From Lagopus muta (Eukaryota > Chordata > Aves > Galliformes > Phasianidae), in assembly GCF_023343835.1 (NCBI RefSeq), contig NC_064440.1, forward strand, positions 36,153,537-36,217,536: a stretch of 64,000 nucleotides of DNA, in the 5' to 3' direction. The notes beneath the pieces were generated by a model. That model had not been told where the DNA came from. It ran no database searches and saw nothing but the letters and a program-made list of their open reading frames with translations. Made by a program: the position numbers and the translations under genes. Shown piece after piece: positions 1-64,000 of the stretch; the first letter of the stretch is position 1; every line of letters starts with the position of its first letter.

Positions 1-98
1 CTTGGCCTTACGAGAGCTTTGCACTGTTTTTCACCATTTTCTTAAGCCTCACTGTTATAGCTGTTTCTCATGTTGTAAAAAATGAACAAACAAAAACG

Positions 99-134
<36 letters not shown>

Positions 135-349
135 CTGAAGAAATAAAAGGCCTTAATATGCAGTCAGAAGCATCTGACAAAATGTGAGATTTGTAACTCC
201 AATTCAGCCAAAAAGCCACATGCTTAAAATGAATGTGTGCCAGCAGATAGAAGAAGCACACTCTCTTGCTAAGAACATCACCACTCAGCACACACTGATC
301 ACTTCTGCCCATCCATCCTGACAGATCCTTAGAGAACAGTCGTACATAC

Positions 350-3339
350 CTTCTACCAGGCATTGCAGCGCTGGCAGAAGATCTTATTAAAGGTTTTCGA
401 AGAGGGGAATGCTGGTAGTTTTGCTCTTCACTGCTTTGCCTTCCTTCCTCTTCACTTGCTTTCTTCTCCTTGGATGAAAATTCTCTTTTTGCTGGGCCTA
501 AAGTGACATATAAACATCAAGACAGGTACTCAGCAAATAATTTTCGCAACAGCTTTTTGCCTCAACTCCCCAGCGGTGCAGTGAGTAATTGGCTTTATTT
601 TCTGATAATATTATTCCAGTTACAACCTCATGGATGCACACAACACTAATAGGACAGCCTGCACTGGAAGTTGCACCAATGACGCCCACTAATTTCTGGT
701 TAGCTTTAGAGTTCCACAAAGGAAAAGCATTCTTGAATAAAACATTGCTAAGCAGTAAATGCAATTATTCAGCACATTGCCAGTAAATGAAGTCTGGGCA
801 TCAAATTTTAGTTCTTTTGAATTTGGGTTATAACTCAAAACCCACAGCTCAATACCCGGTGGCCTGGTTCAGCCTTGCTCAGTGACAAACTGATGCAAAA
901 CCACAAAAAACAGAACACCTGGTATTTAATCTGTTTTACCAACAAAAACTACGACTGTCACAACGTTTTCAGTGCTCCTGAGGTACTTGAACAATTCACA
1001 CATCCCAAGCTCAGGCTGGGGTTGACATGCCTCTTCAAGAGTTAAGTCGAAAAGAAAAAGAACAAATTCTCAGCCAGCTGGATTTCTCACACTCTCCCAG
1101 ATTAGTTACTATAGAATACTGCCATCCAGGTTTCTGTAGACCTTAATGCCAAAATAACATGACAAAAGCGTCCTTACAGCTGTTGCTTTGAGATATTTCT
1201 TCTCAGGAAAACAACTCTACAGCTGCTCTCTTGCTGTAAAACTAAGTTCCTGGGTTGGTCAAAGCTGTGGCAAGCCATTCACTCATTCTGAAACATATCT
1301 CCAAGCCAGGAACTTAGAGCTACAAACTCTGATTCATAAAATTAAAGGGAAGCACTTGGCAATTCAAATACTCACCTGGGGAGATGAATAGCCAACACCA
1401 GCATCTCCTTTTGCCTGAATCTCAAGCAGAGGGCTGGGGATAGCCCCCTTACTGGCTCCTAGGCTTCCTGGGAGCTATTCTTATTTTGTGAAGGCAGAGA
1501 AATAATTCTGTATGCAACTACATGCTTTAAAATATCCTCCCTCTCTCCCCAGTACCTGTGCCATTACCCACTGTACCACGCATCACCTGCTCATCACATC
1601 AAGAAACACAAGACTTACTTGTTTTCTTCTTCTGCCAAAATGTCACTATGTCTTTGTGCAATTCTTTTGCCTTTTTTTTGGCGAGGGCTGCAGAGGCCTG
1701 AAAGAAAACAAAGCGGAACTCAAGAGCTGTTAGCACAAGGAAGGACAGCTTCTGCTGGAGAAACATGTACCAACACTCAGACCTCCAGGTGCTGCCTTTT
1801 AGCCTAGAATCATTTGAGTTGTAAAGGACCTTTAAAGGCCATCTAGTTCATCTCCCTTACAATGAAAAGGGACACCCACAGCTCGATCAGGTGCTCAGAG
1901 CCCAGTCAAACCTGACCTTGAATGTCTCCAGGGATGGGGCATGGACCACCTCCTTGGTCAACCTGTACCAGTGCTTCACAACCTCCTGTCTGAGACATCC
2001 ATGCAACTGGCGGGGCTGGGTGTGTTCCACAACACATTACTTTTCTAAGGGACTGCAGAACACACGGGACTACAGGCCTCACCAAAGCAGCAACATTCCC
2101 AACAAGCGGATCACCCTGCAAAGATAGTGTTGCCCTTGATGCTACCGCATTTGGCGTTCAACTGCGCACTAATCACAGAATCACAAAGGCTGTAAAAGGC
2201 TCCTAAGATCATCCAGTCCAACCGTCAGCCCACCCCACCGTGCCACACCGACCACGTCCCTCGGCGCCTCAATCACCCTCTTCTCGAACACCTCCGAGGG
2301 CAGTGACTCCACCACCTCCCCAGGCTGCCTGTTCCAACGCCCCACCACTCTTCCGGACGGCAGTTACTTCCTAACATCCAGCCCGGCCCCGCGCCAGGCT
2401 GCAGCACTCAGGTTAACCCCCGCTCCCTCGCCGCCAGCCCCCAAAACATACGTGGTCAAAGAAGTGGACGACGGCCGTCTTCTTATTCCTGCGCGTCATG
2501 ACCCGGCGGACTTTCACGAACTGCCCGAAGTGCTTCTCCAGCACCGTCCTGTCGTTGAGGTAGTCGGGGACGTTTTTGCACTGGATGGCCGTTAGCTCGC
2601 CCGGCGCCGCGCCGCTCAGGCCGTCGGTGCCATCGTCGCCCCTCGCTCTGCGCGCCGGAGCGACGGGAGCGCCGTCCGCCGGCCCGAGCCTCGCCGGGTG
2701 CGGCATCTCCCGACCCTCGGCCGCCGGCTCCTCGGCCGCGCCCCGCTCGGGCTCCCCGCGCTCGCGGCCCTGGCTGCGCAGCACCTCCTGCAGCGTGCGG
2801 CCGAACAGGGCCCCGCCGCGGGGCCGGCTCAGCAGCACGGCGCGTTTCTCCGGCGGCGCTGCCACCCGCCCGCCCGACGCCGCCGTCCGCCGCGGCGAGC
2901 GCTCCCGCTCCTCCTTCCGCTTCAGCCCCTTCGGCACCGCCTCGCCCGCCTCCTCCGCGGCGTTCAACGGCGGCCGCGCGGCGCCCTCCTCGGGGCGGCC
3001 GAGCGGCGGGGCGGGCCGCGAGAAAGAGAAGCCGGCGGCGGGCGCCGGTGGCTCGTGTCCTGTCGCCTCGGGCGCGAAGCCGAAGGGCGGCGAGAAGGTG
3101 AAGGCGGCTGGGCCGTCGGGCGCCTTGAAGCGGAACTCCGGCGGCGCGAAGGCCCCGCCCGCCGCGTCGCTCGGCGCCGGGAGGCCGCCCAGGTCGGTGG
3201 GCGGCTTGAAGCTGAAGCCCGCGTTGCCCGCCGCCCGGCCCGGCCCGTAGGGCTGCGCGGGGACGAAGGGCGGCGCGACGGCCTGGCCGAAGCGCGGCGG
3301 GAAGGCGGGAGGGCCGCGGAACGGACCGCTGGCGTTCAT
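350..3339 (-). CDS. MCM3AP: MCM3AP (GANP), first three coding exons, partial
   Basis: MCM3AP/GANP is the nuclear scaffold of the TREX-2 mRNA export complex. Three exons join in frame on the minus strand: 3339-2452 (888 bp, ATG at 3339), 1697-1619 (79 bp) and 497-350 (148 bp), each with AG/GT borders. Exon one holds nucleoporin-like FG repeats (GFSFKPP near residue 40, FTFSPPFGF near 80, GFSFSRP near 105). It ends in an RRM-like fold of about residues 247-296, finishing AVVHFFDH. Exon two continues ASAALAKKKAKELHKD and exon three gives a Lys/Glu-rich stretch ending PLRKPLIRSSASAAMPG. Both follow the human protein as I remember it. The Sac3 and acetyltransferase parts lie beyond the window to the left. 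The open frame runs 5' of 3339 into the promoter, but the MNASGPF start matches the family's short N-terminus. Introns 498-1618 and 1698-2451 hold nothing else except CR1 in the second; a 30-base A run lies at about 103-132. Confidence 0.93.
1806..2005 (-). repeat. CR1 LINE 3' fragment
   Basis: Antisense CR1 tail in MCM3AP intron 2. On the minus strand it reads the usual end, with a motif like GGAGACATTCAAGGTCAGG, then the collapsed GATGAACTAGATGGCCTT block. It is 5'-truncated, as is normal for CR1. Confidence 0.8.
2174..2400 (-). repeat. CR1 LINE 3' fragment
   Basis: A second antisense CR1 tail, beginning with the typical AATCACAGAATCACAAAGG terminus and running through the GTTGGAACAGGCAGCC and GAGGTGGTGGAGTC blocks. 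It sits right against the MCM3AP CpG island and has an unusually high CpG content for a CR1. Confidence 0.85.
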
Positions 3340-3420
3340 GGCCTCCGCTTTCCGCGGCGGGCCGGCCCCGCGCACGCGCCGGCGGGCCGAGGCGGGCCGA
3401 GCGGGCGGAGCTCCGGCGCC
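3340..3420. promoter_or_regulatory. Bidirectional CpG-island promoter, MCM3AP / YBEY
   Basis: Only 81 bp separate the MCM3AP start codon (minus, 3339) from the YBEY start codon (plus, 3421). The interval is almost pure G+C and rich in CpG, and the island runs on into both first exons (about 2420-3790). It has no TATA box. A near-palindromic GCGCACGCGC at about 3369-3378 resembles an NRF1 site, and a GGGCGG GC box lies near 3403. Head-to-head pairing of these two genes is also known in mammals. Transcription starts inside or around this interval are inferred, not seen. Confidence 0.75.
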
Positions 3421-6400
3421 ATGAGCGTGCTGATCCGCAACGCGCAGCGCGCCGCGCCTCTGCGCCGGGTGCCGCTCCGTCGCGCCGTCTGCGCGCTGCG
3501 GGCCGCGCTGGGCGCCGCGCGCTTCGACGTGGCGCTGATCTGCGCCGGCGACGGGCTGATGAGGCGGCTGAACAGCGTGTACCGCCGGCGCCCCGAGCCC
3601 ACCGACGTGCTGTCCTTCCCCTACCATCGGGTGGCGCCGGGCGAGCTCCCGCGGCCGCGCAGCCGCGACGAGTACAACCTCGGGGACATCTTCCTGGGGG
3701 TGGAGCTCATCCAGCGGCGGTGCCGCCGGGACGGGGAGGACTTCGAGAGCGTGCTGACGGTGAGCGCCGCGGCGCGGAGGATCTGGGCCGGCGGCCTGGG
3801 AGCCTTAGCGTTCGTTTTTCTTCTTGGATTTTAGCTGCGGGAGGTGGGACTCTGATTGGAGCGGTGTCCACTTGAGCGAGCGGTGGGCCCAGGAAAACCT
3901 CGTGTTCTCGTGGGTATTCTCATGGGACCGTGAATCTCATGGTATCGTGTGTATTAGAGAATATGAATGTTGGACACAGCAAGCCTGCATATGCATGCAG
4001 ACCAGGGGAGGACAGGCTAGAAAGCAGCCCTGTGGAAAGGGATCTGGGGTTTTTGGATGACAGAGAGTTGAACGTGAGCCAGCAGTGTGCCTGGGCAGCC
4101 AGAAGGGCCAACTGTACACTGAGGTGCACCAGACCCAGCACTGCCAGCTGGGAGAAGGAAGGCAATGTCCCCCTGGTGCAGCCTCACCTGGAGCACTGGG
4201 GGCAGGTCGGGTGCCAGAGTATGAGAAGGACATAAAGCTATTGGAGAGCATCCAAAGGAGGGCTGCAAAGATGCTGAAGGATCTGGAGGGCAACGTGTGT
4301 GAGGGGTGGCTGAGATCCATGGTTTGTTCAGCCCAGAGCAGAGGAGGCTGAGGGGAGGAATCACAGTGGCCTAAAGCTTCCTGGTGAGGGGAGCAGAGGA
4401 GCAGGCACTGATTTGAACTGGTTGAGAGCAGTGGCCAACAGCTCAATGTCCGGATGGAGACCAGCGGACGAGTGGTGTCCATTAGGGGTCAGCGCTGGGA
4501 CTGACATGATTTCATGTGTTCATTATTCACAGTGGGATTGAGTGTGCCCTCAGCAAATATGCAGATGTTGCCAAGCTGTGTGCTGTGGTCAGCATACCCG
4601 AGGGACAGGATGTCATCCGGAGGGATGATGACAGGCTGAGCAGTGGGCCCAGGAGAACCTCATGAGGTTCAGCTAAGCCAAGTGCAAGGTTTTGCACCGG
4701 TGACGTGGCAGCCCCCACCATCAGTACAAGCTGAGGGATGTAAGGAACACAGCCTTGCTGAAAAGGACCTGGGGGTGCTGGTGGATGGCAGCTGGACATG
4801 AGCCAGCACTGTGCCCTCACAGCCCAAACCCAACCAGATCCTGGGCTGCATCAAAAGCAGTGCAGCCAGCAGGGCGAGGGAGGGGATCTGCCCTTCTGTG
4901 CTGTGAGACCTCACCTGGAGCTCTGCGTCCAGGTGGGGAGTCCTCAGTGCAGGAGAGATGTGCATCTGTTAGAGCATGTCTGGGGAAGGGCCACAGAAAT
5001 GCTCGTAGGGATGGAACACTTTGCCTAAGAGCACAGGCTGAGAGGGCTGGGGCTGTTCAGCATGGAGAAGAGAAAGCTGAGGGGAGACCTGAGAGCGGTC
5101 TTTTAATGTCTGATGGGGGGCTATGAGAAAGAAGGGGACAGAGTCTTCAGCAGAGTCTGTTGTAACGCGACAAGGGGAAGCAACTCGAAACTGAAAGAGG
5201 GGAGATTTAAATTGGATATAAGGAAAAGGCTTGTTCTGTTCTGTTTTGTTTTGCTTTACGATGAGGATATTGAAGCACTGCCACACGTTGCCCAGAGTTG
5301 GTGAGTTCCCCATCTCTGGAGGTGTTCAAGGTCAGGCTGAACAGGGCTCTGAGCAACCTGGTGTAGCTGTAGATGTCTGTGTTCATTGCAGTTGGGCTCC
5401 GTGGCCTTTAAAGGTCCCTTCCATCTCAAATGGTTCTATGATTAACTATAAGCCTGGGAGTTTTACTTGGTTTAATTTAAAGTAACACAGGTGAGCAGTT
5501 TCAGCTGCACACTGCTTCCGTACAGGAAGGACAGAAGACTGCCTACACCCACCACCTCCCTTGAGGTCTCAGTTCAGAATCTGCCCAGCCAGTGGCTGCA
5601 TGCCATGGCAGTGAGTGGAACCCAAGGCTTTGGAGAAATTAGGGGCTTTGGGACTGGTAAAAGGGCTGCTAAAATGGTGCAGGGTTAGTCGTGGCACTGC
5701 TCATGGCACAGGTCAGCAGAGCGAGCTACCTGATGCTAGTGGCAACTGTGTGTCACTCCTGTTGCTGATCTTGCCTGTACCAGCAAGCTGTGGCAGATGT
5801 TGGGAGTTAGATTTGTGACATCTACTCTCTGTTCTTTCTTCTCTGCACAGGTGACTGCAGCCCATGGATTGTGTCACTTGCTTGGCTACCAGCACAACAC
5901 AAAGGCGGAATGGGAACAGGTAAAGCAGTGCCCTTGCCATGGGAGGGTGCACAGTGCCCAAACTGTACCAAAGCTGAAAAGATTTCCCTTTATCACATCT
6001 CATGGAAGGGAGTGGCCCCAAGTCCTGTCCATCTCAGAATCACGGAACTGCAGGGGCTGGAAGGGACCTCTGGAGATCTTTTAGTCCAGTGTCCTGCTAA
6101 AGCAGCCTCCCTGCAGGAGGTTGCACAGAGAAGTGTTTGAATGGGTTGGAATATCTCCAAAGGAGATTCCACCACCTCTCTGAACAGCCTGTTCCAGGGC
6201 TCTGCCATCATCCTGGACAGCCCTGACAAGCTGGGGCACATGTTGGTAAGGACACGGTGCTTGTCACACAGGTATCGTGTCCCTGCTCTGCTCTCTGACC
6301 TGTGGTATTCGGCAGCTGTTTCAGCCCCTGTGCCCTTCTACAGATGTACCAGAAGGAAGAGGAAATCCTGGAGGAGCTGAACCGTCTCACAGGCAGCAGC

Positions 6401-6430
6401 CTCCGGCCCCTCACTGCTGGCCTCTTCTGA
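3421..6430 (+). CDS. YBEY: YBEY endoribonuclease, complete (3 exons, 164 aa)
   Basis: YBEY is a UPF0054 family metallo-endoribonuclease involved in ribosomal RNA and ribosome maturation; in animals it acts in mitochondria. Exons are 3421-3759 (113 codons), 5851-5919 (23 codons) and 6344-6430 (28 codons plus TGA). All junctions are phase 0 with GT/AG. Exon 1 carries MSVLIRNAQRAAPLRR, then the PTDVLSFP and YNLGDIFLGVE motifs. Exon 2 holds the zinc-binding HGLCHLLGYQH with His118, His122 and His128, so the active-site ligands are intact. The length (164 aa) fits the human protein (about 167 aa). Intron 1 contains a 1.5-kb composite CR1; intron 2 contains a short CR1. I see no AATAAA after the stop until 7731, inside POFUT2 intron 2, so the 3' end may overlap POFUT2. 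Confidence 0.95.
3950..5450 (+). repeat. Composite CR1 LINE (tandem partial units), copy A
   Basis: Lies in YBEY intron 1. Two successive CR1 pieces read in the same direction. The first (about 3950-4450) covers part of the ORF2 C-terminal region ([16 protein letters not shown]). The second (about 4450-5450) starts again upstream, near a degenerate SANMQMLPSC segment, and runs to the end ([36 protein letters not shown], then GGTCCCTTCCATCTCAAATG). A T-rich TTCTGTTCTGTTTTG block replaces the normal CR1 text after LDIRK. The reading frame is closed in many places. A sister copy lies inverted at 11738-13190. Confidence 0.88.
6033..6240 (-). repeat. CR1 LINE 3' fragment
   Basis: Antisense CR1 tail in YBEY intron 2. 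It starts ATCTCAGAATCACGGAACTG and ends in the CCAGGGCTCTGCCATCATCC block. It is 5'-truncated. Confidence 0.85.
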
Positions 6431-6465
6431 GAGAGGGACTGGGCTGCCACCAGGCCACCTTGGAC

Positions 6466-9400
6466 ATGGCAGCACACCACCCTGGCCTCCTCATGCTACT
6501 GCTGCTGGGTTTGGCCACCCTGGCCTTCCCACCGCACGCTGCCGCCCAGTCGCTGCCCGCTGCCCTCCGTGCTGGCCATGCTGCCACCTCGCTGCCCGCT
6601 GCCGCCGCCGCACCACGCACTCGGTGAGGAGCAGCCCCACCACCCTGACCCAGGCAGTGCTGTCTCCCTGGGTCTGAACCCCCCCCCCCACTACCTCTGC
6701 TCAGGCTGTGGGTCTGCTGATACGGTGACCAGCAGCACCACTGGGAAGTGATTTTGCAGGCACATCAGAAGCCTTGTTCACCCTGTTGTTTTGTTTGAGT
6801 CATGTCTGGGAGACAGCGCCATCATAGCCATAGTCATGATTTGGGTGCTGCCTGGGGTCTCTTTCTGTCTACCAACACCGGTTTTGCCTTTCTGGTGGCC
6901 TTTTCTAGTGGCAGAGAGCACTCACCCTTTCTGCCCTGTCCTTTCTCAAAGGGTCCTCCTTTGTCAGTATTTGTGTCACAGGAATTAGCCTGAGTGACCT
7001 GTCAGTCATTTCACCCCCCTCATTGCATACAGATTACTCTTCAGGGTGTGCAGTGTGCTCAGGGTATTTGCTCGGTGTCCCTTCTGTGTCCTCCCTTGCT
7101 GCAGGAGAGACCTGCCAAGAAGGCCTTCAACAACAGGAAAGCCCCTTGGTACCATCCTTCCTGTACTGCTAGGGCATGCCGTGGTCTCATCTGCCTGTGC
7201 AGCATGCACTGCTCAGCCTTCCCCTGTTTACACTCCCTTCCATCCCCTGAATACCACAAACTCATGAAAGAGCAAGAGTTATCCTTGCAGTAGAGTTGCA
7301 CCACATATACATGAAGTAAAATGACCCGTGTAATTGCTGTGAATTCTTCCTGAAGTGGTGATGTTGCCTTGTTCTCTCTAGATACCTTCTGTATGATGTA
7401 AATCCTCCTGAAGGCTTCAACCTTCGCAGAGATGTCTATATTCGTATTGCTTCACTTATGAAGACTTTGCTGAAAAGTGAAAATTGGGTGTTAGTTCTGC
7501 CACCCTGGGGACGTCTCTATCACTGGCAGAGCCCTGACATCCTTCAGGTCCGAATCCCTTGGTCTGAATTCTTTGATCTCCCAAGCCTTAATAGGAACAT
7601 TCCTGTCATTGAATACGAGCAGTTCCTTGCAGGTAAAGCATGAAATAATGCATTCTACACTTGACTAAATCATGGAAATGTTTTCTATAGAAGTTTGTTT
7701 TCACAAATGCTTTTATCCTCATTTATGTGAAATAAAAAATGATACAGATGGCAGGAGGAGTAATGAGAAGAAAACTTTTGGGGGCAGCTTGTTCCAGTGC
7801 TCTGTTACTCTGACAGTAAAGAATTTCCTTCTCATGTTCATGTGGAATTTCCTGTCTTCCTTTTCGTCCCATCCCTTGTGTTGGTGGGCACCCCAGAAAA
7901 AGAGCCCGGCTCCATCCTTCAGATGTTTAGAAGTGTTAGGAAGATCCCCTCGGTATTTTCTTCTCCAGGCTGCACAGCTCCAGCTCCCACAGCCTGTCCT
8001 CATGCAGGTGCTCCAAACCCTGACCAGCTTTGTGGCCCACCGCTGGATTCTCTCCAGCTGTTCCCTGTCTGCCTTGAACTGGGGAGCCCAGACCTGGACA
8101 CAGCCTCCTAAATGTGGCCTCACCAGGGCACAGCAGAGAGGAAGTATCACTTCCCTCGACCTGCTGGCCCTGCTCTCTGTAAAGCACCCCGTGGCACCAT
8201 TGGCCTTCCTACCAGCAAGGGCATGCTGCTGGTTCATGGCCAACCTGTTGTCCACCACAACACCCAGGTCGCTCTCTGCAGAGCTCCTCTCCAGCAGGAC
8301 AGCCCCTAACCTGTACAGATGCAAGCAGTTATTCCTCCACAGGTGCAAGACCTTACTCTTGCTCTTGTTGAATCGCATAGGGTTCCTCTCTGTCCAACTC
8401 TCCAGCTTGTCCAGGCCTTGCTGTATGGATGCACAGCCTTCTGCTGTTCCAACCACTCCTCCCAGCTTCATTTTCTTTAGAGTTTAATGCCACATAGAGT
8501 TAACCACCACACTGCAAAATCTGCAAGGGTCACAGAGCTCTTTGGCCCAGGACATAAAAACCACCGAATGTCACACCTCTGCAAAGGGCCCTGAAGGGAT
8601 CCTTGGCCCCTCCCTTTTAGTAAAAAGAATTTTAAACCCTGAAATTTGAGGGAGGAAAGGTAAGAAGGGTATGAGCTTCTGGAGGCTCTTCCTGTAGCAG
8701 CTACCCACAGCACTGAAAATCTCTGTGCTTCATACTTTCTCTGATCACGAAGGGAATCAAATTTTACATGAATCAAGAGGTAAAAATAATCTGCACATAA
8801 ATGATAGAAAACAAAGATGCAAAGAAAGCATGTGCAGGGCTGAACAAAGGCTTGGAAGGAAGGCTTGGTTTTGTTCTACGTAAGATATGTTCTATCCAGT
8901 TTTAAAATTTACGCTTTTGTGCTGATTAATTTCTGTTTGGCACATTAACTCGCACATAGTTGAGTAGGAGTTGTCACATCCCTTGACCAGCGTTCAACTC
9001 ACACTGAACTTCCTTCCCTTTTCAGTAGGGAAAAGAAGGAAGAGGGAGACTAGTATGATATTATTTCCTGTGGAATTTTAACTGCAAGTAATGCTAGTTT
9101 GCATAATGATTTTTTTTCATGCCCATTAATACTTTGCTTTGCCTTCTGCTTAGAATCAGGAGGGCCCTTTATTGAGCAGATTTATGTCCTGCAAGGCTAT
9201 AAGGAAGGATGGAAAGAAGGAACATGGGAAGAAAAAATAGATGAGAGGCCTTGCATTGATCAGCTTATGTATTCCAAAGACAAGCATCAGTACTACAGGT
9301 AACGTCTAGCAATCATATCACTGGTCTTCTACTTAGTAAGAAATTCACCCACTTTGATGGAACAAACTTGTGTGATTAGTGATAGTGTTTGTGAGCCTCT

Positions 9401-12400
9401 GAATGCATTGGATTCATTTTCTTTATAAAACTTGATCAGTATCAAAATGTAGTAGAAAACACAATCTTAGAAAGTCATTATGTCATAAAAAATATTATAA
9501 AGGAACTGTCTGGTTTCTTTACATTATATATCACCTTCCTAGGGTGTACTGCTGGTTTATTTCATTCTGTGTGTGGCATAAACTTAAAACACAAGCCTGT
9601 GAACCGAAACCTTTTATTTTCTTTCAGAGGATGGTTCTGGGGTTATGAAGAAACGCGGGGACTGAATGTCTCTTGCTTATCTGTTCAAGGATCTGCCTCT
9701 GTTGTAGCCCCCATCCTTCTGAAGAATACCTCAGCACAGTGAGTTGCTTTGTGTTATTATGCCATGCCCTAGGAGCCTGTTGCTAGGTGGGAAGAGCAGG
9801 GAGAACTTAAAGGCTATGTCTTGTTGTGATGTTTCATCACCAAGCTACCACGGTCCATTAAAATCATTACGGAAGGAATTTATGCTCAAAAAACAACTAA
9901 GAGGAGATAGCCTTGAACTCTTCCTAATTCTTTCGCAGGTAGATAACTGTACTTGTTTTCCTATTCTTCCTTTATGCTTCAATGTTGTGTTAAGAGGAGA
10001 GGGAACAGTGTAAATACAGTGCATCCCAAGTACTCATCTTGGATCAGAAGAGGCAGTGCCTGATCTCATGTGACATCAATCCCCATTAGTATGAGCTGCG
10101 TTTATAGAAAGCACGTTTTGTCTTTCTGTTCTGAAAATGCAGAAATGCCACTAGAATGATCAGAGGAAAGGGAAACTCATATGAGAGATGAGGCATTCTT
10201 ATGTTGTCCCAGTAGCAGAGCATTTCCAGATAGCTGTGACCCTGTAATAACTGAAGAAGTTATAGCAAAGCAAAAGCTACAGAGTAGAACAGGAAAAGGA
10301 AATGATCACTGTCTGCATGTCAGGGGAATAAATCTATAGGAGAACTACAAGCTGTGGAAGATGAAGTGTAGCTTTGCCATGAGAAAAAATAGAGCCAAAT
10401 GTACGACATGAGTACTGTTTAATTGGAAATGAGATGAAAGTCCCCTCGGCAGAGCAGTGAGATCTGTGGTTCCTCCTGCGGGGAGCAGAGGAAGCAGAAT
10501 CCTGTTCTTCAGCAGTGGTGGTGTACTGTTTGTGGGGGTTAAACCGCAATATTTGCTGGTGAAAGCGGGAATCTGTATAAAGTAAACCATGAAAGTCTGT
10601 ATAAGTAGTCCTGCAGTGAATTCTTCCTATGGTACCTATGATAGATCTGGTGTTGAGGAAAGTCAAGAGAAAAATTAGGAGTGATGCCAAAGCATTCCTA
10701 AGCTGCAGACAAGGTGCTTCCTTGTGGATCACAAGGTTATATTTCTCAATCAGACCTGAGCAGGAATAGCAACAAGCATAACAGTGCAAGTGCAGCTGTA
10801 GGCCTCTGAAGGGGACCTACAGAAGAGCTGGGGAGGGACTTTTTATAAGGGCATGTAGCAACGAGAGAAAATGGCTTTAAACTGGAAGAGGAGAGATTGA
10901 CTAGTGTCAATCTAGGATATTAGGAAGAAATTTGTAACTGGTGGAGAGGTACTGGAACAGGTTGCTTAGGAAAGTTAAGGTTGGAGATGTTCAAGGCCAG
11001 GCTGGATGGGGTTTCGAGCAACCTGGTCTGGTGGAAGGTGTCCCTGCCTATGGCAGGGGTTGGAACTAGATGATCTCTGAGGTCCCTTCCAACCCAAAAC
11101 ATTCTATGATTCTATGATCAGATTTCATCTGCTGCTCTCTTTCATTAGCCAGTCATCAAACTTCTCTAACTCTTCAGAGTAGGCCTTTGAATTACTGCTC
11201 TGAACAATTTAACACGATCAGCAAGCTCATCACCCTAATGTTCACAGCTTTCCTAGGCTTTTTGTTTAGGAATGTGGTGAAAAGCAGATTCCTTCCACTT
11301 GTGGCCTGCTACAATGAGAGCTGTACATCTCTTCCCATCTATAAACAGTTCTTTAATCTGTGCAATTTCCTGGCCTCCTGTGCCATAGTTGTTGTCTTAA
11401 AAAGCTTGGATGAACACTCTCAGCAAGTCCCAGCACACAGTATCAGTGAGACTTATCTTACTTGCATGCTTACTTATTTATTTGGAGTACTCCGTTCAGA
11501 AAACTGTAGAACAATCCAATTTGGAAGGCACCCACAAGGATCTTTGAATCTAACTGCTAACTTCACATAGAACTACCTCAAAAAATTAAACCCTGTGTCT
11601 GAAAGTGTTGTCCTTGACCTCCAGCAGCTTGAGGCCATGGCGACTGTCCTGGGCAACCTGTTCCATGCCCACCACATTTTGGTGCAGAGCCTCTGGTCCT
11701 GTCTTTGTTACTAAAGATCAGAGATCATGTAATCATCATAGATTTGTTTGAGTTGGAAGGAACCATGAAAGGCCAGCTAGTCCAGCTTCCCTGCAGTGAA
11801 CACAGACATCTATAGCTACATCAGGTCCAGCCTGACCTTGAACACCTCCAGAGATGGGGAACTCACCAACTCTGGGCAACGTGTGGCAGTGCTTCAGTAT
11901 CCTCATCGTAAAGCAAAACAAAACAGAACAGAACAAGCCTTTTCCTTATATCCAATTTAAATCTCCCCTCTTTCAGTTTGGAGCTGCTTCCCCTTGTCCC
12001 GTTACAATAGACCCTGCTGAAGACTCTGTCCCCTTCTTTCTCATAGCCCCCCGTCAGACATTAAAAGACTGCTCTCAGGTCTCCCCTCAGCCTTCTCTTC
12101 TCCATGCTGAACAGCCCCAGCCCTCTCAGCCTGTGCTCTTAGGCAAAGTGTTCCATCCCTACGAGCATTTCTGTGGCCCTTCCCCAGACATGCTCTAACA
12201 GATGCACATCTCTCCTGCACTGAGGACTCCCCACCTGGACACAGTGCTCCAGGTGAGGTCTCACAGCACAGAAGGGCAGATCCCCTCCCTCGCCCTGCTG
12301 GCTGCACTGCTTTTGATGCAGCCCAGGATCTGGTTGGGTTTGGGCTGTGAGGGCACAGTGCTGGCTCATGTCCAGCTGCTCATCCCTCAGCTTGTACTGA

Positions 12401-15400
12401 TGGTGGGGGCTGCCACGTCACCGGTGCAAAACCTTGCACTGGGCACTGTTGAACCTCATGAGGTTCTCCTGGGCCCACTGCTCAGCCTGTCATCATCCCT
12501 CTGGATGACATCCTGTCCCTCGGGCATGCTGACCACAGCACACAGCTTGGCATCATCACGTATTTGCTGAGGGCACACTCAATCCCACTGTGAATAATGA
12601 ACACATGAAATCATGTCAGTCCCAGCACTGACCCCTAATGGACACCACTCGTCCGCTGGTCTCCATCCGGACATTGAGCTGTTGGCCACCGCTCTCAACC
12701 AGTTCAAATCAGTGCCTGCTCCTCTGCTCCCCTCACCAGGAAGCTTTAGGCCACTGTGATTCCTCCCCTCAGCCTCCTCTGCTCTGGGCTGAACAAACCA
12801 TGGATCTCAGTCACCCCTCACACACGTTGCCCTCCAGATCCTTCAGCATCTTTGCAGCCCTCCTTTGGATGCTCTCCAATAGCTCTATGTCCTTCTCATA
12901 CTCTGGCACCCGACCTGCCCCCAGTGCTCCAGGTGAGGCTGCACCAGGGGGACATTGCCTTCCTTCTCCCAGCTGGCAGTGCTGGGTCTGGTGCACCTCA
13001 GTGTACAGTTGGCCCTTCTGGCTGCCCAGGCATGCTGCTGGCTCAGGTTCAACTCTGTCATCCAAAAACCCCAGATCCCTTTGCACAGGGCTGCTCTCTA
13101 GCCTGTCTTCCCCCCTGTAAGCATATGTCTGTATGCATATGCAGGCTTGTCGTGTCCAAAGTATATATTCTCTAATTCAGAGGTCCCTTTTTACAGTTTA
13201 TCTAGCTATCCTTTCTGTGTTTTTGTAATAGTTGCTACTGTGTTGTCCAGTACTGACATCAAGCTTACCACTGTGTTGCATCACAGACCTCTCCAAAGCA
13301 CGTTTTTAGAAGATTAGCATCAGACTGACCTCATTGCAGGCCTCTGATACTGACACCATTTAAGCAAGAAGGCATATACCAGAATTGTAGGCACTGCTGC
13401 TTCGCCCTTGGTTGAATGGCTTGGCCATACATTAGTTCACTTGTCCTAGCTGTCCTGTAGCTATACATTCCCTTTGACACTTTGGTTCAGTGTGTCCTCT
13501 GATGAGTTTGCTGTGTAAAGAAGTTCCTGCATGGGATCTTCCCAGCTATTCCACCTACCACACAGCTACAAAAAAAATTACGCTTTTTATTTCTCTTAAG
13601 ATGTTGTCATGTCTAATGATTGTTAAGCTTTTGGTTTTCTTTTTCTTTGTATTGGAAGGAAGGCTTTTCATTTAAGTGAAGCCTTTATCTCTTGTTGCCA
13701 AAATTCTTTATAGCTTTCCTTACAGTTTTTTTTCTGTTTAACCCCATGGAGCTTGTGAGCCTGTCAGTTTTCTTCACTTGGGCACAACTTCATTATTTTT
13801 TATAGATCCCCTTTTAAAAGTTGAATTTAACTGTAGTAGCTTCACCAGATGATTATCAATCTGATTCACCTCTAAGCTTTCTCTTAAATGCAGTGATTCT
13901 TCTCCACCAGCACAGTTTATAGACTGTTTTCACAGTTTATTGTCTGTTTTGTAGCTGTACATGCAAGTGCCTAGCTGATTTGGAACAGTGTTAATCTAAA
14001 TCTGGCGGGTTATTTGCTTCCTGTCATTTTAAGTAGAAGAAAATTCAGATAATAACTTTGATCTCCCTTCTGCAGAAGCATTTCTTTGTGTGTTCACTCA
14101 TACTCAGTTTGCTCAGAGCACTCACCAAGTCTTCATCCTGTGTATTCTTGGATGCTCCAAACTCTCAGGATCTTCTCCGCTTCATAGATCTTGGACATTG
14201 CAATTGAATTCCCGGTGTACAAAGAACTTAAGGAAAACATAGGCTGTTTTCATGTCAGCAAAAAAAAAGCAATTTAAAATTTCTGCTTCTTTACTAATAT
14301 GCTTTTCTAGCATCTGTATATTCTTCAATCTGTTTACTGTAGGGTGCTTTATTACACGCATGGAAACCACCTTCTCTGGTTTTTCTCTTGTGCTGTCATA
14401 TCGCTGCTTACTTCTCCCCTTTGGATCATTCTCCCTGTTGGCAATCTTATTTCTACAGTAGCAACTACTCTGAGGACTATACAAGGGATTGTTATCGCTT
14501 GTTTGTGTTTAGTTATCACCCCGAAGAGTAACATTTATTAAGGGAGAAAGCAGCAACACACAACACCATTATTCTGTTCTCTCCTCAGCAGGCTCTGGGT
14601 CGTAATTTATACGTCATAGATGTATCCCTTATTCCCCATACTCTATTTCCAAGTAGATCATAGGCTGTGCTTTATCCTGGCATCTGTATAAAGAAACATC
14701 ATAATGTGAATTCTGTTCCTAAGGGAACTACACTCAGTTTTACAATTTTTAATAGGTCAGTGATGTTGGACAGAGCTGAAAACCTTCTTCATGACCACTA
14801 TGGAGGGAAAGATTATTGGAATGTGAGTATTCTGCAGTTAGCTTCTCTAGATTTGCTACTTGGTTTTGATTAAAAAAAAAAAGTTGGTGACCAATACCTG
14901 CTTCTGTTTTGCCTTGGATTTTTTTTTTCTTGAAAGTAACATTTTTTTCAGCAGCATTTGCTAAAGGTGGTCTTCAGGCTGCTGTGGGTTAATGTGATTA
15001 ATGTGTTTGCATGTTTTCTCCCCAAAGATCTAGAGCTCTAGGAAGCTGTATTTAGAAGGACCTCCCCCATACAACGCTTCTGCAACCAGAACAGAACTGC
15101 CTTTGTCTAAATTCTAGTCAGCCTCAAGATGGGATGTTTCAAAAGAGTTCCTGAAAGTGCTCAGTATCATCCTAACTTTCTTTCTGTCTGATTGCAAAAT
15201 TCCTACAGGTTTCAAGGTAAAAAAAACAAAACAAAACACCGAGCACTTTAGGATACCCCACCCAATAATATTTTAATAATAATGTTTTAATAATATTATA
15301 ACAAAGGTAAAGGTTCGGCCATTGGAAAATAGAAAAGATGTGCTTGATATAATTTAAATTTTAGAGAGGAAGTGGCTCTCTCGTGATGTTCTGAAACCAG

Positions 15401-18400
15401 TTGTGTAGATCACCAATATCTTCCTCTAAACCATGTCCCTCTGTACAACATCTGAATGTTTCTTGAATACCTCCAGGGGTGACGACTCCTCTCTGGGCAG
15501 CCTATTCCAGTGCCTGACCACTCAGAGAAGAATTTATTCCTGACATCCAGTCTGAATCTCCTCTGGCATAACTTGAGGCTATTCTCTCATCCTGTTGCTA
15601 GTTACATGGAAGAAGAGGCCAGCCTCTACCTAACCATAGCCTCCTTTCAGGCAGCAGTAGAGAGCAATAAGGTCCCCTCTCAGACTCCTTTTCTCTACAC
15701 TGAACAACCCCAGCTCCCTCAGCCACTCCTCCTCCAATAACATTTGTGCTGCAGACCCCTCGCAGTTTTGTTGCCTTTCTCATTCCATGGCCTCCGTGTC
15801 TTTCTGGTAGTGAGGGGCCCAGCACTGAACACAGCACTCGAGGTGCGGCCTCCCCAGAGCTGAGTACAGAGGGGTGATCACTCCCTGCTCCTGCTGGCTG
15901 CACCATTTCTAATGCAGGCCAGGATGCCGTTGGCCCTCTTGGCCACCTGGGCACTGCTGGCTCGTGTTCAGCTGAGTGTTGATCAGCACTGCCAGGCCCA
16001 TTTCCTCAGTGCAGTCTTCCAGCCACTCATCCCCAAGCCTGTGGCATTACCTGGGGTTGTTGTGGCCAAAGTGCAGGACCTGGCACTTGGCCTTGTTGAA
16101 CCTCATCCCATTGGCCTCAGCCCAGTGATCCAGCTTATCGAGATCCCTCTGAAGGCCCTTGCTATCCTCCAGAAGATCAGCGTTTCCTTCCAACTTGGTA
16201 TCATCTGCAAACTTAATGGGGGTGCACTCAATCTCTTCATCTAGGTCATCAATAAAGATACTAAACGTGGCTGGCCACAATATTGACTGAGAAACGCCAT
16301 TCTGAGAAGCTGGTCATCGGCTGGATTTATCTGTGTTCGCCACCACCCACTGGGCCCAGCCCTCCAGCCAGTTCTTCACCCAGCAAAGAGTACACCTGTC
16401 CAAACCATGGGCTGCCAGCTTTTCTAGGGGAGGCAGAGTCAAAGGCTCCCCTAAAGTCTGGGTCACAGCCTTTCCCTCATCTGCGCTCAGTCAGCAGGTC
16501 AGGTTGGTCAAGTAGGACCTGCCTTTCATGAACCCATGCTTGTTGGGCCTGGTCCTGTCATCATCCCGTGCTTGCTGTGTGACTGCACTCAAGCTGATCT
16601 GTTTGATAACCTTCCCTGACACTGGCCTTTAGCTCCCTGGATTCTCCTACTGTCTCTTCTTGTAGATGAGTGTCACACTGTCAAGTCTCCAGTCGTCTGG
16701 GACTTACCCATCCTCCTAAACTGCTGATAGATAGTGGAAGGTGGCTTGGCAGTCACTTCCAGCACCCCTGGGTTGACCTCATCTGGCCCCATGGACTTGT
16801 GTCATTCCACAAGGAGGTCATAACTATTTCCTCCTGAAGTGTGGGGGGTTTATTCTGCTCCTCTTCCTAGACTTCCAGGTCAGGGAGCAGAGTAGCCTGA
16901 AAATAAGTGGTCTGAACAACTTTGTCCAGGAATACCTTGGCAAAATGCTGTATTTTTGAATTTGGTTTTACCACACTGGGAGGATGACCTCAGAGAATTA
17001 GATGATCTGTGCTGTTCATTTGATTTGTGTTCACAAAGAGAACATAACTGGTACTAGTTTTGTTTTCTCAAACTTACAGCCACAGAAAAATTTAGGCTGG
17101 GATGTGCCCAGTTGGCTCTGCCTTGACAGTACACTCCAGAACTAGATCTGACTGTTCTGGGCTGTGTCCTGTTGAGGGTGGAAGGTCCCCATGGCTGGAG
17201 ACCTGTCACCTCTCTGGGGCCCATCCCACAACTTTGCTGCTCTTGCCAATAAAAAGTTTGACCTTATGTCCAAACAGAAGTTGCCTTGCAGCAGCTTGGG
17301 CCCATGGTCTCTTGCCATTTTCACCGTGCCTCTGAGAAGGGTCTCTGTTGTTTATTTCTTTCCTGATGAAAAGAAAGAAGAAGCAAAACCCAAGAAGCAA
17401 AACTATTTAGTTAGAAAGGACAATATCATACATGCAGATTTGAAGTACTCCATGTAATAGAATAAGCAAATACAGAGATCATCCACTTTAGAAAGTGTGT
17501 CAGTTTGTGTGTTCTCTTTTGGATATGCCTTTGCAAAATGAGTAATGAGTAATGAGCAGAATGTCTGCTGTCAGAGGAATGCTCTGCACCCAGAAAAAAC
17601 CTGTTTGGCACTTAGGCAGTGTGTGTGACATGACATGACAGCTGCACACGTATCAGGATGAAGTTTAAAAGTGTTTCATATGGGCATGCATTCGAGGCTG
17701 TTTGTTGTTCTCCCCAGTGCATTGTACTGCCATAGGTTGTGTTTGCACATTTCTGCAATGCTTCTTTTTGCTTCATCACATCTAGGGCAAGGTAATTAAT
17801 GTTTCAACAGAATCAAATTGTGTTGACATTATACAGAAAGAAGGAGAAAGTCTGTCCCTGAATGACAGTACGTACATCCTCATTTAATATGAAGTTTTGC
17901 TAGAAGATTTGGGATGAGATTAGAGAGCCAGTATTGATCTCTTTAAGGATACTAGAAGACTATTCTGAGAGCTCCTTGTTCATGAAGCTGTTGGCACTTA
18001 GTCATTTTTAGCTCTCCTTTCTGATTCAGCATCTGCTCTTATTCCAACAGACTCGTCGAAGCATGGTGTTTGCTAAACACCTCCGTGTAGCAGGAGATGA
18101 GTTTCGAAACAAGCACCTTCAATCCACGGATGAGGCAGACAGGACTCATTACAATGAGGACTGGACACAGATGAAGGTAAAACTGTAACAGTTAGCTTCC
18201 CGTAATGGGATAAATTGCTTTCATTTGCTGTACACTGCAGGGAATATTGGAAGATATGCATGAATCTCACTGTCCTTGCTCAGATTGCAGTGGACATATA
18301 TGTTAATACTCTCTCCTGTTTGTTTGACGTGAGTTACTGGAAGGTGTTGAGATGCAGCTGGCTGATCTGGCTGTTAGATTTCTGTTGCCCTTGTTTCATT

Positions 18401-20540
18401 GAAGGAAACTTAGATCTCTTCTTGTCTTTAGCATCATCTCTGGTTGTAAAGTTCAGCTGCAAACTGCCAGTTCTGGGTTTGGTCAAGGAGAGGATTTTTT
18501 TTGCTTACAAAGATTTTGCACCCTAATTTGTCTTGTATGACTCAGGCCTCCAAAAGTCAAAATGCTACAAATCCATGCCTTAAAATTACTTTCTTCAGCT
18601 ATCAATGCCTTATCCAGAGATTATGCATTAGAATTCCCAGGCCTTTACAGTGTGAATGAATAATGGCACTCTTTTTAAGTTTTAAAATGTATTGATCTTT
18701 CTCTCTTAGGTTAAGATGGGCACAGCTTTAGGTGGTCCATACCTTGGGGTTCATCTCAGAAGGAAAGATTTCATCTGGGGTCACAGAGAAGATGTGCCTT
18801 CCCTGCATGGAGCAGCAAAGAAGATCCACAGCCTCTTGAAAACGCATAAACTTGACAGAGTTTTCATAGCCACTGATGCTGTTGAGGATGGTAGGCAAAT
18901 AATAATCATTTTAGGATCAGTGACTTTTGAGAATGAGCACAGCATTGTTTTGTTTTTATAAACAACTTTTATAAGAATTCATGTGCTACACTTCATATGT
19001 TCATATTGAACATGAACAGGATTGGACAGCTAGCTGTTTCCTTCAAACATCTGTAGTTGGTATCTGTAACACAAGGGGAAGCACAACAATGCGCAGAGCA
19101 GCAGGATCCCAGGCTACAGGGAATGAGGATTTGCACAAACACAACAGCAGTAGGCAGAGAAGTAAGGAAAAGGAGCTTCTCACCTTGAGAAGGCGTCAGG
19201 TATACAGGAATCTCCAGAGAGATGCCTTGGGCTCCACTGCCAACCCTTCAATGAGGTCTGGAAAGTGGTGGATCCTGGCTCCAGCCCTTGTGGTCACTCA
19301 GGTGACTCCTGAGCTCCCCTGGGTTGGCCCTGCTTTTCTGCTAGGTGCACAGTCACTGCTTCAAGCTTTGACTTAGCATTTCCATTACAGTGTCAAAACA
19401 TTTGTTAGGCATTTCTCACAGGGACTCTGACAGGCTCTACAATTGGGAATTTAGAGTCATAGAATAGCTCAGGTCCTTAAAGATCATCAAGTCCAACTGC
19501 AGCATTTGATAAGTAACATGCCATCTTTGCCTATTCCTCTTCATCTTCCTTCTACCCTTCCTTCTTTCTTTGCTTTTCAGAAGGTCTTGCAAGCTGCTGG
19601 GAAGAGATCTCTGAAGTCTCCTACCCAGCCACCCATTTGTCTGTCTTCAACAACCATCTGGGGTGGCCCTGGCTGCGAAATCTCCCAGTGCTGGGGTTTC
19701 CCCCAGGGTTGCACCTCCTTTCCAGTGCTATCTAGGGATGTGTTTAAATACAGAGTGTAAGAATACCCCTGCAAGGAACTGTGAATTTATCTTAGGTTTT
19801 CTGTCATTGCAGCTTCCCTGTAGAAATGAGGAGACTAGTAGCTGTGTGCATTATACCTCATGCAGGTTTCCTTCACCTGCAGTATTTGTCCACCTTACAC
19901 CATGTCTGCCTTACTGGCTGCAGCCCTTGCTTAGTGTACTCTGATGTTTGTCAGATGTGTTGTACATCAGTAGATTTTGGATTTGCTTGCTTTGTATCTG
20001 TTCACCCAAAGCTTCTTTGAACACTGAAATTTTACGACAGCAGCAGATTGCACTTTCTAACATAAATGTTTGTTTTTCTCTGTTTCAGAGATTGAATTGC
20101 TCAAGAAACTGGTGCCTGAGATGGTGAGGTTTGAACCTACCTGGGAGGAGCTAGAACTGTACAAAGATGGGGGAATGGCTGTGATTGACCAGTGGATCTG
20201 TGCACATGCTAGGTAGTGAATTTGATTTTCTTTGGGCCTGATTTTACTGTCACAAACCTGAATATTGTTTTTGACCCAGATACAGTTGTTTGCAAATCTC
20301 TTACTAAAATTCATTGGACTGAAATCTGTTACTTGTGTTTGAAAAGCAAATGAGCTTCAGAAACCCATTCTGATTTTTTTCCACAGGTATTTTATAGGCA
20401 CCTCGGTTTCAACATTTTCCTTCCGGATTCATGAGGAAAGGGAGATCTTGGGATTTGATCCAAAAACAACTTACAATCGATTTTGTGGTGAAAAAGAGAA
20501 AAACTGTGAGCAGCCAACTCACTGGAAAATTGTATACTAG
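6466..20540 (+). CDS. POFUT2: POFUT2 protein O-fucosyltransferase 2, complete (9 exons, 438 aa)
   Basis: POFUT2 is a GT68 ER enzyme that adds fucose from GDP-fucose to Ser/Thr in thrombospondin type 1 repeats. Exons: 6466-6623, 7382-7632, 9154-9298, 9628-9738, 14756-14822, 18051-18176, 18710-18890, 20089-20212 and 20387-20540. They total 1317 bp with consistent phases. Exon 1 encodes a leucine-rich signal peptide ([14 protein letters not shown]) and an Ala/Pro-rich linker. Exon 2 has [19 protein letters not shown], which contains the glutamate of the PEG motif used as catalytic base in human POFUT2. Exon 7 has the [11 protein letters not shown] nucleotide-sugar site. The C-terminus [11 protein letters not shown] ends as in human, without an RDEL-like tail. 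The length fits the human protein (about 429 aa). Exon 1 starts 35 bp after YBEY. The 5-kb intron 4 and 3.2-kb intron 5 are largely CR1. I see no gene in introns 6 to 8. Confidence 0.96.
7765..8480 (-). repeat. CR1 LINE, ORF2 C-terminal region and 3' end
   Basis: Lies in POFUT2 intron 2. The minus strand is open over about 250 codons and reads clear CR1 reverse transcriptase C-terminal motifs: [68 protein letters not shown] and [14 protein letters not shown]. The palm domain is missing, so this is a truncated copy. Confidence 0.92.
10862..11120 (+). repeat. CR1 LINE 3' fragment
   Basis: A sense-oriented CR1 tail in POFUT2 intron 4, ending with the textbook CCCTTCCAACCCAAAACATT and the octamer ATTCTATG repeated at 11100-11118. 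It may begin as far back as 10805. No other feature is visible in 9740-10860. Confidence 0.92.
11490..11715 (-). repeat. Diverged CR1 LINE 3' fragment
   Basis: Antisense CR1 tail immediately beside the composite copy B in POFUT2 intron 4. It is recognisable by the TTGGAAGGCACCCACAAGGA segment and the GACCTCCAGCAGC and GGCAACCTGTTCC blocks. It is more diverged than its neighbours. Confidence 0.7.
11738..13190 (-). repeat. Composite CR1 LINE (tandem partial units), copy B
   Basis: An inverted copy of the composite element at 3950-5450. It has the same start (ATTAGAGAATAT), the same internal junction between the two CR1 pieces, the same CTGTTCTGTTTTGTTTTGC insert and the same end. Side by side the two look well above 90 percent identical. 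It lies in POFUT2 intron 4. From 13190 to 14755 I see only AT-rich intron. Confidence 0.88.
15415..16925 (-). repeat. CR1 LINE, ORF2 palm to 3' end
   Basis: Lies in POFUT2 intron 5. On the minus strand it runs from a SMGPDEVNP-like linker segment through a degenerate RT fingers region to the palm ([49 protein letters not shown]) and on to the CR1 tail near 15430. About 1.5 kb of the element is present. Several breaks close the frame. From 16925 to 18050 I see nothing but intron. Confidence 0.9.
19453..19505 (-). repeat. Very short CR1 3' tail
   Basis: About 50 bases in POFUT2 intron 7 read as the last part of a CR1 element in antisense (GAGTCATAGAATAGCTCAGG, then ATCATCAAGTCCAACTGC). Confidence 0.6.
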
Positions 20541-22160
20541 TATACAGAGAAATCCAAAGACTGGTGAGCTCAAAAGAAAAAGGAAAGTCTGTGGGGAAGA
20601 ACATCCCTTCAGAACTCAGTCCTCAGCTTTCTTCTATGATTCTTGCTGTTTACTTGATGTTTGGGCTTTGAAACACAAGCAATATTTATCCTCTTATTCG
20701 GGCACTGATGGGAGCAAGGCAAATGAAGTTATCCTTGGATTCAGTTCTCAGTGTAACTGTGGTGACAGGACAATACTGGACGCTGCACTGGAGATTTGAA
20801 AGGCAAAGCTTTGCTCCGAAATAGTGAATTAAGTCAGAATTCTCTTTGGAGTTCTGGGGAAGGAGGTCATCAAAGTTTAACATCTACAAATGTAACAAAG
20901 CTGTAATCTGTGCTGCATTTCTGTTTTTACTGATCATTTTTTGTTCAGCTCAGTGCTTGCCTCTGATTGCAGAAACTACTGCTCATCTACAGTGTGTGAG
21001 TTGTAGACTGTGCACAAACTCTGCAATTCCCTAGGAAAAACTTCCCTTTTCAAACAGCAATTTGTGAATATTCGAGTTTTTTGATGCAGTCAGTACTCAG
21101 TAATAATTCTCTGTGAGAACCAGCTGCTTTTCCTAGCAATCTCAGTGGGCCTGTACTAAGAGAGGCACCATGTTTGTATGGTGGTGAAAGAAACAAAGGA
21201 AGCTTTTCCTCATCCTTCGAAGGGTCAATTTAGTCTGACTGATGCACATATCTTTTGGGTATTACTCAGATGTTCAACTAACAGACTAGTTACTAGACTG
21301 TGATGCTTTGCTAGGGAATGTACTGAAAAGGCTTTCATGCTTCCACGTCAGTTAAGTGGATTGTCCCACTAGTTCAAAGGAATTTTTCCTGCATTTCTGC
21401 TTTCATTTTTCAAAAGGGAACAAAATGAGGAAAATAACAGATAATAAAGGTCATTGGACCTCAAAATGATGTTTATAGGCAAAGCAGAAATCTTGTAGAT
21501 AGCACTGTGCTCTGATGGAGATGGCTGGTAGTACATGGGAAGAGCACTGTGCTACACCACCAGCCAGAGAGAAAGTGCAGCTTCCATTTGAGAAATGTTT
21601 TGTAAGTACCAATTCTAGCTATTGCAGTCTATTGCTATTCACAATTGGCTGGTGGAAGTATCCTGCTCAAATGGAATGTGTGTGGTTCTGTTAAGCAAAA
21701 ATGGACCAGTAGAGAGGTTTCCCAAGGTGGGGCAGGCACTTTTTGTAAATCCAGTTTTACTGGATTGTTACTCCTCTGTTAGTGGACCTTCCACTTACTT
21801 TTTCCTTTGGTTTGAGTAGTACAGATAGAATCCTTGCACAGCGTGCACTCGGTATTTCATAGGTGCTTCCAGACACTGAGGTTGCTTTCATCTGTGCAAC
21901 TGCAGTGAGAGCCACGGAGACATCTCACACAGCAGTAGCTGCAGCTCTCCTGTTTTTACCAGCTGTTTATTTTATCTGTGTGCAGCAGCCGACTCTCACT
22001 TGTCATTAAGTGAGGAACCAAGCATTTCAAAGCAGTGCCTTTGCCCATGAAGCTAAGCATTCTCATTTAGCCTGTGTGCCATGTAAAGCAATAGTGGTAT
22101 TTTACATATAAGAAGAACCTCAATTCATTAAGAAAAATAAAAAGCTTTCTAGCATGTTGT
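20541..22160 (+). terminator. POFUT2 3' untranslated region and poly(A) signals
   Basis: About 1.6 kb of AT-rich unique sequence follows the POFUT2 stop. AATAAA occurs at 21443-21448 and, most likely the main signal, at 22136-22141. No splice sites or ORF of note occur between. The end point is inferred from the signal. Confidence 0.55.
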
Positions 22161-22349
22161 GTGTTTTGTCCATTCTTACTACCTCTTAACTGTGCATTTT
22201 ACAGGTTCTAGACCTGTTGACGTAGCATAGGAGACACTTGGATAAAACCTGCAGCCCCAGCAAGGCTTTATTTATTACCCATCCCAAGAAGTGCTGTGTT
22301 AGCAAAAATATAGCCAGCATTGGCTTCTCACTGAGAGACTGCAACTGTG

Positions 22350-22470
22350 AGGGCTGCTCTGAAGGTAATGCCTCCTGTTTTAAGTATTGGCACACATCAT
22401 CAGAGGCAAATGTTGGTGGTATGGCAGTAGAGGTTGAACCTTCCCACCAGGATTCTGTTACATTTCAATA
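22350..22470 (+). mobile_element. Galluhop-type mariner, 5' end fragment
   Basis: About 120 bases match the start of the Galluhop/mariner element as I remember it: GGGCTGCTCTGAAGGTAATG (terminal repeat), then GTTGGTGGTATGGCAGTAGA and the CCTTCCCACCAG block. No right end follows, so it is a terminal fragment. It contains no transposase. Confidence 0.75.
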
Positions 22471-23269
22471 AACGAGTCCAGAGGAGAGCCACTAAAATGG
22501 TGTTTGCAGTGCATGGCAAACGAGGAGAGAAGGAGGGAGCTGAACTTAGAGTTTAAAAAAAAAGGAACTATTTTCTTTCATAAAGAAATAAAAAGGATTG
22601 TAGAGAAAACAGATAGGACTTTTTCAGAGTGCTCAGCAAAAGGACAGGAAGCCACAGGCCCAAACTGCCACAGGGAAATTTCTGCTCACCCACTTTCTGA
22701 CACCCACTTTTCTGTCTCAAAGCAGGAATTAGAGAGCAAGGTGACAGCTCCCATGGTCAAGGGCTTCCAACTGTCGATCTCAGTGAAAAGCTGGAAAAAA
22801 AAATGACAGCAGTTGTCTAAATGGCGTAATTTCTTTGTTTCTTAGGTACACAAGGTCTTGAGACACATTTATTTCTTGTCTTTGCTGATAGAATATCTAC
22901 ACAGTACACAATATTCTGTGTACACGTGACCCCATGGCCTCTCTGTGCAACCTGTACTGATATATCTGTTTCTATTACAAGCAGCCTGTGATTCTATATT
23001 GTCTTCTGCCTCTGCCTGCAGCTTTCTGTGTTAAAGAGTTACTAACTAAACAAAGCAAAACTTACCTTTCCATTGCAGTGGAAAGCTTAGTCACATGATA
23101 TCTATTCTTGGCAGTAATACTGATAATATTCCATTTTTAGGGTAGTTAGACTTGCAGTTTAAGTTCTCTGTGTCTTGGAAAGTTGACCTGTCATTGGCTC
23201 GGCAGTATTTTCCTACAACATACAACTCAGACCACAGATTAGTTTGACCCAGTGTTAAATCTCCTAAAG

Positions 23270-23990
23270 GCACACACCAGATTTCCCCAACTTTTTTGCA
23301 TCACTCCTGTAATGCACTCAGATCCTTGGGCAAAGACAGTCCCACAGATGGATTTGCCTTTTCCCAAGGAAGGAGCAACTCACGCTGTCTTCCCCACCTA
23401 CTTCCCTGCATGCACTCTGGGGACTTTATGTCCTCCCAAAGTTTGTAGGCTCTTTGAGTAGGACCAGGGTGGTTGCCTTCTGGTGCAAACACTGCCAGTG
23501 GCTTCTGCTAAATTTTCATCCCAAAGTTTCCATGTCCTTGCACCCAACACCCTCAGTGCAAATAGTCCATTATATCAACCCTTCCAGGAGTTTGTGGGTT
23601 GCCATGACTTGCCACAATGCAGCAGCCTAGACAGGTTTACCTCTGCACTGCCAGCTGCTCTAACTCTATTGCTGTAGCCACCCCCACAAAGAAACTGCCA
23701 TCATTCATGAGTGTTTCATTCACCATTCATCAGCACAGAGTGCTGGCTGCTTCTCAGCAAATTTCTGGGCCAGCTGGAGAGTTTTCACCTCTACAAATTG
23801 ACTGAACTCACCTTTTCCTCCCATGGCTTTCGTGAGCTGCTAAGTGGGACTGCATAATGCAGCCTTCCACTTTGGATGGTTTCCTACAACACGACAGGAT
23901 CCATCGGTGAACAAAACATAATGCTTTTCATCTTTGGTAATACCTGGATTATGGATGTCCAACCTTCTGCGGAACTAACACACTGTGCTG
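23270..23990 (-). mobile_element. Endogenous retrovirus fossil, pol (RNase H-region) trace
   Basis: On the minus strand near 23935-23870 a YVLFTDGS-type RNase H motif is followed by an EVKTLQLAQKFAEK-like helix, as in avian endogenous retroviral pol. The similarity fades towards 23270. It is an old, broken copy with many breaks. No LTRs or other genes could be placed, and the family is uncertain. Confidence 0.45.
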
Positions 23991-25019
23991 GTTTGATGGC
24001 AGTGGTTGCTAGTCCCAGTGAGTTCTCAAGGTGTTTATCAAAGATTTTTGATGAAATATTAGCATAAAATATACAAAAAAGGATGTTTTTTTAGAAATCT
24101 CAGAACTCGTTCTCAAATTTCTTTATCAAAATGGAAAACACAGCTGTGTATTTTTCCCTGTTGACTGTGTTTAGCCAATGTATCAACACACATGAAATTA
24201 CTTTCCATAAATTGAGCTTTCTTCAGTGACATTATATTTGTTATCAGTACCTCTAATGGAAACAGCATTGAGCTATATCTGTAGCATCAGCTCTTCTTTC
24301 ATCTACCACCAATTTTTTTCTGTTGAACTGGATATTGTAGGAGCACTGTAAAACCCATAGTGGCAGAAAAAAAAATGAGCTGTGGTTGACATTCTGCATC
24401 TCTCAGAGCCGATGCAGAGCATGCAGGGCCTGAGTTCCTCATTGTATCAAGTCAAGGTCATTGCATTTCTAAGAAGCTTTACCGTCAAAGGTTGTATTTG
24501 CTTTCTCTTGTAAAACTTCTTCTGGAGATTGCATTCCATCGTGTTCTCTCTTTATACCTGGAACATACTGGGCCTTTGTTAAATCTGCCACTCTGCTCTT
24601 TGGAGCTATGTAAATATACATATAAAGAACTGGTTGGAACACATCTGATACCCGTATACAGCATGGTATGGTTTGGACATTGAAAGTTATGCCCCAGAGA
24701 GAGCTGTTAATTTTACAGAATTACAGTGATTTTTAAGCAGACTTCCATGTATGTGTAAAATAGTTACTGTTACTTCTCTTTTGCTTTCCGTTCCTAGTAC
24801 ATCATTTTTATCTCAGCCTACGAGTTCTGTTTTAAAAAGACATGCCCTGATCTGGGCATTGCCAAAGAGCTACAGTTTACTGCACTGTGTTAGGGTATAG
24901 CCTATTAGAAACACTATTCAACACCCTCAAAGGGATGGAACAGCCTCTGATCTGAGCCAACCTCTACAACAGATAGAGTTCAGGAAGCATTCAGATTATG
25001 CTCTTAGGCACATGGTTTA

Positions 25020-25122
25020 ATTTTTAGGTAGGCCTCTGTGGAGCCTGGAGTTGGACTTGATGTTTCTTGGGGGTGCCTTCCAACTGAGGATGTTCTATGG
25101 TTCTATGATTCTGTGTTCTCAG
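25020..25122 (+). repeat. Short CR1 3' tail
   Basis: Sense CR1 terminus with GAGTTGGACTTGATG, GTGCCTTCCAACTGAGG and the closing GTTCTATGGTTCTATGATTC octamers. Confidence 0.85.
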
Positions 25123-25164
25123 GAGTCTCTGTGATTGCCTTTAGACCTGGAAGTGTTTAGGTAT

Positions 25165-25302
25165 ACAAATATATACTTTTATATACAATAGAAATAATAT
25201 ATGCAAAATGTACAGTGCAACATTTATATATGGTTGCTTGAATATATATATAAATACGTATTTTATGAATAGACACACAATCTAGTACTGATATATATGT
25301 AT
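25165..25302. repeat. AT-rich TATATA tract
   Basis: An impure TA/TATG microsatellite directly flanking the mariner copy at 25303; a further tract flanks its right end. Mariners insert at TA, which fits this site. Confidence 0.7.
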
Positions 25303-25832
25303 ATAGGTTGCTTTGAAATTAATGCTTACTATTTATTTCCTTGAAAACTACAACAGATACAAAGGACAGAATAACACCATTTGATAGACCAAGTTCTCAG
25401 CAACAGAATGCTGTTTTTCTGCACAGTCACTACCATTATCTATGCATACTCACCAGTGGTAAGCAAGAGTCTGCACTGCACTTGTGCAAGTCTGCACTAG
25501 GGGAGGTGACTCTGTTGCTGTCACCACTGATGAAGCACACCATCCACTGCCTCACTGTGGTCACATCCCCTGCTTGGTTGCCAAAAGCATTCAGCAAGTG
25601 TCAATGAATGTCTATGGCTGCAATTTTTCTGCCTGAAGGAAATTGATGACACACCTTTATTTCATCAGCATTTCCATGTCAGGCACCATTTTGTCAGATT
25701 GCCCCTCTGCTGCCATTTGTCACACAGCAACAACATGGAATGGACTATTGGTGGGAAGGTTCAACCATCTGCCTCTGATATCACAGGCCAACATAGGAAA
25801 ATAGGACACATTACTTTCAGAGCAGCCTTCAT
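25303..25832 (-). mobile_element. Galluhop-type mariner, both ends, internally deleted (about 530 bp)
   Basis: The left end reads AGGTTGCTTTGAAATTAATG. The right end reads CATTACTTTCAGAGCAGCCT, its inverted partner. Both ends are flanked by TA-rich DNA. Just inside the right end the antisense of the usual GTTGGTGGTATGGCAG region appears in degraded form, giving minus orientation. A full element is about 1.2-1.3 kb, so more than half of the inside is missing and the transposase frame is absent. It is a non-autonomous, MITE-like relic. Confidence 0.8.
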
Positions 25833-26869
25833 ATATAGGTGAATACATTTGTATGCATATGTATATATAGCTATAGAAATTAAATAGGTAGAAATCAAAA
25901 CAGGTGTTAAATGGATAAAACATTATTCACCTCCCTTTCCTCTTCCCTTTCCCCTTCCTTTCCCCTTCCCTTTCCGTTGACTTCAGAACTGAGGGAGCGT
26001 CCCCCGAAGCCTCATTTGGTGCAGTTGTGGTGGAAGTGGTTCAGGGGCACCGCAGGGATGCACCTGGGCACAGGGCTAGAAGGAAACCGCTGTCTTCCTG
26101 CCTGCATATGATGTGACGTGGGCTGTGGTTTATAAACCTGCCGTGTCTGTCAGGCTCTGGCTCCCAACACATCATGGGTAATAATGGCCCCTGGGTGACA
26201 CACCAAGAGCCAAGATGCACCTGAGTCTCTGGGCTGCAGTTTTGCTGCCAGGACAGGACCTGTCCCAGCCATCACTCCTGCCAGGAACCTTCAGCATGGC
26301 TCTCCAGGGAAGGACAGGCAAGCCAGCACTCCCAGAACTGGTCTCTGGCCCTGACCAAGAGCCTTTTCCCTCTGCTGCTCCCATCAGTAGCAAAGCAGGG
26401 GCTGATCCCTTCCCATCTCGATGCAGTCCTGGTGCAGTCCTATCTTCATGGTTCCTGCAGCACAGGGGTATTAGGACTGTCACATCTTGTGCTGTTGAAC
26501 TTTCCTACTCAGGAGATGCTCAGTGTTCCTGCAGGGTGCAACAGTGACAGACCCATCTTCTCCACAGCAGAGCAGTCCCATGTTGATGCCCACCAGCACA
26601 ATGTGACACCCACAGCGGCCCCAATCCCTCATATATGGTCATAAACAGCACTGGCGGAGTTCATTGGAGAACTGGGTTGCGTCAGAAGGGAGATTACTGC
26701 CGATAATGTCTAAAAAGGTGTCTGCTGCTTCAATTGGCTGCTGCTGCAATCTGGGCAAGTATTTGTAGATTTTTTTGCTCTCCAGTTGTCATTGTCCCCA
26801 GGAGTCCCCAGGAACTGTAGCAGGGATTGGATCACAGCAAGTTCTGTGCCAGAGGACAAGAGACTTGGG

Positions 26870-29800
26870 ATGGGGACAGAGGGACTCCTGCCTCCTTGGG
26901 TGCTGTGGCTGCTCCTCTTTGTGCAGCCATGCAGTGGTAAGTTCTCATTCGCTTGTCCCAAAGTCCAGGGCAAGCAGGCACCAATGGGGTCACTGGGATC
27001 TCTCTGGGAAGTGTCTTCTCAGGGTCAGATAACAGGAGAATGGTCTCCAACCTCAGGGCCTGTGAGTGTGGCTGAGCAGGGTGGAACCCAAACCCATGGT
27101 GTGGGGCTCAACACTCTCCTGATGAATCTTCTGTTACTGTTTGAAGGAGTTGTGGAGGTGAGGCTGGTAAATGGCGGCGTGCACTGTGCTGGGAGAGTGG
27201 AGGTGAAATACAACAATGAGTGGGGGACCGTGTGTGACGATTCATGGGACATAAACGATGCTGCAGTGGTTTGCAAGCAGTTGGACTGCGGGTCTGCCAT
27301 AGAAGCTCCTCACTACGGACACTTTGGGCCAGGATCTGGCCCCATTTGGATGGATGACGTTGCCTGCAATGGCTCTGAGTCTGCACTGTCTGATTGCACA
27401 CATTCAGGATGGAAAGAACATAACTGTTTTCACAGTGAGGACGCCGGAGTTACATGCTCAGGTAAGGGACGAGCCTATCCTCGTGGCTTCTGTGGCCAGT
27501 TCAGGTGAGTCAATGAGCAGATGCCAGAGAACACCTGGCATACCACTTGTGGTGATGAGCTGGTGCTGCCAATTGCTGGTCCCTGGGAAGGCCCACTGGG
27601 AGTCCTCATTGTGAGCATCCTGCCTGGCCCCAAGGTGGCTCAACCGACCATTGGTTGGTGCCTGGGGCAAGGAGATGAATCCCCTGCATCCACGTCACAG
27701 TGCCTGTTGGTTCCCATATGTCTCCTTCTGATCACCCAGGACAATGAGAGCTATTAAAGTGGCCACATATGTCCCTGAGAAACGTATGAGGTGGCTGGGA
27801 ATTTTTGGATTGTGCTCCAGCAAGCACAAATCTCTTGGCCAAGGCAAAGGAGCTGCTTGGAGGTAAGCTCTCTGACCACTCTCCTACCATTCCTGGCCAT
27901 TGGATGGGGACACATGCAACCAGCAGTGCATTCTGGCCCTGGATGAGGACCCCTCCCCAGGCAGGCAGTGGAGCAGGGGCTGGTGCAGACGCTGACCATG
28001 GTTTGGAAACTTGTGGCATCCCATCCAATAGCAGTGCCACAACAGCCCAAGGCATCTGGGAACGGGGAACTTTTCTGGCATCTCCAAGGGGTTCCTTTGC
28101 CTTGCCAGAGCCTGGCAGAGCAGAGCAGACTGAAATATCTGCAGCTTCTGAGCCCATTACCCACATGCTGTTGTCACTGCAGTGCTGGGGGCTGGGATCA
28201 GGCAGAACAGGGGCTCCAGGATGGGAGTTTTCCTGAGCAGTGCCTGTGGTTGTGGGCTTTGGAGAGAAAGAAGTCCACAGTGCTGGGATGGTTTCTAAGG
28301 AGCAGTAGGGACTCCCTGATGTGTTTGTGCCCTCAGCACCCATCAAGAGGTGCTGGGATGGCTGCGGGGCTCTGCATGTAGCTGATTTGGAGATGAGGTG
28401 GGACATAAGAATGGGAGTGCCGGTGAGATCCCAAGTGTCTTTGCTTGCTCCAGGACCTATTCGGCTTGTTGGAGGAGACAATGACTGCTCAGGTCATGTG
28501 GAGATCCATGATGGAAAACAGTGGAAACCTGTCTGTGACTCACACTTTGGTCCCAAAGCTGCTGATGTTGTCTGCAGGGATTTGCTGTGTGGCAAAGCCC
28601 TGCTGTTACCCAGAGCAACTCCTTTGGATGAAGAAGTCAGTCCCATCTGTGACAGAGATCTGCAGTATGTGATGAATGCATCTGTCCTCACCTCCTGCCT
28701 CAAGGAATCCTCCATCAACCAGTCCTGCTCCCACCCAAATGGCACTCATATCACCTGCACAAGTGAGGACTCAGGGTGGGGTTGAACATGGGGTTGTGCT
28801 GGGAACATGGGAGCAAGGATGGGGCGGTGCTGGGTGTGAATGAATGTGGTGGTCTTGTCACACTGAAGTAGTGCAGAAGGAAAAGGGCACAATGTCCCTT
28901 TGGCTTCTCCAGATCCTGAGAAAGCTAGAGCACAAACCCTCCTCTTCTTTCCAAGAATACACAGGGTTCAGGCTGGCGAACAGCAGCACGGCGTGTGCAG
29001 GCAGGGTGGAGGTGCAGGTGATGGGGACCTGGGGCACCCTCTGTGCCTCCCGCTGGGACCTCTCGGACGCCCATGTTCTCTGTCATCACCTTGGCTGTGG
29101 GTTCGCAGAGGTCGTTCCTAAAGGAGGGCATTTTGGGGGAGGAACCGGCCCTGTCTGGAGTGACTCGTTCCACTGTGATGGGAGTGAAGCCCATCTGGCT
29201 CAGTGCCCAGTGACCGTCCTGGGGGCCGCGCCGTGCTCTCATGAAAACGATGCCGCTGTCATTTGCTCAGGTGCGTGCTGGAAAAAAGCTGTGGTAACTC
29301 CTTTTGTGCAATACGGCCATCCAAAGCCGGAAACCTCACAGCAGCACTAGGCTGAAGCTCTCCCTGCAGAAACCCTGCGGGGTGCCAGGCTCCCTGATGC
29401 ATTTCTGGAAAACCTCTGCTCTCCGCAGGCCTCGTTCGCCCCATGTCCCTGCGGCTGGTGGGCGGAGGGAGCCGGTGTGATGGGCGCGTGGAGATCTTCC
29501 AGCACAGCACATGGGGCAGAGTCCTGGATGACCAGTGGGACCTGGAGGAAGCCAGAGTGGTGTGCCGGCAGCTGCGCTGCGGGGAGGCGGAGGCAGCCTA
29601 CATCCCTCTGAGAGCCCAGCGAGGGACGGACGCCGTGGGGCTGCGCGGTGTGCGGTGTGCAGGGCACGAGGCCGGCCTGAGCCTCTGCAACACCTCCCTG
29701 CCAGAGGCCACGGGCGTCATGGAGGACGTGGGGGCCGTGTGCCGGGGTGAGCAGCGCTGCGCATCTCTCAGGCACATCAGCAGACAGGCAGGCGGCCTCT

Positions 29801-32800
29801 GATGGTTGGGGCTTCTCCTCACTGCAGGGAGCCGACGGGTCCGACTGGCAGATGGGGCCGGGCGCTGTGCAGGAAGAGTGGAGATCTACTACCAGGGCCA
29901 ATGGGGCACGGTCTGCGATGATGCTTGGGACACGGCTGACGCTGATGTTGTCTGCCGCCAGCTGAGCTGCGGGTGGGCTGTGGAGGCGGCTGGCTCCGCT
30001 CGGTTTGGGGAGGGCTCCGGGCAGATCTGGATAGATGACGTAAACTGCTCCGGGACTGAAGCTGCTCTCTGGGACTGTCGTGTCCAGGGATGGGGACAGC
30101 ATGACTGCGGGCACAAGGAGGACGCGGGAGTCATCTGCTCAGGTCGGTGCTGGGAGCGGTGCTTCTGGCCATGGGGCAAAGGGATGGGCAGAGGGGTGAG
30201 CCGAGCATGGATGATGCCACCAGGGGGCCTCTGCCCGAGCCTGTCTGCATGCAGATTTATTGTTTGCTCTGGGGGGTATCTGGGGAGAGTGGCCACTCTG
30301 ACAGTGAGTGGGGAGGGTGGGGATGCACATCTGCAACCTCTCCATCCTCAGGTGCGAAGGGGACTTGCTGGCCATGCTTCCGGGAGTGGAGGAAGCCCGA
30401 GAGTGCAGAGGAACCTCTGCTTCCCAGAGCTGGACCAGCCTGTTTGTCCTGGGTTTTTCTTCCTCACAGAGTTCATGGCCTTGAGGCTGGAGAACAACGA
30501 TGGCTGCTCCGGGCGCCTGCAGGTTTTCTATAACGGGACGTGGGGCAGTGTTTGTTCCAACTCGATGACTCCTCACACAGTGCCATTGGTGTGTAAGCAG
30601 CTGGGCTGTGGGGACAGTGGGACCCTGGAAATGAACTCGCGCTACGATAAGCTTTCTGGCACTGCATGGCTGGATCGTATCGAGTGTGGGAAGAGCAATA
30701 GCACCTTCTGGCAGTGTCCTTCTGCGCCCTGGGACCCACAGTCATGTGATGATCTGCGAGACGAGACCAACATCACCTGCAGTGGTAACTATGAGCCACA
30801 AGGGCACCAGTGGCACCTCAGCTCCTGCTACCTGCTTGGCACAGTCTGGCACAGAGAAAGAGCCTGGAGAGGCTTTTTCTGCCCACATTAAACTCTGCTG
30901 CTGCTGGTGGCAAATTGGCCGCTTCAGCTGTCAGAGCTACACGTGCTCACCAGCAGTGCCCAGGGGAAGCAGAGGCAACTCCAGGGGAGGTCTCAGAAGA
31001 GACCAGACAGGATATGAGGAGCCTCCCCTCCTGCTGCTCTGTGATCCAGGCACTCTGTGAGGATGAGTATTCTGGGTCCCTTTGCAGTGCCAAGTGTGTC
31101 CTTTCAGTGACTGGGGTTTGGCTGCTGCCATGACCACAGTGAGGTGCAAGACAAGGCCAGCTCTGCTCTCTTCTGCACGACTCCCAGCCCCTTCACTACA
31201 ACACTTCTTTCTGCAGGGAGACAGCCAGGAAGGCCTCTGGTGGCAGCATGCCCCAACTCCACCAGTTGCACAGGTAAGAACAACTTCTTCACATGGCTTC
31301 TAGCCTGGCAAGACTGTCCCGACTGTGCTGGTGCCACGTGGGAAGTTTCTGCATCTGCAGACAGGGAGAAGATCCGTGCTGTGGGAGGCAAGGACAGATG
31401 CTCAGGCAGAGTGGAGGTCTGGCACCACGGCTCCTGGGGCACAGTGTGCGATGACTCGTGGGACATGCAGGACGCTGAGGTGGTGTGCCGGCAGCTGGGC
31501 TGTGGCCCTGCAGTGTCTGCCCTGGCTGAGGCTCCATTTGGGGAGGGTACAGGACTCATCTGGCTGGAGCAAGTGGAGTGCAAAGGGACGGAGCTGTCGC
31601 TGCAGGACTGCTGGGCCCGGCCTGGAGACAGCGGTGTCTGCCGGCATAAGGAAGATGTTGGAGTGCATTGCTTAGGTGAGTGATGGAGCTGGGCCTTCTT
31701 CCTCAGGTCCTGCCCACAGTCCTGAGTGGAGCAGAGCAGGGCCCTGGACACTGTCCCAGACACCCTGCCCAGCCCTGCAGGAGGGCAATTCGGGTGGCAC
31801 ATGTTGAAGATGTGTGCCAGGGGATTCCCTATTACTGTACACACGCCGCCTCAGCCCTGTTCTTCTCCTCTGCAGCTTCACCCAGGATGACAGCGTTCCC
31901 CCCACAAGCAGGTAAGATGTCCACCCTTGGGGCTGGGTCTTCATTGGGCCAAACTGTGACCCACAGCCAAGGGGAGGAATCTCTTTATCAGGGTGTGAAA
32001 TGCCCAGGAAGAGGCACAAGGATGTTAGGGATGGGGAGGGGCTGTAATGTACCAGGAGGATGGGAGTTGCTGCATCACCCAGCCCCTGGTCCCCAACCCC
32101 CACTGCCTTGCATGACTGGGATAAGGGCTGGGATGTCCTGCCCCTTTTCTCTCCGAACCCTGGTGAATCCACTGCTGTGTTCCTTCCCCTGCAGACTATC
32201 CAATTGGCGGAGGGAGAGTCTCCATGCCTGTTATCATTTGCATTATCCTCGGGGCTCTTCTCTGCCTGCTCCTGGCTCTCCTGGCTGGGCAGGTGCAAAG
32301 TGCCAAGGCTCAGTGCAGAGGTAGGTCCTGTCCCAGTAATTCTGGGGGAGATGCCTCCTGATAGGGCTGGCGGTGATGCTGGAAGAAGCATGGGTAAAGT
32401 GGGGGGATAGGACCATCTGCTGCTTCCTGTTTCACACCACTCCACAGACAGCCTGGACATTGGGCCCCAGCAGCAAGGCGGGGAGAGTGCCCAGAAGCAG
32501 AGGGAGTTAATGTTGGGGCAAGGGAAGAAATGACAAAGCAACACTGGTAGGGATGGGTGTAGAGAGGAGACAGCCAAAGATTTTCCACTGTGGCAGCAGT
32601 GGAGGGGGCTTTGGGGCAGAGGAAGTGCCAGGAGGAGTGAGGGGTGCAGTCCATTACTCTGTTGGCAGAGTGCACTCTGCCACTCTGTGTTGTGTTGGGC
32701 ACAGCCACGCTATGGACCTGAGGGACAGAGAGAGGGCAGCTCTAAGGATCAGCAGTGGGATCTAACACAGGGGCCAAAGAAGCATGAAGGTTGTCTTTGA

Positions 32801-33902
32801 CAAGTCCACATGAGGCTGATGCTGTCTCACACCAGGTCGTTGCTCTCAAAGGGGATGTGACAGTGGTGGCCAAACAGCCAGCCCTGGGCTGATCCCAGGA
32901 GCAGGGCATGGGGGAGAAAAGCAGAGTCCCATCCCTCTCTGCCCATCCCCAGGACAGACCTTCCTTTGTCCTCAGGCTCCAGGAGAGCTGAGGAGCCCTT
33001 CCCTGAGGCTGTGTATGAAGAGATCAGATACAACCCTGCATGGAACAAGCAGACAGTGTTCGATCACTCAGGTGAGCACAGGCTCTTTGAGGGCACATCT
33101 GCATGGACCTTTCCCTTGTCCTTGGCCCAGGGCTGGCTCCAATTGTCCCTGCCAACAACAGTCTTTCAGCCCCCCCACCTGCACATTCCCCATCTTGCAC
33201 TTCATGAAATGTTACTTCTCACTGTCACCAGATCCCTTCTCCTTCTAGATATTGCTATCCTGCCCAGAGGTGATCAAGAAGATGGCTATGATGATGCCAA
33301 GGACGTTTCTGAACCTGAGAATAATCCTGTCTCTGGGCAGGGGCACTGTGAGGTGCCCAGGACACGAGAGGAGGGAGAAGAGCCCAGGAATGCAGTCAGA
33401 GGTAAGAGGGAAATGAAATGCAGCACTGCTAGTTACCATGTACCATTCTGTGTCTTCGGTGAATTGCTGCAGTACCAAGAGCCTAGTCTCTCCTGATGGG
33501 GAACCTTACCCAGGGAGATTTTCTTGGAGGAAATGGGTCTTGGACAAAGGGCTCATGGCCAGTGAGAAAAAGGAAGGATTGTGATGGATAACCGCAAAGG
33601 GGTATCCTATGGAACAAACCACAGTGCTTGTCTTACTGCTTGTAGGGGTGAGTCTGCACTCCCAGAGAAGTACTGGAGGCTCTAGAGTAGATGGAGATAC
33701 CTTGTCCTTGTTCCTGAGGAGCACAGACTATGATGATGTTGAAGAGGTGTCTCTGGCACATCCCCATGGGGATATGAGCACTGTGACACTGGAGTGGGAC
33801 ACAAAAGGATCCCTGAGCCCCAGGCAAGGAGACCCCATCTCTGCCATGAACTTTAGTGCGGCTGCAAGGGAAGAGAAGTTGGTGCTGCTTGGAGAGCTGT
33901 GA
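26870..33902 (+). CDS. CD163/WC1-family scavenger receptor, 7 SRCR domains, complete (14 exons, 997 aa)
   Basis: A type I membrane receptor of the group B SRCR family. Exons: 26870-26936 (signal peptide, [14 protein letters not shown]), 27147-27461, 28454-28762, 28956-29270, 29429-29746, 29828-30142, 30470-30784, 31217-31273 (linker), 31361-31675, 31877-31912 (stalk), 32195-32320 (TM), 32976-33071, 33249-33401 and 33646-33902. Every junction is phase 1. SRCR domains occupy about residues 23-127, 128-230, 231-335, 336-441, 442-546, 547-651 and 671-775. The helix [20 protein letters not shown] lies near 798-817. Domain 6 ([17 protein letters not shown]), the linker before domain 7 and [19 protein letters not shown] resemble CD163 domains 8-9 and WC1. 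The tail carries YEEI (Y843), GYDDA (Y875), DYDDV (Y941) and a terminal EKLVLL, like WC1. Known relatives act on macrophages (CD163) or gamma-delta T cells (WC1). The ligand is unknown. An exact orthologue cannot be named. Confidence 0.9.
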
Positions 33903-33963
33903 GGTCCCTTTTGCCATGGGCACCAGTAGTGGGGCATTTCCTCTTGTGCTCTTATTTGTTCTT

Positions 33964-33989
33964 ATTAAAACCTCTCTGTTCTTATTAAA
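33964..33989 (+). terminator. Poly(A) signals of the SRCR receptor
   Basis: Two ATTAAA hexamers (33964-33969 and 33984-33989), in a repeated TTCTTATTAAAACC unit, lie 60-90 bases after the stop codon. This gives a short 3' untranslated region. Confidence 0.6.
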
Positions 33990-34410
33990 ACCACTCGTGC
34001 ACCTCTCTGTCTCTGGAGACTGGAGCTCCCCTACTTTTGGCCACATCCTTGAGTCTGCCCCTCAGCCCAGTCCCAGACCCACTCCTCCCTGTGTAGATGC
34101 AGGACTGGAGCCTGACCCGAAATGAGTTTCCTGAGGTACAGAGACTGTGCTCGTGGTGCTCAAGTACTCATCACAAGGAATCCCACTCCAGAAAATTTGC
34201 TCTCCTGTGGGCTTTCTGCAGCCAGACACTGTCTCTCATTTGGTGCTGGGCAGCAGTGCAGAGGGCCGGGATCTCAACACGATGCCCCTCAGATAGGCTC
34301 TGGTTTGCTGCAGGAGCAACCACAGGCTACTGATCTTCTCCCGACAGCCACTCTTTCCTATCTGAGGCTGGAGAGCAAGGATAAAAGACAGCCTGGAAAC
34401 GCACATCACT

Positions 34411-34420
34411 ACTCTTTCCT

Positions 34421-34448
<28 letters not shown>
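34411..34448. repeat. (AAAT)n microsatellite
   Basis: A run of AAAT units with few interruptions, about 34 bases, in the intergenic DNA between the SRCR gene and LSS. It abuts sequence leading into the CR1 at 34680 and may be a LINE tail remnant. Confidence 0.85.
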
Positions 34449-34453
<5 letters not shown>

Positions 34454-34679
34454 GTTGAGATAAGGAGGAGTTTAATGAAACATAAAAACAAACAACAATG
34501 AAATAAGCAAAGTCCATGTGGAAGCAAAAGAAGGCTCTCTCATGCTTCTTTGTGCCCCTTGCAAAGTCCAGTTCCAGTTGAGCCTGGGCTTTCCTGAACC
34601 CATCCCAACACAGCCTAGCAGCATCCCTATACTCCTCCCAGATTCCTCGTCCCTGCTTTCACCACACATGCATTTTCTT

Positions 34680-35240
34680 CTTGTTCCCCCGTTTGACCAG
34701 CAGGTCCCAGTTCAGCTGTGCTGGTATCTTGCTTTCCTTTCCTGGCTTTCTATACTTGGGTATGGAGAGCTCTTGTGCCCTAAGGAAAGCTTCCTTAAAG
34801 ACCTGCCAGCTCTGCTCCGCTCCCTTGTCCTTAAGGTCAGATTCTCAGGAGGTTTTGTTGACCAATTCTCTGAAGAGCTGGATTTTGGTTTTCCTAAAAC
34901 TAAGCTTTCTGTTTTTACTCTTTGTCCCACATCCCTCAGAAGTGTGAACTCCTCCATCTCATGGTCACTACAGCCCAGGCAGCCTCCAATCCTGATGCCA
35001 CCATTCAGTTCGCTCACGTTGGTGTGCAACAGGTCCAGCATTGTATCCCCCTGTTGGGGCTGTCTATTACCTGGCTCAGGAAGTTATCCTTGATGCATTC
35101 CAGGAGCCTCCTGGACCGCCTGCAGCTTCTCCAGCAGATGTCCGGGTGCTTGGAGGCCCCAACACAGGGACCCCATCTGCAGCCATCAGGCCAGGTGTGA
35201 AGAGAACTGCCCCATGGTCAAGAAAAATTCTTGCCATTGC
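34680..35240 (-). repeat. CR1 LINE, ORF2 endonuclease to RT linker
   Basis: On the minus strand it reads the end of the CR1 endonuclease domain: a HPDICWRS-like segment, LLECIKDNFLSQVIDSPNRG, then MLDLLHTNVSELNGG, GCLGCSDHEMEEF and the Lys/Arg-rich linker. This is an internal ORF2 piece without a 3' end. Related but unassignable repeat-like sequence seems to continue to about 35690. From 35690 to 36390 I see nothing. Confidence 0.8.
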
Positions 35241-36393
35241 TCCAGTCTCTCAGCCATGTATTTCTCAGATGGATTTTTCTGGCCAGATATCACTCCCTGT
35301 CACTGAAGGGACAAAGGAAAACACCATCTGTATGCCTGCTCTATCTACTGACCGCCTCAGTCCTCTGAAGTTATTGTTTGCCCTAAAGCTTCTCTCAGCA
35401 ATTTCATCACTGCCAGCCTGAACTATCAGTAAAGAATAATGATCAGAGGGCCAAACCATGTCAGGAGGTTTTCTGGTAATGTCCCCAACTCAGGGCAGAC
35501 AGTGCATAACAGGAAGGATTCCCTATCCCTATTCTCCATCTTTCTGAACACAGTGACCCAAAGGGACATAGGCACCAGGTTCCTTTCCGATGCAGCTGGC
35601 ACATCTCCTCAGTGACTGCCACATCGTCCAGCATCGGCATCTTTATGAGAATCTTTTGGGAGACAGTATTCAAATCCTGTACTGCTTTTGGCTGGTAAGC
35701 AGCTAGTTCTACATAAAAGCCACTATCGAACTATCTGGTGGGTTGGTGACAAAAATATTGTGTGCACTGAGGTTTTAGCTATTGCTGACCACTGCTACCA
35801 CAATATCAAGGTCTTCTCTGTTTTTTCATTGCTATCCTAGCAGGGAGGCTGAGGGTGAGCAACTGTTTTGGAGGGGACACAGCCAGGACAGTTACTTAAA
35901 ACTGACTGAAGGGATATTCCCTACTATGTGGTGATGTGTTCAGCAATCAAATCTTGGAGTAAGAAGGAGGAAGGGGAGAAGTCAGGCGTTAAAGTGTTTG
36001 TCTTCAGAAATAACTGTTACATGTGACAAATCCCTTCTTTCCAAGAAGCAGCTATAAATCTGCCTGCTGGTGCAAAGTAGTGAAAATCCTTATGTTATTT
36101 TGCTTCTAAGGGCAGCTTTTCCTCTAAACCTATGATGGGATGCTGCCTCTATGCAGCCTCCATTTCTAGGAGGAGCCCAGCTCCAAGCACTACTTTTGTT
36201 GGCCTGGTCCTCATCTCAGGACGCTGAGAGCAAACCTACAAGAAACCCAGGGTCCCAGAGCTTCCAGGGAAATCTCCTGCATCTGTATGCAGCACAGGGA
36301 TTTTCTGTGCCAGCTGTGCCTGTGATGTATGCTGGGGGAAGGCAATGAGGAAACCAACATACAGCCAGGATCCACTTGTAACACCATTAGCCA

Positions 36394-36399
36394 TTTATT
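36394..36399 (-). terminator. LSS poly(A) signal
   Basis: AATAAA on the minus strand (TTTATT on plus), about 770 bases after the LSS stop codon. It is the best candidate for the transcript end. Confidence 0.55.
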
Positions 36400-37170
36400 A
36401 ACTCATCCATTGACATGACTTCCACCTCTGATACCCACACCCTTGCTCAGGGAAGCCTAGGAGACTATGCCCTAACACCAATCACCTCAGTGCTTTCTGC
36501 TTCAGTTTCCCCTTTTTCCAAGTGGGAACGATGCTGATGATTTGACCTATTCAGCTCTGGGAAGCCAGATGCCTCCAGGTGGGGGACGGAATGGAAAGAA
36601 AACTGAGTGAAGCACTCCTTCCCATATTCAGGACAACAGATGCCCCCCCTCTCAGCACAGCCTCCTGAGCAGAGAGCACTTCAAAGGTTTTTGTTGGCAC
36701 TCCCAGTGCAGGCTAGTTCAGGATGAACTGTGGACTGTGCAGTGCACTCCATCACAGTGCTGGGCACAGGGGAAGCCCCACCACATCCTACACTCCTGCT
36801 ACAGCCAGCCAGCCTTGGGGTGCAGGACAAGAAGAAGATTAAATCATCCTTGTTCTACTGAGAATGAGAGACAGTCTGTCTAGACGTATGATACAACACA
36901 GCTCGGCAGCTTTCTCTCTGAAGATCATCAGACTGATTCAAAAAGGCACTTCAGTGCATATCCCTTGAAGGTAGATACAGTTGGCAAGAGCCTTTAAAAG
37001 TGGATTCTTAGAAGAGAGTCAACAGAAAGCTGAGAGCTTCTGTGGCACCACAGCAGCACTCTCCTCCCTGGCAAAGGCAGTTGAGATCAGCACTGAGATC
37101 CTGTGCAGGAAGTCCCCCTGTGCCCCCATGCAGCATGACACCTAAGGCAAGTCAAAGCCATGGTGTGGGT

Positions 37171-46202
<9,032 letters not shown>

Positions 46203-46590
46203 CGCCACCGGTGCTGTCAAGAACGGGACCGGGATGGGGCCGAGACCGCGCTATCCTGAGCCGAGATGGCCTCACGGGAGGCCGCCAATGGGCCCGTGGC
46301 ACCGCCGCGAGCCCGCCCATAACCCGCCCCGAGCCCGCCCCTATCCCCGCCCCGGACCGCACCGCGGGTGGAGCGGAGTGCCGTCTCCAACGCGCAGGGG
46401 CGGGGCGCAGCCTCTCCAGGGCGAAGGTGGTGCAGGCGCGCGGTTCGGTGCGGCTGCGGAGAGGGATCCGAACGGTGTCCATCCACGGACCCGCCCTACT
46501 GCAGCTCCGCGGAGCCCCGCATGGGGGCGGTGACCGCAGAGTCGCGTCCTCGAGTCTCTCCCTGCCCCCGGCGCCGTAACCCGGACTTAA
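46203..46590 (-). promoter_or_regulatory. LSS promoter region
   Basis: A CpG island without TATA lies upstream of the LSS start. It has a CCAAT box at about 46285-46289 (GCCAATGG on plus), a nearby CTCACGGGAG at about 46271-46280 that weakly resembles a sterol regulatory element, and several CCCGCCC GC boxes at 46310-46350. Pairing of SREBP and NF-Y sites is typical of sterol pathway genes; calling the SRE here is inference. The promoter abuts the inverted repeat at 46591. Confidence 0.5.
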
Positions 46591-46992
46591 CAGCCGCTGC
46601 AGAGAAAGCCGCCGTTGGGGGGAACCAAACCCCGGGCGTTCAGCAGCGCGGTGCCGGTGCGTGGCCGTGCCGCAGTTCCGCCCGCACGGAGGCATTGAGC
46701 AGCAAGCAGCGGCGCTGCACGGCGATCCCACCCGTGGGCCGGGGGCTCCGCAGAGCCCGGGGGCCGCGCGGCCGCTCCGTTCCGTGCGCGTAACCGAGGG
46801 GACGGCGCCCGTCGCGGGCCGTGCCCTCGCGGAGCGGCTGCCCGTGTGCCGGGGCAGCCCCCGTAACGCCGACGCTCCGTCCGTCTCCTCGCGCCCGGAC
46901 GAGCAGCGGCAGTGCCCTGCGGTGCGCACGGCCGGCACGGCGCGGAGACCCTTCGCCACACACAAAGACCACAGAGCCACCGAGAGGACTTT

Positions 46993-46998
46993 TTTATT
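46993..46998 (-). terminator. Poly(A) signal of the left His-rich gene
   Basis: AATAAA on the minus strand in a GCAATAAAAAAGTCC context, followed by a GT-rich stretch (GGTCTTTGTGTGTGGCG) within 40 bases. This is a well-formed cleavage site, identical to that of the right arm. Confidence 0.7.
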
Positions 46999-47148
46999 GC
47001 CGACCTCAACCCGAGCCCGAGCTGCTGTTTCCGGCAGAGGTGCTGCCACACGTAGCGGGTGGGAGACCCCGGCGACAGCGCGGCTACCAGGTAGCCGAGG
47101 GACGAAGACGGACCCGTGCCATGGACGGCTGCCGACGGGGCTCAGCGC

Positions 47149-47529
47149 CTAGTGGGGGTGGCCGTGCGGGCCCGGCGGAGACGGATTGGGGCCCTTCGGA
47201 GACGTATGGGAGCCCTTCGGGTGGGGGCCGCCTCGGTCATGGCCGGGTGGGTTATGCCCTGGCGACTTTCCGGGCCCTCCGTGCGGCTGCGGCCCTCCGT
47301 GCGGCCCTGCAGGAAGAGGTGCGCGTCAGGGCTGCGGAACGGCCACGCGGCTCTGCTGGAGCTGTAGTGCCCCGGCTGCCGGGGGAGGCTCCTGGCCCCC
47401 GGCATGACCGGGCTTGCGGCTTGCGGGCGGCGGCAGGGGACGTGGGCAGGGAGCGGCCTGGCAGCGCAGGCACCCCCAGGGCTGCCCAAGCCCTACCCAC
47501 GGGCACTTACCTGGGTGTGGGGATGACAT
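47149..47529 (-). CDS. Putative His/Pro/Gly-rich microprotein, left-arm copy (58 aa)
   Basis: I do not recognise this gene. The coding parts are 47529-47511 (19 nt, in a 33-bp exon 47543-47511) and 47306-47149 (158 nt, TAG). The acceptor CTTGCAG, donor GTAAGT and acceptor CTTCCTGCAG are all good. The protein starts MSSPHPGPHGGPQPHGGPG, contains KGSHTSPKGPNPS and ends PPGPHGHPH. It has 10 His, many Pro and Gly, no Cys, and no signal peptide or membrane segment. A separate noncoding first exon (47744 to about 48000) contains no ATG, so this ATG is the first in the mRNA. The copy in the other arm differs by 7 codons in exon 3, keeping frame. A second frame (RTEGRSRTEGPES, ending RTATPTRR) is also open, so the coding frame is not certain. 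The His clusters suggest metal binding, which is inference only. Confidence 0.45.
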
Positions 47530-47743
47530 CGCACGGCCCCGAGCTGCAAGGGAAGCAGGGACCGCGCTGTTAGTGCTGCCCGCCGTGCACGGCCCTCGTG
47601 CCTGGCATCCCCGTGGTCCCAGGCCTCCAGCCCAGCCGTGGCCCCGTGTGCCCGGGTACGAGGAGTGCCACCCACACGTGTCCCACACGCGTCCCCACGG
47701 ACATCCCGACCCATCTGGGCACCCCGGGAGCAGCCACCCTCAC

Positions 47744-48000
47744 CTCTGTGCTCCCGGCACAGCTCAGGCTCGTGCTTTCCCTCGCTGATGCCGAGAACCC
47801 AACCCTTGCCTAACGCACCCCCTCCGGGCGGCGAGGAACAGCCGAGCCCCGCGCCCAGCCCGCGTCCTCGGCGCCGCGCGGCTCCAGGACTCCGTGCTCC
47901 GCCACAGCCCACCCTGCTGCCCCGCTGGCCTCTGCCGCTCAACACCTACAGAATCGACAGCACCGCGACCCCAGCGTCGTCCTCACGCAGCACACAGGCT
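47744..48000 (-). other. Noncoding first exon of the left His-rich gene
   Basis: It ends in the donor CACAGAG|GTGAGGG at 47744. The start is guessed at about 30 bases after the TTTTAAG box. It has no ATG. The sequence is almost the same as the right-arm exon. Confidence 0.4.
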
Positions 48001-48021
48001 GTCGGGGCCGACCTCGGGGCA

Positions 48022-48031
48022 CCGCTTAAAA
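48022..48031 (-). promoter_or_regulatory. Weak TATA-like box (TTTTAAGCGG), left arm
   Basis: On the minus strand GGTTTTAAGCGGTGCC stands where the right arm has ACATATAAGCGGTGCC. Upstream sequence is again shared between the arms (GCGTCCCCATGGTGATGG; CCCATAAAACCATCG). This core promoter has diverged within otherwise matching DNA. Confidence 0.45.
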
Positions 48032-48395
48032 CCACCACCATGGGCGGCGCCGGCCCATAAACACGGCGATGGTTTTATGGGTGCCATCACCATGGGGACG
48101 CCCAACAGACAGTCGGCGCACCCAGCGCAGGGCACAAAGGTCTGCAGCCCTCGCCGGGCGCGGTGGGGATGGGTGGTTTTCGTCATCTGATGCAGGGGGT
48201 GCGTGGCTGCTTGGTGCCTTCTACTTTGGATTTGGCAATAAAGTTTCCTCCTGTTGACTTTCAGGGTGATCCAGGTTCCTTTGTGCTGCGCGGTGACACT
48301 TGAACAAATCAGATGGGGCAAAGTTCAGGCCAAAAAGCCCAGCCCACACTCCTGGCCGTAAATTCTCGTGGTTGACATCCAGCACTGATATTAAC

Positions 48396-50634
48396 AATTG
48401 GATGCAGGGACACAGGCTGTGCAGCGTGTGGCAAAGCAGTGCCTACAGCCATGGGTAGTGAGGGAGTGGTCTGGGCCATGGCATTGCAAAATATGCTCCT
48501 AGCATTGATGTGTATTTCAAAATCTCCCAAAACATTTAAAAGAGAAATGCTTATATGGGAGACATTGCTTTATTTTTGTGCAGGGCTCAAGGTGGGTGAG
48601 ATCGAGTTCACCCAAGTCTTTAATTTGTACTTGCAATCTGAATGTTTTCACTGCATGTTTACCCAGTACATAAGTCCCACCTCCCTGCTATGCATTCCTA
48701 CCATTTATGTAGGTAGAAGCTAATATGGTTACACATACATACATGGATCTCCTGTGCTTGCACCGGGCAGTATTCAGTGGGCATGTGGGCAATCTGTGCC
48801 TGGAGCACCGCCAGCTCCGTACGACCCGTTCTCACTAGGGAGAGCTGTGATGCTGCTTCTGTGCAGCTTAAGTGGATGGTGTTGGTTGACACACACATAG
48901 GAGTGCTGCATTTGGGGTGCTATAGCCTTGATTTATTTTGGTTTGGGGAAACAAATGAGGAAACCATAATGATCTGCCTGAGAGGAGCTTTTCACAGGGA
49001 TCTCTGCTACCACATGGCTGTCAGAGTCTTCACAGCACTGCCAGAAGACAGTGATGAAGGGTGATCCGTTTGAGTTTATTGTCTTTGTATTATATATATC
49101 TATATAATTATGTATCTATATATATAGTATTACATACGTCTGTATAATCAATCTGCTTGCACATTGTCTTCATTATGCAGCTTGGGCATTGCTTTATACA
49201 AGTTTTCTGAGGATTAGCCCAAAATTAATGGAGCAATGCTCTGCTCCCTAATGGAGTAATGCTCACTCCCTGTTTGTGAGTGCCCTGCCTGCCAGAGACA
49301 TCACAAGCTGCAGCTATTCCTTCCCTTTGGGCACCCTGCAACCCTACAGGGCAATCTGTGCCAGGGCAGGAGGGACACTGCCCATTGTTGTGCTGTGCCA
49401 ATTTAGGATAGTGCTTAGTGGTTTAGCTGAGTTCAGCCAGGAGATGACCTAATCCAAGGCTGTGTTTCAGGTGAGATAACAGCATCAAAGTTTTCAGCTC
49501 TAGAGGAATGGCTCAGTGTTTTCTTAGAAGGTCGTGTAAATTGCAATGGAGTGATACTTGGTGGACAAGGAGTGGATCCAGAGTGTTTCCTCTGCCACCG
49601 GGTGCACAGTTGTGCTGGGAGAACATACAGCATAAGCAGGGGCTGGGGGACCCCCTGACCCCACCAACCTATGTGCAGGGTGCTGAACTGAGCCCACTCC
49701 ATCTTCTTCCTGCACTGACTTCTATGGGCACCAGCCTCACTCCCAGTGTTTGCTGGTACTTCCTGATTCTGGAGGTGGTTTCAGGCTGCCTGCCACGATC
49801 CCATCTCATCTCTCCTGGGCTCAAAGACACACAGTGGCACACAGAGGTATGGAGCCTGCAGAACCGTGTTCTCAGTGAGCAGCCCTGCAGAGGCAGAAGC
49901 ATTTTCTTCCCCCTCCTACACACATTCCTCTGCCCTCATGAGTTTTTTTCTCCCAGTTCAATGACCACCAGCCTTTGTCTCGTGGTCTGGCAGAGCCTGG
50001 TGCCAAGCACACCAGAGACACACACTGCCTTTTCTCCCTGGGCCCGCTATGAAGACCTCACATTGTGTTTAACTAGGGAGAGAGAAAAGCAGAGGCTTGG
50101 AGCATTGTGCTCAGCTTTGGGCTATGTAAAACCCTCTGTTTCTCCAAAAATATCAGTCCAAAGCCCTGGTGAGAAATCAGTGACCCGAGGAAAAGTGTCC
50201 TGAGGTCACAGTCTCCCTTAAAAGATCAGGGCCATGAATTTCAAAATGAAAGAATTGGCAGCACTTTGCACGTCACTGACATGGGTGAGCACCAGCTCCC
50301 AGCCTAGCACAGCCTGACACCTCTGCACAGGCCTCAAGAACTATTCAAGGACTATTCAAAGGTGGGGCTGGAGAGGACTCCTGTGGGGGGAGTGAGGGGT
50401 GGAGGCTGTTGCATGCTGGCCAAGGACCATGTACAAGGACGTGCACAAGGAGCAAGGCAGCCACCGGAAGCTGCCTGCAGAGGTGGGACAGGGCCAAGGA
50501 TGAAGGTGCCCATGACTAACCCTGCTAACTAACAGGCATGTTTCCAGCTTGTGATGCAAGGCAGTGTCATGCTGGGACCATCTTTTACAACCCAATGGCC
50601 CTGGCCCTTCTCACTACCCATGCCTCCATCCAAC
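48396..50634. other. Unique spacer of the inverted repeat
   Basis: About 2.2 kb of single-copy, moderately AT-rich DNA between the arms. It holds a TATATC/TATA microsatellite at about 49090-49135 and no ORF with family motifs, splice-supported exon or known repeat that I can name. As both His-rich genes point away from it, it would hold their shared upstream regulatory DNA. Confidence 0.6.
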
Positions 50635-51159
50635 ACATCAGTGCTGGATGTCAACCACGAGAATTTATGGCCAGGAGTGTGGGCTGGGCTTTTTGGCCTA
50701 AACTTTGCCCCATCTGATTTGTTCAAGTGTCACCGCGCAGCACAAAGGAACCTGGATCGCCCTGAAAGTCAACAGGAGGAAACTGTTGCCAGATCCAAAG
50801 GAGAGGGCACCAAGCAGCCATGCACCCCATGCATCAGATGACAAAAGCCAGTAGAGCATCCCCGGCCACACAGCTGCATCCACCAACGGTTTGCACAGTG
50901 GGTGTGAAGGAACCTGTCCGTGGCCCCTTTTCCTGCCGGATGCGCTGCGTCTGACCCACCCTCACCCTGACCCCAGGGATCAGGCGGTGCCGGCGGAGGA
51001 GCCACCACCCATCCCCACCGCGCCCGGCGATGGCTGCAGACCTTTGTGCCCTGCGCTGGGTGCGCCGACTGTCTGTTGGGCGTCCCCATGGTGATGGCAC
51101 CCATAAAACCATCGCCGTGTTTATGGGCCGGCGCCGCCCGTGGCACGGCAGGGCCCTAC

Positions 51160-51167
51160 ATATAAGC
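51160..51167 (+). promoter_or_regulatory. TATA box (CATATAAG), right arm
   Basis: CCCTACATATAAGCGGTGCC is a good TATA element about 30 bases ahead of the presumed start of exon 1. The left arm has TTTTAAG at the same place. Confidence 0.6.
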
Positions 51168-51189
51168 GGTGCCCGAGGTCGGCCTCGAC

Positions 51190-51445
51190 AGCCTGTGTGC
51201 TGCGCGAGGACGACGCTGGGTTTGCTGTGCTGTCGGTTCTGTAGGTGTTGAGCGGCAGAGGCCAGCGGGGCAGCAGGGTGGGCTGTGGCGGGGCACGGAG
51301 TCCTGGAGCCGCGCGGCGCCGAGGACGCGGGCTGGGCGCGGGGCTCGGCTGTTCCTCGCCGCCCGGAGGGGGTGCGTTAAGCAGGGTTGGGTTCTCGGCA
51401 TCAGCGAGGGAAAGCACGAGCCTGAGCTGTGCCGGGAGCACAGAG
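51190..51445 (+). other. Noncoding first exon of the right His-rich gene
   Basis: From the presumed start 25-30 bases after the TATA box to the donor CACAGAG|GTGAGG at 51445. It contains no ATG. The start position is an estimate. Confidence 0.4.
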
Positions 51446-51659
51446 GTGAGGGTGGCTGCTCCCGGGGTGCCCAGATGGGTCGGGATGTCCGTGGGGACGC
51501 GTGTGGGACACGTGTGGGTGGCACTCCTCGTACCCGGGCACACGGGGCCACGGCTGGGCTGGAGGCCTGGGACCACGGGGATGCCAGGCACGACGACCGT
51601 GCACGGCGGGCAGCACTGACAGCACGGTCCCTGCTTCCCTTGCAGGTCTGTGCTGTGAG

Positions 51660-52061
51660 ATGTCAGCCCCACACCCAGGTAAGTGCCCGTGGGTAGGGCT
51701 TGGGCAGCCCTGGGGGTGCCTGCGCTGCCAGGCCGCTCCCTGCCCACGTCCCCTGCCGCCGCCCGCAAGCCGCAAGCCCGGTCATGCCGGGGGCCAGGAG
51801 CCTCCCCCGGCAGCCGGGGCACTACAGCTCCAGCAGAGCCGCGTGGCCGTTCCGCAGCCCTGACGCGCACCTCTTCCTGCAGGGCCGCACGGAGGGCCGC
51901 CGCCGCCGCACGGAGGGCCCGGGCACGGAGGTCCACCGCACGGTCCTCCAGGGCATCATCACCCACACGGCCCCCACCTGCCGCGCCCCCATCTGCACCT
52001 GCCGGGCCCCCATCCGCCTCCGCCGGGCCCGCACGGCCACCCGCACGGCCACCCCCACTAG
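51660..52061 (+). CDS. Putative His/Pro/Gly-rich microprotein, right-arm copy (65 aa)
   Basis: I do not recognise this gene. Coding parts are 51660-51678 (19 nt, in a 33-bp exon 51646-51678) and 51883-52061 (179 nt, TAG), with CTTGCAG, GTAAGT and CTTCCTGCAG splice sites. The protein starts MSAPHPGPHGGPPPPHGGPG, has HGPPGHHHPHGPH in the middle and ends PPGPHGHPHGHPH. It has 18 His in 65 residues and no Cys, signal peptide or helix. The first two exons place this ATG as the first in the spliced RNA, with G at -3. Exon 3 is 21 nt (7 codons) longer than in the left arm, and the end PPGPHGHPH is shared. An Arg-rich alternative frame is also open. It points towards S100B, 2.1 kb away on the same strand. 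Zinc, copper or nickel binding is possible but only inferred; a noncoding RNA is the main alternative. Confidence 0.5.
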
Positions 52062-52210
52062 GCGCTGAGCCCCGTCGGCAGCCGTCCATGGCACGGGTCC
52101 GTCTTCGTCCCTCGGCTACCCGGTAGCCACGCTGCCGCCGGGGTCTCCCACCCGCCACGTGTGGCAGCACCTCTGCCGAAACAGCAGCTCGGGCTCGGGT
52201 TGAGGTCGGC

Positions 52211-52216
52211 AATAAA
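52211..52216 (+). terminator. Poly(A) signal of the right His-rich gene
   Basis: AATAAA in GGCAATAAAAAAGTCC, 150 bases after the TAG, with a GT-rich downstream element (TCTTTGTGTGTGG). It matches the left arm exactly. Confidence 0.7.
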
Positions 52217-52699
52217 AAAGTCCTCTCGGTGGCTCTGTGGTCTTTGTGTGTGGCGAAGGGTCTCCGCGCCGTGCCGGCCGTGCGCACCGCAGGGCACTGC
52301 CGCTGCTCGTCCGGGCGCGAGGAGACGGACGGAGCGTCGGCGTTACGGGGGCTGCCCCGGCACACGGGCAGCCGCTCCGCGAGGGCACGGCCCGCGACGG
52401 GCGCCGTCCCCTCGGTTACGCGCACGGAACGGAGCGGCCGCGCGGCCCCCGGGCTCTGCGGAGCCCCCGGCCCACGGGTGGGATCGCCGTGCAGCGCCGC
52501 TGCTTGCTGCTCAATGCCTCCGTGCGGGCGGAACTGCGGCACGGCCACGCACCGGCACCGCGCTGCTGAACGCCCGGGGTTTGGTTCCCCCCAACGGCGG
52601 CTTTCTCTGCAGCGGCTCCCACGGCCGCCGTGGGTCGGCAGCGGGTCAGTGCAGGTCTGTGTGCCTCTGCGCACCGCTCAGCCCGTTGCCGGACGCCCC

Positions 52700-52817
52700 G
52701 GCCTCCCTTTGCCATTGGCGCCGGGCGCTGCGGCACGGGTGAGGCTCCACGCCCACAGGCATAAGAAGGCCGTCTGCCGCCGGGCTGCAGCCGCAGCGCT
52801 GGGCATCGCCAAGGGAG
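52700..52817 (+). promoter_or_regulatory. Probable S100B promoter and noncoding exon 1
   Basis: Directly after the inverted repeat, a GC-rich block contains an inverted CCAAT box (CCATTGGC, near 52713-52719), an ATAAGAAGG TATA-like element at 52761 and a splice donor GGGAG|GTGAG at 52817. S100 genes usually have an untranslated first exon, which would pair with the acceptor at 54101. This assignment rests on position and motifs only. The intron 52818-54101 shows no other feature. Confidence 0.4.
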
Positions 52818-54117
52818 GTGAGAGGGGAGAGGGCTCGGGGATGGGGGACGGGGAACCGGCGACGGGCGGGCGGGGCTGCTCCGTAGCTGAGCTCTTTACT
52901 CACTGCAGAGGCCGGTGGAGAGCTGAGATGACGTGGCAGATATTTACCCGCGCGGAATGAATTAAACGAGGACCGGCCACCAAACTGTTGGGTTTTTTAA
53001 CCCCAGCGTCAGTGCATTCAGCAGCTTCTGGGGAGATGCACTTGTATCCCTCCCTGTCAGGTTGTATTTGGTCTGGCTTTTTGTGAGATCTCCAGGAAAA
53101 GCTGCGGTTACTGGTAGTCCTGAACTGGTCTCCAGGTCGTATGCGTGAGGAAGAAAGGCAGAGGAGTTGCCCTTGTTTTCTCCTATTGGCACCTATCAAA
53201 ATCGAATCCTGCTCACTTCCCCCTGACTATTCATTTGGAAATGGGCCTGCAGGCAAGAAAGACAGAGGCAAGGGCACCTGAAATGGAAGGGAAAGCAAAG
53301 CCTTTCTGAAGTGCCTCCCTCCACCCCACCCTCACCTGTTCCTATCCCAATAGGTAGAGCAGTGGATTGAGCAGTAGGAAAAAAAGAGAATAGGTGAGGT
53401 GACAACATTCATGATTAAGTGCGAGTTTCATCAGCTGAGAACGTAGCACAAGGATAGTCCAGTTCCTGCTGCGTTTTGATTAGTGGGGCTTGAGGGTTTG
53501 GGTCATCCAAAAGTGGATTTCTTTCCCATAGGGAGTGCCAGGCAGCAGGGCTGAGGTGCAGCCCAACTACAGTGAGACTTGGGAGAGGAGTAGCAGTTCC
53601 ACGGCCTGGAGCTGCATGGCAGCTCTGAGCCAGAGCTCAAGCCCCATCCCAGGCACAGACTGGTGCTCTGTGCTTCCCACAGCCCATTTCTGCTATGCAG
53701 GTTTCCCAAAAGCACTGGCAACACAAGCTTAGCAGATGACCCTGCCCCACTCGTCAGCTAGCTCAGCACTTATAGGAAATGCAGGAAGCCTCCAGGGTTT
53801 TGCCACCTGTCTCCTTCCAGTTTTCTGTCCTACACTCTACACACAACGCCTGTCGGTTCCAGGGAATGCACCTGTCCCACTGCCACCACTCCTTGTGCTG
53901 CAGCTCATCTGGAGCACTCACAGAGCCAAGGCCTCTTAGAACCACAGATCCTGGGATCTTTCCCAAAGTGAGAGCTGCTAGCAGAGCTTGTCTGCACCGC
54001 TGTTGGGTGGGAGGGTGCCCCAGGGTACTGGTGCTCACCAAGCAGAAGGCATCACTGCAGCCTAACCCTGTTGATGTGCCCATTGCCTCCCTGTGACCTC
54101 AGGACTGTGCTGTGACC

Positions 54118-54616
54118 ATGTCTGAGCTGGAGAAGGCCATGATCGCCATCATCGATGCTTTCCACCAGTACTCTGGGAAGGAAGGAGACAAGCATAAGCT
54201 GAAGAAATCGGAGCTGAAGGAGCTCATTAACAATGAATTAACCCATTTCCTTGGTGTGAGTATTGCTTCCTACATAGCACACCTGGGCTCAGGCTCCAGC
54301 TCCCCAGGAGCAGGTGGTGGCTGGACAAAGCCTGTGTCAGGGCTGGAGGCTTGGGTTGTACACTAGGGAAATTTCCTTCCCTGGGAGGGTGATAGCCTTA
54401 CTCTGTGGGCCTCAAGGTGCCCTGGTAGGGCTGCTGTTAAGCAGATGCTGCTTACACCTGTTTCTTTTCTTTCAGGAGATCAAAGACCAAGAGACTGTGG
54501 ACAAAGTCATGGAGGCACTGGACAGTGATGGGGATGCAGAGTGCGACTTCCAGGAGTTTGTGGCCTTCATTGCCATGGTTACCTCTGCTTGCCATGAGTT
54601 CTTTGAGCATGAGTGA
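54118..54616 (+). CDS. S100B: S100B, complete coding region (92 aa)
   Basis: S100B is a small dimeric EF-hand protein that binds Ca and Zn. The coding exons are 54118-54255 (46 codons) and 54476-54616 (46 codons plus TGA), joined in phase 0; the first coding exon begins at acceptor 54101/54102. The sequence starts [20 protein letters not shown]. The S100-type loop covers about residues 18-31 ([14 protein letters not shown]) and the canonical EF loop is Asp62 to Glu73 ([12 protein letters not shown]). The C-terminal CHEFFEHE keeps the His/Glu zinc ligands. The length equals human S100B. Position 46 is Gly where human has Glu. Confidence 0.97.
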
Positions 54617-54745
54617 GCTGGTGAGAAGCAGTTGAGCAGCTCCCACTCACGCTGGAGAGATGCAAAGCAGCACCACTCCTCTTGGGAAAAGACTGGATGC
54701 ACTTGGGAGCTCCGTGAAGTTAAGCTTGTGCTACTTAAGCAGCTT

Positions 54746-55346
54746 ATTAAACTCTGCAGCTTTGTGAGCTGAAATGCCCATGCATCTTGGGAAAGCCTCT
54801 TGGACAGTGCCCACCTGGGATGCTGTGTGTATGAATGCCTCATCGCAAGCTCACTCCCTGCTGCTGCATGCAAGGGACAGGCAGGGGGCTGGAAGCAGGT
54901 GGCTGCTGCAACCCGAGGTTGCTGGCAAAGGGAGAAGGAAAATTCAAGGGTTGAGGCAGGGAGTGATGCAGAGAGGCTGGCTAGAGAAGCCTGGCTCTGA
55001 GCCCATTGGGCTACACTGAAAGACTCCTGTGACCTCTGTGGGCTCTGACTGCCCTGTGCGTGCTACTAACCCTGGAGACTTAGCAGAGCCCATGCAGTCC
55101 TTGCCTGCTTGAGACACTCCTGGCTTGAAAGGCAAAGCATAACCATGTAACAGCTCAGGCTTTTCTCCTGTCTATGAATCCTCCTGCTTGTAGCTGTCTG
55201 CAGAACTGGAAGTGAAAGCATAGGAGGCTCCTGGGCTGGGCCTAAGGCATGCATTGGCAAGCTCTACAGGCTCAGCCAGAAGGAAGGGGAAAATCCATAC
55301 GTGATCAGCTGCAGCCTTCAGAGCGTGTGGAAACAATGAGAATAAA
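54746..55346 (+). terminator. S100B 3' untranslated region signals
   Basis: ATTAAA at 54746-54751 and AATAAA at 55341-55346 are candidate poly(A) signals, giving short and long 3' ends. No gene is seen between. Confidence 0.45.
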
Positions 55347-57329
55347 ATGTTGGTCTGGTCTTTGGGTCATTAATTGGGCTCTGGTGAAAAATGCGTCCTT
55401 TTATTCCCAGGCTTTGTACACCTTGTGCTTGCCCTGAGTTGTCAAAGGTTGAGGAATACAGCCTCGGAGCACCACTGCAGTTCACACTGGCAGCAGGTTC
55501 ATTTGCCTAGGGTTCTCTTTCAGCTCCTGTCTTCTATCAGTCTGCATTTGCCATCTGGATCAGGCATGACTGTGAGTGGGGCATTCATGGCTAGGAACAA
55601 CACAGCAGCATCTCCACTACAAATTCACAGTAAAGAGGGCTGTGGATTATGTTGTTTTTACTTTGTAATGATTCAGTGAACAAAATAACCTAGTTTTTGA
55701 CAGGGATCATCTTATTATTCTAATTTGCCTCCCCAAGCAGTGGCAGAGGATGGTCAAGCAGAGACATGCATACGAGAAAGACAGTATCTTGTGCTCCATC
55801 AAGAACTGAAAAGGTTTTGCTATCCTAAGGTAGTGCGCATCCAAGTTACTTCCATTACGTGCCTGACATCATTTCCTTGTACTGCTCACTTTCAGTCATG
55901 TCCACCACTTGTACAGATGGACCTGAGGACGTGAGGGGACAATGGATGAGGACTGACTGTCCTAGAGCATCCCACGGTGAGGGCAGCTTTACCAGCTTTA
56001 ACACTCACAACCCTGTCTTAAGCCTGAACCCAAGTTCATCAGAGGGGTCTCACGCTCCAGCAGAAGGCTTTGCAGGTGAGGCTCTGGCACCCACCTTTTT
56101 GTGAGGGTTGCCAGTGTGGCATATGGATGAGGAGCCCTTCCCTAAGACAGTCCATTCAGTGGCTCAGTACAGCACTGTCGTAGCTGAGAACTGCAGCGCA
56201 TCTCAGAGCAGGCTGCCTTGTCCCTGGCCAACAATGAGAGCAAGAGCAGGAGTGAAACTATACGTCTCCACACACATTTCTGGCAGTTAGAATGATCCAC
56301 CACTGCTGGAAATGCACAGGGGACTCACCTTGCACAAGAAGAAACTGGTACTTCTTGTCAGAGAGGAGGAAAATGGCGTATCTTCCTTCAAGTTAGGTCC
56401 CCTGGTAGTTATCAGTGCAGCACACCTCTCCTGCAGAGTAAAGCAGAGCTCTTCTGAAGCAAAGAAACAGACTGCACAGGCACGGGCCTCAGCACCACCC
56501 GGTCTGCACAGCTCTGCTCCTGCATCCACTGTATGCAGCACAGAAGATGCCTCAGGTTTGTGGCTGATGGGGAGGGTTGTCAGAACTGCAGAAGGCAGAC
56601 ATCACAGCAGGGCTGAAGGAGGCTCCAAGGATCCACACAATCCACTAACATCCATCCGGACCAGGCGAGATACTTAGAAGTGCCAGACCTGGCTGCAACA
56701 GATCTGCAGAAAAACAGCTCTGGCAGTGACAGGTCATTCATCTGGTAATTGATGTGACAGACCAACACATTTATTTTTATTTTGTTATGCCCCCATCCCT
56801 GCCAATGTAAACAGGCCAGCCTGCTGGATACCTGAGGTGTGTCCAGTTGCACTACCTCACTGGCAGTTTTTGAAGCTAGCACTGATTAGATTGATCTGAC
56901 ATAGCACCAAGCCCAGCAGGACTCAAAAGCTCCACATTCATCACTGATGGAGTGACTCTCCGTGGAAAGGGTAGTTTGTTAACAAGGAGCTGTGTGGAGG
57001 CACCGTGAGCATGAAAGCCCAGTGTGATACTAGCTGTGCACACAGGATGTTTCTGACACCTTACAGAAGAGGATACAAAGGGATTTCCCACCAGAAAGGG
57101 CACCAACAGATAGTTTCTTCATGTTAAGCACCCTTTTGAAATATGAACTACTTGCCAGCAATACTAAAAGTGAAGCAGAAGGAGAAAACACAGCAGGAGG
57201 GGGCTGAAATATTTAACAGACTCAAACTTTCAACACAAGAGAAGTGACAGCAAGGGGCAGCTTTGGTGCATATGCACTATATTGTGGTTCTACTAAGTTA
57301 TATTTTCCTAATTCAAAATGATGCCATTA
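55347..57329. other. Intergenic DNA between S100B and DIP2A
   Basis: About 2 kb of unique sequence. I see no ORF with family motifs, no exon and no identifiable repeat before the CR1 at 57330. Confidence 0.5.
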
Positions 57330-58050
57330 CTTTTCACTCTGGAATATTCAAATTGGGACAGATGACACGCATCCCAGTGTTCTGAAGGAACTGCCTGATG
57401 TGGTTGGCAAGTTGCTCTTCATCATATTAAAAAAATCATGGCTGTTAGGTGAAGTTCCCAGTGACTGGAAAAAGAGAAACATCACTTCCATTCTCAGGAA
57501 AGGAAGACCCAGGGAACTACAGGTTGATGAGCCTCACCTTTGTGCCTTATCTGGGAAGATCATGGAAGATATTCCTGGAAGAGATGTTAAGACACATGCA
57601 AGACGCAGAGGTGATCAGAGACAGCCATTGTGTCTTCAACAAGGGCAGATCATGCCTGAACCATCTGGTGGCCTTCTATGATGGAGTGATGGCTTCGGTG
57701 GACAAAGGCAAGGCAACCTATGCTGTCTACCTGGACTTGTGCAAGGCCTTTTGTGTGGTCCCTCACCACAGCCTTATCTCTACATTGGAGGATTTGAAGG
57801 CTGGACTATTCAGTGGATAAAGAATTGGATGTTTGTAGCCAGAGAATTGTTGTCAACAGCTCTGTCTGCATAGAGGCTGGTCACAGTTGGTGTCCCCCAG
57901 GATTGGTCTTGGGACCACTGCTCTTTAACAGCAGCAAAGAAGTGGGATTGAGTGTACCTTCACAAAGTTTGCTGATGACACCAAGCTGAGCGTTGCAGCT
58001 GATCTCCAGCAGAAGGAACACCATCTACACCATCTAGACAGACCGGTACA
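57330..58050 (+). repeat. CR1 LINE, ORF2 RT fingers to palm
   Basis: In the plus strand, across frames, the CR1 reverse transcriptase text is plain: [26 protein letters not shown], a [12 protein letters not shown] segment, [36 protein letters not shown] and finally KFADDTKLS near 57960-57990. It has frame breaks and no CR1 3' end. The similarity stops soon after the palm. Confidence 0.85.
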
Positions 58051-58855
58051 TGCTCACATGAGAATCCATTAACGAGGCTGCAGTGTACTCTTCCCTCCTG
58101 ATGCTCTAAAGGATGTGGAAGCCTATTTTTGCTCCCTCAAGCTGAAAAATACACTTCAGAAGAAAGTGGCAGCATTTCAGAGAGCGATCTGACTTCAGTT
58201 TATTCCCTCTAACAGATGTTGCAACCAGAACATTTACCTGGCCTTACCCACTGTACCGTAACCACCAGGGCATTAAAGCACTGAACTGCACAAAATATAA
58301 GTGAACACTGTGTACTGTAAAGAAATTAGTTTTTCATCCAGCAACCAACATTCATAAAGTCAGATGTTCAAGAGCTGTTTTGAAATGTTTAATGTGCTTT
58401 TGTTTTAAATCTTACAAGGCAACTTGTCTCACTGTCAACCATATCAATACAAAAATCTTACAATGCTTTATCTGCTAAAAAACTACGACATTAAAATTGG
58501 GGTTAAGTAGTTCTTCCTCTTTGCCAGCTGTTGTGTCACAGGGATTGCTCACTGCTAAAGGTTGCTGTACTTAGACAATAAGTTACACAGGTTCTGTACA
58601 TAATTACAGTCATCATATGCAGCTGTATTATACACCACAGTCAAACATCACGAGGGCAAAGAACTACTGTATATGAAAGCTTTCCGTTGGAGATTTACTG
58701 TTCATTCGTCAGACTCATTAGATGTTCTCTTATCAGGAGACTAACATCCATCTTTCTTAGGCACTGATCCAGGCAGAATTGCCTTGCAGAAAAACCTGGC
58801 TCTTTTGCCAAACTCGCGCATTATATTAAAAAAAAAAAATTAACGGAGCTCAAAC

Positions 58856-60081
58856 TTTATTAACTTTATAAAAATAATTATTTGCTACTCTCGTTCTTAC
58901 CCTTAAATGCAGCAAGTATTTGAATAATTTCACATTCTCTTTCTGAGTTAGGTTCACTGCAGTACTAGATCAGGCAGAAACTTCAAAGCCTTTTTTAGCC
59001 AAGTGTGTCTATGCCACCTGGCTGTTGCAGCTGGAGCAAAACGTCTGCCTAAATACAACTAAAAAGATGAATTGTAACCAAAAAGATCCACCTAACTAAC
59101 ACTGAGTATTCTTTTCACGGTGGAAAAAAGAATCACCATTGTACATTTCAGCAAAGGATATTAATGGAAACCACATTGCAAGGTCATGCTTTGTAAACAT
59201 TTCTACAAACGATTCAGACTATTGGCTTTGGAATGAGTTTTTAAAGACTTGGTGTTATGCAGGGCAGTAATTAACAGCTAGAGCTATTAAAACAGGTAAC
59301 TTTAACATGAAGTTATGAGAGCAAGAGCAGTGAACGCTCCCGCATCAAACAGTTGAGTATTAATTTAATATTTTATTATAAAGTTTATAGCATTACAGAG
59401 TTCAGCATGGCACACTAAGTAACCTTGTTACAGATGCAGTATTTGTTTTTGCTTGGTACAAAAAAGCTGAGCAGCAGCATAATTGTTACATTGAATCCGA
59501 GACTGGAATGAATTTGTTCTGAATAAGGATGAGTCAGTGATTTAAAATACAAAGGCTGCATTTTTAAACCTCAGATATGTGCAAAATTCCTTTCAGTACA
59601 GTAGAGAAAATGTTAAAGATGTGTGCAGTCTTAAAAGTTATGCCCCAACCCAGATACTGCCAATATATTGCAAACAATCACATGTAGGGGTAACTCAAAC
59701 TGGTTACTAACAACTTTCCCTATTATTTCCAAGAGTCACAGCTGGTGTTTGCTCCCCACCCTGCCTTATGTCCTTTTATGCAGTGCATCAAGTACTGACA
59801 TTCACAATTATTGTAAAAAAAAACCAAAACCAACAAAAAAATTGGTCCATGACAGTTCTAATAAGCTTCCTTCAAGAATTCCAGTAAATTCTAATACAGC
59901 AATAACTGTTATAATGGATTTACGAAAGCAAACACAATCTGAGAGATGAAGGTCTGTGAAGATTAATATCTCCATTTTTCTAAGTTCTTCAACGGTTTTA
60001 AAAACATAACATATCAATTCAAATGCTATTCAGACAGTATCTACATTTTGGTGCTTTAGCCTTGATGCCATTTCCTTTCTT
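58856..60081 (-). terminator. DIP2A 3' untranslated region
   Basis: AT-rich unique sequence after the DIP2A stop. Minus-strand AATAAA occurs at 59377-59372 and at 58861-58856. The true end is not determined. The AT-rich character continues to about 58300. Confidence 0.45.
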
Positions 60082-63000
60082 TCACATGTTGTAGGCAACA
60101 TAAATAGGATCCAACTGGTCAGCTAAAAATCCGTCTCTCAAGTGCATTCGTTGTTTTTCACCACGGGAATTGATAGGAATAACTCCTGGGTCCACGATGA
60201 CTACAACACCTACTATCAGATAATGCTCCTCCAGAACCACGTTTGTTACCAGTGCAACCAGGTCCAAGGCTTCTTGTTCTGAGCCTTCTAACTCCACAAC
60301 CACCACAAGCAAATTGGTCCATGTAAATACAGCGCTGTTGGCATAATAAAAATGTTAATGTTGAGAAAAACAAAACAAACCAACAAACCTCACTCAAAGG
60401 AAGCTCTCAAAAACAGACTCACTGCAAATAATTAATGTATGGACTTCAACGGTATAATTAATGGGAAAAATCCATGCCGTAAGAAGAAAATATGTATAAA
60501 TCAAGAGATATCAAGGCTGTAACTCCTTGGGATATTCTATGCCCACTGTTTTTCTATCATCTCTGTACAAAACACAGGAACCATTAAAATTTCACATTTG
60601 GTATGTGCATGCTTACCATTAATGTACTTTTACACATATCTACGTATTATTAAAGGGAAGACAAAGCCTTCAGTCTCCTTCGGGACTGAATAAGACCTAC
60701 AGCCAAATGGTGTATGAAATGAGAATGTATTTACAAGATCCAACCACCAGAGAAGTCAACAATCCAACATGAAGCGTTCCCATTCACAAGGATCTCTTCA
60801 TCTTTCAGGCTATTATGTTTAAACTGTGATAAAGGTGTGGGCTTATTTATTTATTTGAGCGGAGTAGGAGGGGTGTTATATCGATTAGTTTCTCTCACTG
60901 CTCTTTTTTCTGAGCAAGGTTTTGGTGAGCTCACTCTGCAAGTTCTCAGTCTGGCACGCTGTCCTGCAAAAATTGACTCCTGCTCTGGAGGATATAAAAG
61001 GATACAGAAAAATAACTGTGTCTCTTACCATTCTGCAATGCTCTTATGTGCTCTTATTACAGAGGTCTCTATATCAATGGGGTGGTACCTCATTCCTCTG
61101 AGCTCCAGTGTTTCATCCAAAGAACCCACTACATACAGGGCATCATGCCTTTCTGCAATAGAGCACAGACATTGAAAATGTCAGCAGATCAGAAGAACAT
61201 CAGAATGTTCTAAGACATTCTTGGTGCTTCCTAGGAGCAAGAGTGTTAAATGCCTTGGGCTCTATTATTTGGAAAGAAGAGGACTGCAAAGTCATTTAGC
61301 ACTTCTGTCCATTGACTTTCAGCAAGAGAAAATAGACTAAAAAGAATTTCTGGGTCATCTAGTTCTGCCTCTTTCTTACATAATGTAATCTCTGTTCGTA
61401 AAAATAATCAAAATCCATTGTTCCTTTTGTTCCAATATTCTTACCAAAGAACTTCTCTCCTCCTTTCATTTCCCCCTATAATTTTCCCCTTGTTCTATGC
61501 TATCAATGTTCTCAGCTCAAGTTAATGCAGAGAACAACCCTATCCATTTCTTAATCATAGCCCTCTGAGGATTAATATGGAACATACTCTACATACTGCT
61601 ATGTTCATTCTGTAACTGTGTTCAGTTTAAATTCTCTGTGCTTATTTTGGAATTCTGCTCAATCATGTAACTAAGAAAGCATGCTGGGAAGCAGCCCTAT
61701 ATTTCGTGCATACTTACTGACAATGTGTTAATTTATGACAGCTGGTCCCTCAAATGCTAACAAATTTAAGGACAACTGACATTGTTTCACAGCTAGAATA
61801 TCTCTGACACATGATTTTTCAGGAAGCTACAAAACACAAAATGGTGCAGTAGTAAGGCAGCCTTACCACCTCAATTTCTTGTTCTTTTTGAATGTCTGCT
61901 TGCAGACTCCCATTTCTGTCCATGACTAGCTTTCTCAAGAAGAGGGAGCCATTTCACTTTGAATAGTGACAGAGGAACTATTCTCTCTCAGTATGCCGTT
62001 GGGAAGCAGACTGAAGCATTAATACAATGTGCCCAGGAGGAGCTCAAATAACTACCCTAGGAGAACTGAGAGGGAAGAAAGCAAGGAAAGCTTACAGCAC
62101 CTTGTTTTAAAGGTTTTTAACAAGACCTACCAGCTTGGAATGAGAAGATAACACAGTGAAGCCATTTCAGGGACCCAGATCTACTCCACACGTCAGCTTT
62201 CACTCATATTTTGAGACCATGTCCCTTCAATGTGCTCTACAGGAAATGAATTTACTGAGCTGCAGAGACTTCTCTCGTCAGACCAACACCTCTTCTGTAC
62301 TCAAGAACCCCAGGGAGACTGAACAGTGGATGGGACAATGACCTTTTCTTACTGGCTGATATAACAGAGCTACATCACGGGCTCTGAACCCTAACCTGGT
62401 ATCCATTGCAAAGGACGGGGCAGCTCCTCGGCCAAAGTCGGAGCCTTCAATAAATTGCCTTCCCTGATCACCATTTCTCCCTCATACAGCGGAGGAGGGC
62501 AATGCACGTGGCAGCCCAGACAGACATCTCTGCTCATAAGGGGAAAAACCTATTATTCTGTCTTCTACCATGAGTGATTACAGGAAGTGTACATGGTGTC
62601 TGTGAACCCTACAGCTACGTATCCAGTGATCGATGAGTGGGACGGACACTACTGATGTTGATGCTCTTTTTCTTAAGATGTTTAAATACTGCCTCTTTTT
62701 AATGCCCGATAATCAGAAGAAATTTTGTTTAAGAAGAAAATAGAGCAGTTTTTCTTCTACTTGTGTACTTCTCTCAAAATTAGACACTGTGGTTTAAACT
62801 GGAAAAAAAAGGCTAAGTGAACACCTTACTTTCTATACTGGAAAAATTGTGTGGAGGTTACTCTTCCAGACCTCTTATTTCACTAAGGCTGGGAAATGGC
62901 TGGTATTTGTGCATGTACTAAAGCTGCTGAATGAATTAGCATGATTAGTATTCTCTGGATTAGCACTGAAATAGCAAATTCTGTCTGTAGGGAAGGAGGT

Positions 63001-63475
63001 TCAGAGAAAAATTAAGTAGAAAGACTCTCATGCTGCTATTAAATGTGCCCATATTACTTTGGCTGAGTGAAAATAAATGAAGATCCTGCTTTCTAAATCA
63101 GTAGGGCATTATGAATGCCTCACTTTGCATGATTACCTGGTATCATTATAATCAACAAATATATGCAGAGTAAGAATTCTTGTCATATTCAGCACTACTC
63201 TCTTTTGGAGATCAGAATGAACCTGCGGGACAGCTTAGCTAGCTCAGCTTCTCCGGGAAGGAGCCAACAGGCTTCTGTAAGTCCATTTGCTCTTTCTCAC
63301 CTCCACTAGCATCAGTCAGCTCAGTTCTGCGCAGGAAGCCCAGGTACCCAGTCCGTGCCCATAAGGTCTGAGTGTCTCCGAAACTCAGGCGCGCAGTGAA
63401 GTGGTCGGCGTGCAGCGCTTCTTCTCCATACACTGTGTAGTAACCAGCAGCATTGTGCGGGCTGCTCACCCATAT
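60082..63475 (-). CDS. DIP2A: DIP2A, last three coding exons, partial
   Basis: DIP2 proteins carry a DMAP1-binding region and two adenylate-forming (AMP-binding-like) domains. DIP2A has been linked to follistatin-like 1 and to acetyl-CoA synthesis. The exons on the minus strand are 63475-63301 (175 bp), 61152-61029 (124 bp) and 60334-60082 (253 bp, TGA), with consistent phases. The first reads IWVSSPHNAAGYYTVYGEE and RLSFGDTQTLWARTGYLGFL. The second reads ALYVVGSLDETLELRGMRYH and IDIETSVIRAHKSIAE. The third reads AVFTWTNLLVVVVELEGSEQ and ends QLDPIYVAYNM. These are the C-terminal end of the second adenylate-forming domain. DIP2B and DIP2C are similar, but the S100B neighbourhood favours DIP2A. 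The rest lies beyond the window to the right; 63476-64000 and introns 60335-61028 and 61153-63300 show no other feature. Confidence 0.93.
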
Positions 63476-64000
63476 CTACAGGATTAAAAACCCATGAATG
63501 TAGGGGAGCTATTCCAAAATTAACAGAGGTTGTTTTGCCAGACTCAAGCAGCTTCATTTTTGATTTAAATGTCAGGATGTTGCCTTATTAATTAATTTCT
63601 GCTTCATAGAAAATTACCACAAAAAAAATGGAGTAAAAATGAGTTTTATATGCATGTCATTGGAGAAGGTAAAGATGAAAAATGAACTTGGCATTTGACA
63701 TACTGGAAAGGGACACCTGTTAACCTGCAATCATCTCTTAGAAGATTGGTATCTTAGTACACACAAATCCAAATGTATATGAAAACTGATGAAACCAAGC
63801 AGCAAGCCTCATCGCTACTATCCACTGGCAGAGCTATAATGATAACGAGGTATCCACTGCCTCCTGTAGCTACCAATCAGACACAAACCAGTTAGCTAAT
63901 ATCATCTGGTCCCAGCATGTAACATTTTTGCAGAAGAGGGAGAAAGCCATGTGGATATTCACAGAAGCATATCAAGTTCCAGCTCTCTGCTCAGTTCATT

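Follow-up and report, generated by a model that had tools for sequence, protein, structure and literature searches.

Does the inverted repeat that lies between LSS and S100B in the 64,000-nucleotide stretch of Lagopus muta DNA analysed here (the window) carry two real genes and, if so, why do its arms agree almost everywhere except in the parts that such genes would use? The repeat itself, which the first-pass annotation had placed at 46591..52617, is well defined. A repeat search of 45500-53600 returned eight inverted pairs, 78-100% complementary, linking 46592-48389 with 50637-52617, and a BLASTN comparison of the right arm with the whole window gave 94% identity over 1,617 columns and 94% over another 216, with no third copy in the 64 kb at E<=1e-3. 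Aligned to each other, the arms show 81 mismatches in 1,793 columns, and 157 bp from about 50847 in the right arm are missing in the left. The outer arms have 72-73% GC and a CpG observed/expected ratio of 0.86-0.87, in contrast to the CpG-poor loop. Judged from sequence, the repeat quite probably carries a real, young, spliced gene pair, with the following parts and neighbours.

45871..46056, minus strand: LSS N-terminal coding stretch, 3' neighbour of the left gene, matching residues 7-61 of 1w6k
46592..48389, minus strand: left arm of the inverted repeat (repeat search, arm alignment and BLASTN)
46993..46998, minus strand: AATAAA, left candidate gene
47149..47306, minus strand: exon 3 coding part up to TAG, left candidate gene (58-aa product)
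47511..47543, minus strand: exon 2, left candidate gene, 33 bp, ATG at 47529-47527
47744..48000, minus strand: putative non-coding exon 1, left candidate gene, start placed by alignment; no TATA box
48390..50636, no strand: unique loop between the arms, 49% GC, CpG observed/expected 0.14
50637..52617, plus strand: right arm of the inverted repeat (repeat search, arm alignment and BLASTN)
51101..51126, plus strand: inverted pair CCATAAA / TTTATGG, 5' of the TATA box, a lead only
51161..51166, plus strand: TATA box TATAAG, right candidate gene; TTTTAAG here in the left arm
51190..51445, plus strand: putative non-coding exon 1, right candidate gene, start placed from the TATA box
51646..51678, plus strand: exon 2, right candidate gene, 33 bp, ATG at 51660
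51883..52061, plus strand: exon 3 coding part up to TAG, right candidate gene (65-aa product)
52211..52216, plus strand: AATAAA followed by a GT-rich element, right candidate gene
54118..54619, plus strand: S100B coding exons, at about 54118-54255 and 54479-54619, 3' neighbour of the right gene

As annotated, the candidate genes point outward, to LSS on one side and to S100B on the other, and the coordinates given for exons, splice sites, stops and poly(A) signals hold in both arms. On the right, junctions 51445/51646 and 51678/51883 fit AG/GT...AG/G exactly at the sequence level, and their left-arm partners are 47744/47543 and 47511/47306. The second exon measures 33 bp in both arms, intron 2 of the right gene (51679-51882) splits the coding frame, and the first exon is indeed free of ATG (0 in the scanned stretches 51160-51445 and 48040-47744). 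The AATAAA, with the GT-rich element following it, starts at 52211 (+) and 46998 (-). The claim that each arm holds the full set of parts of a compact gene stands for the right arm and fails for the left, because the left arm is without a TATA box (GGTTTTAAGCGG on the left versus CATATAAGCGG on the right). The left TATA block also shows a short run of GGT. The sequence CAGGTAAGT occurs at two sites in the 64 kb, counting both strands, and both are the exon-2 donors. The ordered set of TATA box, donor and AATAAA with GT-rich element was absent from all 5,000 sequences simulated with a first-order Markov model of 51004-52617, a count to be read with the patterns having been written after the sequence was seen and with the two arms as one event, not two.

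Identity between the arms is patchy. Intron 2 has 0/204 mismatches and the downstream 377 bp have 0/377; identical runs reach 440, 229 and 211 bp, the outermost 440 bp being 100% identical, which fits gene conversion. Mismatches are densest in the TATA block (6/21), the exon-2 leader (5/13) and the exon-3 coding part (40/158), the last differing from both introns together (4/404) with a Fisher p of 8e-20. When the mismatch pattern is shifted circularly round the arm, 51 of 1,793 shifts put as many into exon 3. The exon-3 divergence block, 51904-52017, has both edges inside the coding part. With introns and flanks low and the coding segment high, the arms resemble the 'divergence peak' that would be expected where conversion makes duplicates uniform and selection works against it, and near-identity everywhere except in promoter, leader and coding part hints that the two copies are being kept different. 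Introns and exons could also differ in conversion for mechanical reasons. These peaks, and the absent left TATA box, were the two features that the first-pass annotation missed.

Within exon 3 the changes tend to keep the frame. Gaps in the arm alignment have lengths of 3, 6 and 12, and in-frame differences are distributed 13/9/4 over the three codon positions, sparing third positions to a degree found in 0.75% of 400 neutral simulations. Between the copies dN is 0.224 and dS 0.073 (Fisher one-sided p 0.043), a marginal value confounded by repeat turnover and by the choice of alignment. In 79% of 2,000 simulations, four random-length gaps together with 36 substitutions destroyed the frame; where deletions were in-frame, 61% of neutral simulated copies retained a stop-free frame. 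How many coding mismatches are counted varies with the alignment (26 by codons, 34-36 when free, 40 in the arm alignment), one gap breaks into 2 and 1 in two of five free alignments, and with the largest of the five gap costs the codon-position split becomes 18/15/8. When the coding exons are joined, neither arm has a stop in frame 1 either, whereas the left arm has two in frame 2; frames 1 and 2 align between the arms nearly as well as the proposed frame and need fewer gap codons (score 83 with 7 gap codons, versus 86 with 15). An open frame therefore means little here, since the DNA is GC-rich and frame 1 is open too.

These data bear on several other explanations. The arms might yield a pair of spliced non-coding RNAs, or transcripts of GC-rich CpG islands next to the promoters of LSS and S100B, the H/P/G frame then having arisen by chance in GC-rich repeat DNA. 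Signals for promoter, splicing and poly(A) addition require no protein, and both arms have a second open frame. Furthermore, a 21-bp tandem repeat at 46088-46176, adjoining the first LSS coding stretch 0.4-0.5 kb past the left arm and by eye probably within LSS intron 1, translates as a His/Pro-rich peptide similar to the microproteins. In unmasked tblastn both microproteins match it (best E 3.6e-9 and 1.4e-9), and further unmasked matches lie in the arms' own introns (for the right product, E about 1e-6). Since even the LSS-side repeat yields one, His/Pro-rich frames come cheaply in GC-rich repeats, which is a caution. We nevertheless consider a non-coding origin rather unlikely, given exon-3 gaps in multiples of three in the arm alignment, the spared third positions and a divergence block wholly within the exon-3 coding part. 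Not far short of an even chance is that exon-3 divergence mainly reflects tandem-repeat turnover, faster than conversion and without selection, in which case the genes may still be real. Both arms have 21-bp units in exon 3, the right arm a 12-bp unit as well, and unit lengths in multiples of three can alone produce in-frame gaps. Units 1 and 2 show 3 and 4 differences within an arm and 10 and 5 between arms; because two of the three units are thus more alike within an arm, some exon-3 mismatches are not independent. Unit 3, however, has 0 differences between arms, 25 of the 40 exon-3 mismatches precede the first 21-bp unit (start placed at 51978), and TRF found no tandem array at the TATA-block and exon-2-leader peaks, the GGT run in the left TATA block notwithstanding.

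That the right gene is functional and the left copy is turning into a pseudogene would agree with a left TATA box lost or never present and with the differing leader. The left frame is nonetheless unbroken, its donor, acceptors, stop and poly(A) signal are those of the right gene, and we regard decay as unlikely; the counterpoint is a weak one, because most of these signals lie in stretches kept identical between the arms. A fold-back or haplotype join in the assembly could explain the perfect identity of the outer 440 bp, but the arms end at different neighbours, LSS and S100B, which are adjacent in published chicken and turkey gene lists, and are separated by the 81 substitutions and the 157-bp indel. 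We set this artefact aside as highly improbable.

We therefore favour, with a probability of about 0.6, a young, compact, spliced coding pair that arose by inverted duplication and in which conversion between the arms has been resisted or outrun in the functional parts. The duplication would have taken place within the LSS-S100B intergenic space of a bird. Transcription of each gene would run outward, two introns would be removed, and translation from the ATG in the 33-bp second exon would give a disordered H/P/G microprotein with neither Cys nor a signal peptide, while arm-to-arm gene conversion would hold introns, 3' ends and flanks alike. At the core promoter, leader and exon-3 coding part, conversion would have been withstood or outpaced, letting the copies diverge in promoter (TATA box on the right, none on the left) and in product (28% His and no Lys on the right; 17% His with Lys, Ser and Asn on the left). 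More tentatively, and at well below even odds, this may be an orphan bird pair in which palindrome-driven conversion spares the functional parts and promoter, leader and protein have diverged jointly under selection. Were that so, the locus would be a natural one-genome map of which bases matter in two microgenes.

If real, the pair would be unnamed genes beside two textbook genes, and an inverted-repeat version of the opsin case (below), in which conversion and selection oppose each other along 2 kb and the peaks at promoter, leader and coding part can all be seen together. GC-rich DNA of this kind hides bird genes from sequencing. Such GC-rich bird DNA reportedly goes with fast protein evolution (PMC8449477).

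Translation agrees with the annotated products of 58 and 65 aa, His/Pro/Gly-rich and Cys-free. The right product (65 aa) has 38.5% P, 27.7% H and 23.1% G, a single Arg, and no C, K or Q; the left (58 aa) has 31.0% P, 24.1% G and 17.2% H, with three K, one Q, Ser and Asn. His is the sole aromatic residue in both, which look disordered, and no signal peptide was seen by eye. The annotation's statement that they match no known family holds for Pfam (neither product has a match at E up to 10) and for the other protein searches. The right product had no match among PDB sequences. A homologue search, a weak tool for short low-complexity proteins, gave no candidate with three shared 5-residue words for the left product; 209 candidates, none at E<=0.001, for the right (query 51864-52061, starting with the end of intron 2 instead of exon 2); and 319, none at E<=10, from an alignment of both. 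Rfam at gathering thresholds and a tRNA scan gave no match bearing on the gene pair, and a literature search found no account of genes between LSS and S100B. As no homologue was found, we infer that the pair may be lineage-specific.

Metal binding, also proposed earlier, is not upheld: the sign of it is the His content, and the LSS-side repeat too yields a His/Pro-rich peptide. The metal-response-element core is TGCRCNC. In the 809 bases of 50637-51445 its one plus-strand match, at 50821, lies some 340 bases 5' of the TATA box, and the minus strand has none; metallothionein-like regulation was set aside. The calculated charge of the two products jumps from +0.9 and +2.6 at pH 7.4 to +17 and +12 at pH 5, and on that account our guess at the likeliest single role, made with low confidence, is a pH- or metal-switched cytosolic scaffold or coacervating filler.

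Among known systems, primate red/green opsin and colobine RNASE1 copies come closest in pattern: conversion keeps introns or untranslated parts alike and coding sequence diverges more (PMC3924837), as here. There the pattern is seen in orthologues, with key amino acid changes of known effect, whereas here there are two copies in one genome, inverted, with extra peaks at promoter and leader. EDMTFH, the chick feather histidine-rich protein, is described as a 99-aa protein of the epidermal differentiation complex (EDC) with 40.4% aromatic residues including His and 1-2% Cys, with a non-coding exon 1, a TATA-like box and coding wholly in exon 2, its high His inferred to have arisen in Phasianidae (PMC5147990). 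On that description it shares with our candidates small size, His-richness, a bird host, the non-coding exon 1 and the TATA-like box, but differs in locus, in coding over exons 2 and 3, in His as the only aromatic residue and in the lack of Cys. EDC membership was set aside, given the LSS and S100B neighbours and the frame split by intron 2. Of the EDC cross-linking residues, Gln/Lys for transglutamination or Cys for disulfides, the right product has none and the left only its three K and one Q. Squid-beak histidine-rich proteins are reportedly disordered chains, able to phase-separate, with aromatic stacking stressed in the title (PMC6884462). Both products here, in contrast, are without Tyr, Phe or Trp, and phase separation would be a guess. 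Histidine-rich glycoprotein has a His/Pro-rich region, rich in His, Pro and Gly, beside cystatin-like domains; our products are like it in composition and unlike it in having no Pfam domain or visible signal peptide. Finally, the inverted pair CCATAAA / TTTATGG 5' of the TATA box presumably resembles a posterior-HOX/CDX motif and is noted as a lead.

The region between LSS and S100B contains a large inverted repeat, and each of its arms carries a putative microgene transcribed outwards from a central loop; we give a probability of about 0.65 that the two form a genuine pair of spliced genes. The repeat claimed in the first-pass annotation is confirmed, with 81 mismatches in 1,793 aligned columns between the arms (46592-48389, minus; 50637-52617, plus), the biggest length difference being a 157-bp stretch present in the right arm only. 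The outer arms (46592-48177 and 51004-52617) have 72-73% GC and a CpG observed/expected ratio of 0.86-0.87; the loop has 49% GC and a ratio of 0.14. The inner arm ends (48174-48389 and 50637-50850), which lie outside the gene proper, are duplicated too, at about 94% identity, and may derive from an old transposon or be a regulatory piece.

Features of the inverted repeat and its flanks
45871-46056, minus: LSS (lanosterol synthase) N-terminus, matching 1w6k residues 7-61 (E 1.5e-11); left flank
from 46998, minus: left gene AATAAA
from 47306, TAG end 47149, minus: left gene exon 3
47543-47511, minus: left gene exon 2
ends 47744, minus: left gene putative exon 1
51161, plus: right gene TATA box, TATAAG
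ends 51445, plus: right gene putative exon 1
51646-51678, plus: right gene exon 2, ATG at 51660
from 51883, TAG end 52061, plus: right gene exon 3
52211, plus: right gene AATAAA with GT-rich element
from about 54118 and 54479, plus: S100B coding; right flank
57449-57817: fragment resembling a reverse transcriptase (29.2 bits against Pfam RVT_1, slightly short of the cut-off of 29.6), which we take to be CR1-like

A full set of gene parts had been proposed for each arm. This holds for the right arm; the left has TTTTAAG at the position of TATAAG and thus no TATA box, the one correction to an observation otherwise borne out. The sequence CAGGTAAGT occurs twice in the window, as the two exon-2 donors. 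Of 5,000 sequences simulated with a Markov model of 51004-52617, 0.9% contained a TATA pattern and 2.8% a near-consensus donor, whereas none contained AATAAA with a GT-rich element and none the ordered set; these patterns were composed after the sequence was seen, so the figures are supportive and not a formal test. An inverted CCATAAA and TTTATGG pair (51101-51126), about 35-60 bp upstream of the TATA box and within a 108-bp run identical between the arms, resembles CDX/posterior HOX sites.

The predicted products (65 residues, right; 58, left) both start MS[A/S]PHPGPHGG and share 67% identity in a MAFFT alignment. Both lack Cys, and the right product also lacks Lys and Gln; the calculated charges of the right and left products are +0.9 and +2.6 at pH 7.4, and +17.3 and +12.2 at pH 5. 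By eye, neither has an apparent signal peptide. Pfam (E up to 10) returned no family for either product, PDB sequences (E up to 10) no match to the right product, and protein homologue searches with both no homologue, an absence from which we infer that the pair may be lineage-specific. The nearest protein by description, the bird feather protein EDMTFH, differs in locus, exon layout and composition. Metal binding, put forward in the first-pass annotation, is a hypothetical function of the products.

In the proposed frame, a codon alignment gives 13, 9 and 4 differences at codon positions 1, 2 and 3 (dS 0.073, dN 0.224; Fisher one-sided p 0.043), and of 400 neutral simulations 0.75% gave so low a share of changes at third positions. 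The exon-3 gaps in the arm alignment measure 3, 6 and 12, and random-length gaps lost the frame in 79% of 2,000 simulated copies. However, neither arm has a stop in frame 1, frames 1 and 2 can be aligned almost as well with fewer gap codons, and when neutral copies were simulated with in-frame deletions, 61% gained no stop. The counts also move with the alignment: the mismatch total ranges from 26 to 40, one gap breaks into 2 + 1 in two of five free alignments, and the highest of the five gap costs tried turns the codon-position split into 18/15/8. In this DNA a sequence rich in His and Pro arises easily and is little evidence on its own. A 21-bp tandem repeat at 46088-46176, adjoining the first LSS coding stretch, would translate on the minus strand into a His/Pro-rich peptide, and unmasked tblastn with either product hits it; it has the period of the exon-3 repeat, possibly by chance. 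On balance, we lean towards a coding pair.

In each arm, exon 3 closes with three units of 21 bp. The first two resemble each other more within an arm (three differences, left; four, right) than they resemble their counterparts in the other arm (ten for unit 1, five for unit 2), so some changes have passed from unit to unit and cannot be counted as independent; unit 3 is identical in the two arms. With the first unit placed at 51978, 25 of the 40 exon-3 mismatches in the arm alignment precede it, and turnover of these units is therefore not the source of most of them in that alignment.

Mismatches/aligned columns between the arms
Inner flank: 10/210 (a further 159 columns gapped)
Proximal upstream: 3/141
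TATA block: 6/21 (a further 11 columns gapped)
Exon 1: 8/270
Intron 1: 4/200
Exon-2 leader: 5/13 (the real leader has 14 bases; the boundary used omits one)
Exon-2 coding: 1/20
Intron 2: 0/204
Exon-3 coding: 40/158 (a further 21 columns gapped)
3' UTR: 4/179
Downstream: 0/377

Exon 3 is far more mismatched than the introns (Fisher p 8e-20), and when the mismatch pattern is rotated around the arm, 51 of the 1,793 circular shifts place as many there; the same arms contain identical runs of 440, 229 and 211 bp. Because this contrast is hard to obtain from a single duplication date and a uniform rate, the natural, if indirect, reading of the patchwork is that gene conversion may have acted across much of the arm. 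The review PMC3924837 describes a divergence pattern of this shape in opsins and in colobine RNASE1, attributing it to selection that limits conversion where divergence is favoured. Selection against homogenisation of the two copies here is possible, although we consider it somewhat less likely than not. The divergence peaks (TATA block, exon-2 leader and exon-3 coding part) yield a sharp prediction, and the finding thus merits a brief look at expression and synteny.

About 0.5 kb separates the left arm from the matched LSS stretch, and the right arm stops 1.5 kb upstream of the S100B start codon. In published chicken and turkey gene lists, LSS and S100B are adjacent on chromosome 7 (PMC11366514, PMC8470100). 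Taken with the CR1-like fragment, this neighbourhood indicates a bird, probably a galliform. Elsewhere in the window, 2001-4000 is a strong CpG island (70% GC, CpG observed/expected 1.11) with long open frames, of which the one tried (463 residues) had no Pfam match. Two open stretches at 29398-30888 (plus) encode scavenger receptor cysteine-rich (SRCR) domains according to Pfam, with LSS lying between them and the palindrome.
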